Assembly: GCF_007289895.1 (NCBI RefSeq)
Contig: NZ_CP041660.1
Coordinates: 1,612,001 to 1,676,000 of the forward strand
Direction: 5' to 3'
DNA length: 64,000 nucleotides
DNA from: Catenovulum sediminis
Lineage (GTDB): Bacteria > Pseudomonadota > Gammaproteobacteria > Enterobacterales > Alteromonadaceae
Part shown: piece by piece, positions 1 through 64,000 of the stretch
How positions within the stretch are numbered: the stretch's first letter is position 1
Layout: the number at the start of each line of letters is the position of its first letter
The notes under the pieces: generated by a model
Told to the model about the DNA's origin: nothing
The model's input: the letters and a program-made list of their open reading frames with translations, nothing else
Databases searched by the model: none
Translations under genes and position numbers: made by a program

Positions 1-14
1 TCAACGAGCTTCAA

Positions 15-611
15 TCAATAGTGGATAGAATAAGTGTTTAATTTAATACCAGATACTGTAAATTCTAAATGCTCGCGTTTGTAATCAGTTGAGCTTTCAA
101 CTCGGTTCATCGCATCTTGGGTTACGAGTATTTCACCGCCTCGGGCTATGTCTTCTCCTAATTTACTGGCTTTATTAACAACGTCGCCAAAATAGTCATC
201 GTCATCGGTTAGCAGAAAGTTGCCATAATCGATACCTGCTGCCACTTGTATATCCCATAAGTCTGGCGTTTTTTGATTTTCTTTATCTAATAAGTTGTTT
301 ATTTCAATGACAGCATCAATCGCTTGAGCAGGTTCATCAAATCGGGCAAACACGTTATCAGCGACAAATTTAACGATTGTACCATTATGCTTCTCAACCG
401 TTGGCCGTGTAATTTGTTGCATTCTGTAAATCATTGAAAGGTAGTAGACGATGCCATATTTCTGTGTAACTAATGAAAAGCCCGACATATCCATAATCAA
501 GACTGCACCAGTGGTACCATATAATTGCCAAAGTTTGTCTTCGGCTTGTTTTTGAATCGTTTTATCAGTTGCTGCAAAGTATTCTGTCAGTAACTTTTCA
601 AATTTTTGCAT
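15..611 (-). CDS. Class III adenylate/guanylate cyclase catalytic-domain protein
   Basis: A 198-residue protein that is essentially one class III nucleotide cyclase domain, with no membrane segment or sensor domain. The first metal-binding Asp is in the MDMSGFS motif (about residue 41) and the second in KFVADNVFARF. The segment YFGDVVNKASKL matches the catalytic Asn region of the family. The family's transition-state Arg, normally in a VNxAxR context, appears as Lys here, so activity may be low or altered. It lies 15 bp downstream of a diguanylate cyclase on the same strand, so the two are probably co-transcribed. Whether it makes cAMP, cGMP or nothing cannot be decided from sequence alone. 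Confidence 0.8.
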   Translation of the reverse strand: MQKFEKLLTEYFAATDKTIQKQAEDKLWQLYGTTGAVLIMDMSGFSLVTQKYGIVYYLSMIYRMQQITRPTVEKHNGTIVKFVADNVFARFDEPAQAIDAVIEINNLLDKENQKTPDLWDIQVAAGIDYGNFLLTDDDDYFGDVVNKASKLGEDIARGGEILVTQDAMNRVESSTDYKREHLEFTVSGIKLNTYSIHY

Positions 612-626
612 GCTATTCCGCTTTAA

Positions 627-1655
627 TTAGCTATTTAAGCAGATTCTATTTCTGCCTGATGATTTTGCTTCGTAAAGAGCTTTGTCTGCTTTGTCGATTA
701 TATCATTGATTGCTTCATCTTTGTTCTTATCTGCCATCGCAATACCGCCTGAAAGGGTGATGGGAGGCATACGTTGTTGTGTTTTGCCATAAATTAATTT
801 CATTTCTTCGATGTTTTCTCTTACAGTTTCTGCATAAATAAAGAGCTGCTTTTTGCTTACATCGGGGAAAATAACTAAAAATTCCTCTCCGCCATAACGC
901 ACGGCCAACTGGCTATTTGAGAGATCTTTGCTAATTAACTTGGCAACTTTACTCAGCACTATATCACCGACCGAGTGACCATAACTGTCGTTTAATCGTT
1001 TAAAGTGATCGATGTCAAAAATGACAATTGAATAACTGCTGTCAGAGCTCTGATCGGATAAAAATTTTCTTAAGCCTCTTCTGTTTGCCAATCCAGTTAA
1101 CGGGTCGGTCAATGCTTGTTGTTCAGCTTGTTGTAATTGTTTTTTGAGCTGCGCTACCTGATCGTGAGAGCTGTGAATGGTGTCAATGAACTCTGATTGC
1201 TTGGTTTTTACAGTCTTCGTGGCATCAATGATCGTATCCACAATTTTTTTCGTCTGAGTCTCGTCTGATAATGCATTTAGCTTTTGACTTTGCGCAGTCA
1301 GTGTCGACTGATAATCTAGCACACTAGATTCACTTTTTTCACACTCGGTCTGCAAATTACTGATAAGTTGATTTAGTATAAAAATACTTTCTGGTTGATT
1401 CTTTTGATTTTCATCTAGGTGTGATTTATACAAATCAGACAGTAGGAAACTATCAAACTTTCTGTTTTTTTCTTGCCATTGACTTAACTCATTTCGTAAG
1501 TCGGGGTAATCGGGGTGAAAATAGGCATACAAAACTGCATAATTTATCGGGGTGGGCGGCAGCTCGTTTTGAGCTAGCCAGTCAATGGCCTTTTCACTGA
1601 GTTCTTTTGCTGTTAATGTTTTTTGGGGCCTTAGTTTTTCCATTTCTTGCCACAT
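627..1655 (-). CDS. GGDEF-domain diguanylate cyclase
   Basis: Predicted to make cyclic di-GMP from two GTP. The C-terminal half carries DxLTGLxNRRG, the FDIDHFKRLNDSYGH segment and the active-site motif RYGGEEF. The residues before GGEEF do not form the RxxD inhibitory site. The N-terminal ~200 residues are soluble and mostly helical; the stretch with PTPINYAVLYAYF resembles the N-terminus of DgcB-like cyclases (family recollection). The frame is open back to 1796, but that extension would overlap the start of engB, so I chose the ATG at 1655 (MWQEMEKL); an ATG at 1643 is also possible. First gene of a two-gene minus-strand unit with the class III cyclase. Confidence 0.85.
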   Translation of the reverse strand: MWQEMEKLRPQKTLTAKELSEKAIDWLAQNELPPTPINYAVLYAYFHPDYPDLRNELSQWQEKNRKFDSFLLSDLYKSHLDENQKNQPESIFILNQLISNLQTECEKSESSVLDYQSTLTAQSQKLNALSDETQTKKIVDTIIDATKTVKTKQSEFIDTIHSSHDQVAQLKKQLQQAEQQALTDPLTGLANRRGLRKFLSDQSSDSSYSIVIFDIDHFKRLNDSYGHSVGDIVLSKVAKLISKDLSNSQLAVRYGGEEFLVIFPDVSKKQLFIYAETVRENIEEMKLIYGKTQQRMPPITLSGGIAMADKNKDEAINDIIDKADKALYEAKSSGRNRICLNS

Positions 1656-1781
1656 ATTCTTATCTATTCTAGTTATAGTTTGACCTATATAAGTGCATTT
1701 GCCAATAAAATAGCAAAATAGCTGACTGAAATTATTGTCAATAACCGTTAGACTACGAATAAATTTCAGAGGAGTAAATGT

Positions 1782-2396
1782 GTGGTTAATTATCATACTG
1801 CTAAATTTCTAATAAGTGCCCCAAGCATCGAAGCTTTATCGGAAGATTCAGGTTATGAAGTTGCATTTGCTGGGCGTTCTAATGCGGGGAAATCCAGTGC
1901 ATTAAATACATTAACAGCGCAGAAAGGCCTTGCGCGGACCAGTAAAACACCTGGGCGAACTCAGCTTATTAACGTATTTTCATTGGATGACGAGCGACGG
2001 TTGGTAGACCTACCCGGTTACGGTTTTGCAAAAGTGCCTTTAGCGGTTAAAGAAAAGTGGCAAAAATCTTTGGGTGAATATCTACAAAAGCGCGAATGCT
2101 TAGTGGGATTGGTGGTATTAATGGATATTCGACACCCGATGAAAGACTTAGATCAAGATCTAATTTATTGGGCTGTAGACAGCCAGTTACCTGTGTTAGT
2201 TTTGTTAACTAAAGCGGATAAACTAAAACAGGGCGCGCGCAATGCTACGCTTAAGCAAATTCGTGAAGCAAGCTTAGCGTTTTGCGGTGATGTGAGTGTT
2301 GAACTGTTTTCTTCGTTAAAAGGCACGGGCGTCAAACAGCTCACTCAAAAATTAGATGACTGGTTTGAAGTGAGCAAATCAGAAGATTTGCTCTAG
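1782..2396 (+). CDS. engB: Ribosome biogenesis GTPase EngB (YihA/YsxC)
   Basis: A 204-residue TRAFAC-class GTPase needed for assembly of the large ribosomal subunit in bacteria where it has been studied. The P-loop is GRSNAGKSS, followed by TSKTPGRTQ (G2), DLPGYGFA (G3) and LTKADK (G4), all with usual spacing. The start is GTG at 1782, seven bases after a strong AGAGGAG ribosome binding site; the nearby ATG at 1778 is out of frame and stops at once. The 3' end overlaps the convergent mrcA gene by 18 bp. Confidence 0.95.
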
Positions 2397-4883
2397 TTCC
2401 ACTTCATTCACTTCACCCGCTTTTTCAGCGTTCAAAACCTCTGGCATTGGATCATATTCCACATAGTTTTTCGGTTCAGTGCCACTGACAAAGTATTCAA
2501 ACAATGCCGTGTGGTCTGTTTTATTGGTCCGTTTTCCGCTCTCACTGTCGATACGTACAGTCACAATATCGGAAGGAATGTGTTTGGTTTGTTCTGGCTC
2601 ATTTTGCAAGACAACTTTTAAATAATCAATCCACGCTGGTAATGCTGTTTGCGCACCAAACTCTTTACCGAATACCTGATCTTTACCTAGATTTGGATTC
2701 GGTGACGTGGCACCCAGCGCTCTGGATGGATCGTCAAATCCAACCCAAGAAGTCACCACGATATTTGTCGCATACCCACTAAACCAAGTGTCTTTCGCTT
2801 CGTTCGTGGTACCCGTTTTACCGCCAATATCATCTCTTTTCAAAACTCTGGCTCGCCAGCCTGTTCCATTCCAACCGGTACCCTTATTCCAATTGCCGCC
2901 ACCCCAAATGGTGCTTTTCATCGCTTCGGCAATTAAAAATGCGTTTTGTTCGCTAATGGCTTGCTGCGCTAATTTGATATCTTCCAGCTTGTCGGAATCG
3001 TCGTTATACAGGCAGTCAAGACACGCGATTTTGGGCTCGGCTTTAAATATAATTTCACCTTCAGGTGTTTCAACTCTTTCAATAATATAGGGTTCTACAA
3101 CAAAACCGCCATTTTCAAATGCACTAAATGCACTGACCAATTCCATCGGTGTAAAGGAAGCTGAACCTAACGCTAAGGATTCATTTTTTGGTAAATCATA
3201 TGGAGAAAAGCCAAATTTAGTGAGATGGTTGACGACATTATCAATACCGACAGCACGCAATAAGCGAACTGATATCACGTTTTTTGATTTAGCCAGTGCG
3301 GTTCTCATGCGTGTCGGACCATCATAAACAGGAGGAGAGTTTTGTGGTCTCCAAACAGTACCTTGTCTACGATCCCACTGATTTATCGGCGCATCATTAA
3401 TAATGCTGGCTAGGGTAAAACCATGCTCTAAGGCGGCTGAATAAATAAAGGGTTTGATGTTGGAGCCAACTTGCCTTTTGGCTTGCGTTACGCGGTTAAA
3501 TTCACTTTGTCTAAAGTCATAACCTCCTATTAGAGATACTACGGCACCATCATTGGGATTGAGCGCTACAAGGGCTGCTGCTGCATCTGGAAGTTGACTT
3601 AATTGCCATTGACCATTCTCCATTTTACGGACATTAATAAGTTGGCCTTCGGCAATGACCTCTTCTATCGTTTGTGGGGCGGGGCCTTGGCTATCGTCAT
3701 CAATATAAGGTCTTGCCCATTTTACCCCATCCCAGTCGATGAGCGCACGTTGATTGTCTTTTAAAATAATGTTAGCGGTTTGCTGTTGCGGATCAATAGA
3801 TGCCACGACAGCATGCTGGAGAAAACCAAAATCACTGGTTTGCGCTAACCTTTTTTGAATTTCATTTTGTGACCAGGGGATTTCGCTGGGTAGCCATAAA
3901 ACATCTACTGGGCCGCGATAGCCATGACGTTCATCATAGTTGTGCAAATTATTTCTCAAAGCATATTCAGCCGCTCTTTGCGCATCTGAGTTGACCGTTG
4001 TATAAACCTGATAGCCTTTGGTGTACGCATCTTCCAAACCATATTTGTCAACCATTTCTTGACGAACCATTTCAGCGATGTAAGGGCTGTCTAACTCAAT
4101 CTTTGCTCCGTGATATTTCGCCGTTAGTGGTTTGTTGATAGCGTCTTGGTATTGAATCTCGTCTAAGTGCCCAGTTTCTTTTAGGCGCCATAAAACCGTA
4201 TTTCGACGAAATATTGCGCGTTCTGGATTGCGCAAAGGATTGTAGGCCGTCGGTGCTTTTAACAAGCCTGTTAACATTGCAAATTGTGCAATATCTAATT
4301 GGTCTAAACTTTTTCCGTAATACACTTCAGCAGCCGCACCAAAGCCAAAAGCGCGATAACCTAATTCAACTTTATTTATGTATAAAGTTAAAATTTCTTC
4401 TTTGCTCAATGTTTGTTCAATATGTAGAGCGATAAATATTTCTTTTATTTTTCGAATATATGTTTTGTCTCGGTTTAAGAAAAATCCACGTGCAACTTGC
4501 ATGGTTATCGTGCTTGCACCTTGCTTTTTCGAGCCACTCGTCAATACTGTAAAAGCTGCTCTAAAAATACCGATGATATCGACACCATTGTGTGCGTAAA
4601 ATCGAGCATCCTCGGTCGCTAACAGGGTATCGATTAAAGGCTGCGGGATTTGTTCGAAGCTAAGCGGAATTCTTCGTTTTTCACCAAATTGCGATATCAG
4701 CTTGCCATCCGACGAATATACTTTCATCGGTGTTTGGAATTCGACATCTTTCAGGGTATCGACAGATGGTAATTCATCTTTTAAGTGATAATACAGCCCA
4801 AAAATTGATGCGCCGGCAATAAAGGCACCAATAACAAAAAAATATAACAAAAATACGAAAAATTTTTTCACAAAGTTCACCAA
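2379..4883 (-). CDS. mrcA: Penicillin-binding protein 1A (bifunctional transglycosylase/transpeptidase)
   Basis: Class A PBP that polymerises and cross-links peptidoglycan at the inner membrane. It has an N-terminal membrane anchor (about residues 5-30) and a GT51 transglycosylase domain with [12 protein letters not shown] and [14 protein letters not shown]. The transpeptidase domain shows SNIKPF (catalytic Ser), SKN and KTGTT. Length (about 834) fits the family. The start is uncertain: the longest frame opens with TTG at 4883, with GTG at 4880 and GTG at 4871 as alternatives; the 4871 GTG has a GGTGA before it. Divergent to pilM, a common arrangement in gammaproteobacteria. It overlaps engB tail to tail. 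Confidence 0.95.
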
Positions 4884-5018
4884 GTATTAAAACTTCTGGT
4901 AGTTCAGTTTGATAGTGGATATTATCAGTAATTAGAGACAATATAATGATTAAAGAGAAATCCTTTTTTCACTATTATTGCATTGCGGAGAAAATAATAA
5001 CAAGTATGTGGTTGTTTT

Positions 5019-6107
5019 ATGTTTAAGGAAATCTTTGAAAAAAAAGACACTTTGCTGATTGGTATCGATATCGGTTCTTATGCAGTAAAGGCTGTGCTGT
5101 TTGAAAAAACAGACGATCAGCTCAAACTTTTGCAATATGCCTCGGAAGGCATGCCTAAAGGTGCGATGAATGAGCGTGATTTACAGGACATCGAAGCCGT
5201 TGGAAAGGTTTTATCTCGTTTGAGGAAGAAGTTCCCCAAGCAAACCAAAGAGGTTGCGGTCGCCATTTCTGGCTCTACAGTCATTAGTAAAACGGTATTC
5301 ATGGATGTGAATTTTTCCGATGAAGAATTAGCAACGCAAATCGAAATTGAAGCTGATAGCTTGATACCGTACCCGATCGAAGAAGTCAGTCTAGATTTCG
5401 AACGGATTGGGGTGAACAGTGCCGATCCGGGCAAGGTCGACGTATTGCTAAGTGCAGCCAGAACGGAAAGTGTGGAAGCACGCGTTTCGGCATTGGAGTT
5501 AGGTGGCTTTAAACCTAAAGTGATGGATGTTGAAGCATACGCGCTTGCTCGAGCTGCGCAATTATGTTTACCTCAGTTACCGGAAGACTGCCGTGACAAA
5601 TTGGTCGGACTAGTCGATATTGGGGCGAATATGACGCTTATGTCGGTAATTCGAGGTGAGTCAATTCTTTATACTCGAGACCAGTCTTTTGGCGGCGATG
5701 CTTATACCAAAAATATTATAAATTATTACAATAAATCCTATGAAGAAGCCGAAATGGCTAAACTGACCTTGGATTTACCGCCTAACTATACCTTTGAAGT
5801 ATTAGCGCCCTTTCAGACCGCAGTTATCCAGCAAATAAGACGCGCTATTCAGATGTTTTTAACCTCGAGCGCAGAGGAGAAAATTGATTATTTGATTATT
5901 TCTGGCGGAACAGCGTTAGTTGAAGGTTTACAACAAGTGATAGAAGATGAGTTGGGCTTGCACTGCGTAATAGCAGACCCTTTCCATACCGCAGATAAAG
6001 AGGCATTAGCCGCTTCACTGGGAAGCGAAAAAATTCAGCCTGCAAGTGCCGCTTTTATGATAGCGGCAGGACTAGCGATGAGGAGTTTTGAGCTATGCCA
6101 CATATAA
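5019..6107 (+). CDS. pilM: Type IV pilus assembly ATPase-like protein PilM
   Basis: Actin-like cytoplasmic protein of the type IV pilus alignment subcomplex, which binds the N-terminus of PilN. It shows the actin-fold nucleotide-binding pattern: LLIGIDIGSYAVKAV at the N-terminus, GLVDIGANMTLMSV in the middle and LIISGGTALVEGL near the end. At 362 residues it has the usual length. First gene of pilMNOPQ. Its stop overlaps the start of pilN by 13 bp, consistent with translational coupling. The start has no strong ribosome binding site. Confidence 0.95.
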   Translation: MFKEIFEKKDTLLIGIDIGSYAVKAVLFEKTDDQLKLLQYASEGMPKGAMNERDLQDIEAVGKVLSRLRKKFPKQTKEVAVAISGSTVISKTVFMDVNFSDEELATQIEIEADSLIPYPIEEVSLDFERIGVNSADPGKVDVLLSAARTESVEARVSALELGGFKPKVMDVEAYALARAAQLCLPQLPEDCRDKLVGLVDIGANMTLMSVIRGESILYTRDQSFGGDAYTKNIINYYNKSYEEAEMAKLTLDLPPNYTFEVLAPFQTAVIQQIRRAIQMFLTSSAEEKIDYLIISGGTALVEGLQQVIEDELGLHCVIADPFHTADKEALAASLGSEKIQPASAAFMIAAGLAMRSFELCHI

Positions 6108-6676
6108 ACCTACTCCCATGGCGCGAAGAGGCTAAACAACGTAAACAGAAAGAATATGTCGTTGTATTGGCTTTATCTGCTTTGTTTGCCATCGCTTTAA
6201 TGATGACAGTCAATGCATATTACAATGCTCTAATTGATAATCAGGAAACTCGCAATCAATATCTGCGTAATGAGATTGCTGTATTAGACTCAAAAATAAA
6301 AGAAATTAAAGAGCTAAAATCAATGCGTGCTAATCTTGAACAAAGGATGGAATTGATTGCTGATTTACAGAGAAATCGTAATTTAGGTGCGCAAATAATG
6401 GATGAATTAGTCAAAGTTGTGCCACCCGGTATTTATTTGGTTAATTTACAAAAATCAGATAGTAAAGTAACACTAAAAGGCAAGAGTGAATCTAATAACC
6501 GAGTCTCAACTATGATGCGGCAAGTTGATGCCTCATATTTGTTGGAGGCTCCTGTGCTAAATGCTATTGTTGCTGCAAACACAGAGCAAACTGCCCGGGT
6601 ACTGAGTGATTTTAGTATGTCTGTGCGCATTCAAGCAGCTGGGTTACGCAGAGAAGAAGAGCAGGGAGCACCATAG
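6095..6676 (+). CDS. pilN: Type IV pilus assembly protein PilN
   Basis: Bitopic inner-membrane protein linking cytoplasmic PilM to PilO. It begins with the PilM-binding motif INLLPWREE, then one transmembrane helix (about residues 20-42), a coiled-coil stretch (about 45-90) and a small periplasmic ferredoxin-like domain. The start ATG lies inside pilM after GAGGAG at 6079-6084. The stop codon TAG shares its G with the GTG start of pilO. Confidence 0.95.
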   Translation: MPHINLLPWREEAKQRKQKEYVVVLALSALFAIALMMTVNAYYNALIDNQETRNQYLRNEIAVLDSKIKEIKELKSMRANLEQRMELIADLQRNRNLGAQIMDELVKVVPPGIYLVNLQKSDSKVTLKGKSESNNRVSTMMRQVDASYLLEAPVLNAIVAANTEQTARVLSDFSMSVRIQAAGLRREEEQGAP

Positions 6677-7290
6677 TGGATTGGAAAAATATTGATTTAA
6701 GTGACTTAAGTGAGCTTGAACTTGATGTTAACAACATGGGCGCGTGGCCAAAAGCGGTAAAAATTATTGTTGCTGCGATATTGGCTGTGTTGGTTGCATT
6801 TTTATGTTACCACTTGTTAATAAGTGACAAGATTGAACACTATCAGAAAGTTACTTCTTTGGAGTCGACTCTTAAAACGCAATTCCAAGCGAAATATCAG
6901 GTTGCAATTAATGCTGACGCGTACAAAGAGCAAATGACGCAAATGGAAAAAGATTTCTCAGAGCTCTTAAAGCGGCTACCGACAGAAAGTGAAACACCGG
7001 GGTTGTTGGATGATATTACATATGTTGGTACCACCAGTGGTTTATCATTTAAAAAAATAAATTGGGAAGATGAAATTGAGCGGGAATTTTATACTGAGTT
7101 ACCGTTAAGACTTGAAGTAGTTGGTGGTTACCACGAGTTTGGTGAATTTTTAGGGCGCGTGGCAGCACTACCCAGAATTGTTACACTGCACAATTTTAAT
7201 ATTGAAAATCGCGGTAGTGATGTATTAGAACTTAGTTTACTCGCCAAAACGTATCGTTATAAAGGGAATGAGGTAGGTGCTGATGAATAG
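6676..7290 (+). CDS. pilO: Type IV pilus assembly protein PilO
   Basis: Inner-membrane partner of PilN in the pilus alignment complex. It has a short cytoplasmic N-terminus, one transmembrane helix (about residues 27-49), a coiled coil and a C-terminal periplasmic domain (PTESETPGLLDDI onward) typical of PilO. The start is a GTG that overlaps the pilN stop by one base, so it is probably translationally coupled. Length (204 residues) is normal. Confidence 0.94.
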   Translation: MDWKNIDLSDLSELELDVNNMGAWPKAVKIIVAAILAVLVAFLCYHLLISDKIEHYQKVTSLESTLKTQFQAKYQVAINADAYKEQMTQMEKDFSELLKRLPTESETPGLLDDITYVGTTSGLSFKKINWEDEIEREFYTELPLRLEVVGGYHEFGEFLGRVAALPRIVTLHNFNIENRGSDVLELSLLAKTYRYKGNEVGADE

Positions 7291-7822
7291 GGTGCTATCT
7301 TATATTTGCATTATATTTTTATTGTCAGGTTGTGGTAGTGACATTACTGATTTGCAAGCGTTTACCGAACAGACTAAAAATACAACTCAGCCTTCAATAG
7401 AGCCGATACCAAAAGTAGAAGAGTTTGAAAGTTTTGAATATGCAGCAAGTGGCATGCGCAGCCCGTTTGTAGAACCCGAACCAGAGCTTATCCAAGACAA
7501 GTTAAGTCATAATTTAGACTGTATTCAGCCTAATTTTCGGCGCACGAAAGAGCCATTGGAAAAGTTCCCGCTGGATAATATTCAGATGCGCGGTACTATG
7601 GGCAATAAAAGTAATTTATTTGCTTTAGCCTCAGCTTCAGATGGTTCTTTATACCGGCTAGGTATTGGCAACTACATGGGGTTGTTTCATGGTCGAATTG
7701 TTAAAATAACCACAGAACACATTCATTTAGAAGAAATGGTGCCAGATGGAACTGGTTGTTGGGAAGTCAGAAAAGCAGAAATAACGATATTGGATGCAGA
7801 AACAAATTTGGGAAGTAAGTAA
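7283..7822 (+). CDS. pilP: Type IV pilus inner-membrane lipoprotein PilP
   Basis: Lipoprotein that joins the PilNO complex to the secretin PilQ. A signal peptide with lipobox LLSGC predicts acylation at Cys; a disordered linker and the PilP beta-domain follow (PLDNIQMRGTMG and GNYMGLFHGRIVKI). I use ATG at 7283, which has GAGG nine bases upstream, instead of the in-frame GTG at 7277. It overlaps the end of pilO by 8 bp and ends one base before the pilQ start. Confidence 0.93.
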   Translation: MNRVLSYICIIFLLSGCGSDITDLQAFTEQTKNTTQPSIEPIPKVEEFESFEYAASGMRSPFVEPEPELIQDKLSHNLDCIQPNFRRTKEPLEKFPLDNIQMRGTMGNKSNLFALASASDGSLYRLGIGNYMGLFHGRIVKITTEHIHLEEMVPDGTGCWEVRKAEITILDAETNLGSK

Positions 7823-7823
7823 G

Positions 7824-9863
7824 ATGACAATAATAAATAAAATAACACAGGTAAATACAAATTTATTTCGATTATTATGGGTGTTGTGTTTGCTGCTACC
7901 CGTAAAAACCTTTGCAATGTCGGTCTTGTATGAAGTTAAATATAATCCGATTATGGCAGGTGAAACGGAACTGGAATTTGTATTCGATCAAAAGCTGCAA
8001 ACCGAACCCAATATTCAGGTGCTTAATAACCCCTCTCGTATTCAAATTGACATCGATGATGCGGATTTTGAAAACTACCTAGCTGAAATACCAATTAATA
8101 TCGCGGGTGTAGAGCAAGTAAAAATTGAATATATCGACGAGAGCATACGCATAAACATATTGCTTGATTCTCTTAAAGTGTATCAAACTCGTATTGAAGG
8201 AGAGCGTTTTTATGTACATGTTTCAGATAATGCAGGCTTCAATAAAAAACAAACTAAAGAAGCATTTTTGAACAAGATTCAAGCATTAGATTTTCGCCAT
8301 GGCAAAAATGACAGCGGACGTGTTTTAGTTTTTCTCCAAAGCAGCATGGCGGCAGTTGATGTACAAGAAAAGCAAGACAAAATTATTGTCGCTTTCCACA
8401 ATACCGATATTCTGCCTGATCTTTTATACAAAATGGACGTTACCGACTTTGGTACAATTGTTGATTCAGTCGAAACTCACAAAGGTCGCACTCAAACCCG
8501 TATAGAGATTAAAACCAATAAGCCTTTTACTTACCAATATCAGCAATTGGATAATATCTTCACCTTAGAAATAGAAGAAGACTCGGTGCAAGGGGGGTTA
8601 CTTGCTACTGAAAAATATGAAGGGGCGCCGATCTCCTTAAACTTCCAAGATATTGAAGTCAGAACCGTATTGCAGATTATCGCAGATTATAATGGCTTTA
8701 ACTTAGTTACTAGTGATTCGGTGAGTGGGAATGTGACACTTAGGCTAGACGGTGTTCCCTGGGATCAGGCTTTAGACATTATTCTAAAGGTGAAAGGCCT
8801 AGATAAACGAATGGAAGGCACTATCTTATTGGTTGCGCCAAGTGATGAAATTACAGCGCGTGAAGCGAAAGAGTTAGAAGCCAAAAAACAAGTCGATCAG
8901 CTATCTCCATTATATTCTGAGTTTATTCAAGTTAATTACGCAAAAGCTTCAGCACTCGTTGCGATGTTAACCGGCGATAAAGCCAATATGTTATCTGATA
9001 GAGGTTCAGTCTCGGTTGATGAAAGAACAAATACTTTGCTTATTCGGGATACTGCTAAAGGTATTGAAAACATTAAAAAACTGGTTTCAATACTGGATGT
9101 CCCAGTAAAACAAGTTACGATAGAATCACGTATCGTGACCGTCAATGATAATTTGTCAGAAGAGCTGGGCGTACGTTGGGGATTTAGCGACCAGCAAAAT
9201 TCAGATGGTGTATCTGGTTCGTTAAATGGCGCAACCAGTATCGCAAACGGTACGATACCGTCGATAACCGATAGGTTAAATGTCAATTTACCAGTGACTT
9301 CACCCGCTGGCAGCATCGGTTTTAGTATCGCTAAATTAGATGATGGCACAATATTGGATCTAGAATTGACCGCCTTAGAAACCGAAAACAAAGGTGAAAT
9401 TATTGCCAGCCCTCGAATTACAACCGCCAATCAAAAAACAGCGTATATAGAACAAGGTACAGAAATTCCCTTTGTACAGGCTTCGTCCAGCGGGGCGACT
9501 GCGGTCACCTTTAAAAAAGCCGTCTTGAGCTTAGAAGTAACGCCACAAATAACCCCAGATAACAAAATAATTTTGGATTTGGTAATTACTCAGGATACTC
9601 GGGGTGATACAGTAGCGACCCCAACGGGTTCTGCTGTGGCGATTGATACGCAAGAAATTGGTACGCAGGTACTGGTCGACAATGGTGAAACCATTGTTTT
9701 AGGTGGTATTTATCAACAGCAAATGGTATCTAGTGAGAAAAAAGTGCCTTTATTGGGAGATATCCCATATTTGGGACGACTGTTCAAAACAACAACAGAA
9801 TTTAATGAGAAAAAGGAATTGTTAATTTTTGTGACACCGAGAATCGTCACTGAAAAGCTATAA
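7824..9863 (+). CDS. pilQ: Type IV pilus secretin PilQ
   Basis: Outer-membrane secretin through which the pilus is extruded. It has a signal peptide, AMIN domains in the first ~230 residues, a secretin/TonB short N-terminal domain (ISLNFQDIEVRTVLQIIADYNG), an N1-type domain and a C-terminal secretin domain ending VPLLGDIPYLGRLFK. I start it at ATG 7824, right after the pilP stop; the frame is open ten codons further upstream inside pilP. About 679 residues, as expected. Last gene of the pil operon. Confidence 0.95.
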   Translation: MTIINKITQVNTNLFRLLWVLCLLLPVKTFAMSVLYEVKYNPIMAGETELEFVFDQKLQTEPNIQVLNNPSRIQIDIDDADFENYLAEIPINIAGVEQVKIEYIDESIRINILLDSLKVYQTRIEGERFYVHVSDNAGFNKKQTKEAFLNKIQALDFRHGKNDSGRVLVFLQSSMAAVDVQEKQDKIIVAFHNTDILPDLLYKMDVTDFGTIVDSVETHKGRTQTRIEIKTNKPFTYQYQQLDNIFTLEIEEDSVQGGLLATEKYEGAPISLNFQDIEVRTVLQIIADYNGFNLVTSDSVSGNVTLRLDGVPWDQALDIILKVKGLDKRMEGTILLVAPSDEITAREAKELEAKKQVDQLSPLYSEFIQVNYAKASALVAMLTGDKANMLSDRGSVSVDERTNTLLIRDTAKGIENIKKLVSILDVPVKQVTIESRIVTVNDNLSEELGVRWGFSDQQNSDGVSGSLNGATSIANGTIPSITDRLNVNLPVTSPAGSIGFSIAKLDDGTILDLELTALETENKGEIIASPRITTANQKTAYIEQGTEIPFVQASSSGATAVTFKKAVLSLEVTPQITPDNKIILDLVITQDTRGDTVATPTGSAVAIDTQEIGTQVLVDNGETIVLGGIYQQQMVSSEKKVPLLGDIPYLGRLFKTTTEFNEKKELLIFVTPRIVTEKL

Positions 9864-9902
9864 ATACGGAGATCTTTGCAACTAGCATTGAAATTGTAAC
9901 GC

Positions 9903-9936
9903 TTGCCCTCATATTAGTTTGACTATTTGAGGGCAA
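9903..9936 (+). terminator. Stem-loop after pilQ, possible weak terminator
   Basis: A 9-bp perfect stem (TTGCCCTCA at 9903-9911 with TGAGGGCAA at 9928-9936) lies 40 bp after pilQ. It has no clean U-tract, so it may be a weak or Rho-assisted terminator or an RNA-stabilising 3' hairpin. Confidence 0.45.
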
Positions 9937-9960
9937 TATCGTCAATTTGTTATCCTTTAC

Positions 9961-9990
9961 TTGCTTTTGAGTGTTGAATCTTGGGATAAT
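9961..9990 (+). promoter_or_regulatory. Candidate sigma70 promoter for aroK-aroB
   Basis: TTGCTT at 9961-9966 and GATAAT at 9985-9990 are separated by 18 bp, in the gap between the pilQ hairpin and aroK. Read by eye only. Confidence 0.4.
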
Positions 9991-10058
9991 CGCCGCTCTT
10001 TTTTAAAGAACACTTGGATTTTCGGAGCAACTTAACTAATAGATGTGTAAGAATTAAA

Positions 10059-10574
10059 ATGGCTGAAAAACGTAATATATTCCTTATAGGCCCAATGGGG
10101 GCCGGTAAAAGTACCATAGGTCGACAATTAGCTCAGGAGCTTCATCTCGATTTTTATGACTCAGATGCAGAAATCGAGCGCCGTACAGGTGCTGATATCG
10201 CTTGGGTTTTTGATGTCGAGGGTGAAGCTGGTTTTCGTGTACGAGAAGAAAAAGTGATTTTTGACCTGACAGAAAAACAAGGAATTGTATTGGCAACAGG
10301 TGGCGGGTCTATTATTAGTAAAGAAACCCGAAATCGCTTGTCTGCACGAGGGTTTGTTGTCTATTTAGAAACGACTATTGAAAAGCAGGTTGCCAGAACT
10401 GCGCGTGATAAGCGCCGTCCGTTATTACAAAATGGCGAACCTCAGGAAATCTTAGAGAACTTAGCTGAATCTAGAAATCCACTGTATGAAGAAATCGCTG
10501 ATTTGGTTGTAAAAACCGATAATCAAAGTGCTAAAGTTGTGGCGCGCGAAATTATAGATAGATTAGGATTTTAG
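10059..10574 (+). CDS. aroK: Shikimate kinase I
   Basis: Phosphorylates shikimate to shikimate 3-phosphate in aromatic amino acid synthesis. The Walker A is GPMGAGKST, the [11 protein letters not shown] segment binds shikimate and Mg, and GGGS and the lid RDKRRPLL are present. I start it at ATG 10059 (MAEKRNIF), giving 171 residues like other AroK proteins; the frame is open 15 codons further upstream without a supporting signal. Followed six bases later by aroB, the usual gammaproteobacterial order. Confidence 0.95.
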
Positions 10575-10580
10575 TTAGCG

Positions 10581-11654
10581 ATGCACGTTTCTGAAATAGA
10601 AGTTAGTTTAGATACTCGAAGTTATCCCATCGTAATAGGGCAAGGTTTGTTAAAAGACCAGGCCTTGTTTGAGCGTCTTATTCGGGGCAAGAAAGTTGTT
10701 ATTGTGACGAATGAAACAGTTGCGCCGCTTTACCTTGCTGAATTGGAAAGTACATTGAGTAATTTTGATTTGCTCAGTTTTCAATTGCCCGATGGTGAAC
10801 AGTATAAATCGTTAGAATACTTTGAGAAGTTAAACAGCTTTCTATTAGAAAACAACTGTGGTCGCGATATCACCCTAGTTGCTTTGGGTGGTGGCGTTGT
10901 GGGTGATTTGGTTGGTTTTGTTGCGGCCTGTTATCAGCGTGGCGTTGACTTTGTGCAAGTACCTACCACATTATTGGCTCAGGTTGACTCTTCTGTCGGT
11001 GGTAAAACAGCGGTCAATCATCCATTAGGCAAAAATATGATTGGGGCATTCAAACAGCCTCAAGCCGTGGTGATTGATACTCAAACCTTGTCTACTTTAC
11101 CGGCTCGAGAATTTGCAGCTGGTATGGCTGAAGTGTTGAAATACGGCATTGTTTTTGACCGCTCTTTTTGGCAAAGCTTGATTGATGATAAATCACTAAT
11201 AACTGCGCTAGATGAGAAATCTTTGGTGACGGTGATTAAACGATGTTGTCAAATCAAAGCCGAAATAGTGGCTGCTGATGAAACAGAAAAAGGGGCTAGA
11301 GCCCTATTAAATTTAGGCCATACATTCGGTCATGCAATTGAAGCCGAGCAAGGCTACGGTGTCTGGTTACATGGTGAAGCCGTGGCAGCCGGTATGGTTA
11401 TCGCCGCAAAAGTAGCTGAGCTGAGAGGGTACCTCAGTGAGGATGATTATCAGGAAATAGTGAATACTATCGCCAGTTACGACTTACCAACCAAAAAGCC
11501 AGAATCAATGCAAACAGCTGATTTTGTGAAGCATATGAAGCGAGATAAAAAAGTGCAGAATAGCGTGATGCGTTTTATTATCCCAACCGAAATAGGTCAT
11601 TGTGAAATTATGGATGACCTGACAGCTCAAGAGCTGGAACTTGTTTTAAAATAA
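10581..11654 (+). CDS. aroB: 3-dehydroquinate synthase
   Basis: NAD- and metal-dependent enzyme that makes 3-dehydroquinate from DAHP, the second shikimate pathway step. Family motifs are intact: LGGGVVGDLVGFVAA, PTTLLAQVDSSVGGKTAVNH, the metal-site region NLGHTFGHAIE and WLHGEAVAAGM. Its 357 residues match the family. It sits between aroK and the damX-like gene, probably in one transcript. Confidence 0.96.
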   Translation: MHVSEIEVSLDTRSYPIVIGQGLLKDQALFERLIRGKKVVIVTNETVAPLYLAELESTLSNFDLLSFQLPDGEQYKSLEYFEKLNSFLLENNCGRDITLVALGGGVVGDLVGFVAACYQRGVDFVQVPTTLLAQVDSSVGGKTAVNHPLGKNMIGAFKQPQAVVIDTQTLSTLPAREFAAGMAEVLKYGIVFDRSFWQSLIDDKSLITALDEKSLVTVIKRCCQIKAEIVAADETEKGARALLNLGHTFGHAIEAEQGYGVWLHGEAVAAGMVIAAKVAELRGYLSEDDYQEIVNTIASYDLPTKKPESMQTADFVKHMKRDKKVQNSVMRFIIPTEIGHCEIMDDLTAQELELVLK

Positions 11655-11669
11655 TCCAAAGGCATTAAC

Positions 11670-13058
11670 ATGAAGGCGAACGTTAACGAGCGTCTGCTAC
11701 ATAACTTGCTTTATGTTAATGCGATTGTTTTGTATAGCGCAGTTAATCAGCCATTAGTTAGGCAGCTTGATGAGCTACAAAACGAGTTTGCGGTTAGTTA
11801 TCAACCTAATTCTGACAATCCTCAAGCCATTCGCTCTTCTATTGTTCGTCATTTGTTTGATAATCCACTGCATGATCCTCAATTACCCTTAGTCGAGCAA
11901 ATTAAATTATTTGGATTGCGAGACAAGCCGTTTTTAATTGTAATTAAAGGTGTGCCCAATAATGCTATTTTATTGGAACTCATCGCTTGTATATCTGTTT
12001 ATGGTCTGAGTTTTAGGGTTGTTCTTGAACTTACTGCAAAAGATGCGTATATCGCATTAGAGAAGCTTTCAGCGCAAAATGTAAAGGCATCTTTAGTTGG
12101 TCCGCTCGCATCAAAATTTGAAGTTGAAAATCAAGGAAAAACAAAGGCTCGGAAAAAGTGGCCGGTTTTTTCAGCGCTCGGTTTGTTATCGTGTGCTTTA
12201 GCATTTCTTGTCTGGTACCTTTTGGTTGCCAATCCATCAAGCGAGCATAATCAACAGCTTGAGCAGGCAGCATCAGCAACGCAAGATTTATCCAGTGGAC
12301 AAGTCGAAACAGTAGCAGAAGAAGGTGTATCCGATAAAGTTTCTAAGAAAATTCAACAGATAGAAGATTTAGCTGAACAAAATAATATGACTGCAGCTGA
12401 ATATTTTGCACGCGAGAAACAATCTGATAAGCCAATTAACACCACAACTAACACAACAACCAATACCAAAAACAGTACAGTAAAGAGTACAGTAAAGAGT
12501 ACAGTAAAGAGTACAGTAAAGGGTACAGTAAAGAGTACAAAACTATCCGATTCTTCAGTTAAAACAGGCAACGGTGAAGCGTTAACCACCATAGAAAATG
12601 AACTGTCGGCTCCACTCAATACAAATCCGCAAGAGCCAGCGCATATCGATAACAACCTGACATCGGATGAAAAAAATACGGATGAGCAGTTTGCTCAACC
12701 AACAGACCAGAACATGGCACAAAATCCAGTGCAAAAGCCTGAAAAGATGGTATCTGACGCTCGAAAAAGGTACGATTATGACAACGCTTGGTTTTTACAA
12801 CAAGAGCCATCCAAGTATGTCATTCAACTAAGCTTATTAAGTTCAGAGTCTTTGTTAAAAGAATATTTGCAAGACAATCAATTAGCCGACAAAACCAAGG
12901 TGTATCATTTTCAGCAGCGCTTTGGCGTAACTTTTGGTGTTTTTGATAATATAAAAGACTTAAGAATAGCTTTAGCGAATTTACCCGCAGAGCTTACAAA
13001 TAAAGGTGCATTTGCAAAACCTGTCTCGGCTATACAAAAGAGTATTCGTGAAAATTGA
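11670..13058 (+). CDS. damX: SPOR-domain cell-division protein, DamX-like
   Basis: Inner-membrane protein with a cytoplasmic N-terminal domain (about 1-160), one transmembrane helix (about 167-187), a long polar linker and a C-terminal SPOR domain (about 375-455, WFLQQEPSKYVIQLSLL onward). SPOR domains bind denuded glycan strands at the septum. The N-terminus lacks the AAA ATPase seen in some relatives. The linker has an Asn/Thr stretch followed by a tandem STVK repeat. Position between aroB and dam supports the DamX assignment. The 3' end overlaps the dam start by 11 bp. Confidence 0.85.
   Translation: MKANVNERLLHNLLYVNAIVLYSAVNQPLVRQLDELQNEFAVSYQPNSDNPQAIRSSIVRHLFDNPLHDPQLPLVEQIKLFGLRDKPFLIVIKGVPNNAILLELIACISVYGLSFRVVLELTAKDAYIALEKLSAQNVKASLVGPLASKFEVENQGKTKARKKWPVFSALGLLSCALAFLVWYLLVANPSSEHNQQLEQAASATQDLSSGQVETVAEEGVSDKVSKKIQQIEDLAEQNNMTAAEYFAREKQSDKPINTTTNTTTNTKNSTVKSTVKSTVKSTVKGTVKSTKLSDSSVKTGNGEALTTIENELSAPLNTNPQEPAHIDNNLTSDEKNTDEQFAQPTDQNMAQNPVQKPEKMVSDARKRYDYDNAWFLQQEPSKYVIQLSLLSSESLLKEYLQDNQLADKTKVYHFQQRFGVTFGVFDNIKDLRIALANLPAELTNKGAFAKPVSAIQKSIREN
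12474..12538 (+). repeat. 12-bp tandem repeat inside damX
   Basis: Five consecutive copies of the unit AGTACAGTAAAG (12474-12533, the fifth with one A-to-G change) plus a partial sixth, encoding repeated Ser-Thr-Val-Lys. The unit is a multiple of three, so copy-number change would alter only linker length. Confidence 0.9.
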
Positions 13059-13926
13059 TAAAGTAAAAAAACAACGCGCCTTTTTAAAATGGGCCGGTGG
13101 AAAATATAATCTAGTTGAGTCTATTATTGATTTGCTACCTAAGCGCAGTGATACGCTGGTAGAACCTTTTGTTGGGGCTGGATCTGTATTCTTAAACTCC
13201 GATTATAAAAAATACATACTGAATGACATCAACCCAGATCTCATCAATTTATATCGCCATTTAAAAGCCCAGCCTGAAGCTTTAATTGGTGATTGCGCGA
13301 AACTTTACCAAAGTCAGTACAATACAGAAGATGCATTTTATGCAATACGGGAAGAGTTTAATCAGGAAGCGGATAGCTACCGGCGTTCAGTGCTGTTTAC
13401 TTACTTAAATCGGCATGGCTACAATGGTTTGTGTCGCTATAACTTGTCTGGTAAGTTCAACGTGCCGTTCGGGCGTTATGTAAAACCTTATTTTCCAGAA
13501 CATGAAATGTATTTTTTTGCCCGCAAAGCACAAAAAGCAGAATTTACATTGCTGGATTTTGAAGAAAGTATGCGCTCTGCACCACTTAATGCTGTGATTT
13601 ATTGTGATCCACCTTATGTTAGCTTAAGTGAAACTGCTAAATTTACCCAATATTCTGGTGCGGGCTTTAACCATAATGATCAACAAAGATTAGCCTCAAC
13701 CGCAAACGAACTCTCTATTGAAGGGCGCAACACGGTATTGATCAGTAACCATGATACACCGTTTAGCCGCACGCTTTATCAACATGCACGTATCAAATCA
13801 ACCAAAGTTGCTCGGGTGATTAGTCAAAATGTTAACAACCGACGGGCTGTGAAAGAAGTTTTGGCCTTGTATAAAGCAAATAAAATAAAACATAAACCGA
13901 CTAACTCACAACCCAGCGAACAATAA
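13048..13926 (+). CDS. dam: DNA adenine methyltransferase Dam (GATC)
   Basis: N6-adenine methyltransferase of the D12 class, expected to methylate GATC for mismatch repair and replication control. It has RAFLKWAGGKY (SAM-binding motif I), VEPFVGAGSVFLN, GYNGLCRYN and the catalytic CDPPY, with close similarity to E. coli Dam throughout. I start it at GTG 13048, six bases after AAAGAG, giving 292 residues; an upstream GTG at 13006 is possible. Overlaps the end of damX. The 3' end overlaps the small convergent DUF2970 gene by 26 bp. Confidence 0.95.
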   Translation: MKIDKVKKQRAFLKWAGGKYNLVESIIDLLPKRSDTLVEPFVGAGSVFLNSDYKKYILNDINPDLINLYRHLKAQPEALIGDCAKLYQSQYNTEDAFYAIREEFNQEADSYRRSVLFTYLNRHGYNGLCRYNLSGKFNVPFGRYVKPYFPEHEMYFFARKAQKAEFTLLDFEESMRSAPLNAVIYCDPPYVSLSETAKFTQYSGAGFNHNDQQRLASTANELSIEGRNTVLISNHDTPFSRTLYQHARIKSTKVARVISQNVNNRRAVKEVLALYKANKIKHKPTNSQPSEQ

Positions 13927-14071
13927 GCATTAGTAAGATTAAAAAACAGATAACTGTAACAATACCGACTACAATGTAACCAAAAGGTGAGGGCTGTGAA
14001 AAGTCATCTCGTCTGTTTTTCTCGCTTTGAATGCCTATCAATGCCGCCAACACTGCTTTTAAATATCTCAT
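13901..14071 (-). CDS. DUF2970 small membrane protein (56 residues)
   Basis: A short gene that reads MRYLKAVLAALIGIQSEKN at its start, continues with RRDDFSQPSPFGYIVVGIV and ends in one transmembrane helix and RWVVS. The pattern, an amphipathic start with GIQSxKNRxxDF followed by a single C-terminal membrane helix, fits the DUF2970 family as I recall it, at the usual length. Function unknown. ATG at 14071 has no strong ribosome binding site, and an in-frame stop lies just upstream. Its end overlaps the 3' end of dam antiparallel by 26 bp. Confidence 0.75.
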   Translation of the reverse strand: MRYLKAVLAALIGIQSEKNRRDDFSQPSPFGYIVVGIVTVICFLILLMLIVRWVVS

Positions 14072-14120
14072 TTGTCTAAGCCATTTTTGTATTGTATTAA
14101 AAAGTATAATGGCAAAAACA

Positions 14121-14146
14121 AAAAAGCCTGCAAATGCAGGCTTTTT
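14121..14146 (-). terminator. Bidirectional intrinsic terminator after the TorF porin gene
   Basis: An 11-bp stem (AAAAAGCCTGC at 14121-14131 with GCAGGCTTTTT at 14136-14146) with an AAAT loop and A/T flanks on both sides. It is placed to end the minus-strand porin transcript and could work in both directions. Confidence 0.85.
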
Positions 14147-14177
14147 AGGCTAATTAAAATTGTTTAAACAATGATAA

Positions 14178-14846
14178 TTATAGATCGAAGTCTACAGCGT
14201 AAGAAACATAGTAACCAAGGCTTTGACCATCACGATCTGACTCTACAACACCAAATGTGAAGCCATCTTTTGAAATGCTAGCACCAATATCGATACCTTC
14301 GACAGCGAAATCACCGTCATATGAACCGATATGGAAAGCTGCTTCTAAACCGTCAGCAACCTCTACCGCATAGTCAGCTGAGATATAAGTTGAATCACCA
14401 AAGCTTGCGCCATCTGCTTCAGCATTAGCCAATACAGCGATACCTAAAGTTAATGCATCGAAAGATACGCTTGCATAGATTTCACCAAAGTCTAAATCGG
14501 TTGATGAACCAGCAGGGATCGCTGATTTTTTAGGGTATGCAAAATATACATAACCTACATCATATGCAAAACCTTCAGCTTCACCAGAAAAACCTGCGTA
14601 AAAGTCTACTTCAGAAGCTGCGAAGTCGACGTTTGATGTCCATACACCAGCGTAGAAACCTGAAGCGTCCGCATAATCAATGCCACCAGATACAGCTGCT
14701 TGATCTCCGTTTTGAGTCATACCACGCCAGTAGTAGTTAGACGTGACAGCTGCGTTTGCAGATAAACCTTCAACAGCTACTGCTGAAGTTGAAGCCATTG
14801 TTGAAACAGCGCCTAAAATTGAAGCTACAAGTAAAGTTTTTTTCAT
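14178..14846 (-). CDS. TorF family putative outer-membrane porin
   Basis: Secreted beta-barrel protein of the TIGR02001/TorF type. A signal peptide ends near STSAVAVEG, and mature segments such as NYYWRGMTQNGDQAAVSGGIDY and GFYAGVWTSNVDF are typical of the family. The C-terminus, YYVSYAVDFDL, alternates like a last barrel strand. I use ATG 14846, preceded by GGGAGAA; the frame is open ten more codons upstream. It is acidic and rich in Ala, Gly and Asp. Single-gene unit ending at a strong terminator; substrate unknown. Confidence 0.85.
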   Translation of the reverse strand: MKKTLLVASILGAVSTMASTSAVAVEGLSANAAVTSNYYWRGMTQNGDQAAVSGGIDYADASGFYAGVWTSNVDFAASEVDFYAGFSGEAEGFAYDVGYVYFAYPKKSAIPAGSSTDLDFGEIYASVSFDALTLGIAVLANAEADGASFGDSTYISADYAVEVADGLEAAFHIGSYDGDFAVEGIDIGASISKDGFTFGVVESDRDGQSLGYYVSYAVDFDL

Positions 14847-15256
14847 GCTAGTTCTCCCAAACTGGATTTTTTTCAATTTGCTAAATGTGCTCCAAGAGTA
14901 ATTGCAACCCCTGTGCCTACTTTCATCATTCCGTTAAAAAAAGTTTCAAATCACCATAAACTAAGGGTGTTTGTGCTTTTTTGCCTGAACTGCGCTGCCA
15001 GTTTATAGCACTTATTTGGCAAAATGACTACAGTCTGTGAACCATATTGATGCAAAGCGTTGTATTTCTGTATTCACATGGTGCAATTTACCCAGGTTTT
15101 TATAAAGCATACTATTTTTTTGCATCTTTTTAGGTTTTATTTAACATATGAATGTTAAGTATTTTTATTATGAAATTTTGCTAATTGTTGGTCTCGGTCT
15201 CGATGCTGTGTAAAATACAGCACAATTCTCAATAGTTAACTCAAACAGGTTTAGAT
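14847..15256. other. 410-bp intergenic region between torF-like gene and rpe
   Basis: No gene found on either strand. It must hold the divergent promoters of the porin and rpe. Visible structure includes a perfect inverted repeat TTAACAT-N4-ATGTTAA at 15141-15158 and the promoter-operator region described separately next to rpe. Confidence 0.6.
15188..15222 (+). promoter_or_regulatory. Candidate rpe promoter with overlapping palindrome
   Basis: TTGGTC (15188-15193) and TAAAAT (15211-15216) are 17 bp apart. The -10 lies inside an inverted repeat TGCTGT-N7-ACAGCA (15204-15222), so a bound repressor would block polymerase. The spacing (N7) does not fit a LexA box (N8). Confidence 0.5.
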
Positions 15257-15931
15257 ATGAATTCTTATTTAATCGCCCCCTCTATACTCGCTGCTGATCT
15301 GGCACGTTTAGGGGAAGAAGTGCAAAATGTAGTAGACGCAGGGGCTGATATTATTCATTTTGATGTGATGGACAATCATTATGTCCCAAACCTGACATTT
15401 GGACCTGCTGTTTTACAAGCGTTAAAAAAATACGGTATTAAAGCAGACTTTGATGTGCACCTAATGGTTGAGCCTGTTGATGCATTGATTGAACAATTCG
15501 CTGATGCGGGTGCCGCTTATATTAGTTTTCATCCAGAAGCCAGTAAACATGTAGACAGATCGATTGGATTGATTAAATCCAGAGGGATAAAAGCGGGTCT
15601 GGTTTTAAATCCAGCAACGCCTTTGAGCGTGCTTGATTATGTCTTACCGAGTTTAGATTTTGTGCTCTTTATGTCTGTTAATCCAGGGTTTGGCGGACAG
15701 TCGTTTATTCCATATACCTTGGATAAAATTCGCCAACTCAGAAAACGAATTGATGAGTTAGGTTTAAATACCCGTATTGAAGTTGACGGTGGTGTGAAAA
15801 CCAACAATATTGCGGAAGTTGCGGCAGCAGGTGCGGATATGTTTGTGGCAGGGACTGCGATTTTCGGTGCTGAAAATTATAAAGTCGCGATTGATGAAAT
15901 GCGGCAGCAGTTGGCAAACGCGAGTAAATAA
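15257..15931 (+). CDS. rpe: Ribulose-phosphate 3-epimerase
   Basis: Interconverts ribulose 5-phosphate and xylulose 5-phosphate in the pentose phosphate pathway. TIM-barrel protein with [16 protein letters not shown], the catalytic [32 protein letters not shown] and EVDGGV, all family signatures. Its 224 residues are typical. Located downstream of dam as in many gammaproteobacteria, but here separated from it by the porin and DUF2970 genes and apparently driven by its own promoter. Confidence 0.96.
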
Positions 15932-15942
15932 ATCAACAATAG

Positions 15943-15976
15943 CGAGCACCTTAAATATTTTACAGGTGCTCGTTTC
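15943..15976 (+). terminator. Terminator between rpe and uvrA
   Basis: A 9-bp stem, CGAGCACCT (15943-15951) with AGGTGCTCG (15964-15972), with a 12-base AT-rich loop and a following TTTCTTATT. It separates the convergent rpe and uvrA genes. Confidence 0.7.
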
Positions 15977-16002
15977 TTATTAAAAACGTTTTAAATTCTC
16001 GG

Positions 16003-18831
16003 TTATGAACGCTTTAGCATAGGTGCTAAAAACCTTGCGGTATGAGACTTTTCAACTTTAACCAGTGCTTCAGGCGGGCCACTAAACAGAATTTCGCCTC
16101 CCCCGTCGCCGCCTTCAGGGCCTAAATCGACAATCCAGTCTGCGGTTTTTATCACATCTAAGTTATGTTCGATGACCACCACGGTATTGCCATGATCGCG
16201 TAGTCTATGAATAACGTTCAGTAATTGTTCGATATCATAAAAGTGTAGCCCTGTTGTGGGTTCATCAAGAATATATAGGGTTTTTCCTGTATCGCGTTTT
16301 GATAACTCACGCGCCAGCTTTACCCTTTGCGCTTCGCCACCGGATAAGGTCGTCGCCGCTTGCCCTAAGCGAATGTAACTTAAACCTACATCCATTAGGG
16401 TTTGGAGTTTACGAGAAATGGCCGGTACAGCATCAAAAAAGGCTCTTGCATCTTCAACTGTCAGTTGCAGTACTTCATCAATTGACTTGCCTTTATATTT
16501 AATTTCCAGTGTTTCGCGATTATACCTTTTACTTTTACAGACATCACAAGGGACATAAACATCAGGTAAAAAATGCATTTCCACTTTTATTAAACCGTCC
16601 CCCTGACAAGCTTCACAGCGTCCCCCTTTTACATTAAAACTAAATCGTCCGGGTTTATAACCGCGAGAGCGCGCTTCTTGTGTTGCTGCAAACAACTCTC
16701 TGATTGGGGTGAAAATGCCGGTGTAAGTCGCTGGGTTTGAGCGAGGCGTTCGACCGATTGGGCTTTGATCAATATCAACAACTTTATCTAAGTATTGAAA
16801 ACCATCAATACTTTTGTATGGTGCGGGTTTATTGGTCGTTGCTTTATTGAGATGGGTTTGCGCTAGACTAAATAAAGTATCATTGATTAAAGTAGATTTA
16901 CCTGAACCCGATACGCCTGTGATACAAGTTAATAATTTAGTCGGGATCTTTAGATCAACATTTTTTAAATTATTGCCACTGGCGCCTTTTAGTTCTAGCC
17001 ATTCATCGCCTGCTTGCTGGCGTTTGCTGGGGATGCTGATTTCTCTTTTTCCAGACAAGTACTGACCAGTAAGTGAGTCTTTACTATTTTTGATGTCTTC
17101 AATACTTCCCTGGGCGACAATTTGACCACCATGAACACCCGCTCCCGGGCCTATATCAAGAATATAATCTGCTTCTCGGATGGCATCTTCGTCGTGCTCA
17201 ACCACGATAACCGTATTGCCCAGATCGCGTAAGTGATTCAAGGTGCCAAGTAAACGTTCGTTATCTCGTTGATGCAAGCCTATTGACGGTTCATCCAAAA
17301 CATACATGACACCAACTAAACCTGCACCGATTTGACTGGCCAACCGAATACGCTGCGCTTCCCCACCTGACAGTGTTTCAGCACTGCGCGATAAAGTTAA
17401 ATAATTTAAACCCACATTAACTAAGAAACCGAGTCTGTCGTTAATTTCTTTTAATATTTTGTCAGCTATTTGAGCACGCTGACCCTCAAGTTTTAATTGT
17501 GTGAAAAAGTCTGCAGTCTGTTCAATTGATAAATCAGTGATGCTGGGCAAGTTGGCATCATTGATAAATACGTTGCGCGCTTCTTCTCGCAGCCTTGAGC
17601 CATGACAAGATGGACATGGCTGGTTATTAAGATACTTAATCATATCTTCGCGCACCGAGTTAGATTCGGTTTCCCGATAGCGGCGCTCCATATTAGGAAT
17701 AATCCCTTCAAATGGATGATTACGGCGAATAATATCGCCCCTGTCATTCATGTAATCAAATGACAGTGAAGTTTTTCCTGTGCCATACAACACAACTTTT
17801 TGCTGTTCGGCATCTAGTTTCTGCCATGCTTGATTTACATCAAAGTGATAATGCTCAGCAACGGTTTTGAGCATCTGGAAATAATAAAAGCTGCGTTTAT
17901 CCCAGCCTTTAATGGCACCGCCGGCCAAACTCAGTTCGGGGTTCTGTACAATTCTGTCAGGATCAAAATACTGTTTGACACCTAAGCCATCACAAGTACC
18001 ACATGCACCGGATGGGCTATTAAATGAAAAGATTCTGGGTTCAACTTCCTGCATGCTATACCCACACTGAGTACAAGAGAAGTTAGCAGAAAATACCATT
18101 TCAGATTTTGTGGAATCATCCATCCACGCAATCACTGCAACACCATTGGCAAGTTCCAGTGCGGTTTCAAAAGACTCGGCGAGTCGGGTTTGAATATCTG
18201 CTCTAACTTTGAATCTGTCGACCACCACTTCAATCGTATGTTTTTTATGCAGCTCTAGCGTTGGCGGATCGCTTAAGTCGCATATTTCGCCGTTTACCCG
18301 TGCTCGAATAAAACCCTGTGCAGCTAAGCTTTCGAAAATTTTGATGTGCTCGCCCTTACGGTTTTTTACAATAGGTGCAAGCAGCATTAATTTTTCACCA
18401 TCGGGTAAAGCAATAACTTGGTCAACCATTTGGCTTATCGTTTGTGCGGCTAAGGGTTGCTGATGAGTTGGACATCTAGGTTCACCGACTCGAGCAAATA
18501 GCAAACGTAGATAATCATAAACCTCAGTAATGGTACCGACGGTCGATCTTGGATTATGAGAGGTTGATTTTTGCTCAATTGAAATCGCCGGCGAAAGACC
18601 TTCAATATGATCTACATCGGGTTTTTCCATCAAAGATAAAAACTGACGGGCATAGGCAGATAAAGATTCAACATATCTTCGCTGTCCTTCTGCATATAAG
18701 GTGTCAAACGCCAGTGATGATTTACCTGAGCCAGACAAGCCTGTAATCACGATCAATTTGTCTCGTGGCAGAGTTAAATCAACATTTTTTAAATTGTGCG
18801 TGCGAGCGCCTCTAACTTCTATTTTATCCAT
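16003..18831 (-). CDS. uvrA: Excinuclease ABC subunit UvrA
   Basis: Damage-recognition ATPase of nucleotide excision repair. It contains two ABC ATPase modules: Walker [15 protein letters not shown] near the N-terminus and [10 protein letters not shown] in the second half, signature [12 protein letters not shown] and [12 protein letters not shown], and Walker [14 protein letters not shown] and [13 protein letters not shown]. Zinc-binding CxxC pairs are seen in [16 protein letters not shown] and [17 protein letters not shown]. Its 942 residues match the family. Two LexA boxes lie upstream of its start, so SOS induction is expected. Confidence 0.98.
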
Positions 18832-18869
18832 AGCAGACCTGAAATTTGATATCTAATTTTACTAAACCA

Positions 18870-18885
18870 CTGTAATGATCTACAG
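18870..18885. promoter_or_regulatory. LexA (SOS) box proximal to uvrA
   Basis: CTGT-AATGATCT-ACAG matches CTGT-N8-ACAG exactly, 39 bp upstream of the uvrA start codon. SOS control of uvrA is well established in gammaproteobacteria. Confidence 0.88.
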
Positions 18886-18918
18886 TATCGCATAATTTTA
18901 ATTTGGCAAAACAAAAAT

Positions 18919-18934
18919 CTGTTTAATTATACAG
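18919..18934. promoter_or_regulatory. Second LexA (SOS) box, proximal to yajR-ssb
   Basis: CTGT-TTAATTAT-ACAG is a second exact CTGT-N8-ACAG site, 65 bp upstream of the yajR start and 49 bp from the first box (start to start). It probably controls the divergent yajR-ssb unit. Confidence 0.85.
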
Positions 18935-18998
18935 TACGTTTATGTGATGCCATGTTATACTTGCCAGCTAAAATTTTTGTTCAATTTGTTGTTTTTTT

Positions 18999-20375
18999 AT
19001 GTCAGAAACGCTTACTCAATACGAAAAGAAAATTGCCGCCATACTTGCAGGTATTTTTAGCTTACGCATGCTTGGCTTGTTTATGATCATGCCAGTCATG
19101 GCTGTTTATGGACAGCAATTAGAAGGTATTTCTCCTCTTTGGATCGGTTTGATTATTGGCGCGTATGGTTTAACGCAAGCTGTGTTGCAAATTCCTATGG
19201 GTTTGCTGTCTGATAAAATTGGGCGTAAACCGGTTATTTTGTTGGGCTTATGTTTATTTGCGATAGGTAGCGTGATAGCGGCGTATGCTGATCATGTTTA
19301 TTGGGTGGCGGTTGGCCGCTTTTTGCAAGGTACTGGGGCGATAGCGAGCGCAGTATTGGCGTTGGCCGCAGATTTAACGCGCGAAGAGCAACGCTCTAAA
19401 GTGATGGCCGTAATTGGCATGTGCATTGGGCTGTCGTTTGCCGCGGCTATGGTATTGGGTCCGTTACTGGCAGAAAAAGTGGGGCTAAGCGGAATTTTTG
19501 CATTTACCGCAGTGTTGGCTGTATTGGGTATTTTATTGGTCTTACTGACTGTACCCGATACGGTTTCAAAAGCGACAAATCGCGATGCTATTGCGGTCCC
19601 TGGGCAATTAAAAGCTTTGGCTAAAAATCCGCAACTGCAAAAATTAAATGTGGGTGTATTCTTTTTACATTTACAATTAACCTGTTTATTTGTGGTTGTT
19701 CCTGGCTTGCTGGTCAGTGCCGGTTTTCAATCGCAAAGCCATTGGATGTTATATTTTCCAGCCTTATTAGCATCATTTGTATTAATGGCACCTATGCTAA
19801 TTTGGGCCATCAAAAGTAAACGCGAAACCTTTATGTTTAAATTCGCGATTGTTTTACTCGCTTTTGCAATGGCACTGATTTGGTTATTTGGTGATCAAGG
19901 GGTTGGTTTATTATCTGCACTGATTGTATTTTTTGCCGCATTTAATTATCTTGAAGCGAATTTACCGGCTTGGGTTAGCCGACTGGCACCGGCTGGGCAA
20001 AAAGGCTCTGCTATGGGCATGTTCTCTACGTGTCAGTTTGCCGGTGCATTTTGTGGTGGAGTATTTGGTGGCGTATTATTGCAGCAATTTAATGCGACTG
20101 GTGTGCTATTAGCATCTGCAGCTATAGTGGTTCCATGGTTAGCCATCAGCCAAAAGCTTGTTTTACCGGTTAAAACAAAACCGAAAGTTGTCTCTGTGCA
20201 GGTAGAAAACCATCAAATGGCGGAACAAATTGCACAAAAACTAACCCAAATTAAAGGGGTTGAAGAAGCGGTTGTGATTGTAGAAGAACAACTGGCATAC
20301 TTAAAGATATTACCTAAACAACTGGACCAAGACGCGCTAAATATGTGCCTTGGCCAACATGTTAAAAATAGTTAG
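18999..20375 (+). CDS. yajR: MFS transporter YajR with C-terminal YAM domain
   Basis: Twelve-helix major facilitator, 458 residues. Motif A appears as GLLSDKIGRKP after helix 2. After the last helix a soluble ferredoxin-like domain follows (about 395-458, VSVQVENHQMAEQIAQKL onward), the layout of E. coli YajR and its YAM domain. Substrate unknown. It starts 65 bp past a LexA box and ends 9 bp before ssb, so it probably shares the SOS-responsive transcript with ssb. The uvrA/ssb pair is a conserved divergent arrangement; here yajR is inserted between them. Confidence 0.88.
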   Translation: MSETLTQYEKKIAAILAGIFSLRMLGLFMIMPVMAVYGQQLEGISPLWIGLIIGAYGLTQAVLQIPMGLLSDKIGRKPVILLGLCLFAIGSVIAAYADHVYWVAVGRFLQGTGAIASAVLALAADLTREEQRSKVMAVIGMCIGLSFAAAMVLGPLLAEKVGLSGIFAFTAVLAVLGILLVLLTVPDTVSKATNRDAIAVPGQLKALAKNPQLQKLNVGVFFLHLQLTCLFVVVPGLLVSAGFQSQSHWMLYFPALLASFVLMAPMLIWAIKSKRETFMFKFAIVLLAFAMALIWLFGDQGVGLLSALIVFFAAFNYLEANLPAWVSRLAPAGQKGSAMGMFSTCQFAGAFCGGVFGGVLLQQFNATGVLLASAAIVVPWLAISQKLVLPVKTKPKVVSVQVENHQMAEQIAQKLTQIKGVEEAVVIVEEQLAYLKILPKQLDQDALNMCLGQHVKNS

Positions 20376-20384
20376 GAGAAATTC

Positions 20385-20969
20385 ATGGCGTCTCGCGGCA
20401 TAAACAAAGTAATTTTAGTTGGTAATTTAGGACAAGATCCTGAAGTACGTTATATGCCTAATGGCAATGCGGTAGCCAACCTAACCTTAGCAACTTCTGA
20501 AAGTTGGAAAGACAGAAACTCTGGCCAAATGCAGGAAAAAACTGAATGGCACAGAATCGTTATTTTTGGCAAGTTGGCAGAAATAGCGGGTGAATATTTA
20601 CGCAAAGGTTCACAAGTATATATTGAAGGTAAATTGCAAACGCGTAAGTGGCAAGATCAACAAGGTCAAGACAGATATTCAACTGAAATTGTGGTGGATA
20701 TTAACGGCAGCATGCAAATGTTGGATAGACGCTCTGATAATGCAGGACAGGGTGGTGGTTACCAGCAACCACAAGCGCAGCAACCACAATACAATCAAAA
20801 TCAACCTCAGCAACAAGCGCCTCAGCAGAGCTATCAGCAACCTGCAGCACAGCCTCAATATAATCAGGCTCCACCGCAGCAACCCGCTCAAAATAGACCC
20901 GCGCCAGCGCCTCAAGCAGCACCGCCAGCTGAGCCAAATTTAGATTTTGATGATGATATTCCGTTCTGA
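20385..20969 (+). CDS. ssb: Single-stranded DNA-binding protein
   Basis: Tetrameric ssDNA-binding protein for replication, repair and recombination. It has an N-terminal OB fold (about 1-112, [19 protein letters not shown] and [13 protein letters not shown]), a Gln/Pro-rich disordered linker (about 120-185) and the acidic partner-binding tip DFDDDIPF. The start has AGGAG eight bases upstream. Followed by a strong terminator. The repetitive linker gives long spurious frames on the other strands. Confidence 0.97.
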
Positions 20970-21043
20970 GCCCTTACTAAAGGATAAAAGGATATCTGTT
21001 AGAAGTGTCTAATAAGATACTGGTTAATTGAAATAAATCTATC

Positions 21044-21073
21044 AACCCAGCCTCAGAGCTGGGTTTTCTTTTT
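21044..21073 (+). terminator. Intrinsic terminator after ssb
   Basis: An 8-bp stem, AACCCAGC (21044-21051) with GCTGGGTT (21058-21065), with a six-base loop and the tail TTCTTTTT. Confidence 0.88.
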
Positions 21074-21227
21074 AATTTAGTGATATTTACCTCTTTTTTA
21101 CTCAACGCCTTTTTGCGCTAGCTGGTGCAATTTTGCTTCTTTGCTAAGATTAGTTCTGTGGTCTGTTTTAATCATCTATATTCTTTTGTATGTTCAGCTT
21201 TAGGAGCGATTCAATCAGCGAGGTCAT

Positions 21228-23306
21228 ATGGCTCGACAAAAAAAATGGCAGTCTTACATAACCCAAGTCAATCTGAATCGTTATGGGGCGTTGGGGATAA
21301 CCTTGCTGTATGCATTTGTCGGTTGCATTTGGATACTGTTAAGTGACCAATTATTCTTGTATTTAACCAGTTCTTTACAGGATTTATCGTTGGCACAAAC
21401 TGCTAAAGGGCTGTTATACGTGGCAGTTACCGCTGTTATTCTGTTTATATTGATCCGCAAACTACAAAAAATTCAGTTTCAGTTAGCTGAAAGTGCAATG
21501 CGAAGTGAACTACTTTATAGAGATATATTTACGGCCAGCCCAGAAGCGCAGCTGATTTATGACCCAGAGAGTTTACAGATCCTAGATGCGAATGAGCAAG
21601 CATGCCGATTATTTGACCTAAAACTAGAGGTCGATTCGAAAATCAATTTACGGCAAATTTTCCGAGAATCATTGGATACAAACAAATTTCTTGATTGGTT
21701 AGTCAATTCTACGTGTAACGATTCTCAGGATGATCAATACTTCAAACTCTGTACTAAAGCGCGCGAAGAAATGGCTCAATTGTCGATTATGCAGCATAAG
21801 GTACTCAAAGATGGACAATTCATTGGTTATCTGTTGGTCAAAGATGTGTCAGAAGTGCGTCGTTTTATCCGCAATATTGAGCATGCAGTAAAACGTCTAG
21901 ATATCGCGCGTGAGGTATCCGGTATGGGGTGCTGGGAAATTGATCTAAATAACAAGCAGATATTGTGTTGTCAAAATGTCACTGAGCTATTAGACATTAA
22001 AATCCCAGCAAATACAGCCGTACCTCTTGAGCGTTTTGAGCGGGATTCGAACACTTCATTATTTTGCGACATAACCGAAGAAATGACTAAGAAAAATGAA
22101 CAGGATGAAATTCGGCAGGAACATTGTATTCGGGATAAAGATCAGAAAGTTCATTATATCTTGGTAGATGCACAATATTTTGAACAAAATGAACACCGCT
22201 CAATTGTTGGAACGCTGATAGATCAAACATCACAGAAAGAAATTGAATCTCGGCTGTTGCAGCAGCAAGAGCAATGGAATAATTTAGTTGAAACCTTGCC
22301 TGATGGGGTTGCTATTATTCAAAATAATAGCGTGAGCTATGCAAATAAGGCCGTACTGAGAATGTTTCATGCAGATAAATTAGCTGATTTGCAGGCTAAA
22401 AGCATTGAGCATTTTATTGATGACAAATCTAAAACAAGTGTTAGACAGCGAATGTCTGACATCTTTAACAAGCGAGAAGATAGCGGAGGTTTTCATCACC
22501 GTCACCTATTGAGGTTAGATGGTAAGCCGTTTGAGTGTGAAATTGCCAGTAAGTTGATCTCCTACCAGGGGAAAGATGCCATCCAAATCGTCATTCGAGA
22601 CTTAACCGACAGAGTAAAAGCAGAAACCGAATTAGCTGCAGCGAATCAAAGATTATCTATATTATCGTCTACCACACTTGATTTGCTTGAAAGGGAAAGA
22701 AAGCGAATTGCAGGTGAACTGCATGATGATGTCGGGCAATCTTTGACGGCTATCAAATTAGGTATTCGTTGGCTTACTCGACGTTTAACCGACGATAAGT
22801 TGATCAAAAAGGCTGAAGATATTCAAAGTATATGTACTGACACATTAGAGACTGTGCGCAGTTTATCGCTCATGTTAAGACCTGCTCAGCTGGATTCATT
22901 GGGCTTATCGGCGGCTATCGAATGGCAAGCTGAGAAGCTGTTTACAGATAGCGCTATCGCTTTTAATTTAGACGTGAGTGAATTTACTGAAATGACGGAT
23001 AAAGACCAAGAAATAACCGTCTTTAGAGTCATTCAAGAGTCGCTTACAAATATTATTCGACATGCCAATGCCAGTGCAGTCACGGTAAAACTAATAAGTG
23101 AAGCTAATAAATTTTCTTTTATGGTAATAGATGATGGTATGGGGTTTGATATCAATCAACATACTGAAAGTACAGGGTTAGTCAACATGAAAGAACGGGT
23201 TGAGCTGGCGGGCGGTCAAATTCAAGTTCGTTCGTTACCAGGCGTCGGAACTGAAATTAAAGTCAGTTTGCCGGTTAAGACTAATGCAGAAATTGAAGTG
23301 GAGTAA
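21228..23306 (+). CDS. PAS-domain sensor histidine kinase, NarL/DegS type
   Basis: Membrane kinase of 692 residues. Two N-terminal transmembrane helices (about 20-41 and 60-80) enclose a short periplasmic loop. Three PAS-like modules follow (about 100-210, 220-345, 350-465). The HisKA_3 dimerisation domain carries the phospho-acceptor His (about 497) in ELHDDVGQSLTAIKLG. The ATPase has an N box in VIQESLTNIIRHA, a DDGMGFD motif and a C-terminal G box. It is followed 3 bp later by its presumed partner, a LuxR-type response regulator. The signal is unknown but probably intracellular, read by the PAS domains. Confidence 0.9.
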   Translation: MARQKKWQSYITQVNLNRYGALGITLLYAFVGCIWILLSDQLFLYLTSSLQDLSLAQTAKGLLYVAVTAVILFILIRKLQKIQFQLAESAMRSELLYRDIFTASPEAQLIYDPESLQILDANEQACRLFDLKLEVDSKINLRQIFRESLDTNKFLDWLVNSTCNDSQDDQYFKLCTKAREEMAQLSIMQHKVLKDGQFIGYLLVKDVSEVRRFIRNIEHAVKRLDIAREVSGMGCWEIDLNNKQILCCQNVTELLDIKIPANTAVPLERFERDSNTSLFCDITEEMTKKNEQDEIRQEHCIRDKDQKVHYILVDAQYFEQNEHRSIVGTLIDQTSQKEIESRLLQQQEQWNNLVETLPDGVAIIQNNSVSYANKAVLRMFHADKLADLQAKSIEHFIDDKSKTSVRQRMSDIFNKREDSGGFHHRHLLRLDGKPFECEIASKLISYQGKDAIQIVIRDLTDRVKAETELAAANQRLSILSSTTLDLLERERKRIAGELHDDVGQSLTAIKLGIRWLTRRLTDDKLIKKAEDIQSICTDTLETVRSLSLMLRPAQLDSLGLSAAIEWQAEKLFTDSAIAFNLDVSEFTEMTDKDQEITVFRVIQESLTNIIRHANASAVTVKLISEANKFSFMVIDDGMGFDINQHTESTGLVNMKERVELAGGQIQVRSLPGVGTEIKVSLPVKTNAEIEVE

Positions 23307-23309
23307 AAA

Positions 23310-23978
23310 ATGGCAGACAAGCGGCGCATAGTGTTAATTGATGACCATCATTTGGTGAGAGCTGGATTGCGCAGCCTATTGGAAGATACTGAAGGTTATG
23401 AGGTTGTAGGAGAGGGCGATGACGGTTCAGTGGCGCTAGATTTAATAGCAAGTCGGCAGCCCGATGTGTTGATTACCGATATTGCGATGAAACATAAAAC
23501 CGGCCTAGCGATTTTACCTGATATTAAACGTCAGTATCCGGATTTACCTGTTATTCTTTTGTCTATGCATGCAAGCAAAGATTATTTGCAGGAGGCATTT
23601 GAAAAAGGAGCACAGGCATACTTGCTGAAAGACTCGGCTGAAATTGAGTTGGAATTAGCGCTGGCCGCTGTGTTTAGAGGAGAGCGCTATGTTAGCCCTA
23701 AACTGTCAGAAGCTATGCTTGAGGCTTTGTCTGGCAACACTCAAGAAGCGGACGGTCAACCAAAACAGGCCATTCCTTTGACTGATAGGCAAATCGAGAT
23801 TCTACGTTTGATCGCTTTGGGCAAAGGAACCAAAGAAATCGCCTTTGATTTACATCTAAGTGCGAAAACTATTGAGTCACATCGAGCCCAAATTATGGAA
23901 CGTTTGGGCATTCGAGACGTCGCAAACCTGGTACGTTATGCTCTTAAAACAGGCATAATTGACCTAGATGAAGAATAA
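23310..23978 (+). CDS. NarL/FixJ-family response regulator
   Basis: REC domain (about 1-120) with acidic pocket DDHH, phospho-Asp in VLITDIAMKHKTG and conserved Lys in LLKDS. A C-terminal LuxR-type HTH follows (about 152-215, LTDRQIEILRLIALGKGTKEIA). Partner of the kinase just upstream. It is the only dedicated LuxR-type transcription factor in the 27-kb signalling region and so the best candidate for the shared operators seen in four promoters there (inference). Its 3' end overlaps a convergent gene by 43 bp. Confidence 0.92.
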   Translation: MADKRRIVLIDDHHLVRAGLRSLLEDTEGYEVVGEGDDGSVALDLIASRQPDVLITDIAMKHKTGLAILPDIKRQYPDLPVILLSMHASKDYLQEAFEKGAQAYLLKDSAEIELELALAAVFRGERYVSPKLSEAMLEALSGNTQEADGQPKQAIPLTDRQIEILRLIALGKGTKEIAFDLHLSAKTIESHRAQIMERLGIRDVANLVRYALKTGIIDLDEE

Positions 23979-24325
23979 AAAGTATTGGTTACCACACTCA
24001 ACAACTCTTCACCTGATAAAGGGTATTGTAAATAACGGTTGAGACGCAGTGGGTCATGTACTTCTTTGTTAGCATGCTTGTCTCTGGCGCAGACAAAAAT
24101 TGGGTTATAAACCAGGTTTGTCCGCAATTTTTGGATATCAAATTCTAGTGCCGTTCTATCATTAGGGTAGATGAGTATTAAAAAATCAGGAGACGGCTCA
24201 TGCTTCAATTTATGCAGTGCATGCTCTATCGTCGAAGTTGTTTGTATCTCTAACGGAAACTCACCAAGGACTTCGCCTATTAAATCAATTAAGTTTTGTG
24301 AAGAGGCAATCAGCATTAATTTCAT
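23936..24325 (-). CDS. Receiver-like protein lacking the phospho-acceptor Asp
   Basis: A 129-residue protein whose alternating strand/helix pattern (MKLMLIASSQNLIDLIGEVL, then DFLILIYPND) resembles a REC domain. The acidic pair after strand 1 is replaced by ASSQ and the strand-3 Asp by Tyr. It cannot be phosphorylated in the usual way, so it may be a pseudo-receiver or a decayed copy. ATG at 24325 lies before a signalling promoter region. It is convergent with the NarL-type regulator and overlaps it by 43 bp. It could still be a non-functional frame, but composition and fold pattern favour a gene. Confidence 0.6.
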   Translation of the reverse strand: MKLMLIASSQNLIDLIGEVLGEFPLEIQTTSTIEHALHKLKHEPSPDFLILIYPNDRTALEFDIQKLRTNLVYNPIFVCARDKHANKEVHDPLRLNRYLQYPLSGEELLSVVTNTFYSSSRSIMPVLRA

Positions 24326-24385
24326 ACACTTACTCTTTATAATAATAACACTCAGTTTGTTTAACTTATCGCAAGTCTAGCAGTA

Positions 24386-24467
24386 TGCTGATATTCAGCA
24401 ATCAGGATATTCCTGATATCAATTCAGCGGATCCCCTAATTACTGGTGTTTAATTAGGCTTTAAAAT
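24386..24467 (+). promoter_or_regulatory. Palindromes and candidate activator-dependent promoter for the hybrid kinase
   Basis: Three symmetric or partly symmetric sites lie in a row: a perfect palindrome TGCTGA-TAT-TCAGCA (24386-24400), a perfect palindrome ATCAGGA-TAT-TCCTGAT (24401-24417) and TCAGCGGATCCCCTAAT (24424-24440). The -10-like TAAAAT (24462-24467) lies 38 bp after the start of the third site; no -35 fits at 17 bp. The last two sites match the layout of three other promoters in the region, with centres 22 bp apart. Confidence 0.6.
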
Positions 24468-24545
24468 TAACGAACAAATACGAGTTTTATCTTTGTAATG
24501 GTCAACTTCTAATATTTATATAGTATCAGGTGAGAAGAAAAGGTT

Positions 24546-27500
24546 ATGTTTTTTGTCAATAGAATGGTCCTAAAACAAGGGATTGTTTTACTTATCTTGC
24601 TTGCTACCAGTGTCATCTTAGGGTGGTGGTTAAAAATAGATGCGATGGTGCAGTGGCATGTCAGCTTCACGCCTATGCAATTTAATACGGCTTTAGGCTT
24701 TTTGTTAATTGGAGCTGGGCTATATGGTTTTCTAGTTCATCGTCGTGAAGTTATCTATTTGTCGGCACTGCTCTTATTGTGGTTGGCAGGTTGCACTTTA
24801 TTGCAATACAGCGTGCAGCTAGATTTTGGGATAGATGAATTTTTTGTCAAGCATCATCTACAAGTTGGCACTTCGCACCCAGGTAGAATGGCACCCAACA
24901 CGGCTGTTAATTTTTTTGTTTGTAGCGTGTCCATTTTATTGGGTTATAGTGCCGTTAAGGGACGCAGGTTGTATCTAAGTGTTGCATTTAATTCACTGGT
25001 ATTTGCAATCGCTTTAATTGCGCTGATGGGCTATTTAGCTGGTATCGAAGCCGGTTATGGTTGGGGGCAATACACTCGAATGGCGTTGCCTACCGCTTTA
25101 GGTTTTTTACTGGTTAGTGCTTTGTTGGCGGCTTTATATTTTCGCCAGATCAGCCGAGATCAACGCTGGAGTATATATGGGATAAATGCCTCCATGCTGA
25201 TTCTCGCTCTGACTTTATCTTTATGGCAAGCGACAGAAAGTAAAGAGCAGAGCCATCAAGTTTATGTGAGTCAACTTAAATCGATTCAATTGCGCTGTGA
25301 AATGAGTCCTGATTGTTATGGCGGTGCAATCAATGAAATCAAGCAACCGCTAGACACAATCGTTCTAAGTTTATCGAATTGGATTTTATTGTTTGGTGGT
25401 CTGTTTAGCCTGATTGTTGGTCAGCTATTCTATTTTTTACAAAAAACAACTCGGCAGACGAAACGGTTAGAAAAAGAAATAGCTGAAAAAATCCGCTCAC
25501 AAATTGCATTAAATACCAGTCTGAATGTCACTGAAATGGCAGCAGAGGTCTCTGGTTTAGGGATTTGGACTTGGCATGTTTACAGTGATCGTTTTCAATG
25601 TGATGAACAGCTTTCACAAATAATGCGTTTATCAACAGCACAACGAGAACACCTGACTAGTTTATCTGATTGGCTAGATTGTATTCATCCAGATGACAGA
25701 GCTAGATTAGAAACTGAACTCAAACAAACGGTCGAATCGAAACAACCTTGGCAAGGTGAATTTAGGTTATTTCTCACCGCACAGCAGCGAATTTATTATC
25801 TTAAAGCTCATGCACGCGTAATACTTCCATCACCCGGTGAACCTCGGTTGGTGGGCGGGTGTTTGGATATCACACAGCAGCATGAGATTTGGCTAAATTT
25901 GCAACAGTTGCGGGAACAAGCTGAAGACGCAAATCAGGCAAAATCCGACTTTTTGGCTAATATGAGTCATGAGTTGCGTACCCCTATGAATGGCATTATT
26001 GGTATTGGAGATCTGCTTAGCCGCACTTCTCTGAGCAGTAAACAGATGGAATATTTAAATTTAATGAGTCGCTCAGCAAAAACTTTGCTTAATATTCTCA
26101 ATGATATTTTGGATCTGGCTAAAATAGAGGCTGGGCATATCACTCTCAACCCTCAATTGGTTGAGCTGGACGAGCTCATCGGTGATGCAATGAAAACCTT
26201 CTCACCCGATGCGCATGCAAAATCGATTGATTTACAGTATGACATTCACCCCAATGTACCTGATTTAATTAAATTAGATGCACTGCGCTTTTCGCAGTTA
26301 TTGATTAACCTGGTAGGCAACGCTGTAAAATTTACAGATCAAGGTCAGGTTTATGTGCAAGTAACCATGCATTCAGAGCCAACTGATAATGCGATTAAAG
26401 ATTTTCTGAATGTCAGTGTGAGCGATACTGGTATCGGCATTGATAATGATAAACTTGAAGAGATATTTTCACCTTTTATACAAGTGGATAGCTCGATTGC
26501 TAGAGAGTACGGTGGAACGGGTTTGGGCTTAAGTATTGTTGCTAAATTGGTTCACATTATGGAAGGTGAAATCAACTTTGAAAGTACCCTAGGTCAAGGC
26601 ACCACGGTTTATCTATCTCTACCGATAAAACAACATGCAGAAAAAGAACTTATGTCGCTCGAGCAGCAGGTGTTGTTGATCAGTGATAATGATTGGGGGA
26701 ACCGCAGAATTAACCATATGTTTAACTTGGAGAGTGAGCAGTTAAAGATTGTTGGTAATCATAATGAAGCATTAAACTGGCTTAATTCTGTTTATCAGTG
26801 TGACAAGTCTGTAGACTTGATCTTGGCTGATTATGAATTATTAGCAGCAGACATGGACAACTGGCTGGCAAAATTAAAGCAAATTACGACAATCATGCCT
26901 AAGTTGGTGTTACTGGTACCCGCTAATTTATCTGACACGCAGGAGCAGCATGTTGTCCAATGGAATATTACACAGCAAATACTTAAACCCGCCAAACAAT
27001 CCGAAATTCTTGCTGCAATACTGGCTGATTCACCTCAAACCGATACAAACTTGGAAAGTCAAAACGAAATTTGTTCTTTGCAAATATTGGTGGCGGAAGA
27101 TAATCCAATTAATCAGCTTTTAGTCAGAGAAATATTGCAACTTAGAGGTCATGTCGTGACGCTAGTTGAAAATGGCGAAGACGCCTTAGAGTATATGCAA
27201 ATGCGAGATTTTGATGCGGTTTTGATGGATATACAAATGCCTAAAATGGATGGTTTAACCGCGACACGTCAAATTCGAGCCTACGAGACAACGCAAAAAC
27301 AGGGTAAAAAACAAAGAATAATTGGTCTTACTGCGCGTGCTTTAATGGGTGATAGAGAAGAATGTTTACAGGCTGGCATGGATGACTACATGAGCAAGCC
27401 ATTGAATTCGCGAGAATTGATAAAACGTTTGGAACACTCATTTCCATCAGCTCAGGAGCATCTGGCGATTCACACAGTGATATCCCAACAAGAAGCAAAA

Positions 27501-27881
27501 CAGGAAGCAAATAAACAGCACTATCAGTATTTAGACTTTGCACGATGTGAAGCCTCAATGGGCGGCGTTCATGGGTTGTTAAGCAAAATGATTAGGCTAA
27601 CCATAGTAGAATTACACCGACAGATTAAAGAACTAGGCGTGGCAATTGAAGATAAAAATTTCCAGCAAGCTGCTCAAAGAGTGCATAAACTTAAAGGTAC
27701 CGTTGGTAGTTTTTGTACCGAGGGGTTGTTACGTCAATGTGGAACGTTTGAACAGCAACTGAAAATGACTCACACAGGCTTTATTGAGCATCAGTGGCTA
27801 GAATTTAAGGCTTTACTTGATAAATTTTTATCAGAATTACAAAAGTTTGATGCGAATGCAGAACAAAGCCCGAGTCATTAG
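24546..27881 (+). CDS. Hybrid sensor histidine kinase (membrane-PAS-HisKA-HATPase-REC-REC-Hpt)
   Basis: A 1111-residue BarA/ArcB-style phosphorelay kinase. A multi-helix membrane region (about 1-300) with a short soluble insert is followed by one PAS/PAC domain (about 330-445). HisKA has His475 in [13 protein letters not shown]. The HATPase shows [17 protein letters not shown] and GGTGLGLSI. Two receiver domains follow: the first (about 700-830) is divergent, with LILADYEL, and the second is canonical, with VAEDNPINQ and [15 protein letters not shown]-terminal Hpt contains [12 protein letters not shown]. The complete internal relay could pass phosphate to the following REC-GGDEF protein (inference). 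Start ATG 24546. Confidence 0.9.
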
Positions 27882-27904
27882 AATTAATTAGCAGGAGCAT
27901 TAAT

Positions 27905-28792
27905 ATGAAAGTACTGGTCGCTGATGACGACATTGTGATTCAATCTTTGTTGAAAAACATTCTCACAGATTGGAATTACCATGTGTTGTTGGCAAAAGAT
28001 GGTTTGCAGGCATTACAATTAGCAGAAGATAATCCAGATTTACAACTCTTTATAGTTGACTGGTCAATGCCATGGCTAGATGGTTTGGCATTTTGTCAAA
28101 AAGTAAAAAAAAGAGACAGGTTTGCTTATTTTATTATGATTTCCGGTCGCAGTGGGACAGACAACCTAGTCGCGGCGATGGATCAAGGTGTTGATGATTT
28201 TATTGTAAAGCCGCTTGTCGCTGAAGAGTTAAGAGTACGGCTGAGAGTGGGCAAAAAAATCATTGAACAGGAAAGGCGGCTCAGTTATTTGGCTCAATAT
28301 GATGAACTGACAGGTATCTGGAATCGTCGTATGGTGTTGCAATGGCTGCAAAACGAATGGATCCGATCGCAACGCGAGAAAACCTGTTTATCGATTTTAT
28401 TTATTGATTTAGATCACTTTAAGCAAATCAATGATGTATATGGACATCTAGTGGGTGATGAAGTACTCAGACATTTTTGCACAACGGTCAGTCAGCAATT
28501 ACGTCCTTATGATTATTTTGGTCGCTACGGTGGCGAAGAGTTTATTTTAGTCCTACCCAATACTGAAATTCAAGGGGCTGATGTTGTCGCCGAACGAATT
28601 CGCAAGGTTGTGCAGGAAAATCCATTAAAATTAGATGCCCAGCGCAAGCTTAGTTACACTGTGAGTATTGGCTTAACGATTAAATCAGCTGAAGATACTG
28701 ACGTTAAATCACTTATCCAAAGGGCTGATGCTGCAACCTACCAAGCTAAACAGCAAGGTCGCAATCGAGTTGCCACTTTAATTACAGAGTAA
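27905..28792 (+). CDS. Response regulator with GGDEF output (diguanylate cyclase)
   Basis: PleD/WspR-like protein of 295 residues. REC (about 1-115) has VADDD and the phospho-Asp in LFIVDWSMPWLDG. GGDEF (about 130-290) has DELTGIWNRR, FIDLDHFKQIND and the active site RYGGEEF. RPYD sits five residues before GGEEF, an intact RxxD inhibitory site, so feedback control by c-di-GMP is expected. It starts 23 bp after the hybrid kinase with GCAGGAGC upstream, so it is co-transcribed with it and a likely target of its relay. Confidence 0.93.
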   Translation: MKVLVADDDIVIQSLLKNILTDWNYHVLLAKDGLQALQLAEDNPDLQLFIVDWSMPWLDGLAFCQKVKKRDRFAYFIMISGRSGTDNLVAAMDQGVDDFIVKPLVAEELRVRLRVGKKIIEQERRLSYLAQYDELTGIWNRRMVLQWLQNEWIRSQREKTCLSILFIDLDHFKQINDVYGHLVGDEVLRHFCTTVSQQLRPYDYFGRYGGEEFILVLPNTEIQGADVVAERIRKVVQENPLKLDAQRKLSYTVSIGLTIKSAEDTDVKSLIQRADAATYQAKQQGRNRVATLITE

Positions 28793-28854
28793 GGGAATGC
28801 CTGTAGTCTAATCAGGGTTCCCCTGATGAAAAGTCCTCTCCTCAAGCCTATAAT
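28792..28854 (+). promoter_or_regulatory. Operator pair and -10 for the PAS-GGDEF-EAL gene
   Basis: A perfect 17-bp palindrome ATCAGGG-TTC-CCCTGAT (28811-28827) is followed 21 bp later by a consensus -10, TATAAT (28849-28854). The -35 position (ATGAAA) is poor and overlaps the palindrome end, as expected for an activator-dependent promoter. A weaker symmetric site, AGG-N5-CCT (28792-28802), is centred exactly 22 bp upstream. Confidence 0.65.
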
Positions 28855-28884
28855 TTAATTTCAACTGAATTATGGGCTAACTAT

Positions 28885-31800
28885 ATGAACCGATCTTTTA
28901 CGCAACAATACATGCAAATGCTGCAGGCTGGTAGCTTTACTTCCAGTCAAGCTGGATTTGTTCAGCGCCTAATTCACTTTGTTATTCCACTCGCTATGCT
29001 GAGCAATACGACGATGCTTGCTTTTAAACAGCCTGATTGGTCATACCTAATGTTAGTTATTTTGTCAGGTTTGTGCACTTATTTTATGGTCAAAGCACAC
29101 GCGGTAAAACTGGTTACGATTTGTTTAAGTTTATTTATCGGCATGCATTGGATAAATGGTCAAACACCGTTGCTTATTTTAGTCAGTGCTGTACTGAGTG
29201 CTTTCATAGGATGCGCGGCTCAACAATATGTTAAATATTGGCAAAAATTAAAGCAAAAAGCAGAACGGGCAAGTGCGTCCATTAATCTTTGTGAGGCGTT
29301 ACTGAGAACAAATCAGCATTGTATCAAACTGCTTGACTTAGACGGTCAGTTGCAAGTGGCTAACGCAGATGGGCTATCCCTTCTCAAATCTGGTGAATTA
29401 GCACAAGGAGATTGGCAGTTGTGGTTGTCTCAGCAAGCGCCCGAGCAGCGTAAAGATATCAAAAAAGCTTGGTTACAGGCCATTAATGAAGGTTATGGTG
29501 AAATGAGCGGTCCTTTGAATCATGGAGAAAAAAGGGGCTATTGGCGCATAAGGATGGCCAGACTTGAAAACCACTTACAGCAATCCGATTCAGTTTTGGT
29601 CGTGACGCAGGATATCAGCGAACTTGTTTTTGCCCGACAAAAAGCTGAAACAGTGAATGCCGAACTGGTAGCGATGCTGGATAGCCTAAATGCCTTGTTT
29701 ATAGCCTTTGACCCAAAGCACAGTATCTTATTTAGTAATAGCAAAGCACGCAGTTATATGCGTACTGTCAAAAATAGTTTGAATCAAAATGGCGGCGTAG
29801 CAAGCAATTTGTCTGACAGTTTACCTGAGTTTATATACGTTGCAGTTGAACAGTGTCTAAAGCAGATTAACGATGAGCAAATACAAAATACCAGTATCCA
29901 TATTCAAGAACCCACATTAGGTCGCTGGCTGGATGTGGAAATATGGAAAAAGGAAAATGGCTACAATTTGTTTGTTACAGATATCCACGAAAGATACTTA
30001 CAGCAACAGCAAAATAAACAAGCCTTATTGGTTGCTGAGTTGGTGCAGGAGTTAGAGTCGGTTGGGAGTTGGGAGTATGATATAAGTAGTCGTCGAATAT
30101 CGCTTTCAGTACAAGCGCAGAAGATCTTGGATGTGCAGCCCACACGGATAGCAAACGATTTTTCTTTAATTAATTGTCTGCTCAATCCGAATGATAAAAT
30201 TAAACTGACACAAGCTTTTTTAAAAGCTTCTCAAGGAGAAGAGAATGTCTACGTGTATGCGCAGGTAAAACACCAAAGTGGAGATCTCATGGAAGTTCGT
30301 TTTGCATTGCGCTGTTTATATGCAGCAGATAGCAGCCCTGAAAAAATCATCGGCTCAGTGCAGGACATTACGGAACAAAAAGCACGTGAATCTTACCTTA
30401 AAGAAGCTGAAAGAATGGTGCGTGGAATTATTGATGCTCTGCCTAACCAAATATGTGTCATAGACGAACAAGGGACAGTGATTAACACAAACCATTGTTG
30501 GCAAGAAAGTGCGAGAAACGCGGGCGCTGATGAAAGTTTAATCGGCCGTGGGTGCAACTATCTAGCGGTTTGCCATCGTTCTGAAGAACAAGGGTGTTGC
30601 GAAGCAGGTGAGGTTGGCGAAGGCATTCGCATGGTTATTTCGGGAGACCGTGATGAATTTCAATTAGAGTATTCTTTACCGGTTAATGAAGAACTGAAAT
30701 GGTTTAACATAAGAGTTGCGCCACTTGGAAGTAATAGCCAAAAATTGAAGTTATTTGTTATTTCTCATGAAGATGTCACAGCGATGAAAACCTTGGTATT
30801 GGAATCCGAGTGTCAGCGAGAACAGTTATCTATGGTGCTGGAGGCGACCGAAGATGGGATCTGGGATTGGCAGCTGGAAACTGGAAGTACCTATTATTCT
30901 CCAAACTTTTTTGCCTTGTTGGGATTAGCGCCACAACCTATGCCTAATTTTAGCCAATGGTTAAGCCAATCGGTAGCGATTGCTCAAAGAGATGATGTGA
31001 TGTGCCAATTAAGTCAACACATAGAGCAGCATAACGCACAATTTGATATTGATTGTAAATTACAAAAAGGAAACGGCGAATATCATTGGTTTCGGTTACG
31101 AGGTCGAGGACAGTTTAATGACAATGTGCTGGTTCGTTTTGTGGGTACACTCATGGATATTGGCGATTATCAGCATTTGTTGGAACAACTTGGTGAAAAA
31201 GAACGACAATTTCAAGATCTGGCAGAGCGCATTCCGGATGTGTTTTGGGATTATGATCTGGAAACCAGTCGTTTTCGCTATGTTAGTCCGGCATTTGAGC
31301 AAATATGGCAGGTTCCGTTATCGGAGATAGAGCAAGCCGACTTTGGCTATTGGATCAACAGTCTGCTAACAGAAGACAGAGAAAGAGTTAAAGCTCTGTT
31401 TGATAATATTATTGTTTCTGGTAACTCAGGTTTTGTCGAATATAGAATATTAACCGGCAAAGGGGATATTCGTTGGATCAGCACACGCTGCTTCGTGGTT
31501 AAAGATGACGATGGGCAGGTTTTACGTATGGTGGGCACATCCCGTGACGTAACCCAGTCTAAATTAACATTGAAGAAACTCAAAGAAGCAACCGAATTGG
31601 ATAGCTTGACGGGATTGCCGAATCGCAGCACTTTTATGACCTTGTTGCAGGAAAAAATAAAGCAAGACCCTCAAATGCATCAGCGCTTTGCTTTAGTGTT
31701 TATTGACATAGACAGATTGATGACGTTAAACGACTCTGTTGGCCATGAAATTGGCGACCAACTTTTACAACATATTGCGGGACGGTTGCTTGAGCGCAGT

Positions 31801-32898
31801 CATAAAGAAGGCACGTTGGCCCGAATTGGCGGCGATGAATTTGCAATGACCATACCGATGGAAGACAGTCATTTGAATCTGACAGCCATGCTAAGTGATA
31901 TGGTCGCAAGCTTTAATACACCGTTTCTGGTCGAACAGCATAGTTTGTTTATTAGTGCATCTATCGGAGCTGCGATATACCCAAGAGATGGTATTTCATC
32001 CATAGAATTAATGCGTAATGCAGATTATGCTTTAAACGAAGTTAAACACGGAGGCGGCGGCGGTTATCGCATTTGCCCGCATACAGTGCCAGAATTATCT
32101 ACTGTTATTGGGCATCTTGAGAGCGAATTGAGACTGGCACTGGATGAAAACCAATTTGAGTTATTTTATCAGGCTAAAGTGTCAGCTGGTAGTGGCACGC
32201 CGTTAGGTTGTGAAGCCTTACTGCGTTGGCGACATCCTCAACATGGGATTGTACCTCCGTTGTCATTTATCAGTCGGTTAGAGAATTCAGGCTTGATCAT
32301 TCCTGTCGGAGAGCATGTCTTGCAGATGGGCTTGAAACAGCTAAAAAAATGGCATCAACAGGGGTATACGGATATGAGAATGGCATTAAACATATCGCCG
32401 AGGCAGCTACTTGAACCAGGGTTTGTGAAAATAGTCGAAAAAGCGCTTAATATGAATCAAGTTGACTCGCAAAGTGTCGAGTTGGAGTTAACTGAATCAG
32501 CATTAGTAAGCGACCCTGAATTGGCAGCAGATGTTTTATCTCAGCTTAAGCTTTTAGGTATTAGTATCGCCATTGATGATTTTGGTACAGGTTACTCTTC
32601 ACTAAGCTATCTGCACATGATAAAGCCTGATATTGTAAAAATTGATAAAGGCTTTGTCGAAAATATAGAAAAAGATGAAGAAGCATGCAAACTACTGGAT
32701 GGCGTGATCAGCCTGTGTCGCCACTTAAACATAGAAACCGTAGCAGAAGGTGTTGAACTTGAATGCCAGTGGGACTTATTACGCAAAATTGGCTGTCAGA
32801 CTTTACAAGGTTATTTATTTTCCAAACCCCTTCCAGCTGATGACTTTGCACGGGAAGTTTTAGCCGTTTCTCGGCAAGCACAGCAAAAGTGTAACTAA
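28885..32898 (+). CDS. Large PAS-GGDEF-EAL sensor protein
   Basis: A 1337-residue protein with about four N-terminal transmembrane helices (about 25-115), several PAS/PAC modules (about 130-930), a GGDEF domain (motif ARIGGDEF near residue 980) and a C-terminal EAL domain. The EAL domain starts with GCEALLRWRHP near 1108 and has ELTESALV, IDDFGTGYSSL, KIDKGFV and AEGVE, so phosphodiesterase activity is likely. GGDEF is intact; no RxxD site precedes it. Predicted to make or, more likely, degrade c-di-GMP in response to several signals. Single-gene unit between a palindromic promoter and a strong terminator. Confidence 0.92.
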   Translation: MNRSFTQQYMQMLQAGSFTSSQAGFVQRLIHFVIPLAMLSNTTMLAFKQPDWSYLMLVILSGLCTYFMVKAHAVKLVTICLSLFIGMHWINGQTPLLILVSAVLSAFIGCAAQQYVKYWQKLKQKAERASASINLCEALLRTNQHCIKLLDLDGQLQVANADGLSLLKSGELAQGDWQLWLSQQAPEQRKDIKKAWLQAINEGYGEMSGPLNHGEKRGYWRIRMARLENHLQQSDSVLVVTQDISELVFARQKAETVNAELVAMLDSLNALFIAFDPKHSILFSNSKARSYMRTVKNSLNQNGGVASNLSDSLPEFIYVAVEQCLKQINDEQIQNTSIHIQEPTLGRWLDVEIWKKENGYNLFVTDIHERYLQQQQNKQALLVAELVQELESVGSWEYDISSRRISLSVQAQKILDVQPTRIANDFSLINCLLNPNDKIKLTQAFLKASQGEENVYVYAQVKHQSGDLMEVRFALRCLYAADSSPEKIIGSVQDITEQKARESYLKEAERMVRGIIDALPNQICVIDEQGTVINTNHCWQESARNAGADESLIGRGCNYLAVCHRSEEQGCCEAGEVGEGIRMVISGDRDEFQLEYSLPVNEELKWFNIRVAPLGSNSQKLKLFVISHEDVTAMKTLVLESECQREQLSMVLEATEDGIWDWQLETGSTYYSPNFFALLGLAPQPMPNFSQWLSQSVAIAQRDDVMCQLSQHIEQHNAQFDIDCKLQKGNGEYHWFRLRGRGQFNDNVLVRFVGTLMDIGDYQHLLEQLGEKERQFQDLAERIPDVFWDYDLETSRFRYVSPAFEQIWQVPLSEIEQADFGYWINSLLTEDRERVKALFDNIIVSGNSGFVEYRILTGKGDIRWISTRCFVVKDDDGQVLRMVGTSRDVTQSKLTLKKLKEATELDSLTGLPNRSTFMTLLQEKIKQDPQMHQRFALVFIDIDRLMTLNDSVGHEIGDQLLQHIAGRLLERSHKEGTLARIGGDEFAMTIPMEDSHLNLTAMLSDMVASFNTPFLVEQHSLFISASIGAAIYPRDGISSIELMRNADYALNEVKHGGGGGYRICPHTVPELSTVIGHLESELRLALDENQFELFYQAKVSAGSGTPLGCEALLRWRHPQHGIVPPLSFISRLENSGLIIPVGEHVLQMGLKQLKKWHQQGYTDMRMALNISPRQLLEPGFVKIVEKALNMNQVDSQSVELELTESALVSDPELAADVLSQLKLLGISIAIDDFGTGYSSLSYLHMIKPDIVKIDKGFVENIEKDEEACKLLDGVISLCRHLNIETVAEGVELECQWDLLRKIGCQTLQGYLFSKPLPADDFAREVLAVSRQAQQKCN

Positions 32899-32919
32899 TA
32901 TAACAACTTGCCCTTTATG

Positions 32920-32945
32920 CCGCGCACTCGCGCGGTTTTTTTATT
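32920..32945 (+). terminator. Intrinsic terminator after the GGDEF-EAL gene
   Basis: A GC-rich stem CCGCGC (32920-32925) and GCGCGG (32930-32935) with an ACTC loop and a T-run. Confidence 0.92.
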
Positions 32946-32968
32946 TCTACGATTAATACCAAAGCGTA

Positions 32969-33055
32969 TGGGGAAAACCCCAGAGATACAAGCTTAAATC
33001 CTGCATAATTTTCAGGTTCCCCCCCATATCCAGAAATTAGATTCTTTCTCATACT
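32969..33055 (+). promoter_or_regulatory. Operator pair and -10 for the chemosensory operon
   Basis: The proximal site TCAGGTTCCCCCCCATAT (33012-33029) lies 38 bp before a -10-like CATACT (33050-33055), with no -35 match. The distal site TGGGG-AAAA-CCCCA (32969-32982) is centred about 44 bp upstream of the proximal centre, twice the 22-bp spacing of the other promoters. Confidence 0.55.
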
Positions 33056-33174
33056 GTAATCACAGTTCTGGAGTGATGAAAACGTCTGAATAAGGGCATG
33101 CTCATTTTCGGTGTTTCCAAGTTCTCCCAACTGCTTGTTTACTAAATAAGCCAATTATTTTTGAGGATATCAAC

Positions 33175-35109
33175 ATGGCATTGAAAAAACACTCTGTCGC
33201 TTTAGAAGCAGAATCATTTATAAAAAGTCCTGCTAGCAATGAATCAACTTTGTCTGCACGCCATCAACAAGAAGCCAATGAAAAACGCAAAAAAGCGAGA
33301 ACAGCAGCCAAGCAGCAGCAAGCTGCAGAGCAGATCTCATCCGCCTCAACAGAGTTGGCAGCAGGCATCAGCCAAGCCTCTTCAGCGGTAAACGAACTAA
33401 CCGCCAATATGTCGCAGATTGCTTCTGGTGCAGAAGAGTCTGCCAGCGCATGTCAAGAGAGTTTAGCTGCGGTTACCCAAATTAATGAGCGTGTTAAACG
33501 TCAGACGGATACATCTAATAAAGCAAGAGAAGTCACACAAAACTTACGCAATGTGATTCAGGCTGTGTCTAGTGATATCGATTTAATGGTGAATAATGTC
33601 GGTGATTCTTCGCGTCGACAGCAAGAATCTGTCAAATATATGACCGATTTAGAAGCACAGGCCGCGAAGATTAATGAGTCAGTTAAACAGGTTATTCGTA
33701 TTGCAGATCAAACTAATTTATTGGCGTTAAATGCAGCCATTGAGGCGGGGCGAGCAGGTAAGCATGGTAAAGGCTTTGCGGTAGTTGCTGATACCGTGCG
33801 CACTTTGGCTGAAAAAGCTGAAACCAATGCAGCCAGTATTGAAACCTTAATTCAGAAAGTACAAAGCGGAGCCAACGAAATTGGTGAAGGCGTGCGTGAA
33901 GCAGCGGAAACTGCAGCGGGTGAAGCACAAAAAGGGCAAGTCGTTAATGATAAGTTGGTTGAAGTTCGTGAGACGGTTGATTTTGTGTACGAAGGTTCTG
34001 AAGTCATAGCATCAGCAGCACAGCAAATGGCGACTGCGATAGTGCAAACACAACGTGGTTCGGAAGATATAGCGGCTTCTTCTGAAGAGCAATCTGCTGC
34101 GTGTGAAGAAAGTTTAAAAACATTAAAAGAACAGGAAGTGGCTTTATCTCAAGCACAAGCTGCATCGCAATTGCTGGAAGATTTAGCGGATGAGCTACGT
34201 AACAGCTCCGATATAGCAAAAAGTGCAGAAGGGGTTGCATCATCTTCTGAAGAGTTATCTGCTTCAGTTGAAGAGATAAACCGAGCCTCAACTGAAATTG
34301 GTAAAGCGTTAACGCAGATTAATCAAGCTGCGACACAACAAGCTTCAGCTGTTGAAGAAGGCGTATCTGCTCTGGTACAAATCGAAAAGTCTGCTCAGCT
34401 TGGTGTAGAGCGAACTGCCGAAGCATTGGATAGAGGACAGCAGTTATCGACAACATTAGAGATGAACAAAACTATGGTTGATGAAATGATCCAAGCAATT
34501 TCAGATGCTACCGATAGCGCTGATGGTAATTTAGATAAAATCGCAGAGCTCGAACGTATTAGTCGACAAATTGACAAGATCGTGGATGGTATTGCAAATG
34601 TTGCCATTCAAACATCCATGTTAGCCGTCAACGGTGGTGTGGAAGCTGCCCGCGCAGGTGAGTTTGGCAAGGGCTTTGCGGTTGTTTCAACCGACATTCA
34701 GAATCTCGCCAATGATGCAGCAGAAAATGCAGAAGAAATTAAAGACTTAGTGAAAGCTATTCAAGATCAAATTACGTTAGTGCGTTCTGACCTAAGTACC
34801 ATTTCTTATGATGTACGTAAGGAAGTAGAAAAGGCTCGAACCACAACGAAAAGCCTAGATGAAATTCAACAGCATATGACAGAGGTGCTCGACGGTAATA
34901 ATACGATTCAGCAAGCTGCAAATGAAATCCAGGAAGCAGCCAATACAGCTAAAGTAGGCCTTAATGCGATAGCCGATAGCCAAGAAGAACGATCTAAAGC
35001 CGCCGCTGAAGCGTCTTCTGCTGCCGGTCAACAAGCTGAAGGTGCAAGAGAATTAGCGACTGCAATTGAAGAAATCGCTTCGATAGCAGACGAGTTGCAA
35101 AATGCCTAA
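33175..35109 (+). CDS. Soluble chemoreceptor with two signalling tips (DosM-like)
   Basis: A 644-residue, fully soluble, almost all-helical protein containing two complete receptor hairpins in tandem. Tip 1 (about residues 175-204) reads [17 protein letters not shown] then [13 protein letters not shown]. Tip 2 (about 473-505) reads [17 protein letters not shown] then [13 protein letters not shown] and is more divergent. No ligand domain or membrane helix is visible. Vibrio cholerae DosM, as I recall, has this double-tip layout and bridges two CheA/CheW layers of a cytoplasmic array. The next gene, with three CheW domains, fits that role. First gene of the chemosensory operon; Gln/Glu-rich segments could be methylated by the local CheR/CheB. 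Confidence 0.9.
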
Positions 35110-35142
35110 ATGGCGCATTACTGTCAACAAAGGTAACAAGCC

Positions 35143-36771
35143 ATGTCAAATGTAAATCATGCTGAAGCGCACAGCGCGCTTTTAGAAGACGACCAAGAAA
35201 ACCGTCGTCAATTTGTCACTTTCCATGTCGGTGCCGAGTGTATGGCATTTGATATGGAACGAGTGATGGAAATTGTAAGGGTTCCTAAAACCGTCGAGGT
35301 CCCTTTAACACCAAGTAGTCTATTGGGGTTGGCAAATCTGCGCGGCGCTATTTTGCCTGTCCTGAGTTTACGTCGAGTATTGCAACTAGACGACGCTGAG
35401 CAGACAGATGCCAGCCGGGTCATGGTTTTGAACTATGGCGGTCAACCGATGGGATTTGTGGTTGACCGGGTCACTCGCGTCATAGGTGTTCAGCCAGATG
35501 CAATCGAAAATATGGAAAAAGTTGGCAGTACAATTGATGCTAGCTTGCTTTCAGGGGTCTTGAAAAATGTAGAAGGACAAGAGTTGGTTCAACTTGTCGA
35601 TGTTGATGCTTTGACCCAACAAGAATATGGGCATTTAAAAAGTATCAGTCAAGTTGGCTTGCAAAATACATCTGTCGCTGCAAACAACCAAATATTATCT
35701 TCGCAAAATGCAGATGATGATGAGCAGAATATATTGCAATTGGTCAGTTTTAGTGTGGCCGGTCAGGAATATAGCTTTTCAATCGATGCAACGCAGGAAA
35801 TCATTCGCCTGCCGTCGAAGATAAATTCGGTCCCTAAAGCACCTCCACATGTGCTCGGTATGATAGACCTTCGCAACCGAGTGCTGCCATTGGTTAAATT
35901 AAGAACGATGTTTAACCTGCCTGAAAATGAACTGAGTGAAATGAATCGTATCGTTGTATTGACGTTGCGGCGGGGGCGTCAAGTCAGCATGGTTGGTGTT
36001 GTCGTTGACGAAGTCAAGGAGGTATTGCGCATTCAACAAGAGCAGATTGAAGCCGTACCTGCACTACTATTGGATAGCTGCGACAAACAAGAACTGGAAG
36101 GGATATGCCAATTAGATGAAGGCAAGCGCATTGTTACTTTGTTGTCAGCCGAGCGTTTATTTCATCGAGATGACGTTATTGAAGCGGTTGAAGCAGCGCA
36201 ACAGTCTGAACAAGCACATGTTGGTTCAATACCTGAGTCGCAGCGAGAAGAGGAAGATAACATGAATCTAGACGCTCAAGCAGAACAGCTTGAAGAAGAA
36301 GAGACCCAATTGGTCGTATTTAACCTTGAAAACCAAGAATACGGCGTGATGATTGAGTCGGTTAAAGAGATTCTCCGCTTACCTGAAAATTTAACGAAAG
36401 TGCCAAAAACACTTGATTTTGTCGAAGGTATGATGAATTTACGCGGTAACGTGCTGCCTATTATTGATATGCGTCGTCGATTCAATTTAACCACTCAGGA
36501 TGGCAGTGACCGGCAACGTATTTTAGTGCTAAACCACTATCATACTCAAACGGGTTACATTGTTGATAGTGTATCTGAAGTCCTTCGCCTACAACCTGAG
36601 CAGATTGAAGCTGCGCCTAGTTTGTCGGAAGACCAAGCTAAGATCATGGGACGTATCGTCAACCTTCGCCGTGACAAGCGAATAATCACTGTATTGGATC
36701 CAGAGCAATTGCTAAGTGCAAATGAACAGTCTGAGATAGTGAAGCAGAATGATGAAAATATTAATTGTTGA
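35143..36771 (+). CDS. Triple-domain CheW coupling protein
   Basis: A 542-residue protein with three CheW domains, starting near residues 24 (QFVTFHVGAECMAFDM), 197 (LQLVSFSVAGQEYSFS) and 387 (QLVVFNLENQEYGVMI). Each has the receptor/kinase-binding pattern LGLANLRGAILPV, LGMIDLRNRVLPL or EGMMNLRGNVLPI. Linkers of 30-50 residues are acidic. CheW normally has a single domain of about 160 residues. Three in one chain could staple neighbouring positions of an array (inference). Lies between the double-tip receptor and cheB, and overlaps cheB by 23 bp. Confidence 0.93.
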   Translation: MSNVNHAEAHSALLEDDQENRRQFVTFHVGAECMAFDMERVMEIVRVPKTVEVPLTPSSLLGLANLRGAILPVLSLRRVLQLDDAEQTDASRVMVLNYGGQPMGFVVDRVTRVIGVQPDAIENMEKVGSTIDASLLSGVLKNVEGQELVQLVDVDALTQQEYGHLKSISQVGLQNTSVAANNQILSSQNADDDEQNILQLVSFSVAGQEYSFSIDATQEIIRLPSKINSVPKAPPHVLGMIDLRNRVLPLVKLRTMFNLPENELSEMNRIVVLTLRRGRQVSMVGVVVDEVKEVLRIQQEQIEAVPALLLDSCDKQELEGICQLDEGKRIVTLLSAERLFHRDDVIEAVEAAQQSEQAHVGSIPESQREEEDNMNLDAQAEQLEEEETQLVVFNLENQEYGVMIESVKEILRLPENLTKVPKTLDFVEGMMNLRGNVLPIIDMRRRFNLTTQDGSDRQRILVLNHYHTQTGYIVDSVSEVLRLQPEQIEAAPSLSEDQAKIMGRIVNLRRDKRIITVLDPEQLLSANEQSEIVKQNDENINC

Positions 36772-37825
36772 TGACTCGGCGCTAATGCGCCGCTACTTAT
36801 CTGAAATGCTTGGTGAGGTTGTGGGCATTCATACTACGACAGCACGAGATGGTATTGATGCGCTAGAGGTCATCGAGCGTGAAAACCCAGATGTGGTCAC
36901 GCTCGATATCAATATGCCGGAAATGGATGGCTTGACGTGCCTCAGTCATATCATGACTCGCTTTCCACGCCCAGTTGTAATGTTGTCGTCATTAACGGAG
37001 GCTGGGGCGATGGCAACATTTGAGGCGCTTGAAATGGGTGCTGTTGACTATATCGCTAAACCGGGTGGCACGGTTTCTTTAAATATTAAAGAGATTCGAA
37101 GTCAAATACTGATAAAAGTTCGCACCGCTTACCGACAGCGACATTTGTTTAATAAAAAAGCCGTGTTGGCGAGCAAACCCGTACCATCAGTGGGAATTCG
37201 TACAAGTGATACCCATGTACGGGGCATTATAAGTATTGCTTCATCTACTGGAGGCCCTTCGGCATTAGAGAAAGTGCTGCCTTTTTTACCGGCAAACCTA
37301 CCATTGCCAGTTGTCGTTTGTCAGCACATGCCGGGGTCGTTTACCGGTGTATTTGCGCAACGGCTTGATGGTCGCTGCGCACTGAATGTCGTGGAAGTCA
37401 ATAAAGCCATGGAACTCAAAGCAGGCACTATTTATATCGGACAAGGAGATGCTGATTGTATGTTGAGTTTGCGGGATGGTAAGCCTTATTTAGTAACCTT
37501 ACCCGCAAGCGCTAGTTTTAACTGGCACCCCAGTGCGAGTCGATTTTTACAATCAGTTCATAAGTACTTTCCTGCTCAGCGGACTTTATCCGCAATATTG
37601 ACCGGTATGGGGGATGATGGATCACGAGAAGCTTTGAAATTATACCAAGCAGGTGGGATAACAATGGCCGAAAGAGAAATAGATTGTGCTGTATTTGGGA
37701 TGCCAAAAGCATTAATTGAATTATCTGGTGCAGGCTCTGTGTTAGGTATCAACGAAATGTCTGGCGCTATTGTCGCTGGCGCAGAAAAGATCGCTAAATT
37801 GGGAGTAATAGAAACATGGGTTTAG
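36749..37825 (+). CDS. cheB: Chemotaxis methylesterase/deamidase CheB
   Basis: Response regulator that removes methyl groups from, and deamidates, chemoreceptors. REC (about 1-120) has IVDDSALMRR and the phospho-Asp in VVTLDINMPEMDG. The catalytic domain (about 160-350) has the Ser-His-Asp triad in SIASSTGGPSAL, VCQHMPGSF and LTGMGDDGS. Two adjacent ATGs (36749, 36752) lie inside the cheW gene. The stop overlaps the next gene. Confidence 0.95.
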   Translation: MMKILIVDDSALMRRYLSEMLGEVVGIHTTTARDGIDALEVIERENPDVVTLDINMPEMDGLTCLSHIMTRFPRPVVMLSSLTEAGAMATFEALEMGAVDYIAKPGGTVSLNIKEIRSQILIKVRTAYRQRHLFNKKAVLASKPVPSVGIRTSDTHVRGIISIASSTGGPSALEKVLPFLPANLPLPVVVCQHMPGSFTGVFAQRLDGRCALNVVEVNKAMELKAGTIYIGQGDADCMLSLRDGKPYLVTLPASASFNWHPSASRFLQSVHKYFPAQRTLSAILTGMGDDGSREALKLYQAGGITMAEREIDCAVFGMPKALIELSGAGSVLGINEMSGAIVAGAEKIAKLGVIETWV

Positions 37826-38454
37826 TAAAGACTTCAGACCGACAGCAGGTAAATACCTGCACAACCGAGCAACCAGATCCAATGAAGGCATTAGACAGCG
37901 AGTTTGTCATAACCAGACGAGCGGCCGCTAAATCATTGCGTTTGCAAGCAGACAGTGCTCCGCTGCTGCTTAAATTGCTGGAGCAAGAACCAAACCAATT
38001 AGTCGTAGAGGCTTTATTTGATAGCCTGTTGTACCTATACCAGCATACCAAACACAAATCGCAGATTGTTGAGCAAGTTGTTACTTTGCTGCCAGAATTA
38101 GATGCGGCTAAACGCAATAGTGCAATTCTATTTCTGAGCGCTTGTCCGATCGAAATGACCGAACATATGCCTAAATTGTTAGCTTCTCCTAATACTGATC
38201 TGCAATTATACGCGCTAGATATATTGCGCAGCATGAATCATATGGATGCGCCTAAATGGTTGGCTGAGATGTTACCCAGAGAGTTGCATGTGAATGTAGT
38301 GATCAGTGTACTAGAGCGGATTGCCGAATGCCAACAACCGAATTTATTGGATCAGGTTGAGTGCTTGTGCGCGCGCTACCAACATGAACCACTTGTGGTT
38401 TTTTCTGCTCATATGGCGATCGAGCGATTGGGAGGTGCGTGTGAGCAGCCTTAG
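37816..38454 (+). CDS. HEAT-repeat-like helical protein of the chemosensory operon
   Basis: A 212-residue protein made of repeated helix pairs, with segments such as EFVITRRAAAKSLRLQA, LVVEALFDSLLYLYQHT and NTDLQLYALDILRSMN that look like HEAT repeats. No catalytic motif, signal peptide or membrane helix. It overlaps cheB at its start (10 bp) and cheR at its end (14 bp), so it is tightly co-translated and probably belongs to the complex. The V. cholerae cluster I has an uncharacterised gene at the same place (recollection). Possible adaptor; function not assigned. Confidence 0.75.
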   Translation: MGLVKTSDRQQVNTCTTEQPDPMKALDSEFVITRRAAAKSLRLQADSAPLLLKLLEQEPNQLVVEALFDSLLYLYQHTKHKSQIVEQVVTLLPELDAAKRNSAILFLSACPIEMTEHMPKLLASPNTDLQLYALDILRSMNHMDAPKWLAEMLPRELHVNVVISVLERIAECQQPNLLDQVECLCARYQHEPLVVFSAHMAIERLGGACEQP

Positions 38455-39334
38455 TGCGCTATTAACCAGCCCGCAAGAGCAATCTGCGGACGGTTTTCTT
38501 ACATCTATTTCAGATGTGGAATATGGTCAGATTCGCGATTATTTTTACAAGCGTTCCGGTATCTATTTTGATGATAGCAAACGTTATTTTGTTGATAAAC
38601 GAGTGATTAGCCGAATCAAAGCGACAGGCCATGAAGATTTTCGCAGTTATTTTTCGTTTCTTCGTTTTGACCCATCGCAGAGTGAATTGCAATATTTAGT
38701 GAATCTCATGACTGTCAATGAGACGTATTTTTTTCGAGAAGAATATCAATTGCGAGCCATGGTGCAAGGCGCGCTGCAGGACATTGTGCGAAACAAGCAA
38801 CCAGGCGATAGCATACGCATTTGGTCTTTACCTTGCTCAACTGGTGAAGAGGCTTTTAGTATCGCACTTTATCTTTTGGAGTTTTGGCCGGAATTGGAAA
38901 AATACGAAGTTGAAATTATTGGCTCAGATATAGATACACATGTTTTGCAAAAAGCAAAACGCGGGAAATACAGTGCGCGCTCAGTGAAAAATCTACCCAA
39001 ATATATCAAACAGAAATATTTCCGCCATGAGGTTCAATCTGATACCTACCAACTGGTGCAAGAAGTTAGAGAGTGTGTCGGTTTTACGACTGTTAATTTG
39101 CATGATGATCAGTCAATGGCCGAGTTTTCTAAATTTGATTTGATTTTTTGTCGCAACCTATTGATTTACTTCGATGATGTTTCACGGCGTCAAGCGGCGG
39201 AACGTTTATTTGATGCCTTAAACCCAGAGGGCATACTGTTTCTTGGGCACTCAGAGACAATGAGTAGAGTGTCCTCATTATTTAAAGTTCGCCGTTATTG
39301 CGACACGACCGGTTATAAAAAAGAGCTGCCATGA
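38441..39334 (+). CDS. cheR: Chemotaxis protein methyltransferase CheR
   Basis: SAM-dependent methyltransferase for receptor glutamates. A helical N-domain (about 15-85) is followed by NLMTVNETYFFREEYQL, the SAM-binding IWSLPCSTGEEAFSIA, SDIDTHVLQKAKRGKYS and DLIFCRNLLIYFDD. I choose GTG at 38441, five bases after GGGAGG, giving 297 residues; the frame is open 40 codons upstream, but only in the shadow of the preceding gene. The stop overlaps the next ATG. Confidence 0.94.
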   Translation: MSSLSALLTSPQEQSADGFLTSISDVEYGQIRDYFYKRSGIYFDDSKRYFVDKRVISRIKATGHEDFRSYFSFLRFDPSQSELQYLVNLMTVNETYFFREEYQLRAMVQGALQDIVRNKQPGDSIRIWSLPCSTGEEAFSIALYLLEFWPELEKYEVEIIGSDIDTHVLQKAKRGKYSARSVKNLPKYIKQKYFRHEVQSDTYQLVQEVRECVGFTTVNLHDDQSMAEFSKFDLIFCRNLLIYFDDVSRRQAAERLFDALNPEGILFLGHSETMSRVSSLFKVRRYCDTTGYKKELP

Positions 39335-39720
39335 ATACTGAAATTACACGTACTGTACTTGTTGTTGATGATGCAATGACTATTCGAAAATACCACCGTA
39401 CATTGTTAGAAGAATTAGGCTGTGAAGTCGTTGAAGCCGAAAATGGCATAGATGCGTTGGAGAAACTTCTCGAACACCAGCTGTCACTGTGTTTAGTAGA
39501 CGTCAATATGCCACTGATGGACGGATTTACATTTGTCACTGAGCTGCGCAAAGGGGCAGAGCAAGCAGACTGTCCGGTAATTATGATAAGTACTGAATCA
39601 CAACAGGGAGAGCTTTCCCGCGGCTACCAGTGTGGTGTTAACCTTTATCTTGTAAAACCGGCTCCGGCAGAAAGTTTAAAGCTTTATTGTCAACAATTGA
39701 TGGAGGGTAGCGTCCAATGA
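39331..39720 (+). CDS. CheY-like response regulator
   Basis: A single REC domain of 129 residues with VVDDAMTIRK (acidic pair), phospho-Asp in LCLVDVNMPLMDG, the Thr/Ser switch in IMISTES and Lys in LVKPAP. It starts within the cheR stop (ATGA) and overlaps cheA by 4 bp. Probable direct phosphate acceptor of the CheA in the same operon. Its output target (motor or other) is unknown, since no flagellar genes are in view. Confidence 0.92.
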   Translation: MNTEITRTVLVVDDAMTIRKYHRTLLEELGCEVVEAENGIDALEKLLEHQLSLCLVDVNMPLMDGFTFVTELRKGAEQADCPVIMISTESQQGELSRGYQCGVNLYLVKPAPAESLKLYCQQLMEGSVQ

Positions 39721-42053
39721 ACCCCTTGCTAGAACAGTTCCTCAGTGAATCGCGAGAACTGCTAGAGTTTTGTGATGACACTTTTTTACAACTAGAAAAG
39801 AACCCTCAGGATAGCGACACCCTAAATCGATTGTTTCGTTATGTACACACGATAAAAGGTGGATCTGGTTTATTTGAAATTGCACCATTTACTCAATTGG
39901 TACATGTTGCTGAGGATTCATTATCTAAAGCCCGTGAGGGACTATTACAGATAAGTTCAGACGGTATTGATCTTTACTTACAAATACTCGATCAATTAAC
40001 TTCTTGGCTAGATGAATTGGAAGAAAATGGGCAGTTAGGTGAACTCTCTATCCAGCAAAGTGAAGTGTTGGTCGGGCAAATTCGCCAGCGGATATTGAAG
40101 GAAAATACCGAACAGCCAAAACAAGAATTGCCCGTGGCCGATGGCTTGTCTGTTACATCGGTAGAACAAGTCATGGGTGCAATGGGGTTACAGGGGGTAA
40201 GTGAAAGATTACTTTGTGAGCTGAAAGAACAGGTAGAAAACTTACAGCAAAGCGCAAACTTAGTCGTCTATCGCCCTGACACTAATGCATTTTTTAGTGG
40301 TGATGATCCAATTTGTTTTTGGCTTCAATTACCCGGTTTATTATGGCAAGGGATCGATGGCGATTTTAGCCAAGAAAACTTAAATGCGTTTGATCCTTAT
40401 GCATGTAAATTGACGTTTTTGGCGTTAACGACAGCTGATGAAACTCAAATAAAGGAAAATCTAAATTATGTGTGGCACAGTGTCGCGCTACACAAAATTA
40501 TGCCAATAGACAGAAAGGTCCTGCCAGATAACCCTATTAAGGCGGCATTTGGTATCGAAGAGGTTTTGTTTTCACAAATGCAAATCCTTTTGCATATCGA
40601 TAATAACCCGCATCCAGAATCAAGCTTAGCTTCGGTTTCGCGTGTATTGTCAGGGTTAGTTGGCACTGTGCCTGAGCTCGATAAATTGCCACCCATTCAA
40701 AATGAGCTAGGCAAGCTAAATCCAGATTATCTTAAAGCTCTGGAGTGTATAACAGCAGAGGGAAGTGCGACCGATTGTGTATCTGAGCCAGATTTATCCA
40801 ACGATCAGAAATTGCCCGCTAAAATTACACCATCGGTTGGAGCTCCAGCTAATAACATGCAGACTGCTAAATCTGAGCCTATTCGTACCATCAAAGTTGA
40901 CCAAGATAAACTTGAACAGTTGGTTGACCTAGCGGGTGAATTAATCGTTGCTAAAAACAGTCTGAATCATCTCGCTCGTAAAGTAGAAAATGAATATGGT
41001 ATCAAAGCCTTAACTCGCGATATTAAATGTGAACACGGTGTGTTAAACCGAATCACTGAATCTTTGCAAGATGTCGTTATGCAGATTCGTATGATCCCAG
41101 TTGCTACCATATTTCAGCGTTTTCCAAGGTTAGTACGTGATTTATCCCGACGTTTGGGAAAAGATATAGATTTACAAGTCTGTGGAGAAGAAACTGAAGC
41201 AGATAAAAATATTGTTGAACAGTTGGCGGATCCTTTAATTCACTTAGTGCGAAATAGCATAGATCACGGCATTGAAATGCCAAGCGATCGTCAAAAGGCC
41301 GGCAAATCATCTACCGGTGTAATACGTTTAGTTGCTAAAAATATACAGGATTCAGTACAAATTGAGATTCAAGATGATGGTGCTGGTATCGACCCTGAGG
41401 TTATCAAAGAAAAGGCTGTTAGCAAAGGGGTGATATCTAAAGACGCGGTCGCTGGCATGTCAGATGAAGACGTCCTGCAGCTCATTTTTGAGCCGGGATT
41501 TTCGACATGTGAGCAAGTTTCTGAGCTCTCAGGTCGGGGAGTTGGAATGGATGTTGTGAAAACAACGGTAAATCGTTTAGGTGGAATGATTGATCTGCAA
41601 AGTACCAAAGGGGAAGGTTCAGTTATACGTGTCACACTGCCAGCTTCTATCACAGTTTCTCGGGTAATGATGTTTGAAATGGATGAACAAGTTTATGGCA
41701 TTCCGGTAGAAGGTTTAACCGAGACAATTAAGATTAGACCGCAACAAATTAGAAGAATAAAACAAGGCGAGTCTTATGTACTGCGTAATAAATTGGTTCC
41801 ATTGTACCGGATGCACAAGTTACTGGGTATTAGAAGCACCAAAAACCAACCCGAGTTACCGATTCTTAATCTAAATATCAATGGCACAGTTGCAGGTTTT
41901 GCTGTTGATAAATTATTAGAAGGGGTTGATGTTATTATTAAACCGCTGGAGGGGATTATGTCGCGTTTTCCGTTATATTCTGGTGCTGCCGTGTTGGGCG
42001 ATGGCCGGGTATTGTTGGTACTTAATCCTAAGGAGATGCAATTATGCCACTAG
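39717..42053 (+). CDS. cheA: Chemotaxis histidine kinase CheA
   Basis: A 778-residue kinase. The P1 Hpt domain has the phospho-His near residue 44 in VHTIKGGSGLFE. A long, poorly conserved middle region (about 145-390) follows, in which no standard CheY-binding P2 is obvious. The dimerisation domain starts KVDQDKLEQLVDLAGELIVAKN. The ATPase shows HLVRNSIDHGIE, DDGAGID and GRGVGMDVV. The C-terminal CheW-like domain runs from about 650, ending LLVLNPKEM. All catalytic boxes are intact. Its stop overlaps the following small gene. Confidence 0.95.
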   Translation: MNPLLEQFLSESRELLEFCDDTFLQLEKNPQDSDTLNRLFRYVHTIKGGSGLFEIAPFTQLVHVAEDSLSKAREGLLQISSDGIDLYLQILDQLTSWLDELEENGQLGELSIQQSEVLVGQIRQRILKENTEQPKQELPVADGLSVTSVEQVMGAMGLQGVSERLLCELKEQVENLQQSANLVVYRPDTNAFFSGDDPICFWLQLPGLLWQGIDGDFSQENLNAFDPYACKLTFLALTTADETQIKENLNYVWHSVALHKIMPIDRKVLPDNPIKAAFGIEEVLFSQMQILLHIDNNPHPESSLASVSRVLSGLVGTVPELDKLPPIQNELGKLNPDYLKALECITAEGSATDCVSEPDLSNDQKLPAKITPSVGAPANNMQTAKSEPIRTIKVDQDKLEQLVDLAGELIVAKNSLNHLARKVENEYGIKALTRDIKCEHGVLNRITESLQDVVMQIRMIPVATIFQRFPRLVRDLSRRLGKDIDLQVCGEETEADKNIVEQLADPLIHLVRNSIDHGIEMPSDRQKAGKSSTGVIRLVAKNIQDSVQIEIQDDGAGIDPEVIKEKAVSKGVISKDAVAGMSDEDVLQLIFEPGFSTCEQVSELSGRGVGMDVVKTTVNRLGGMIDLQSTKGEGSVIRVTLPASITVSRVMMFEMDEQVYGIPVEGLTETIKIRPQQIRRIKQGESYVLRNKLVPLYRMHKLLGIRSTKNQPELPILNLNINGTVAGFAVDKLLEGVDVIIKPLEGIMSRFPLYSGAAVLGDGRVLLVLNPKEMQLCH

Positions 42054-42280
42054 ATAATCATGAAAATATTATGCACCTGCAACAAGATTGCGGGGCAGAG
42101 GAAGCCGAGCAATTGCTTGAGTGGCTACTTGCCAATCCTAAAGGGCAAATCAGTTTGGAGAGTTGCAGCCACCTGCATACAGCGGTTTTACAGGTTTTAA
42201 TGGCTTTTCGGCCTAAAATTTGTGCACCTTCACTTACCATGCCGTTAGACAAACTTTTGCAATCGGCAGGTGTTGTTTAA
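42044..42280 (+). CDS. Small STAS-like protein after CheA
   Basis: A 78-residue protein overlapping the end of cheA by 10 bp. Its central segment, ISLESCSHLHTAVLQVLMAFRP, resembles the strand-helix core of STAS domains, but it is shorter than a full STAS domain (about 100). V. cholerae cluster I has a small uncharacterised gene in this place (recollection). Given the stressosome STAS proteins in the next operon, a link between the two is conceivable but unproven. Last gene of the chemosensory operon. Confidence 0.7.
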   Translation: MPLDNHENIMHLQQDCGAEEAEQLLEWLLANPKGQISLESCSHLHTAVLQVLMAFRPKICAPSLTMPLDKLLQSAGVV

Positions 42281-42317
42281 TTTCTATTTTTTCTCTTTTT
42301 CTTTCTCTTTTCTATTC

Positions 42318-42358
42318 ACTTAACATGCTGACTGCGAACGCGCAGCTGCATGTTAAGT
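42318..42358. other. Long near-perfect stem-loop between the chemosensory and stressosome operons
   Basis: Arms ACTTAACATGC (42318-42328) and GCATGTTAAGT (42348-42358) pair over 11 bp. Inside, CTGCG and CGCAG pair around an AACG loop. A 37-base pyrimidine tract (42281-42317) precedes it. No T-run follows, so it is not a canonical intrinsic terminator; it may be a Rho-type or RNA-processing structure or a DNA cruciform. Confidence 0.6.
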
Positions 42359-42391
42359 ATCGTACAACCCCCTTTCTGTTGACTCCCATCT

Positions 42392-42455
42392 AGGGATTTC
42401 CCTTGGTCAAAATCAGGTAACCCCCCAGATACATAAAAACCCTGGCTGCTATTAT
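42392..42455 (+). promoter_or_regulatory. Operator pair and -10 for the CheY-MCP-stressosome operon
   Basis: The proximal site TCAGGTAACCCCCCAGAT (42413-42430) lies 37 bp before TATTAT (42450-42455, five of six to consensus), with no -35. The distal site AGGGA-TT-TCCCT (42392-42403) is centred about 22 bp upstream. Same geometry as three other promoters in the region. Confidence 0.62.
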
Positions 42456-42521
42456 TTAATACAAGACGCCAACTAAAGCTTTCGGTGCTTAGTTTGTATT
42501 TTTTAGATGTTGGAGAAAGAG

Positions 42522-42896
42522 ATGAAAAACGTACTTTTGGTTGATGACTCTGCGACGATTCTTATGAGTATGGAACAGTTGCTAGGCAAAGTTGTAAAAA
42601 CTCAGACAGCGAGTGATGGCCAACAAGCATTGCAAAAATTAAGTGGTGGGTACAAGCCTGATTTGATCATCACGGATATCAATATGCCCAATATGAATGG
42701 CTTGGAATTAATCAGTCAAGTTAAAAAGCTACCCGCTTTTCGTTTTACGCCTATATTGGTGCTAACGACTGAATATGATGAAAGCAAACGTGCAGAAGCG
42801 AAAAAAATGGGCGCAACCGGATGGTTGGTTAAGCCAGTTAAAGGTCAGCAAATGCTAGACGTGCTTAAACAAGTTTTGCCTGGAGCGGTCGCTTAA
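42522..42896 (+). CDS. CheY-like response regulator opening the stressosome operon
   Basis: A single REC domain of 124 residues: [10 protein letters not shown] (acidic pair), phospho-Asp in [21 protein letters not shown] with the switch Thr, and WLVKPVKG with the conserved Lys. I use ATG 42522, seven bases after GGAG; an ATG at 42507 is in frame but unsupported. Similar to the second CheY of V. cholerae cluster I by position (recollection). Probably phosphorylated by the CheA of the preceding operon. The MCP starts 17 bp downstream. Confidence 0.9.
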
Positions 42897-42913
42897 ATCA
42901 GAGCGGAGGATAT

Positions 42914-44191
42914 ATGCAATCAGCATCGATATTAAATAAAAAAACCAGTACGCCAGTGAGCTGGAGTGGTTTCGTGCGGCCCTTATTAATATGCCTGATA
43001 AAGGCACTTGGCTTTGCGACTGCTATCACAATACTGGCCATTGGAATTGTTCTGATCAATTCAGAGCAAACGATTGCAGATATTTGGTTAAACACCTCTG
43101 AACCGCTCGCGATTTTGTTTGCCCTTTTTGCATCTGGTTGTTTTTTGTTGAGTAGCAAGTTTTGCCAGACTCGCACTGCACTCAATGCAAAAATTGACAG
43201 ATTACAACAGCAACTTGCTGAAAAAGATCTTGAATTGGTTAATCAGCAAAAACATCAAGTGGAACTTTGCAGTACGATTCAGCAGATTTGTAAGCTTTCT
43301 GGGCTCCCTTTATCTGCTGTTTCGGAGCAAGTCTCTGAAGCTGCTTTTTCCATAATTCAACGTGTTAGAGACCTTGATTCTAGTGCCAATAGTTTGGTGG
43401 GGTACCTAGATAATGCTGATTTTGATGCCGTCGACCTGAAATCTGAAATAGATGCATCCTCAGGTAAATTGACTATGGTTGCTGAGTATTTAAAAACTTT
43501 GCCTGAGATGATTCAAGGTCAGCAAAAGGCCATGCAATCTGTTTTGGCTGAAATGGATAGTGTTAAGCAATTTGTTGGTGAGATCAGTAGCATTAGTGAT
43601 CAGACAAACTTACTGGCTTTAAATGCCGCAATTGAAGCCGCAAGGGCGGGTGAATTCGGAGCCGGGTTTGCCGTGGTGGCAAATGAAGTTAGAGGATTGG
43701 CTAACCGCACGCAGGAAGCCGCTCAATCAATCCAAGGCCGAGTTGAACAGTTTGACCGAACGATTCAAGCTAATTTATCTAATGATACTAAAGAGCAGCT
43801 TGCAAAAAAACTGGAAGCTTGCGCAGGTTTACCGGCATTTATTGATATTGTGCATAAGAATTATTCTGATGTGCGGCAATATTACAAAACGATGCTGACC
43901 GTAGTGACAGAACATAATCATGCCATCGCCACAGGATTAAACGAAATGCTTGGAAGTGTTCAGTTTCAAGATGTCGTGGTACAGCAGATTGATCGGTTGC
44001 AAGGTTTTTATTCCGAAGCTGAATTGACCGGTCAGCGATTAGAAGACAAGCCAGATGACAATATCGACGTTAGTTATCTAATCACAGAGCTTAATGACAA
44101 GATTCTTAAATTTAACTCTGCAGACCTAAACCATCATAGGGAGAGTGCAGGAAACTGTAACCCTGACGCTCTAAAAATTGAGCTTTTTTAA
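42914..44191 (+). CDS. Methyl-accepting chemotaxis-type receptor with short membrane hairpin
   Basis: A 425-residue receptor. Two hydrophobic segments (about 20-42 and 58-78) with only a short loop between them leave no room for a periplasmic ligand domain, so sensing is probably internal or by a partner. The signalling tip reads [18 protein letters not shown] then [19 protein letters not shown] (about 225-260). The C-terminal part contains [16 protein letters not shown]. It ends 15 bp before the RsbR-like gene, so receptor and stressosome scaffold are co-transcribed. Confidence 0.9.
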
Positions 44192-44206
44192 GCTGAGGAT
44201 TATGAT

Positions 44207-45052
44207 ATGAAAGACCTTGATATAACGACGTTTATGACAGAAAATTTTGCCCAAATTATATCTCTTTGGCAATCTAAACTGGAAAAAATCTTAGGACAAA
44301 GACTCGGCAATGCGCCTTCTATACAGCTTGAACGACACTGTAAAGGTTTGCTAGAAAGTTTTATTGGCACCCTCACAATAAAGGACAATGATCATGCCGA
44401 AGCAGAGTTGATTACCTTACTGACTGAGGTGGGTACGATTTGGGCAAGAAAAGGGCTTAGTGCCAGTGAAACATCTAACTTTATTCTAACGCTGAAAGAA
44501 GCCTTAAACAGCAATGTATTTGAGGTTTACGGTGATTCAGACGCACAAGCATTTCAGATGATTTTAGAGTGGCAGCAGCGCTTAGATCAACTCTTAATGA
44601 TATGTCACCAAGCTTATACTAATAGTCGGGAAAAATTAATAAAACAACAAAATGCTGCCTTGTTAGAGCTCTCCTCTCCTGTTGTAAAAATGTGGGATCA
44701 AATTCTTTTGGTGCCATTGATAGGGGTGATAGATACCGTGCGAGCAAGGCAAATTACCGAATCTTTGTTAACCGAAATAACTAAGCAGGAATCGACTGTC
44801 GCTGTTATGGATTTGACCGGTGTACCAGTATTTGATACTGCAGTAGCTGGGCACCTTATTAAAACCGTTAATGCTGCACATATGTTGGGGTGTAAAGTTA
44901 TTCTAACGGGTATTAGTGCAGAAGGCGCGTTAGTTTTGACTAAACTGGGGATTGAGTTTAAACAAGTATTGACGCGTGGTAATTTACACAGTGGTGTTCA
45001 AGCTGCCTTTGCCTTAAAAGGTTTGTCTGTCACACTAAAATCGGTTGCTTAA
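44207..45052 (+). CDS. rsbR: Stressosome scaffold protein RsbR (RsbRD_N-STAS)
   Basis: A 281-residue protein with an all-helical N-terminal sensor domain (about 10-150) resembling the RsbRD N-terminal family and a C-terminal STAS domain (about 160-275, ILLVPLIGVIDTVRARQI onward). Thr211 in MDLTGVPVFDT aligns with the regulatory Thr of Bacillus RsbRA next to the conserved Asp. GAGGAT precedes the ATG. In Bacillus, RsbR and RsbS form a large icosahedral complex that holds the kinase RsbT until stress. The rsbS, rsbT and rsbX homologues follow, completing the module. Confidence 0.9.
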   Translation: MKDLDITTFMTENFAQIISLWQSKLEKILGQRLGNAPSIQLERHCKGLLESFIGTLTIKDNDHAEAELITLLTEVGTIWARKGLSASETSNFILTLKEALNSNVFEVYGDSDAQAFQMILEWQQRLDQLLMICHQAYTNSREKLIKQQNAALLELSSPVVKMWDQILLVPLIGVIDTVRARQITESLLTEITKQESTVAVMDLTGVPVFDTAVAGHLIKTVNAAHMLGCKVILTGISAEGALVLTKLGIEFKQVLTRGNLHSGVQAAFALKGLSVTLKSVA

Positions 45053-45053
45053 A

Positions 45054-45422
45054 ATGAATTTTAAAACCCCTCTTCTGCAACTAGGTGACGTATTAATCAC
45101 CAGCATCCAAACTGATTTATCGGATGCACAAGTGAGTGAATTTCAGCAAGATTTAGTTCGTGCAATTGGCGTAAAAAATGCCAACGCTGTTGTGATAGAC
45201 ATCTCTGCTTTGGATGTGGTCGATTCATTTATGGCAAGGGTCATCAATGATACCGCAAGGGCTGCGCGCTTAGTCGGAGCTGAAGTGGCGGTATGTGGCA
45301 TTCAGCCTTATGTAGCCATGACATTAGTCGAAATGGGGCGTCAGCTTTTTGATGTGCAGACCACTTTTAATCTAGAGCAGGCGTTGGCAGCAGTAAAAGC
45401 TGCTGTAGACGTTCGGCTCTGA
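45054..45422 (+). CDS. rsbS: Stressosome STAS protein RsbS
   Basis: A single STAS domain of 122 residues. The regulatory Ser (Ser58) lies in VIDISALDVVDSFMAR, aligned with the phosphorylated Ser59 of Bacillus RsbS. It continues with GAEVAVCGIQPYVAMTLVEMG, close to the family consensus. I use ATG 45054, two bases after the rsbR stop; a TTG nine bases earlier is in frame. Expected to co-assemble with RsbR and bind RsbT. Confidence 0.93.
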   Translation: MNFKTPLLQLGDVLITSIQTDLSDAQVSEFQQDLVRAIGVKNANAVVIDISALDVVDSFMARVINDTARAARLVGAEVAVCGIQPYVAMTLVEMGRQLFDVQTTFNLEQALAAVKAAVDVRL

Positions 45423-45437
45423 TTCAGTGGAGGTATT

Positions 45438-45854
45438 ATGAACAACAAGCTGAAAAGCATTCAATTGCCGATTAAAACAGTCGATGACATCGTTCTTACT
45501 CGTCGAAAGGCTAGAGAAGTTGCTATAAAAATGGGGTTTGGTTTAGCCGATCAAACACGTTTAGCGTCAGCTGTTTCTGAACTCGCTAGAAATGTTATTC
45601 AATATGCCCAACAAGGAGAGTGTGAAATAAGTGATCAGTCAACGCCTGAGATCGTTATATTGCAGGTTTTAATCTTTGATTATGGTCCCGGAATAGCTGA
45701 TTTAGAAGCTGCACTGCGAGATGGTTTTAGTACCAGCCAGGGGTTAGGCGCGGGTTTACCGGGCTGCCGGCGTTTAATGGATGAGTTTTATATAGAAAGT
45801 GGTTTGCAACAGGGAACCAAAATTCGGATACAAATTCATGCAAGTTCATTGTGA
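45438..45854 (+). CDS. rsbT: Serine/threonine switch kinase RsbT
   Basis: A 138-residue GHKL-fold kinase. N box SELARNVIQYA, DYGPGI (G1) and GLGAGLPGCRRLMDEF (G2) are clear, as in Bacillus RsbT. A strong GGAGG precedes the ATG. Expected to phosphorylate RsbS and RsbR, leave the stressosome, and activate a protein with an RsbU-type N-terminal domain. Here that is the histidine kinase four genes on. Its 3' end overlaps a second RsbT-like gene by 17 bp. Confidence 0.93.
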   Translation: MNNKLKSIQLPIKTVDDIVLTRRKAREVAIKMGFGLADQTRLASAVSELARNVIQYAQQGECEISDQSTPEIVILQVLIFDYGPGIADLEAALRDGFSTSQGLGAGLPGCRRLMDEFYIESGLQQGTKIRIQIHASSL

Positions 45855-46332
45855 AAGTATAGCGTTAGATATGCCAGCATGGCAGCTTTTAGATAAACCA
45901 GAAGTATTAAGCCATACCAAAATTGTGCACGAGTTGGATGTGTTTGATGCTCGGCGTGATGTTTTAAAAATGGCTTTAAGCCTGGGCTTTAGAAATGACC
46001 AGGCATATAGTTTGGTGACCGCCATGACTGAGCTAGGTAACAATATTGTATTTCATTCTGTTGGTGGGTATTTGTTATTGCATGCTTATTATGCATTGCA
46101 TGAACTAACCGGTGAGCAAGCTATCGTCGCCTTGATGCTGATAGCGCAAGATTCAGGCCCAGGCATTGCAGATATAGAGCTTGCTAAGCAAGAAGGTTAT
46201 AGCTCTATTAATAGTATGGGCTGTGGTCTGTCGGGGGTGTTCCGTCTGATGGATGCTTGTCGTATTGAGTCGTTTCCGAGCGGCACCCGAGTTACCGCGA
46301 CCTTATATTCTGCAAATGGCTGGGAACGTTAA
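45838..46332 (+). CDS. Second RsbT/RsbW-like GHKL ATPase
   Basis: A 164-residue protein with another GHKL ATP-binding fold: N box AMTELGNNIVFHS, QDSGPGIAD and GCGLSGVFRLMDAC. The N-terminus (about 1-40) is longer than in RsbT. I use ATG 45838, inside the rsbT end; the frame is open 13 codons upstream. Its stop overlaps the next ATG (TAATG). In some non-Firmicute stressosome loci a second anti-sigma-type ATPase occurs next to rsbT. It could be a second switch kinase or an RsbW-like binder; no anti-anti-sigma partner beyond RsbS is visible. Confidence 0.85.
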   Translation: MQVHCESIALDMPAWQLLDKPEVLSHTKIVHELDVFDARRDVLKMALSLGFRNDQAYSLVTAMTELGNNIVFHSVGGYLLLHAYYALHELTGEQAIVALMLIAQDSGPGIADIELAKQEGYSSINSMGCGLSGVFRLMDACRIESFPSGTRVTATLYSANGWER

Positions 46333-46913
46333 TGCTGGAAGTCGGAACGGGCGTGCGAGAGATGGCAGGAGAAGCCGTCAGTGGTGATCAAGCTGGGTAT
46401 TGGTATTTGGCGCACGGTGATTTATTGGCCTGTTTAGTCGATGGTTTAGGGCATGGTGAATCAGCATTTCAAGCCGCTAATCAATGTTTGGCTACGGTTG
46501 AGCAGATACACACACACCCTATATCTGAGATTCTGCAGGTGTGCAATGAAGAGTTACGCAATACGCGTGGTGTTGCAATAGGGCTTGCCTTGATACAACC
46601 TGAAAATAATCAATTGAAATACTGTGGTGTCGGTAATATTCGAGCGACTATCACCGGACACCATCTGCGTAAACTTGTTTCTATTGGCGGGATCTTAGGC
46701 TGTGAACCTAAAGTACAGCGACCAATACTAACCGTGCCCTTCGAGATAGGCAAAGATTCATTTGTCTTGTGTTCAGATGGCATGAGTGCAGATATGCCCC
46801 ATTCAATGTATCAATGTAAGCCTTTGTATCCAAACCTAAACACTTTGATAGATGAGTTGTTATGCCAGTGGGCTAGTATAAATGATGACGCATCAATGAT
46901 GATAGTAAGATGA
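46332..46913 (+). CDS. rsbX: RsbX-like PP2C serine phosphatase
   Basis: A 193-residue PP2C/SpoIIE-fold phosphatase. Metal-binding Asp residues are visible in LVDGLGHG, LCSDGMS and NDDASMM. It is short and single-domain, like RsbX, which resets the stressosome by dephosphorylating RsbS and RsbR. Coupled by overlap to the ATPase gene before it and the kinase gene after it (ATGA). Confidence 0.9.
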   Translation: MLEVGTGVREMAGEAVSGDQAGYWYLAHGDLLACLVDGLGHGESAFQAANQCLATVEQIHTHPISEILQVCNEELRNTRGVAIGLALIQPENNQLKYCGVGNIRATITGHHLRKLVSIGGILGCEPKVQRPILTVPFEIGKDSFVLCSDGMSADMPHSMYQCKPLYPNLNTLIDELLCQWASINDDASMMIVR

Positions 46914-48364
46914 ATCAGATAACCAAAAATAACGCGCAATACGCAGGTAACAGTCAAATGTTGCTTTCATCATTTTTGACATTGTACCAAGACTACATTT
47001 CATCTGGTGATGAAAATTTATTATTGGCATTTAACGACTTGGGTAAAGAATTGCATCAAGCAGGCACTCCGCCTGAGAAAATAGTGGAAGGGTACGCATC
47101 TGCATTACAACAAATCACAGTCCCCAATTGTCTGTCTGAACCAGAGAAGTTAATGCCTTTAATGGAAGTTATCATGACTTATGGCATTAGTTACCGGCAA
47201 CAAATTTACTGGCAAAAAGAACATAGCAATGCGCAGTTTAGCCGCGTATTAGAAGCATCTGGACACCTGATTTGCATTACTGATCAAGGTAATCAAATAC
47301 ATTACACGAATCCAGCATTTAGGCAACTTTTTAGAAATTGCACTGAAGAACTAAATGAAGAATACCGTTTTTTTGGACTACCCAAATGCCCTGAAGAAAT
47401 CACGCAAAAACTTTTAGCGGGGCAGCGTTGGCAAGGAGAGATCGCTACTCACAATCATAGTGGCAAAGCTGTGGTACTGAACTTAACGGCATTCTCCATT
47501 GGTTTAGGTGGTCAGTATTCCAATCATTATGTATTTATGGCTGAAGACATAACCGAACAGCGCGTTATGGAAAAACGTTTGCAACAAGCGCAAAGACTCA
47601 GTGTGCTGGGTGAGTTAGCGTCTGGACTTTCACATGAACTAAATAATGTAATGACGATAATAACCGGTTTTGCAGGCTTAATTCGTGATGAAAGTGATGC
47701 GCAAAGCAGAGCGGAATATGTTGATGAAATATTGGCTGCCATAAATAAAGGTCAAGAATTAAACCAACAGATACTGAGCTTTGCGACAGGCCGGCAACAA
47801 GCACTTGAAAAAGCAGATTTACACCAGTTAATGGCTAATATTGATAAATTTTTAACAACCGCCGTGGGCTCTAATATTGATATGAATTTGGACGTTCCTG
47901 CCAATATATTGGTGAGTTTAAGTGAGCAACATCTTAGCCAAATATTAACTAATCTATGTATCAATGCGCGTCATGCTATTGAGAAACGTCATGCAGACAC
48001 TGGCGGGCTAATTGAAATTGGTTTTACTGTGACTGATAGTCCGGCATGGTTGAAGTTCACTGTAACTGACAACGGTTGTGGTATGAGTGAAGCGGTGCAA
48101 AAACAAATCTTTGAACCCTTCTTTACCACTAAAGATGTAGGTAAAGGCACCGGGCTTGGCTTGTCTTTGCTGCAAAAACTGGTACATGAATATAACGGCG
48201 AAATTTATGTTCGCTCAGATATCAATTGGGGCACTGAATTTATCATGTACCTTCCTGTCATTGTGGTTGACGAATCAATCACACCAACCACACCAACCAC
48301 TATTCCTGAACCTGTTTTACAACACTGGTTGAATGCAGAAAATAGTGTTAATAGAGAGCGTTAA
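46910..48364 (+). CDS. Histidine kinase with RsbU-type N-terminal domain
   Basis: A 484-residue soluble kinase. Residues about 18-100 (LTLYQDYISSGDENLLLAF, GTPPEKIVEGYASAL and LMEVIMTYGISYRQQ) match the RsbT-binding domain of Bacillus RsbU. A PAS domain follows (about 105-215). The HisKA domain carries His242 in GLSHELNNVMTIITG, and the HATPase has NLCINARHAI, DNGCGMS and GTGLGLSL. In Bacillus the RsbU domain sits on a phosphatase; here it sits on a histidine kinase, so RsbT release probably switches a phosphotransfer pathway. ATGA overlap with rsbX; the receiver gene follows 1 bp later. Confidence 0.9.
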   Translation: MNQITKNNAQYAGNSQMLLSSFLTLYQDYISSGDENLLLAFNDLGKELHQAGTPPEKIVEGYASALQQITVPNCLSEPEKLMPLMEVIMTYGISYRQQIYWQKEHSNAQFSRVLEASGHLICITDQGNQIHYTNPAFRQLFRNCTEELNEEYRFFGLPKCPEEITQKLLAGQRWQGEIATHNHSGKAVVLNLTAFSIGLGGQYSNHYVFMAEDITEQRVMEKRLQQAQRLSVLGELASGLSHELNNVMTIITGFAGLIRDESDAQSRAEYVDEILAAINKGQELNQQILSFATGRQQALEKADLHQLMANIDKFLTTAVGSNIDMNLDVPANILVSLSEQHLSQILTNLCINARHAIEKRHADTGGLIEIGFTVTDSPAWLKFTVTDNGCGMSEAVQKQIFEPFFTTKDVGKGTGLGLSLLQKLVHEYNGEIYVRSDINWGTEFIMYLPVIVVDESITPTTPTTIPEPVLQHWLNAENSVNRER

Positions 48365-48365
48365 T

Positions 48366-48737
48366 ATGAGTAAAATATTAGTATTAGATGACGACCCACA
48401 AATCCTCAAAATGGTATCGTTAATTCTTAAAAAGAGGGGACACCATATACTGACAGCTGAAAACGGTTGTCATGCTTTACAGACGATTGAATCACAGCAG
48501 ATTGAGGTGTTGTTAACCGATATCTTGATGCCGGATGTTGATGGGATTGAAGTCATTAATACCTGTCGAAAAAAGGCTTTACCTGTCAAAATTATAGCGA
48601 TGTCCGGAGGGCGGCGTAAAATATCAGCAGAATTCAATCTACAATCAGCTGCTATGCTTGGTGCCAGTGAGATATTGCCCAAGCCCTTTACCCAGGAGCA
48701 ACTGGTTGAAAAGATAGAACGAGTAACTAGCTGTTGA
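48366..48737 (+). CDS. Stand-alone receiver protein, output of the stressosome kinase
   Basis: A 123-residue single REC domain with LVLDDDPQIL, phospho-Asp in VLLTDILMPDVDG, IIAMSGG and Lys in LPKPFTQ. I use ATG 48366, one base after the kinase stop; an in-frame ATG at 48333 lies within the kinase gene. It has no DNA-binding or enzymatic domain, so its output must be by protein contact. Last gene of the operon. Confidence 0.9.
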   Translation: MSKILVLDDDPQILKMVSLILKKRGHHILTAENGCHALQTIESQQIEVLLTDILMPDVDGIEVINTCRKKALPVKIIAMSGGRRKISAEFNLQSAAMLGASEILPKPFTQEQLVEKIERVTSC

Positions 48738-48759
48738 AAGTTGTTAAGAACTTTTGAGG

Positions 48760-48793
48760 TAAAAAAATCCCGCTAACAGCAAGCTGTAGCGGG
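48760..48793 (-). terminator. Intrinsic terminator, minus-strand orientation
   Basis: The stem CCCGCTAACAGC (48769-48780) pairs with GCTGTAGCGGG (48783-48793) around AA, with one bulged A. On the minus strand it is followed by a seven-T run, so it ends transcripts coming from the CHRD gene. Confidence 0.75.
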
Positions 48794-48884
48794 TACAAGG
48801 GAGATACAACAGGAACACATTTTCAAACACACTTATGTAGACGTGTGATTAATAGATTAGTTCAGAAAAATTCAGACTTTTTAC

Positions 48885-48917
48885 AAAAAAGCCGAAGAAT
48901 ATTATTCTTCGGCTTTT
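48885..48917. terminator. Bidirectional intrinsic terminator
   Basis: The 9-bp stem GCCGAAGAA (48891-48899) and TTCTTCGGC (48905-48913) is flanked by six A and four T. It sits between the stressosome operon and the convergent CHRD gene and can serve both. Confidence 0.88.
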
Positions 48918-49034
48918 CGCGTTTTACAATATAGTTTAAAAAGATGTTAAAGCGGCTGAACAATATCCGCATGTTTATCTATTATTTTATCTATTATTGT
49001 GGCATGTCATCCATCTCATCGTCATCTGAAGTAA

Positions 49035-50228
49035 TCAGTTGACCGCGCAATTCCCCCCCGCATGCGTGGTTGAATGGACATTGATATAAAACATATCGTT
49101 TTGTAAATCCATCATTTGATCTGCAGTAAAGGTTCCGGTTAAGTTAAACATGCCCAAGTCAACTGCATCTTGTAGTAATCCGATAACTACATCACCATTT
49201 GCACCCGCTTCGGCTTTATGGATATGAGCAGAGCTTGCATCGGTAATATCTGTCATCACATTTAAGACAAATTCACCCGTGCCATCTGCGTTTTCATAAA
49301 CTGTTAAGGCAGCAACGCCGGAAGCATCCGTTGTCACGGCTGGAACTTCTTGATCTCCGCTAAGCTCGGTAATAAGCACATGAGCATCTTCTAATGCAAT
49401 CTGCCCTCGCAATTCACCACTGCCTACAGTCGAGGTATGAACATTGATGTAGTAGCCACCCATTTCAAACATATCCCAATCCACATCATCAAAATCAAAC
49501 TCAGCCCACCAGTGATCCGAGTTGTCTGGATTTTGCGATAAAGTGATCGCTGCGCTGCCATTGCTACCGGCAAAACCTTCGTGCACATGGGCCATGGTTG
49601 CATCGTCTATGCCCATCGTCATGACATTTAGATAGACAATCTGCCAATCATAATCGATCGTTAGCCACGCATGTGCAGAGGCATCCGTATCGACGGCCGG
49701 AACTTCTTGCATACCTGAAAGATTGACAGGTTCTATTTCAACACCGTAAGGCAATATTTGCCCTCTGATTTCACCAGAAGGGTGTGCTTCAGTATGCACA
49801 TTGATATAAGCCCCACCATCTAAAATCATGTCGATTTCTTCATCACTTAGCATGGTATCTGGTACAACCCACATCCCAGCTTTATCGGAACTCATATCAA
49901 GAGCAACCGCAACGCCACCATTTTCACCGGCAAAGCCAAGATGAATATGTGCAGCAGTCGCGTCAATATCATAGGTATCTATCATACCTTTGACCATATT
50001 GTCTTCTATATCTACTTTTATTTCACCCCAACCCCATGCATCAGTCATCACCATTGGGACTTCTTGTTTACCATCTAATTTGACTTCTAACACGACATAA
50101 TCATGGTGCTCTTCATCGTCATCATCTGTTGAAACAGTTACTTTACAAGCGGTGACCATGGCTAATAGCGTTGATACAAACAGTAATTTAAGCCACTGGC
50201 TTGTTTTCATGTTGTTTAATGCTTTCAT
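49035..50228 (-). CDS. Triple CHRD-domain lipoprotein, 3' end frameshifted in a G tract
   Basis: Exported lipoprotein (lipobox MVTAC) with three CHRD-type repeats of about 110 residues, each with QEVP, AHxHxGFAG (HIHKAEAG in the third) and YINVHT/S motifs. The first two end SGEIRGQI and SGELRGQI. The third is cut at HAGGNCAVN by a frameshift at a run of seven G (49053-49059 on the plus strand as C). One more G would restore ELRGQL plus an acidic tail ending at 48994. So this is either a phase-variable or decayed 3' end or a sequencing error. GGAG lies nine bases before ATG 50228. Very acidic; cellular role unknown. Confidence 0.85.
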   Translation of the reverse strand: MKALNNMKTSQWLKLLFVSTLLAMVTACKVTVSTDDDDEEHHDYVVLEVKLDGKQEVPMVMTDAWGWGEIKVDIEDNMVKGMIDTYDIDATAAHIHLGFAGENGGVAVALDMSSDKAGMWVVPDTMLSDEEIDMILDGGAYINVHTEAHPSGEIRGQILPYGVEIEPVNLSGMQEVPAVDTDASAHAWLTIDYDWQIVYLNVMTMGIDDATMAHVHEGFAGSNGSAAITLSQNPDNSDHWWAEFDFDDVDWDMFEMGGYYINVHTSTVGSGELRGQIALEDAHVLITELSGDQEVPAVTTDASGVAALTVYENADGTGEFVLNVMTDITDASSAHIHKAEAGANGDVVIGLLQDAVDLGMFNLTGTFTADQMMDLQNDMFYINVHSTTHAGGNCAVN

Positions 50229-50357
50229 TGCTGCGATCTCCTAATGTTCGCTGACTTCCAGTTTGATTAAAGGTATAGTTCAAACATATATAGTGTAGTC
50301 TGGATATCAGATTTCGCCGTTTTTTTTGTGTATAAATGTTAACCGTGTATCTAAATT

Positions 50358-50933
50358 GTGAATTACAAAAATAAAAAACAACAACTTATAAAACAGGTAC
50401 TGGTAATTTTGTCGCACCACCTCGCACAAAAACCAAAAGAGCAACTGAGCATTCGCCAACTCGCACAAATGGTTGGCTGCGTCCCCTCAGCTATTGTTAA
50501 AACGTTTGGCAGTTATGGAAAATGTTGGCAGATGTATGCCAAGGTTAATTTTTGCGAATTAACTGAATTGTTAGAAAGCAGCCAATCCACTGAAGATTTT
50601 TTAAACATATGTTTTAATTACGCAGCAACTAAACCGTACTGCTGGCAATTGTTATTTGAAAGTGACGTCAATATCGCGTTACATCTGGTCGATTATGCCG
50701 CTCAGCGTCAGTTGCAAATTATCCACTTATTGGCAGAAAAAATTACAACCGAGTTTACATGTGATTCTAAGCTGGCTCACCAGCGAGCAAAGACACTGTG
50801 GCTTGCTTGTTTTGGGTTATTGCACCTACAAGCACAAAATAGAATGCTTGTATGGGACAATGAGCAACAACAATTTAGCCGAATTTATAAGAGTATTATG
50901 GATGAATTTTCAAACCCTGCAGTTATTAAGTAA
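50358..50933 (+). CDS. TetR-like transcriptional regulator
   Basis: A 191-residue protein with an N-terminal helix-turn-helix of TetR type (about 29-58, LSIRQLAQMVGCVPSAIVKTFGSY) and a helical C-terminal region that would bind a ligand. Start GTG 50358, with no clear ribosome binding site. Its end overlaps the MFS gene by 32 bp, so it probably controls that transporter and the DUF2937 gene. Similarity in the C-terminal part was not recognised. Confidence 0.75.
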   Translation: MNYKNKKQQLIKQVLVILSHHLAQKPKEQLSIRQLAQMVGCVPSAIVKTFGSYGKCWQMYAKVNFCELTELLESSQSTEDFLNICFNYAATKPYCWQLLFESDVNIALHLVDYAAQRQLQIIHLLAEKITTEFTCDSKLAHQRAKTLWLACFGLLHLQAQNRMLVWDNEQQQFSRIYKSIMDEFSNPAVIK

Positions 50934-52203
50934 ACGCCGGTTTTTGCCCTATTTTTGTACGCAGGCATTGGGCGCATTTAATGATAATGTTTATAAAAAC
51001 AGTTTACTGTTGATCATTGCGTTTATGCTGCCGCAATCGACAGGATATGATGTTAATTTATTGGTTAACTTAGCCGCCGTGCTTTTTATTTTACCTTTCT
51101 TTATTTTTTCTGGGCATGCAGGTGTTCTTGCTGACAATTTTGAAAAGTCGACGTTAGTTCGTAAAATTAAGATGTTAGAAGTAGCCATTATGCTGTTGGC
51201 TGCACTGGCTATTGTGAGCGTTAATATAGAAGCCATGTTGGTGCTGTTATTTTTAATGGGCGCGCAATCTACATATTTTGGACCTATAAAATATTCTATT
51301 TTACCCATCCATCTAAAAGAAAATGAGTTGTTGGCAGGGAATGCTTTAGTTGAAATGGGGACATTTGTTGCGATTTTATCAGGCACTTTAATTGCTGGCC
51401 TGTTTATGTCGATGAAGCACGCTTTAATGGTTGTTGCTATTGCGGTTGTGGTATTTGCGGTGAAAGGTTTAGTCTGTGCTTATTTTATTCCATCTACGCC
51501 TTTTGTTGGTACGCAAAAACCGGTGAAATTTCACTTAATGGCGCACAATAAATCGGTCGTGAGCTTGATAGTGCGAAATAAAGAGTTATCTTCAATTGTC
51601 GTTTTGATCAGTTGGTTTTGGTTTTTTGGTGCAAGTTATTTAACGCAAATACCGAACTTTGTGCAGCTTCATTTGGTGCAGACACCGGCTATGGTTTCTG
51701 TATTGTTGGCTGTTTTTACGCTTGGTGTGGCTTTGGGCTCGATGTTGTGCAGTGCGCTCAGTAAGGGGATGGTTAAATTGTCTGTCGTTTGGTTGGCAGC
51801 GTGCGGGTTATCATTTAGTAGTCTTGCATTTTACGGCTTAACACCAGAGGTTGCCGCGGCTGAGTACAGCCAATTAAGTGATATTTGGCAGAATCAGCAG
51901 ATTGTTTGGGTATTGTTAAATATGTTTGTACTTGGCGCTGCAGGTGGCTTATATATTGTGCCTTTGTATACTTTATTGCAGCTTAAATCAGCTGAGAATA
52001 ATCGTTCCCAAGTCATAGCTGCTACCAATATATTTAATGCACTGTTTATGGTCATGAGTGCGATAGTTGCTATTATCTGGCTAACAATCTTATCCTTTTC
52101 CATTCCTGCTTTTTATGGGTTATTGGGGATACTGAATATTTTAGTGGTTCTCTTTTTCTTGCCTAGATTGAAACAGTCAATTACAGATGGAGTACGTGAA
52201 TGA
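50902..52203 (+). CDS. MFS transporter, lysophospholipid transporter (LplT)-like
   Basis: Major facilitator of about 433 residues beginning MNFQTLQLLSKRRFLPYF, then CTQALGAFNDNVYKNSLLL, a sequence typical of the LplT/Aas-associated MFS group. About twelve hydrophobic segments. In many proteobacteria this module is fused to an acyltransferase and an acyl-ACP ligase; here it stands alone. I use ATG 50902 inside the TetR-like gene; the frame is open much further upstream but there it is only a shadow. The stop overlaps the next start (ATGA). Confidence 0.85.
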   Translation: MNFQTLQLLSKRRFLPYFCTQALGAFNDNVYKNSLLLIIAFMLPQSTGYDVNLLVNLAAVLFILPFFIFSGHAGVLADNFEKSTLVRKIKMLEVAIMLLAALAIVSVNIEAMLVLLFLMGAQSTYFGPIKYSILPIHLKENELLAGNALVEMGTFVAILSGTLIAGLFMSMKHALMVVAIAVVVFAVKGLVCAYFIPSTPFVGTQKPVKFHLMAHNKSVVSLIVRNKELSSIVVLISWFWFFGASYLTQIPNFVQLHLVQTPAMVSVLLAVFTLGVALGSMLCSALSKGMVKLSVVWLAACGLSFSSLAFYGLTPEVAAAEYSQLSDIWQNQQIVWVLLNMFVLGAAGGLYIVPLYTLLQLKSAENNRSQVIAATNIFNALFMVMSAIVAIIWLTILSFSIPAFYGLLGILNILVVLFFLPRLKQSITDGVRE

Positions 52204-52712
52204 AGTTTTACATCCGAGCTGTCCTGTTTTCATTCGCTTTATTGGTTGGCATACAAATACCGGCATTTATTCAGCAGTACAAATTAGTTTCGACGGCACG
52301 ACTGGCCGAAGCTGAACTTAACTTAGCTGGTTTTCAGCAATCCGCAGAGGAATTTTTTGGCGGGAGCTTAGAAAAACTGATCGTTTATTATCAGCAAAAT
52401 GAAGATGTCGTGTTAAATGCGAATGGTCGCAATATTAATCAGATTTACCTGCGAGTAGAACAGCTTAAACAAGAACAAAAAATATTTGAGCAAGCTAGCC
52501 CGATTGTTTTTATTCACATTGTGTTGGATGGCAGGCAAGAAATTCTACAACAGACTCGGCAAGAATACAGCTACATGGTGCCATTAAACCCACAAGCTGT
52601 AGTTTGGGCAATTTCTACTGCTTGTATATTCGGTTTGTTATTCGAATCTTTATGTTTTATCTTGTTTTTTTGTATTAGAAAACTGTTTTTTAAAAGACGC
52701 CAAAGCGTATAA
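52200..52712 (+). CDS. DUF2937 membrane protein
   Basis: A 170-residue protein with a transmembrane helix at each end (about 5-25 and 133-160) and a soluble helical middle. The pattern GIQIPAFIQQYKLVSTARLAEAELNLAGFQ and FFGGSLEKLIVYYQQ fits DUF2937 as I recall it. Function unknown. Overlaps the MFS gene by 4 bp, so it is probably co-translated with it. Confidence 0.75.
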   Translation: MKFYIRAVLFSFALLVGIQIPAFIQQYKLVSTARLAEAELNLAGFQQSAEEFFGGSLEKLIVYYQQNEDVVLNANGRNINQIYLRVEQLKQEQKIFEQASPIVFIHIVLDGRQEILQQTRQEYSYMVPLNPQAVVWAISTACIFGLLFESLCFILFFCIRKLFFKRRQSV

Positions 52713-52729
52713 ATTGAGGAATGTAAACT

Positions 52730-53326
52730 ATGGCCATGACAGCCTCTACCATGATGCCACTTGGCACATCAGCGCCAGACTTTAAACTGAAATCAACTGA
52801 AAACCAGTGGGTGAGTTTATCTGATTATCAACAGGCTAAAGCCTTAGTGGTTTTATTTATTTGTAATCACTGCCCTTACGTGATTCACATCGCACCAAAA
52901 TTAGCGGAAATTGCGGCCGAGTATCAAAAGCAAGGTGTTGAATTTGTTGCAATTAACAGTAATGACGCTGAGCAATACCCAGCAGATGATTTTGCCCATA
53001 TGCAGGCAGAAAAAGCCAAGCGCAATTATCCGTTTGCCTATTTATTTGATGAAACACAGGACGTTGCAAAAGCGTATGATGCCGCTTGTACACCGGATAT
53101 TTATGTTTTTGATGAACAGCAGAAACTAGTCTATCGTGGACAATTTGATGGTACGCGCCCGCACAGAATTTCTTCCGGTAATTATGATTCGGAAAAAAAT
53201 CCTGCGACGGGGGAAGATTTAAGCGCTGCCTTAGACTCTATTTTACGGGGCAGTAAGCCCAGTGAGCCGCAGCTCGCTTCGATTGGGTGCAATATCAAAT
53301 GGAAGGCTGGAAACGAGCCGAAATAA
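52730..53326 (+). CDS. Thioredoxin-fold AhpC/TSA-like protein
   Basis: A 198-residue peroxiredoxin-like protein of the thioredoxin superfamily with GTSAPDFKLKSTENQWVSLSDY, a CxxC motif in VLFICNHCPYV (Cys45/Cys48), VEFVAINSND and TPDIYVFDEQQKLVYRGQFD. No signal peptide, so cytoplasmic. Probable thiol reductase or peroxidase, substrate unknown. Two ATGs at the start (52730 and 52736). Convergent with the next gene, overlapping it by 32 bp. Confidence 0.88.
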   Translation: MAMTASTMMPLGTSAPDFKLKSTENQWVSLSDYQQAKALVVLFICNHCPYVIHIAPKLAEIAAEYQKQGVEFVAINSNDAEQYPADDFAHMQAEKAKRNYPFAYLFDETQDVAKAYDAACTPDIYVFDEQQKLVYRGQFDGTRPHRISSGNYDSEKNPATGEDLSAALDSILRGSKPSEPQLASIGCNIKWKAGNEPK

Positions 53327-53975
53327 GGTAAACCCAGTTTCTAAAACCAATTATTTTTTCAGCCCACATCACATTCAAGCCAGCTTGCTCTAAGCTGGCT
53401 TTTACCCAATGTGCTTCAAAATCGGTTTCAGGTAAAAAATTAATATAGGCAAAACCCGTATGCGTGAGAGACTGTTTCAGTTTGGTAAAATAGTCAGCCG
53501 TTAGCGTTTCTAAAATTGAAGATTGGCTAACAAATAAGTCGGTAATTATCAGATCGTAACGTTTTTCATTGTCTAATATGTACTGCTGCGCGTCAGCTTG
53601 CATAATGTTTGCTATTAAACTTTGTGGATTAAAATACTCGTTAAACCATTCAATCACAATTGGGCTTTGTTCAACAATATCTACTTCTGCTGTTGGACAT
53701 TGCGATTTTAAATAGCGAAAATTGCCACCGCCTCCTAAACCCAATTCCAATACGCTTGCGTGTTCAGTAAGCTCAGCAATCAATCCTTTCAGTGGAAATT
53801 GGTGCGGAAAGGTCAATAAATCTGGGTTTTTTCTATCCATCACAGACTGTACAGTTGCGTCTAATGTTAACCACCTATAGCGCTTGTTTTGCTCAACCCG
53901 CCAGTGGCTTGTCAGATCTTTTTTATAAGCTAATAACTGAGCTTTGGACAATGACTTTTTAAGTTCGACAAGCAT
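53295..53975 (-). CDS. Spermidine synthase-fold methyltransferase-like protein
   Basis: A 226-residue Rossmann-fold protein. Motif I is SVLELGLGGGGNFRYL, followed by VDIVEQSP (acidic loop), ADAQQYI and YDLIITDLFVS, the pattern of SpeE-like aminopropyltransferases. It lacks the N-terminal beta domain, so it may instead be a methyltransferase-like orphan. Divergent to the yiiD-like gene and overlapping the thioredoxin-fold gene at its 3' end. Confidence 0.78.
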   Translation of the reverse strand: MLVELKKSLSKAQLLAYKKDLTSHWRVEQNKRYRWLTLDATVQSVMDRKNPDLLTFPHQFPLKGLIAELTEHASVLELGLGGGGNFRYLKSQCPTAEVDIVEQSPIVIEWFNEYFNPQSLIANIMQADAQQYILDNEKRYDLIITDLFVSQSSILETLTADYFTKLKQSLTHTGFAYINFLPETDFEAHWVKASLEQAGLNVMWAEKIIGFRNWVYLISARFQPSI

Positions 53976-54034
53976 CTCATAAACCGTTAATCTGCTAATA
54001 CTATTAAGGGCATGCTAACGCAAAAAATAAATTT

Positions 54035-54964
54035 ATGTATCAAATAATTATTCCAAAAAGTGATGCCGATTTTGAGAAGTACTACAAACTCAGGTGGCAA
54101 ATCATCAAAAAGCCATTTGGCGCACCATTAGGTGCAGAAAAAGATGAATACGATAGTTTAGCCGAACATCGCATGATATGCGATAAAGACGGGCAAGTAC
54201 TGGCGGTAGGGCGCTTACACTTTGTCAGTCAGGATGAGGCGCAAATCAGACATGTGGCGGTAAGCGATGAATGTCGCGGTAAAGGCTTAGGATCGATCAT
54301 ACTCACAACCCTGGAGCAAGCAGCTCGCCGGCAAAATGCGAAACGTGTAATTACTTTTTCGCGCGCGGACACAGTTACTTTCTTTGAGCGCTGTGGTTAC
54401 AAATTAATTGAAAATCCGATTATTGACTTTGCGGGTGGACAAGTGAGTAATCGTCGGCAAATGTGTAAAAAGTTATCAGAGTTTGATGTCATTTTGCGAC
54501 ACCCCATGTGGTGTAAAGAGCTACAAGAAACTTGGAATAAACAAATTCCAATCTCACAAGCCATGGGCATTAAAATTCATCAATATACCGGAGCTCAGCT
54601 CGAAGTTCGAGCGGCGTTAAATGCTAATATTAATATGCACAACACAATGTTTGCCGGTTCTATTTATTCAATGGCGACACTGGCCGGTTGGGGGATGGTG
54701 CACTTGTTAGTACGCGAAGCTGGCTTACAAGGCGATATTGTTTTAGGTAAAGGAGAAATCAATTATCGCAAAGCGATTCGGGGTATTCCGCGTGCGCGCG
54801 TTCATATTAATGATAGTGTCGGAGAGTTGGAGCCACTAAAAAATAACAAAAAAGCGCGCTTAAAAATGACCGTGAAATTGTTTGATGAAAATAAAAGGTG
54901 TGGTGAATTTATTGGCGATTTTTACATAATGCCGATTAAAGTCAGTGAAAGTGAAATCGAATAA
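54035..54964 (+). CDS. yiiD: GNAT-thioesterase fusion protein YiiD/FabY
   Basis: A 309-residue fusion of a GNAT acetyltransferase domain (about 1-150, with the acetyl-CoA loop VSDECRGKGLGSIIL) and a hotdog thioesterase domain (about 165-309, NINMHNTMFAGSIYSMATLAGW). This is the layout of E. coli YiiD (FabY), linked to initiation of fatty acid synthesis through malonyl-ACP decarboxylation (recollection). Both halves look intact. Confidence 0.85.
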   Translation: MYQIIIPKSDADFEKYYKLRWQIIKKPFGAPLGAEKDEYDSLAEHRMICDKDGQVLAVGRLHFVSQDEAQIRHVAVSDECRGKGLGSIILTTLEQAARRQNAKRVITFSRADTVTFFERCGYKLIENPIIDFAGGQVSNRRQMCKKLSEFDVILRHPMWCKELQETWNKQIPISQAMGIKIHQYTGAQLEVRAALNANINMHNTMFAGSIYSMATLAGWGMVHLLVREAGLQGDIVLGKGEINYRKAIRGIPRARVHINDSVGELEPLKNNKKARLKMTVKLFDENKRCGEFIGDFYIMPIKVSESEIE

Positions 54965-54983
54965 AATATCCACAAAGTACATA

Positions 54984-55538
54984 TTATCGTGGCACGATAA
55001 TATGTAACTCTTCTTTTAAGCTCTCATCGTACTGCACACCTAAGTGAGCTGCAGCACGCAGATTAACCGCTACTTGAAATTTATTCATAGGTTCAACGGC
55101 ATACTGTTGGTTTTCAAGTGAGCTCTCGGCCATGGTAATCAAGCGTTTCCCTAACTGGTAATTGTCTGGAAAAAGTGAGAACAAAGCTCCGCGTTTAGCA
55201 TGTGTTGGTTTGCTGGAGAACAATACAAATTTACGCAACCAGGATGCTTCTAAAAGGTAAGGCAAAACTATTTGGTCGTTAGCTGTAACGGTATCGAGCG
55301 TCAACCATATTGAATCGGTCGCTGGATTGATTCTTTTAAACAATTTATCGTAGTAGGTCATGGCTTCGCGGATGTCATCTGCCCGTTGTGCGACCAATTC
55401 AACACCATGTTTTTTTGCTGCTAGTTTGGTTTGCGGGATTATCCATTCAGTTGCCTGGCTATAAACCATATGCACCTTTTTTATATGAGGGGCTAATCGT
55501 TCTAGCTCAGAGAAAACAATCTCAGGATCATTGGTCAT
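54984..55538 (-). pseudogene. ABC substrate-binding protein, C-terminal part (frameshifted gene)
   Basis: A 184-residue frame, MTNDPEIVFSELERLAPHI onward, that looks like the second lobe of an ABC_sub_bind/TrpX-type periplasmic protein. It has no signal peptide and begins three bases past the stop of the preceding frame, which encodes the first lobe. Reading upstream of its ATG gives Val-Ser in frame, as expected for a continuous protein (GVSMTxDPE). One extra G in a six-G run (plus-strand C 55544-55549) would join the two. Pseudogene, phase-variable gene or sequence error. Confidence 0.75.
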
Positions 55539-55540
55539 GC

Positions 55541-55888
55541 TTACCCCCCAAAACCATTGGGCTTTATTGGGTAGCCTCCCACCATGACAGGTAGATGTTT
55601 GACAATATCGTGCGCATATTTAAAGCCAAATCCACCAAGCAAAATCGCGGCATCGGCATCTAATTCTTGTAGTTGTTGCAGTAATGCTTGAGAACCTATT
55701 CTTTGCGGAAATTCAATGGTTTTTATTGTATGGCTTGCGTTTTCTTTAATGCCTTTGTTGATCAGTTCAAAAACAGCCTGATAGGGCTCTTTAACAGCAG
55801 GATAGGCAACCACAATGGTTTCTGCCGAAGCATTACGGCATAAAATGAAGCTGCTGAACAATAAGCAAAATAGCAAGAGTTTTTTCAC
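55541..55888 (-). pseudogene. ABC substrate-binding protein, N-terminal part (frameshifted gene)
   Basis: A 115-residue frame with a clear signal peptide (MKKLLLFCLLFSSFILCRNASA) followed by the first lobe of a periplasmic binding protein (ETIVVAYPAVKEPYQAVFELI and DADAAILLGGFGF). It ends ...KPNGFGG at a stop created right after the six-G run. The family is normally about 300 residues in one chain, matching the sum of the two frames. No transporter membrane or ATPase genes are next to it. Confidence 0.75.
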
Positions 55889-55940
55889 TAATGTTTCCTG
55901 AGTGGGACGAAGAATACACCTTGAGGCTCAACCAAAATAG

Positions 55941-55967
55941 GGATCTGTAAGTAAACTTTACAGATCC
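55941..55967 (-). terminator. Stem-loop terminator after glnE
   Basis: A perfect 10-bp stem GGATCTGTAA (55941-55950) and TTACAGATCC (55958-55967) with a seven-base loop. It is flanked by TTATTATT on the plus side and CTATTTTGG on the minus side. Placed to end the minus-strand glnE transcript. Confidence 0.7.
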
Positions 55968-55997
55968 TTATTATTGTCTACTTTTGACGCTTAATTA

Positions 55998-58898
55998 TCA
56001 AGCGCTAAATAGCTTTTGCCAAATATCGGTCACTTGTTTTCTAGCTTCGACAAAAGGTTGAGTTTGTGAAATGACTTTTTTCTGCGCTAAAGCTAATTTA
56101 TGTGTTTCATTGCGCATCAGTTTATAAGCTTCTATTAGCTGATTTGCTTCATTGTCACTAATCACCTGATGTTCCGCCGCTTCCCCTAGAATACGAATAT
56201 TATCTGAATATTTGGTTAAACTAGGATACTTATGGCTATGTGCTAAAACCAGATATTGGGTGATAAACTCGATGTCGGTAATGCCTCCTCTATCTTGTTT
56301 TAAATCAAATGCCTCTTCACTGCCTTGATTCAGGTGGGTATACATTTTATCGCGCATTTCTACTACATCATTACGTAGCTTGTCTGTCTCTCGGCTGGTT
56401 TGTAATAATTTTTTGCGAATATCCTCTAACTGTGCTGTCAGTTCACTGTCTCCAACAATTGTCCGGCATCTGACCAAAGCTTGATGTTCCCATGTCCAAG
56501 CCTCATTTTGCTGGTAAGTTTCAAAACCGGACAGGGTCGCAACGAGCAAACCTGAGTTACCGGAAGGGCGCAATCTAAGGTCTAGCTCATATAAAATGCC
56601 GGCATGCGTTTGCGTAGAGAATAAATGCATGATGCGCTGCGCTAACCGAATATAAAATTGGGTAATACCAATTGGTTTTTCGCCGCTGGTTTGTTGATCA
56701 GCTTTTTGGTTATGTATAAACACCAAATCCAAATCTGAGCCATAACCAAACTCTAAGCCACCGAGTTTGCCGTATCCGAGTACCGCAAACCCTTTGTTGT
56801 CGGTATTTTTAAGCGCTTGTGGCACACCATATTTAGCGGCGATTTGACGCCACGCGATGTTAACCACTTGCTCTAGTATGGCTTCTGCTAGCCAAGTTAA
56901 GTGATCACTTACTTGCATCAAAGGCAAGTACCCCATTAGATCCGCGGCTGCTATTCTAAGTTGATAAGCATGCTTGAATTGTCGCAACGTATCCATGATA
57001 TTTTCCAGATCGTCGTCTTCAATTCTGAGTAAGCGTTCACGCAGATCCGCCCGGTATTGCGATGCGTCTAGTTCTCGATACAACTGGCGGGGATCTAATA
57101 ATTCGTCGAGTAGAAAAGCTTGACGATTAAGCTGCTGCGCAATCCAAGGGCTGGCCTGTAAAAAACTGAGTAGTTGCTTGCAAGTCTCTTGGTTTTCGTA
57201 CAAAAGTTCAAGGTAGGCGGTACGGGTACATATTGCAACAATCAGTTCACGCACGCGATATAAAAGCTCATTGGCTTCTTCTGATTGCAGGCATAAATCT
57301 ATTAATCTGGGCATCAGCTTAGTCATGATCTCTGTGCCTCTTGGCCCGACGGCTCTTTTTTGAACTTGCTCATGGCAATCCACTATCTGTTGCCAAAAAG
57401 CTTGCGCATCGAGTGTTGGATGATCATGTTCAAGCTGACTAATCGCGGTTTGTCTGTCGAGTTGGCTAATCCAATAATCAAATTGTATTTCGTCTTCATC
57501 TTCACTGTTTTCATCACGCACGATATCCGAAAATATTGTATGAACAATATTCATCTGAAGATCAAGCTCTTGCCTGAACGTTTGCCAGTCGTGAAAGCCT
57601 AGTGCATGTATTAAACGAGTTTGATCTAACTCGTTCTCCGGCAGGGTTTGTGTTTGTTTATCCGCGATTGCTTGTAAAACATGTTCGGTCTTACGCAGAA
57701 AGTAATAAGCTTTGGCTAATTGTTCTACTTCGTTTTCTTCAATCTCGCCAAATTCTTTTAGTTTATGCAAGGCTTCGCGTGTCGAACGGGTGCGTAACTC
57801 CGGTTCGCGCCCGCCTCTGATTAGTTGAAAAGCCTGCACGACAAACTCAACTTCTCGGATACCGCCTTCACCCAGTTTAATATTATTAATGAGCCCTTTG
57901 CGGCGATTTTCTTGAGCGATTAATTTTTTCATTTTGCGCAGTGACTCAATCGCAGAAAAATCGATGTAGCGGCGGTAGACAAAAGGTCTAATTAAATCTT
58001 CTAGGTATTCTAAATCTGGGTGGTTCTGCCAGCTATCCGGTACTATCGGTCGCGCTTTTAGCATCGCGTATCTTTCCCAGTCACGGCCTTGCTCAGCGTA
58101 ATAATCTTCTAACATATTGAAGCTCATGACCAAGGGTCCGCTATCACCATAAGGTCTGAGTCGCATATCAACCCGATATACGTAGCCATCGATAGTTTGT
58201 TGATTCAATGCCGCAATTAATCTTTGTCCAAGACGGGTAAAAAATTCGTGATTACTTAATGCCCGCCGGTCGCCTTGTGTTTCACCTGATTCCGGATAGC
58301 AAAATATCAAATCGATATCAGATGAAAAATTCAGTTCATGTCCGCCTAGTTTACCCATGCCGAGTACAAAGAAGGGTTGTTCTTGGTTTTCGTGATTACA
58401 AGGTGTACCAAAACCCTTAATTAAATCCTGATATAACCATTGAGTTGTCTGTTTTATGATGTCATCAGCGAGACCTGATATTTGTTCAAATGCTGAATCT
58501 AAATTAAGTGTTCCGTTAAGATCTTGCCACGCGATGCGCATCATTTGTGCGTTACGATATTGGCGTATGAGTTTATGCAATGCCTGCTCATTGGGCTGTT
58601 TGCTTATCGCTTGTTGGAACTCACTTTTAGCCGTTTGATATTGAGCCTCTACATCCGTTTCCTGTTGAATAAAAGTCATCAAAAATTCTGGTTGCTTCAT
58701 AGCGACATCACGGATAAAGTCGCTCATTGCCATATGCCATTTTAATTTTTGTTGATGCTCACCCGAGAGTTGATTCAAATCTTCATGGCGATAGCTCACC
58801 TGCTGCCAGGCAGCATCGGCTGCATTTTGTAAAACTTCGGGTAATTGTTGAAGATCGGTTGAAGTAGGTGAAAATTGATTAAAGTGCTTAAAAATCAT
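55998..58898 (-). CDS. glnE: Bifunctional glutamine synthetase adenylyltransferase/deadenylase
   Basis: A 966-residue enzyme that adenylylates and deadenylylates glutamine synthetase under PII control. Two nucleotidyltransferase domains are visible: the N-terminal one with VLGMGKLGGHELNFSSDIDL and the C-terminal one with VLGYGKLGGLEFGYGSDLDL, each followed by a helical GlnD-type domain. Length and order match the E. coli enzyme. Divergent to the lipoprotein gene at 58949, with 50 bp between them. Confidence 0.97.
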   Translation of the reverse strand: MIFKHFNQFSPTSTDLQQLPEVLQNAADAAWQQVSYRHEDLNQLSGEHQQKLKWHMAMSDFIRDVAMKQPEFLMTFIQQETDVEAQYQTAKSEFQQAISKQPNEQALHKLIRQYRNAQMMRIAWQDLNGTLNLDSAFEQISGLADDIIKQTTQWLYQDLIKGFGTPCNHENQEQPFFVLGMGKLGGHELNFSSDIDLIFCYPESGETQGDRRALSNHEFFTRLGQRLIAALNQQTIDGYVYRVDMRLRPYGDSGPLVMSFNMLEDYYAEQGRDWERYAMLKARPIVPDSWQNHPDLEYLEDLIRPFVYRRYIDFSAIESLRKMKKLIAQENRRKGLINNIKLGEGGIREVEFVVQAFQLIRGGREPELRTRSTREALHKLKEFGEIEENEVEQLAKAYYFLRKTEHVLQAIADKQTQTLPENELDQTRLIHALGFHDWQTFRQELDLQMNIVHTIFSDIVRDENSEDEDEIQFDYWISQLDRQTAISQLEHDHPTLDAQAFWQQIVDCHEQVQKRAVGPRGTEIMTKLMPRLIDLCLQSEEANELLYRVRELIVAICTRTAYLELLYENQETCKQLLSFLQASPWIAQQLNRQAFLLDELLDPRQLYRELDASQYRADLRERLLRIEDDDLENIMDTLRQFKHAYQLRIAAADLMGYLPLMQVSDHLTWLAEAILEQVVNIAWRQIAAKYGVPQALKNTDNKGFAVLGYGKLGGLEFGYGSDLDLVFIHNQKADQQTSGEKPIGITQFYIRLAQRIMHLFSTQTHAGILYELDLRLRPSGNSGLLVATLSGFETYQQNEAWTWEHQALVRCRTIVGDSELTAQLEDIRKKLLQTSRETDKLRNDVVEMRDKMYTHLNQGSEEAFDLKQDRGGITDIEFITQYLVLAHSHKYPSLTKYSDNIRILGEAAEHQVISDNEANQLIEAYKLMRNETHKLALAQKKVISQTQPFVEARKQVTDIWQKLFSA

Positions 58899-58948
58899 AA
58901 AGTGAGCCTTATTTATTCATATAAGAATTAAAGCAAGCAGAGGACCGC

Positions 58949-59935
58949 ATGGCCATACCAAAATTTAGATCAATTTGGCTTGTGTTATTTATTTTCAGTT
59001 TAGTCGCCTGTGGCGACCCTTTAAAAGCCAAAATAGATAATCAAGTCCATTTTGTGGAAACTCAACTGGAAAAACTAGCACAAAGGTTAGACTCAGGACA
59101 AATTCGAAATGCGAATTTAATCAAAGAATACGCCGCACAATTGCGCAGTTTAAAACCTGAATATAGCAGTATTGTGAACGAGTTAGCCAGAGATGCCGGA
59201 ACAAAAGGGCCGCTATACACTAATTTGCTTGACCGTTTTGAGATGGCCCGTGGGCAGCCAGAGCGCTTTGCAACGCAGGAAGAGCGCCTGTTAGAACTGG
59301 AAAATCTATATCAGGCTGCAAGCCCAGAATTGTACAACGATGCCTTGTCTGATCCACTCAATGTTTTGGCTGATTTAAGTCAGGGCGTATTGCCGCGTGT
59401 TAATGCTGTGAGTCGCGAGGCCAGTTTGCAAGCGAATCAAGCGGAAGATTTTGGTGCGGGCAGCCAATTGGTCGGTAACCCGGCTTATGGCCAATGGTCG
59501 ACACAAAGTAATGGCATGTCATTTTGGGAGTGGTATGGCATGTATGCGTTAATTTCTAACGTAACTGACTCATTTTCAGGTCGCAGAGTGCGTTATAACG
59601 ATTGGGCAAGAGGACGAGACTATAGTTATTATCATGATTACGGTCGTTATCGTTATTCGTCGCCACAAACCATACGTAAACAAAATACGATAGAACAAAA
59701 GGCGAAAAAGAGCTTTTCTGGTGGTTCGTTTAAAAGTGCATATGATAAAAACCGCACGGGTGCCAGCCGAGTTTCAAGCGCAAGCCGGTTAGCCAAAAAC
59801 AGTCAGTCTACCTTTAAGAGCAAATACGCAAGCGGTTCATCAACGTCTAAATCAACACAAAAATCCAGTCGTTTTGGCCAATCCAGTTTTCGCAGTTCGG
59901 GCGGCTCTCGCAGTGGTGGATTTGGTGGTAAATAA
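58949..59935 (+). CDS. Lipoprotein with Ser/Gly-rich C-terminus, first gene of the DUF350 cluster
   Basis: A 328-residue exported lipoprotein (lipobox SLVAC) with a helical region (about 30-160), a Tyr/Arg-rich central part (VRYNDWARGRDYSYYHDYG) and a low-complexity basic tail rich in Ser, Gly and Lys ending GGSRSGGFGGK. Family not recognised. Tails of this kind occur on the DUF1190 proteins of the E. coli yjf and ygi clusters, but the rest does not match. GAGGA precedes the ATG. DUF350 follows 26 bp later, so it is probably part of the same cluster. Confidence 0.8.
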   Translation: MAIPKFRSIWLVLFIFSLVACGDPLKAKIDNQVHFVETQLEKLAQRLDSGQIRNANLIKEYAAQLRSLKPEYSSIVNELARDAGTKGPLYTNLLDRFEMARGQPERFATQEERLLELENLYQAASPELYNDALSDPLNVLADLSQGVLPRVNAVSREASLQANQAEDFGAGSQLVGNPAYGQWSTQSNGMSFWEWYGMYALISNVTDSFSGRRVRYNDWARGRDYSYYHDYGRYRYSSPQTIRKQNTIEQKAKKSFSGGSFKSAYDKNRTGASRVSSASRLAKNSQSTFKSKYASGSSTSKSTQKSSRFGQSSFRSSGGSRSGGFGGK

Positions 59936-59961
59936 TTACAAGAATTGTAAAGGGTAATATT

Positions 59962-60864
59962 ATGAATAGTTTGGATTTTTTAACGTACATTCGACCTGAA
60001 TTGCTAACCTTGTTAGCAATTGATCTGGCAATCGCAATAATTTTACTATCTGCGATGCGCTTAGTTTCTGGTTTCTGGGCACGCGTAAATACCACCACTG
60101 AGTTGTCTGAAAAAGATAATTTTGCATTTGGTATCAGTATGGCGGGCAGTATTTTTGCGATGGGGATTGTATTAACTGGCGCGATTACCGGAGAGTCTGC
60201 CAACAGTTATCTGTATGAAGCAGTCGGTGTGCTGAGTTATGGCCTTGTTGGTTTACTGCTGATTAAAGTGGGTCGTTTTATACACGATAAGGTTTCACTA
60301 AACCACATTAATAAAGTTGAAGAGATCCGCAACGAAAATGTCTCGGTTGCCATTGTGGATGCCGCAGCCGTAGTTGCGACTGCCATTATAATCCGCTCGG
60401 TCTTGTTGTGGGTTGAAGGTATCAATGTTTACACTTTTATCGCCATTTTGAGCGGCTTTGCGGTTTCGCAAGCTGTGCTGGTTGTGGTCACTCGACTAAG
60501 AGAAAGTAACTATGCTAAACACAATCAGGACGCTTCATTTCAAGAAGCCTTGAAAGGTGGACAAATTGCATTGGCAATTCGACATGCTGGCCACATGGTC
60601 GCAACTGCGCTGGCAGTTAAAGCGGCCAGCTATTTCTTGTTATACCAGCCAACACAAATTATTGTCAATTTACTGGGTTGGCTGATCATTTCAATTGCGA
60701 TGGCGATCATTATTTTTATCCTTAATAAAATTGCACGCCGTATCATTTTATTTGGGATCGATACAACGGTCGAGGTTGACCAGCAACATAATGTTGGCGT
60801 TGCGGCTGCTGAGTTTGCGATTGTTGTTTCTATTGCATTAATTATGACCTCATTAATGGCGTAA
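59962..60864 (+). CDS. DUF350 membrane protein (YjfL-like, duplicated)
   Basis: A 300-residue membrane protein with about eight transmembrane helices arranged as two similar halves. Each half has a DUF350-type unit of about 130 residues: ELSEKDNFAFGISMAGSIFAMGIVL in the first, ASFQEALKGGQIALAIRHAGHMVATALAV in the second. E. coli YjfL has one such unit. Neighbouring DUF2170 and PspA genes correspond to E. coli yjfI and yjfJ. Function unknown; likely membrane-stress related by association. Confidence 0.88.
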   Translation: MNSLDFLTYIRPELLTLLAIDLAIAIILLSAMRLVSGFWARVNTTTELSEKDNFAFGISMAGSIFAMGIVLTGAITGESANSYLYEAVGVLSYGLVGLLLIKVGRFIHDKVSLNHINKVEEIRNENVSVAIVDAAAVVATAIIIRSVLLWVEGINVYTFIAILSGFAVSQAVLVVVTRLRESNYAKHNQDASFQEALKGGQIALAIRHAGHMVATALAVKAASYFLLYQPTQIIVNLLGWLIISIAMAIIIFILNKIARRIILFGIDTTVEVDQQHNVGVAAAEFAIVVSIALIMTSLMA

Positions 60865-60867
60865 TTT

Positions 60868-62574
60868 ATGCCCACTCTTAATAAGCAATGGCGTTTGTGG
60901 CTAACAGACGCCATGCTCATTTTTATCATGGCGGTTTTGGCTGGCTGTGGTCTGATTTACGAATATCTGTTATCTCATTATGCCGGCCGTGTGCTAGGTG
61001 CTGTTGAACACGCCATCTATACAACAATTGGTTTAATGATTGTTTTTATGGGGATAGGCTCTTTCGCTGCGCGTAAAATTGCCGATGAGTTTACCGGTTT
61101 CGCCTGGCTCGAAGTTTTGTTGGGGATTGTCGGTGCCACCAGTGTGTTGTTTATTGCAATGCTGATTGGTTTTACCTTTACCTTACCGCAAATTTTATCT
61201 CACACCTTTGCTTTACCTGCTGATGTTATCCCAAGTGGCGGCATCATGCAGTTTTTATATCAGGCTGCGCGTTTCACCCCTTATATTGCAGCAGCGATTT
61301 TGGGATTTATGATTGGCATAGAAATCCCCTTGATTGCCCGAGTGCGCGAAAAAGTTTACCAAAAACACCTGACCCATAATGCCGGAACGATTTATGGCGC
61401 AGATTATATTGGCGCCGGCGTAGGCGCCGCCGTTTGGATATTGTGGATGATGTCGCTGGAAATCAATCAAGCGGCGGTTTACACAGGGACACTGAATTTA
61501 GTTGCCGGTGTATTAATATTGGTATTGTTTTGGTCACGGATCCGCTGGCGCAAATGTTTGCTGTTAATGCAGTTATTATCGCTATTTTTAATTGTAATGC
61601 TGGCTTTAAACGGTAACCGATGGATGCAAACTTTTACCGATATGCTGTACATGGACAAAGTTGTTTATCAGCAGCAAACTGAATACCAGCAAATTGTCAT
61701 TAGTGAGCGTAATTTAGGTCCCAGTCGGCAAAGCGTATTAAATTTATATTTAAATGGTCGTCTGCAATTTTCTTCTGCCGATGAAAAAATTTATCATGAG
61801 ATGTTAGTACATCCTGTAATGGCCGCATCGGCACGACAAGATAAAATTTTGGTTATCGGAGGCGGCGATGGGTTAGCCGCGCGTGAAATTTTTAAATGGC
61901 CGGTTCAGCAGCTTGATATGATAGAGCTTGATCCGCAAATGATTGAACTCTTTAAACAGCCAGAAAAGTATCTACCACCTAAACTGGCTCAGCAAATAAT
62001 AGATTTGAATCAGCATAGTTTAGTGTCAGACAAACTCAATGTCATGATTGCTGATGCATTTAATCAAGTCGATTTATTATTAGAAGAAAATACAACTTAC
62101 GACACCATTATTGTCGATTTACCTGATCCTAATCACCCAGATCTCAATAAACTGTATACCACTTATTTTTATCAGCGCCTTGCTCAATTGCTCTCTGCCG
62201 ATGGCGCTATGGTGATCCAGTCAACTTCTCCCTACCATGCAAAAGATGCTTTTATTTCAATTGCGAAAACATTACGCCATGCAGGTTTGCAAAATGTCGA
62301 GCAATATCATCAAAATGTACCTAGCTTTGGTGAATGGGGCTGGACAATCGCAACCAAACAAGGGTTGCCAGCCAGTGTGCGTATTATCGACAGTGAATAT
62401 CCGGCAAATCTGGATTGGTTAACCGCACCCTTATTGCATGCCAGTTTTGTCTTTCCTAAAAACTTTTATCAACGGGCAGACCAAGTAAAAGTAAACCATT
62501 TGGGTAGTCAAACATTGTTTTTATATCATGATCAGGCGTGGCGCAAACAACAAGGATTATTGTCTGTGCATTAA
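60868..62574 (+). CDS. Membrane-anchored spermidine synthase-like protein
   Basis: A 568-residue protein. The first half (about 1-250) has about seven transmembrane helices. The second half is a SpeE-like domain with LNGRLQFSSADEKIYHEMLVH, ILVIGGGDGLAAREI, DMIELDPQM, DAFNQVD and TIIVDLPDPNHPDLNKLYTTYFY, including the aminopropyltransferase acidic residues. Similar fusions occur next to PspA and DUF350 genes in many proteobacteria (recollection). It may transfer an aminopropyl or related group at the membrane; the substrate is not known. Starts 4 bp after DUF350. Confidence 0.88.
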   Translation: MPTLNKQWRLWLTDAMLIFIMAVLAGCGLIYEYLLSHYAGRVLGAVEHAIYTTIGLMIVFMGIGSFAARKIADEFTGFAWLEVLLGIVGATSVLFIAMLIGFTFTLPQILSHTFALPADVIPSGGIMQFLYQAARFTPYIAAAILGFMIGIEIPLIARVREKVYQKHLTHNAGTIYGADYIGAGVGAAVWILWMMSLEINQAAVYTGTLNLVAGVLILVLFWSRIRWRKCLLLMQLLSLFLIVMLALNGNRWMQTFTDMLYMDKVVYQQQTEYQQIVISERNLGPSRQSVLNLYLNGRLQFSSADEKIYHEMLVHPVMAASARQDKILVIGGGDGLAAREIFKWPVQQLDMIELDPQMIELFKQPEKYLPPKLAQQIIDLNQHSLVSDKLNVMIADAFNQVDLLLEENTTYDTIIVDLPDPNHPDLNKLYTTYFYQRLAQLLSADGAMVIQSTSPYHAKDAFISIAKTLRHAGLQNVEQYHQNVPSFGEWGWTIATKQGLPASVRIIDSEYPANLDWLTAPLLHASFVFPKNFYQRADQVKVNHLGSQTLFLYHDQAWRKQQGLLSVH

Positions 62575-62616
62575 ACAGAGAATGTGCACTGGTTAACGAA
62601 ATTAATTTCAATAAGG

Positions 62617-62669
62617 TTGACATATAATGTCAAGAGCGCTATTTTTGAACTCAAGACATAATATGTCTT
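62617..62669 (+). promoter_or_regulatory. Sigma70-type promoter with two 17-bp palindromic operators before DUF2170-pspA
   Basis: Operator 1, TTGACAT-ATA-ATGTCAA (62617-62633), contains a perfect -35 (TTGACA). The -10-like TATTTT (62640-62645) lies 17 bp after it. Operator 2, AAGACAT-AAT-ATGTCTT (62653-62669), would cover the transcription start. Both share GACAT-N3-ATGTC, with centres 36 bp apart. The arrangement suggests tight repression by an unidentified dimeric regulator. Confidence 0.78.
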
Positions 62670-62702
62670 ATGCGTAAAGCAAATAACTAACAGAGGAAAG
62701 CA

Positions 62703-63116
62703 ATGAATATTCACACAATTGCACAATATTTAAATGACTTAGGAGACCAGTCAGCGACAGGCCATAATTTTGATTGCCAACCGATAGCCGGAGAAGTGGA
62801 TGTGCTGCAAATATCGTTGGCAGGGCGCGAAGAGTTGCCAATATTTGTATCTGTAACGGATGACCAAGTTTTGTGTATTACTTATTTGTGGGGCGAAAAC
62901 GAAATTATCAGCGATCGTCGTGCCGAGATGATGGAAACCATGTTAGAAATGAACATGCCAATGCCATTATCTTCGTTTGCCAAAATTGGCGATAAATACG
63001 CTATTTTTGGTGCGTTAGCCATCAGCTCTAGTTTAGCTGAAATTGAACATGAATTAGCTGTGCTCAGTGACAACGCAATCGATGTTATTGATGATTTTAG
63101 CGAATATTTGAATTAA
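62703..63116 (+). CDS. yjfI: DUF2170 protein (YjfI-like)
   Basis: A 137-residue soluble acidic protein, MNIHTIAQYLNDLGDQSAT onward, with RREL-type loop DRRAEMMETMLEMNMPMPLSSFAKIGDKYAIFGALA typical of DUF2170. Found directly before a PspA-like gene as in the E. coli yjfIJ pair. GAGGAAAG precedes the ATG. First gene behind the double-palindrome promoter. Function unknown; presumed partner of PspA. Confidence 0.85.
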   Translation: MNIHTIAQYLNDLGDQSATGHNFDCQPIAGEVDVLQISLAGREELPIFVSVTDDQVLCITYLWGENEIISDRRAEMMETMLEMNMPMPLSSFAKIGDKYAIFGALAISSSLAEIEHELAVLSDNAIDVIDDFSEYLN

Positions 63117-63132
63117 GCAGCAGGAGTGAATG

Positions 63133-63825
63133 ATGAGTATTTTTAAAAAGATTTTTACCGCAATCCGTGGCGGTGCGACAGAAGTAGGTGAGGCGGTTGT
63201 TGATGCAAACTCAACCCGTATATTTGAACAGGAAATTCGTGATGCAGAAAATCACCTGACCAAAGCAAAGCGCGACTTAACAGACGTGATGGCAAAACAA
63301 ATGCAAGCAAGCCGTGAAGTTGAACGTTTGCAAAAAGACATCGCGACGCATGAAGGGTATGCAACGCAAGCATTGAATAAAGGTGATGAAGCGCTTGCAT
63401 TAGAGGTCGCAGAAAAAATAGCGGCGTTGGAAACTGAGCTCACTACACAGCAAGCGGCACTGGAAAACTTTACCGCCAGTGTTGCGCGTCTTAAAGACTT
63501 GATTAAAAAATCAGAGCGTCAAGTGGCTGATTACAAAAGGCAGTTAAGTGTTGTTAAAACAACCGACAGCGTACACAAAGCAACGGCCGCGATTACCGAT
63601 AACTTTGTTTCTGGTAACAGCAAGTTGTTGAGTGCAAAAGAGTCGTTAGAGCGCATTAAAGCCAAACAGCAAAACTTTGATGATCGAATGAAAGCATCTG
63701 AGCAATTGCAGGCTGAACAAGGTGATGCTTCGCTAGAAGCAAAATTAAAAGCGGCGGGTATTGGAGAGCAGGAGAGTTCAGCAAACTCAATTCTAGCGCG
63801 TTTAAAGTCTAAGCAAGGTGAATAA
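63133..63825 (+). CDS. yjfJ: PspA/IM30 family protein (YjfJ-like)
   Basis: A 230-residue membrane-remodelling protein of the ESCRT-III/PspA fold. An N-terminal amphipathic helix (MSIFKKIFTAIRGGATEV) is followed by long coiled coils (about 25-180) with the FEQEIRDAENHLTKAKRDL segment, and a Glu/Lys-rich end. I prefer ATG 63133, six bases after GGAG, over the adjacent ATG 63130. Its neighbours indicate the YjfJ subtype, not the pspABC phage-shock operon. Likely bound to the inner membrane under envelope stress. Confidence 0.9.
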   Translation: MSIFKKIFTAIRGGATEVGEAVVDANSTRIFEQEIRDAENHLTKAKRDLTDVMAKQMQASREVERLQKDIATHEGYATQALNKGDEALALEVAEKIAALETELTTQQAALENFTASVARLKDLIKKSERQVADYKRQLSVVKTTDSVHKATAAITDNFVSGNSKLLSAKESLERIKAKQQNFDDRMKASEQLQAEQGDASLEAKLKAAGIGEQESSANSILARLKSKQGE

Positions 63826-63863
63826 TAGCGAATAAGCTACACTTATGACGTTAAACTGCGTTA

Positions 63864-63900
63864 AATAGCTTCTCAATAGTGAGAAGCTATTGCTGTTTTT
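63864..63900 (+). terminator. Intrinsic terminator or attenuator after pspA
   Basis: A perfect 12-bp stem AATAGCTTCTCA (63864-63875) and TGAGAAGCTATT (63880-63891) with an ATAG loop, followed by GCTG and five T. It lies between pspA and the next gene of the same cluster, so it may reduce downstream expression. Confidence 0.75.
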
Positions 63901-63940
63901 GACCCCAAGTTTTTATTGTAAATAAAAGAGCGTATTGAGT

Positions 63941-64000
63941 ATGGGATTTTTATCTAGCCTGTTCGGCAAAAAGAAAGAAAACATCAGAAGCATTCAACAT
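63941..64000 (+). CDS. Start of a further gene, possibly DUF2491 (YjfK-like), cut by the window end
   Basis: The frame opens at ATG 63941 with MGFLSSLFGKKKENIRSIQH and runs to the last base. In E. coli the gene after yjfI and yjfJ is yjfK (DUF2491), so that identity is suggested by context; the 20 visible residues cannot prove it. Confidence 0.5.
   Translation, partial: MGFLSSLFGKKKENIRSIQH

Follow-up and report, generated by a model that had tools for sequence, protein, structure and literature searches.

An F9 chemosensory cluster with adjoining stressosome genes in Catenovulum sediminis and several distant relatives

Cluster I of Vibrio cholerae, its F9 chemosensory system, encodes in the order VC1403 to VC1394 the receptor DosM (VC1403), a triple CheW (VC1402), CheA (VC1397) and a further receptor (VC1394). 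F9 systems are defined by a DosM-type receptor together with a triple CheW (relevant sections of PMC7534058). The relevant sections of PMC7534058 and PMC11940527 describe the F9 array as imaged in detail and its function as elusive, and report no phenotype. In stressosome systems, RsbT acts via the RsbU_N domain, which has spread to kinases (PMC12143880 and PMC9237108, in part). No account of a link between F9 systems and stressosomes was found in the open-access library searched; section 10 of PMC9237108 treats RsbR-S-T-X (RSTX) stressosomes without naming any chemosensory operon.

The window, a stretch of 64,000 nucleotides of Catenovulum sediminis DNA, contains genes of both systems, all on the + strand. 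The upstream half starts with a soluble, DosM-like chemoreceptor that has two signalling domains (33175..35109, 644 aa, two MCPsignal stretches), in which hydropathy reveals no hydrophobic stretch. This is followed by a triple-CheW protein (35143..36771, three CheW stretches), CheB (36749..37825, Response_reg and CheB_methylest), a HEAT-repeat protein (37816..38454, PF13646 at the cut-off), CheR (38321..39334, PF01739/PF03705), the lone receiver CheY1 (39331..39720, PF00072) and CheA (39717..42053, Hpt, H-kinase_dim, HATPase_c and CheW). The start of CheR is uncertain and its reading frame overlaps the HEAT gene, whose relatives in other F9 loci also separate CheB from CheR. The initial annotation had placed a chemosensory operon here; it is present, but is of the F9/DosM cytoplasmic-array type rather than generic, an assignment resting on the double signalling domain of its soluble receptor and on the triple CheW; the array that it encodes is predicted to be double-layered and cytoplasmic. 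Relatives of the DosM-like receptor, 46–50% identical, lie beside the linked clusters of genomes G345, G570, G574, G605 and G711–G714; the one in G712 is interrupted by stops.

Overlapping the CheA stop is a previously overlooked reading frame for a 78-aa protein with a STAS fold (42044..42280, +). Its AF2 model has a pLDDT of 85.5 and its best Foldseek matches are anti-sigma-factor antagonists, including RsbV and SpoIIAA (best E 4.4e-4), while a sequence search against solved structures gave nothing of note. A relative follows CheA in 10 of 10 linked loci and in all 17 unlinked F9 loci whose CheA is nearly complete; none was found in the split locus L342. Between this frame and CheY2 lie 241 bp, containing a strong hairpin with 11-bp arms (intergenic gap 42281..42506, fold z-score -3.4). 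The stressosome half is thus located downstream of the chemosensory operon, as annotated, but the operon runs past CheA to the 78-aa frame and the 241-bp gap intervenes. In eight relatives (L310, L295, L296, L312, L192, L193, L197 and L148) the two genes are at most 16 bp apart and overlap by up to 26 bp. The hairpin is possibly a terminator or a regulator site, with a second promoter, and because of the gap and its hairpin separate promoters may exist for the two halves in the window. Consensus scans returned 25 promoter-like sites (16.1, sd 3.9, in shuffles) and 7 terminator-like sites (6.0, sd 2.8); neither count was used as evidence.

The downstream half is made up of nine reading frames (42522–48737, all +), encoding a CheY, an MCP, RsbR, RsbS, RsbT, a GHKL kinase, RsbX, an RsbU_N-PAS-histidine kinase and a receiver. 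If each gene is read from its most probable start, the spacings from CheY2 to REC2 are 17, 15, 1 and 15 bp, then overlaps and finally 1 bp, in agreement with the annotation of nine same-strand genes with these domains and no gap above 17 bp. No sigma factor is present among the genes of the cluster, and the list of reading frames contains no ParA after REC2. The GC content is 0.435 in the F9 part, 0.417 in the Rsb part and 0.413 in the window, so base composition does not support recent transfer of the whole cluster as one island.

CheY2 (42522..42896, +, PF00072) is a lone receiver. Its frame is open from 42507, but the annotated start at 42522 agrees better with relatives; in a tree, CheY2 proteins from F9 loci group together. 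The receptor-like protein that follows (42914..44191, +, MCPsignal at 200-299 only) has two N-terminal hydrophobic stretches, an MCP tip, an FQDxxxQ motif and a C-terminal IELF. Its annotation as a chemoreceptor is borne out by the signalling tip, but no ligand-binding domain was recognised in it and CheZ-like motifs are found instead. The aspartate and glutamine of FQDxxxQ (i, i+4) form the catalytic pair in CheZ. The motif occupies one aligned position in 25 of 26 receptor-like proteins, the exception (L252) being cut short, and is absent from all seven ordinary MCPs of the same genome. An hhalign comparison with CheZ gave P 0.0013 over 171 columns with the motifs in register, at a probability of only 7%; P was 0.044–0.89 for 20 controls, while two further alignments gave 0.013 and 0.014 at a probability of 3%. 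None of six receptor-like proteins scanned (window, L310, L192, L297, L263 and L250) exceeds the Pfam CheZ cut-off, a sub-threshold match being reported for L310 only (E 0.0016, 18.8 bits versus a cut-off of 30.7). In a PDB profile search CheZ appeared at E 1.2, below unrelated helical proteins, and the tip-less pair gave no hit. The protein shares with CheZ (PF04344) the FQDxxxQ motif and may have a weak full-length profile similarity to it, but differs in staying below the Pfam cut-off, in having an MCP tip inserted and in ending with (I/F)ELF where the CheZ compared has SLGF.

RsbR (44207..45052, +) consists of an RsbRD_N sensor and a STAS domain (PF14361, PF01740), an architecture found in the window and in all seven relatives scanned, which rules out a globin RsbR in these loci. 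Both phospho-threonine positions known from B. subtilis are kept in 12 of 12 aligned proteins, one of them as serine in L311. The VDS serine of RsbS (45054..45422, +, STAS) and the LGAGLPG box of the switch kinase RsbT (45438..45854, +, HATPase_c) are likewise kept in the alignments (12/12 each). The second GHKL kinase, RsbT2 (45838..46332, +, HATPase_c_2 below the cut-off), is 35% identical to RsbT; its frame is open from 45799 and its start is taken as the ATG at 45838, 45841 being no start codon. Its N, DxGPGI and GCGL boxes are kept in 11 of 11 aligned proteins, as is the DGLGHG of the RsbX-type PP2C phosphatase (46332..46913, +, SpoIIE; 11/11). Second GHKL genes are also found outside the stressosome clade, and Methylobacter has an additional GHKL gene next to a second RsbU_N protein (GGDEF-EAL). 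An obligate partnership of RsbT2 with the 78-aa STAS protein finds no support, as no STAS relative is near RsbT2 in the six clade loci without adjacent F9 (6/6). The locus thus encodes all parts of an RST module (RsbR with sensor, STAS domain and two threonines, RsbS with its phospho-serine, the GHKL kinase RsbT and the phosphatase RsbX), and RsbR and RsbS are predicted to build a pseudo-icosahedral stressosome particle in this organism.

The histidine kinase (46910..48364, +) has RsbU_N, PAS, HisKA and HATPase domains by Pfam, the RsbU_N match (E 5e-5) being below the cut-off. The same holds for 11 of the 12 linked-locus proteins; E is 0.003 or lower in 11 and 0.18 in the twelfth (L311). A profile of 13 RsbU_N-type N-termini matches RsbU structures with E 4.6e-12 to 1.1e-10, the solved B. 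subtilis RsbU with E 4.6e-12, while the AF2 model of the region is weak (pLDDT 72; first Foldseek match 2j6z, E only 0.15). In L144, RsbU_N is on the gene after RsbX, and 8419-9987 is a second kinase without it. Kinases of F9 operons without a stressosome, where present, contain PAS domains instead (RsbU_N in 0/5 by Pfam scan), which suggests that RsbU_N and PAS alternate on F9-associated kinases. The lone receiver REC2 (48366..48737, +, PF00072, frame open from 48333) belongs to a single 19-row set, with support 96, that unites F9 loci with and without a stressosome; frames outside length or coverage limits, including the L311 receiver and the L259 kinase, were dropped from the kinase and receiver trees. 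The kinase and receiver described as output of the stressosome operon are present, but the receiver accompanies the F9 operon, as the kinase probably does, and this output is therefore likely shared rather than specific to the stressosome.

Both modules occur together in 10 further loci, eight in the same order and two rearranged, including Ectothiorhodospira, Halochromatium, Methylobacter, Rubrivivax and Zoogloea; counting the window, there are 11 such loci, nine in the same order. An 11th further locus keeps CheY-MCP-RsbR-S-T, with the CheA half apart. Receptor and stressosome are thus together in 11 other loci, so their adjacency extends beyond this strain, and linkage in other orders rules out a strain-specific accident. 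The arrangement is unlikely to have arisen by chance, because the order is kept in eight other loci and rearranged linkage is seen in two more. F9 without an adjacent stressosome is nevertheless commoner: of 22 DosM genomes in one order, four have a stressosome adjacent, and three of the other 18 stop at contig ends. F9 operons without a stressosome mostly retain CheY2 and the MCP, and 8 of 17 retain the receiver; any kinase in them has PAS domains and lacks RsbU_N. The stressosome thus resembles an exchangeable input to the F9-associated kinase/receiver pair. All 12 F9-associated stressosomes belong to a single clade, which holds 18 of the 129 loci (SH-aLRT 99). Six clade members are without adjacent F9; of five of their genomes examined for DosM, four have none (three are MAGs) and one is positive. 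In G763 and G213, with unlinked or split clade stressosomes, DosM is elsewhere in the genome. A single F9-plus-stressosome lineage was not recovered in the CheA-R-B tree, which splits the linked loci and forces at least three changes. Among relatives of the window, DosM is present in 2 of 60 genomes and an RsbT match (E <=5e-20) in 3 of 98, compatible with either loss or transfer; the 98 plasmid records with an RsbT relative are all below 60% identity.

We consider it probable, with some reserve, that the cluster is an F9 (DosM-type) chemosensory system with a stressosome built in as second input. Support at the sequence level comes from the complete gene sets of both modules, their signature residues, the conserved linkage and RsbU_N on the kinase. 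RsbR and RsbS would form a stressosome holding RsbT; upon stress, RsbT would phosphorylate both and RsbX would reset them. Released RsbT, or its paralogue RsbT2, may bind the kinase at its RsbU_N domain and linker, altering the phosphate flow to REC2. The DosM/CheW/CheA array would signal via CheY1 and CheY2, and its signal could meet that of the stressosome via the common kinase/REC2 pair or the CheZ-like receptor protein. Where an F9 system lacks a stressosome but has the kinase, the latter would sense by its own PAS domains. Functional integration, as first proposed, is likely given the 11 other loci, but with an output that is likely F9-shared; array and stressosome may be in physical contact, and their genes may be co-transcribed. 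A bolder version, which we find rather unlikely, makes DosM array and stressosome one sensory body, in which the receptor is a membrane-anchored, CheZ-like CheY2 phosphatase docking into the array by its chemoreceptor tip, RsbT2 is dedicated to carrying the stressosome signal to the RsbU_N kinase and the inputs add at REC2; if true, F9 arrays would be stress-response devices, not taxis devices.

The two modules might instead be co-regulated neighbours, stationary-phase or low-oxygen systems with shared expression, their own targets and no signal exchange. The 241-bp gap in the window agrees with this, as do the late-stationary-phase appearance of V. cholerae F9 arrays and the clustering at low oxygen (PMC7534058, in part) and the stationary-phase increase of the V. 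vulnificus stressosome (PMC9237108, in part). However, most relatives have tight overlaps throughout their clusters, the linkage is carried by one stressosome clade, and the receiver is common to F9 loci with and without a stressosome while the kinase input domain changes accordingly; we regard mere co-regulation as unlikely.

Alternatively, the stressosome may share no output with the F9 array and instead govern how the array is assembled or where it lies, by way of ParA, the STAS protein or the receptor-like protein. This would fit the conditional nature of F9 arrays (PMC7534058, in part), the STAS protein after CheA and ParA after REC2 in 6 of 11 full loci (L310, L295, L296, L312, L192 and L197). 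It is improbable, as unlinked F9 loci also have the STAS protein (17/17) and ParA (12/17), and the window has no ParA at that place. Very improbable in our estimation is that the array signals to the stressosome, with CheY2 or the membrane-anchored receptor-like protein acting on RsbR, usually the next gene. The MCP adjoins RsbR in 9 of the 11 other loci, even in L297, whose CheA half lies apart, but in Zoogloea and Rubrivivax a receiver, or kinase and receiver, separate the two, and we know of no contact between RsbRD_N and a receptor.

Compared with the RsbRST-RsbU system of B. subtilis (PMC12143880, in part), the window shares the RST core and RsbU_N as RsbT target; there RsbU_N is on a PP2C phosphatase, here on a histidine kinase in a cluster without a sigma factor. 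With V. cholerae cluster I (PMC7534058, in part) it shares a double-signalling soluble receptor, triple CheW, CheA and a membrane receptor without ligand domain, but the word stressosome is absent from that review. The linkage in this bacterium and several distant relatives offers a lead on the role of the F9 array: with a stressosome conserved in the cluster and the kinase/receiver pair as probable common output, F9 arrays may feed a stress response, and there are environmental bacteria that would allow deletion and imaging of both large complexes. The Gram-negative RSTX stressosomes of Vibrio, Ruegeria and others likewise have RsbR-S-T-X followed by kinase and receiver, some with RsbU_N, but contain a globin RsbR, whereas the window has an RsbRD_N RsbR, an extra RsbT2 and an F9 operon; stressosome partners are thereby widened beyond those described in the relevant sections of PMC9237108 and PMC4976288.

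The nine genes that the initial annotation listed at 42522–48737 of the window (G000:C1:1612001–1676000) are all present by ORF and Pfam analysis, and the gaps between them are, as stated there, at most 17 bp. The first encodes a lone receiver (CheY2) and is followed by genes for an MCP-like protein (42914–44191), RsbR (RsbRD_N and STAS domains), RsbS, RsbT, a second GHKL kinase (RsbT2), RsbX, a kinase with RsbU_N, PAS, HisKA and HATPase domains, and another lone receiver (REC2). The upstream chemosensory genes (33175–42053) encode a soluble receptor (DosM) that has two signalling domains, a triple CheW, CheB, a HEAT protein, CheR, the receiver CheY1 and CheA, an order that probably matches Vibrio cholerae cluster I (class F9) in full. 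A 78-residue gene at 42044–42280 had been overlooked. Its product has no Pfam match; the AF2 model (pLDDT 85.5) has a STAS fold, and its best Foldseek matches are anti-sigma-factor antagonists. Read by eye, the position that presumably corresponds to the usual phospho-serine site appears to be mostly alanine or threonine in this family. A gap of 241 bp, which contains a strong hairpin, follows this gene. Both modules, F9 and stressosome, are complete in the cluster, and the alignments show the signature residues of the stressosome proteins to be kept in 11–12 loci.

The linkage of the two modules is conserved. The initial annotation had proposed a search for co-occurrence, and the adjacency is indeed kept outside this strain: both modules lie together in 11 loci, the window, L310, L295, L296, L312, L192, L193, L197, L148, L311 and L105. 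RsbT was used as the query, so that stressosome loci without chemosensory genes also show up. F9 genes adjoin the stressosome in five of the 80 loci retained from the genome contig collection (L067, L069, L083, L105 and L114). An RsbT match occurs in 24 of the 369 genomes of the class sample, and one of ten inspected besides the window's own, G345, is linked. In the order of G345 the match occurs in 47 of 251 genomes, with four linked among the 40 inspected; in the order of Ectothiorhodospira in four of 47 (three full, one split); and in the order of Rubrivivax in 13 of 300, linked only in the seed genome. Gene order is the same in nine of the 11 linked loci. L193 stops after the kinase, and L197 keeps this order with two genes added. 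The Rubrivivax MAG locus L311 has the receiver ahead of RsbR and CheY2 at the end; in the Zoogloea MAG locus L105 both the kinase and the receiver come ahead of RsbR, and the DosM part of the cluster is on a separate contig (L313). In L297, CheY2, MCP, RsbR, RsbS and RsbT stand alone, with the DosM-to-CheA half elsewhere in the genome; L152 has RsbS, RsbT, RsbT2 and RsbX without RsbR, and DosM elsewhere. In-frame stops split DosM of L312 (Halochromatium MAG) into two ORFs, through sequencing error or a broken gene.

F9 also occurs by itself. DosM, counted at E 1e-80 or better with the best four candidates per genome scored, is found in 22 of 251 genomes of the order of G345, 18 of them without an adjacent stressosome (three cut by contig ends; L249 without the CheB-to-CheA genes); it is present in 12 of 47 RsbT-positive versus 10 of 204 RsbT-negative genomes. 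CheA is near-complete in 17 of the unlinked loci, among which L268 comes from a relative of the window's genome. These 17 contain the STAS protein (17/17), CheY2 (15/17), the MCP-like protein (14/17) and REC2 (8/17), and a PAS-PAS-histidine kinase follows in five. A ParA ATPase gene, possibly for an array-positioning factor, is present in 12 of these 17 and in L310, L295, L296, L312, L192 and L197; none follows REC2 in the window.

REC2 proteins of linked and unlinked loci group together in one set of 19, with two rows ungrouped (FastTree with few columns, support 96), which makes REC2 an apparent component of F9. The cores of the kinases share one 27-row set, with eight rows ungrouped, and are likely orthologous. 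By profile matching, RsbU_N is present on the cluster kinase: of the 12 proteins from linked loci that were tested, 11 match at E 0.003 or better (L311, E 0.18), L148 alone above the Pfam cut-off, and a profile of 13 such N-termini matches Bacillus subtilis RsbU (E 4.6e-12). None of five kinases from unlinked loci matches RsbU_N. In L197 (Methylobacter tundripaludum SV96), a second RsbU_N protein, RsbU_N-PAS-GGDEF-EAL, and an extra RsbT2-like gene beside it are inserted in the cluster (14192–16814). The protein may provide a c-di-GMP output, and the pairing may point to a tie between RsbT2-like kinases and outputs that carry RsbU_N.

In a tree of RsbS and RsbT from 129 loci, one clade of 18 contains all 12 F9-associated stressosomes (SH-aLRT 99, from a quick search that gave long-branch warnings, also for the window's branch). 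Each of the other six members (L068, L072, L076, L144, L152 and L209) carries a further GHKL gene behind RsbT, as do loci outside the clade, such as L073, L150 and L151; RsbU_N is also found in L068, L072 and L144. Among the five of these six genomes searched, DosM is present in that of L152 and was not found in those of L068, L072, L144 and L209. For 27 F9 operons, a tree of CheA, CheR and CheB requires four changes to account for the linked ones, at least three forced by supported branches, so that gains and losses are not separable. The window's genome has a second RSTX module (L017, G000:C1:823744–827109; L032), with an RsbR whose N-terminus, judged by eye, looks PAS-like. Behind the module come a large protein of 903 residues that bears a REC domain and a receiver protein of 368. 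Two RST modules of Chloroflexi MAGs (L120, L142), with several RsbR paralogues, adjoin CheW/MCP or CheW/CheR genes and fall outside the clade.

The receptor-like protein (42914–44191) has two hydrophobic stretches within residues 20–84; Pfam recognises no ligand domain in it, and the MCP signalling domain only in part. A [FY]QDxxxQ motif is at one aligned place in 25 of 26 such proteins (L252, cut short, is the exception), absent from all seven ordinary MCPs of the window's genome. Complete C-termini end in ELF (QLF in L297). CheZ has FQDLTGQ, its catalytic motif. Relatives of 188–194 residues in L250 and L255 lack the MCP tip, keep both flanks and look like stand-alone CheZ-like proteins. With hhalign, the tip-less profile aligns to true CheZ with motifs in register (P 0.0013, stated probability only 7%; 20 controls, P 0.044–0.89), and two other alignments give P 0.013–0.014. 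Pfam CheZ matches one of six proteins scanned, below cut-off, and among solved structures CheZ (E 1.2) ranks below helical proteins that are unrelated. Together these are suggestive of a CheZ-like protein. Two ORFs about as long as the receptor-like protein (406–408 residues) in the genome of a relative, G063 (C1:1972113–1972505 and 2307228–2307497), have weak Pfam CheZ matches (E 7e-4, below cut-off).

The integrated signalling suggested initially could proceed as follows: RsbT or RsbT2 would be released to the RsbU_N domain of the kinase, the stressosome signal would control REC2 phosphorylation, and stressosome and array signals would converge. In the excerpts consulted, the closest published ideas are the speculation on aerotaxis prompted by a CheY-like gene beside the stressosome of V. 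brasiliensis (PMC4976288), the renewal of that idea (PMC4260858) and the reduced motility of V. vulnificus stressosome-locus mutants (PMC10014275). Among the matches listed in the open-access literature, no paper describes an F9-stressosome cluster; prior notice is possible.

As excerpted, PMC7534058 describes V. cholerae cluster I with DosM (VC1403, two signalling domains), a concatenated triple CheW (VC1402), CheA (VC1397) and a short receptor that includes a membrane region (VC1394); double receptor and triple CheW are marks shared with the window operon. Its arrays are purely cytoplasmic and have been observed in late stationary phase, low oxygen induces clustering, and F9 function is termed elusive; the excerpt of PMC11940527 likewise gives no phenotype. 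For F7, another chemosensory class, PMC7184735 reports evidence of a stress-response role. Section 10 of PMC9237108 lists stressosomes whose output is a kinase and receiver, in some cases carrying RsbU_N, and names no chemosensory genes for them, whereas the window cluster includes an F9 operon. F9 and the stressosome are known kinds of system; what is new is their conserved merger.
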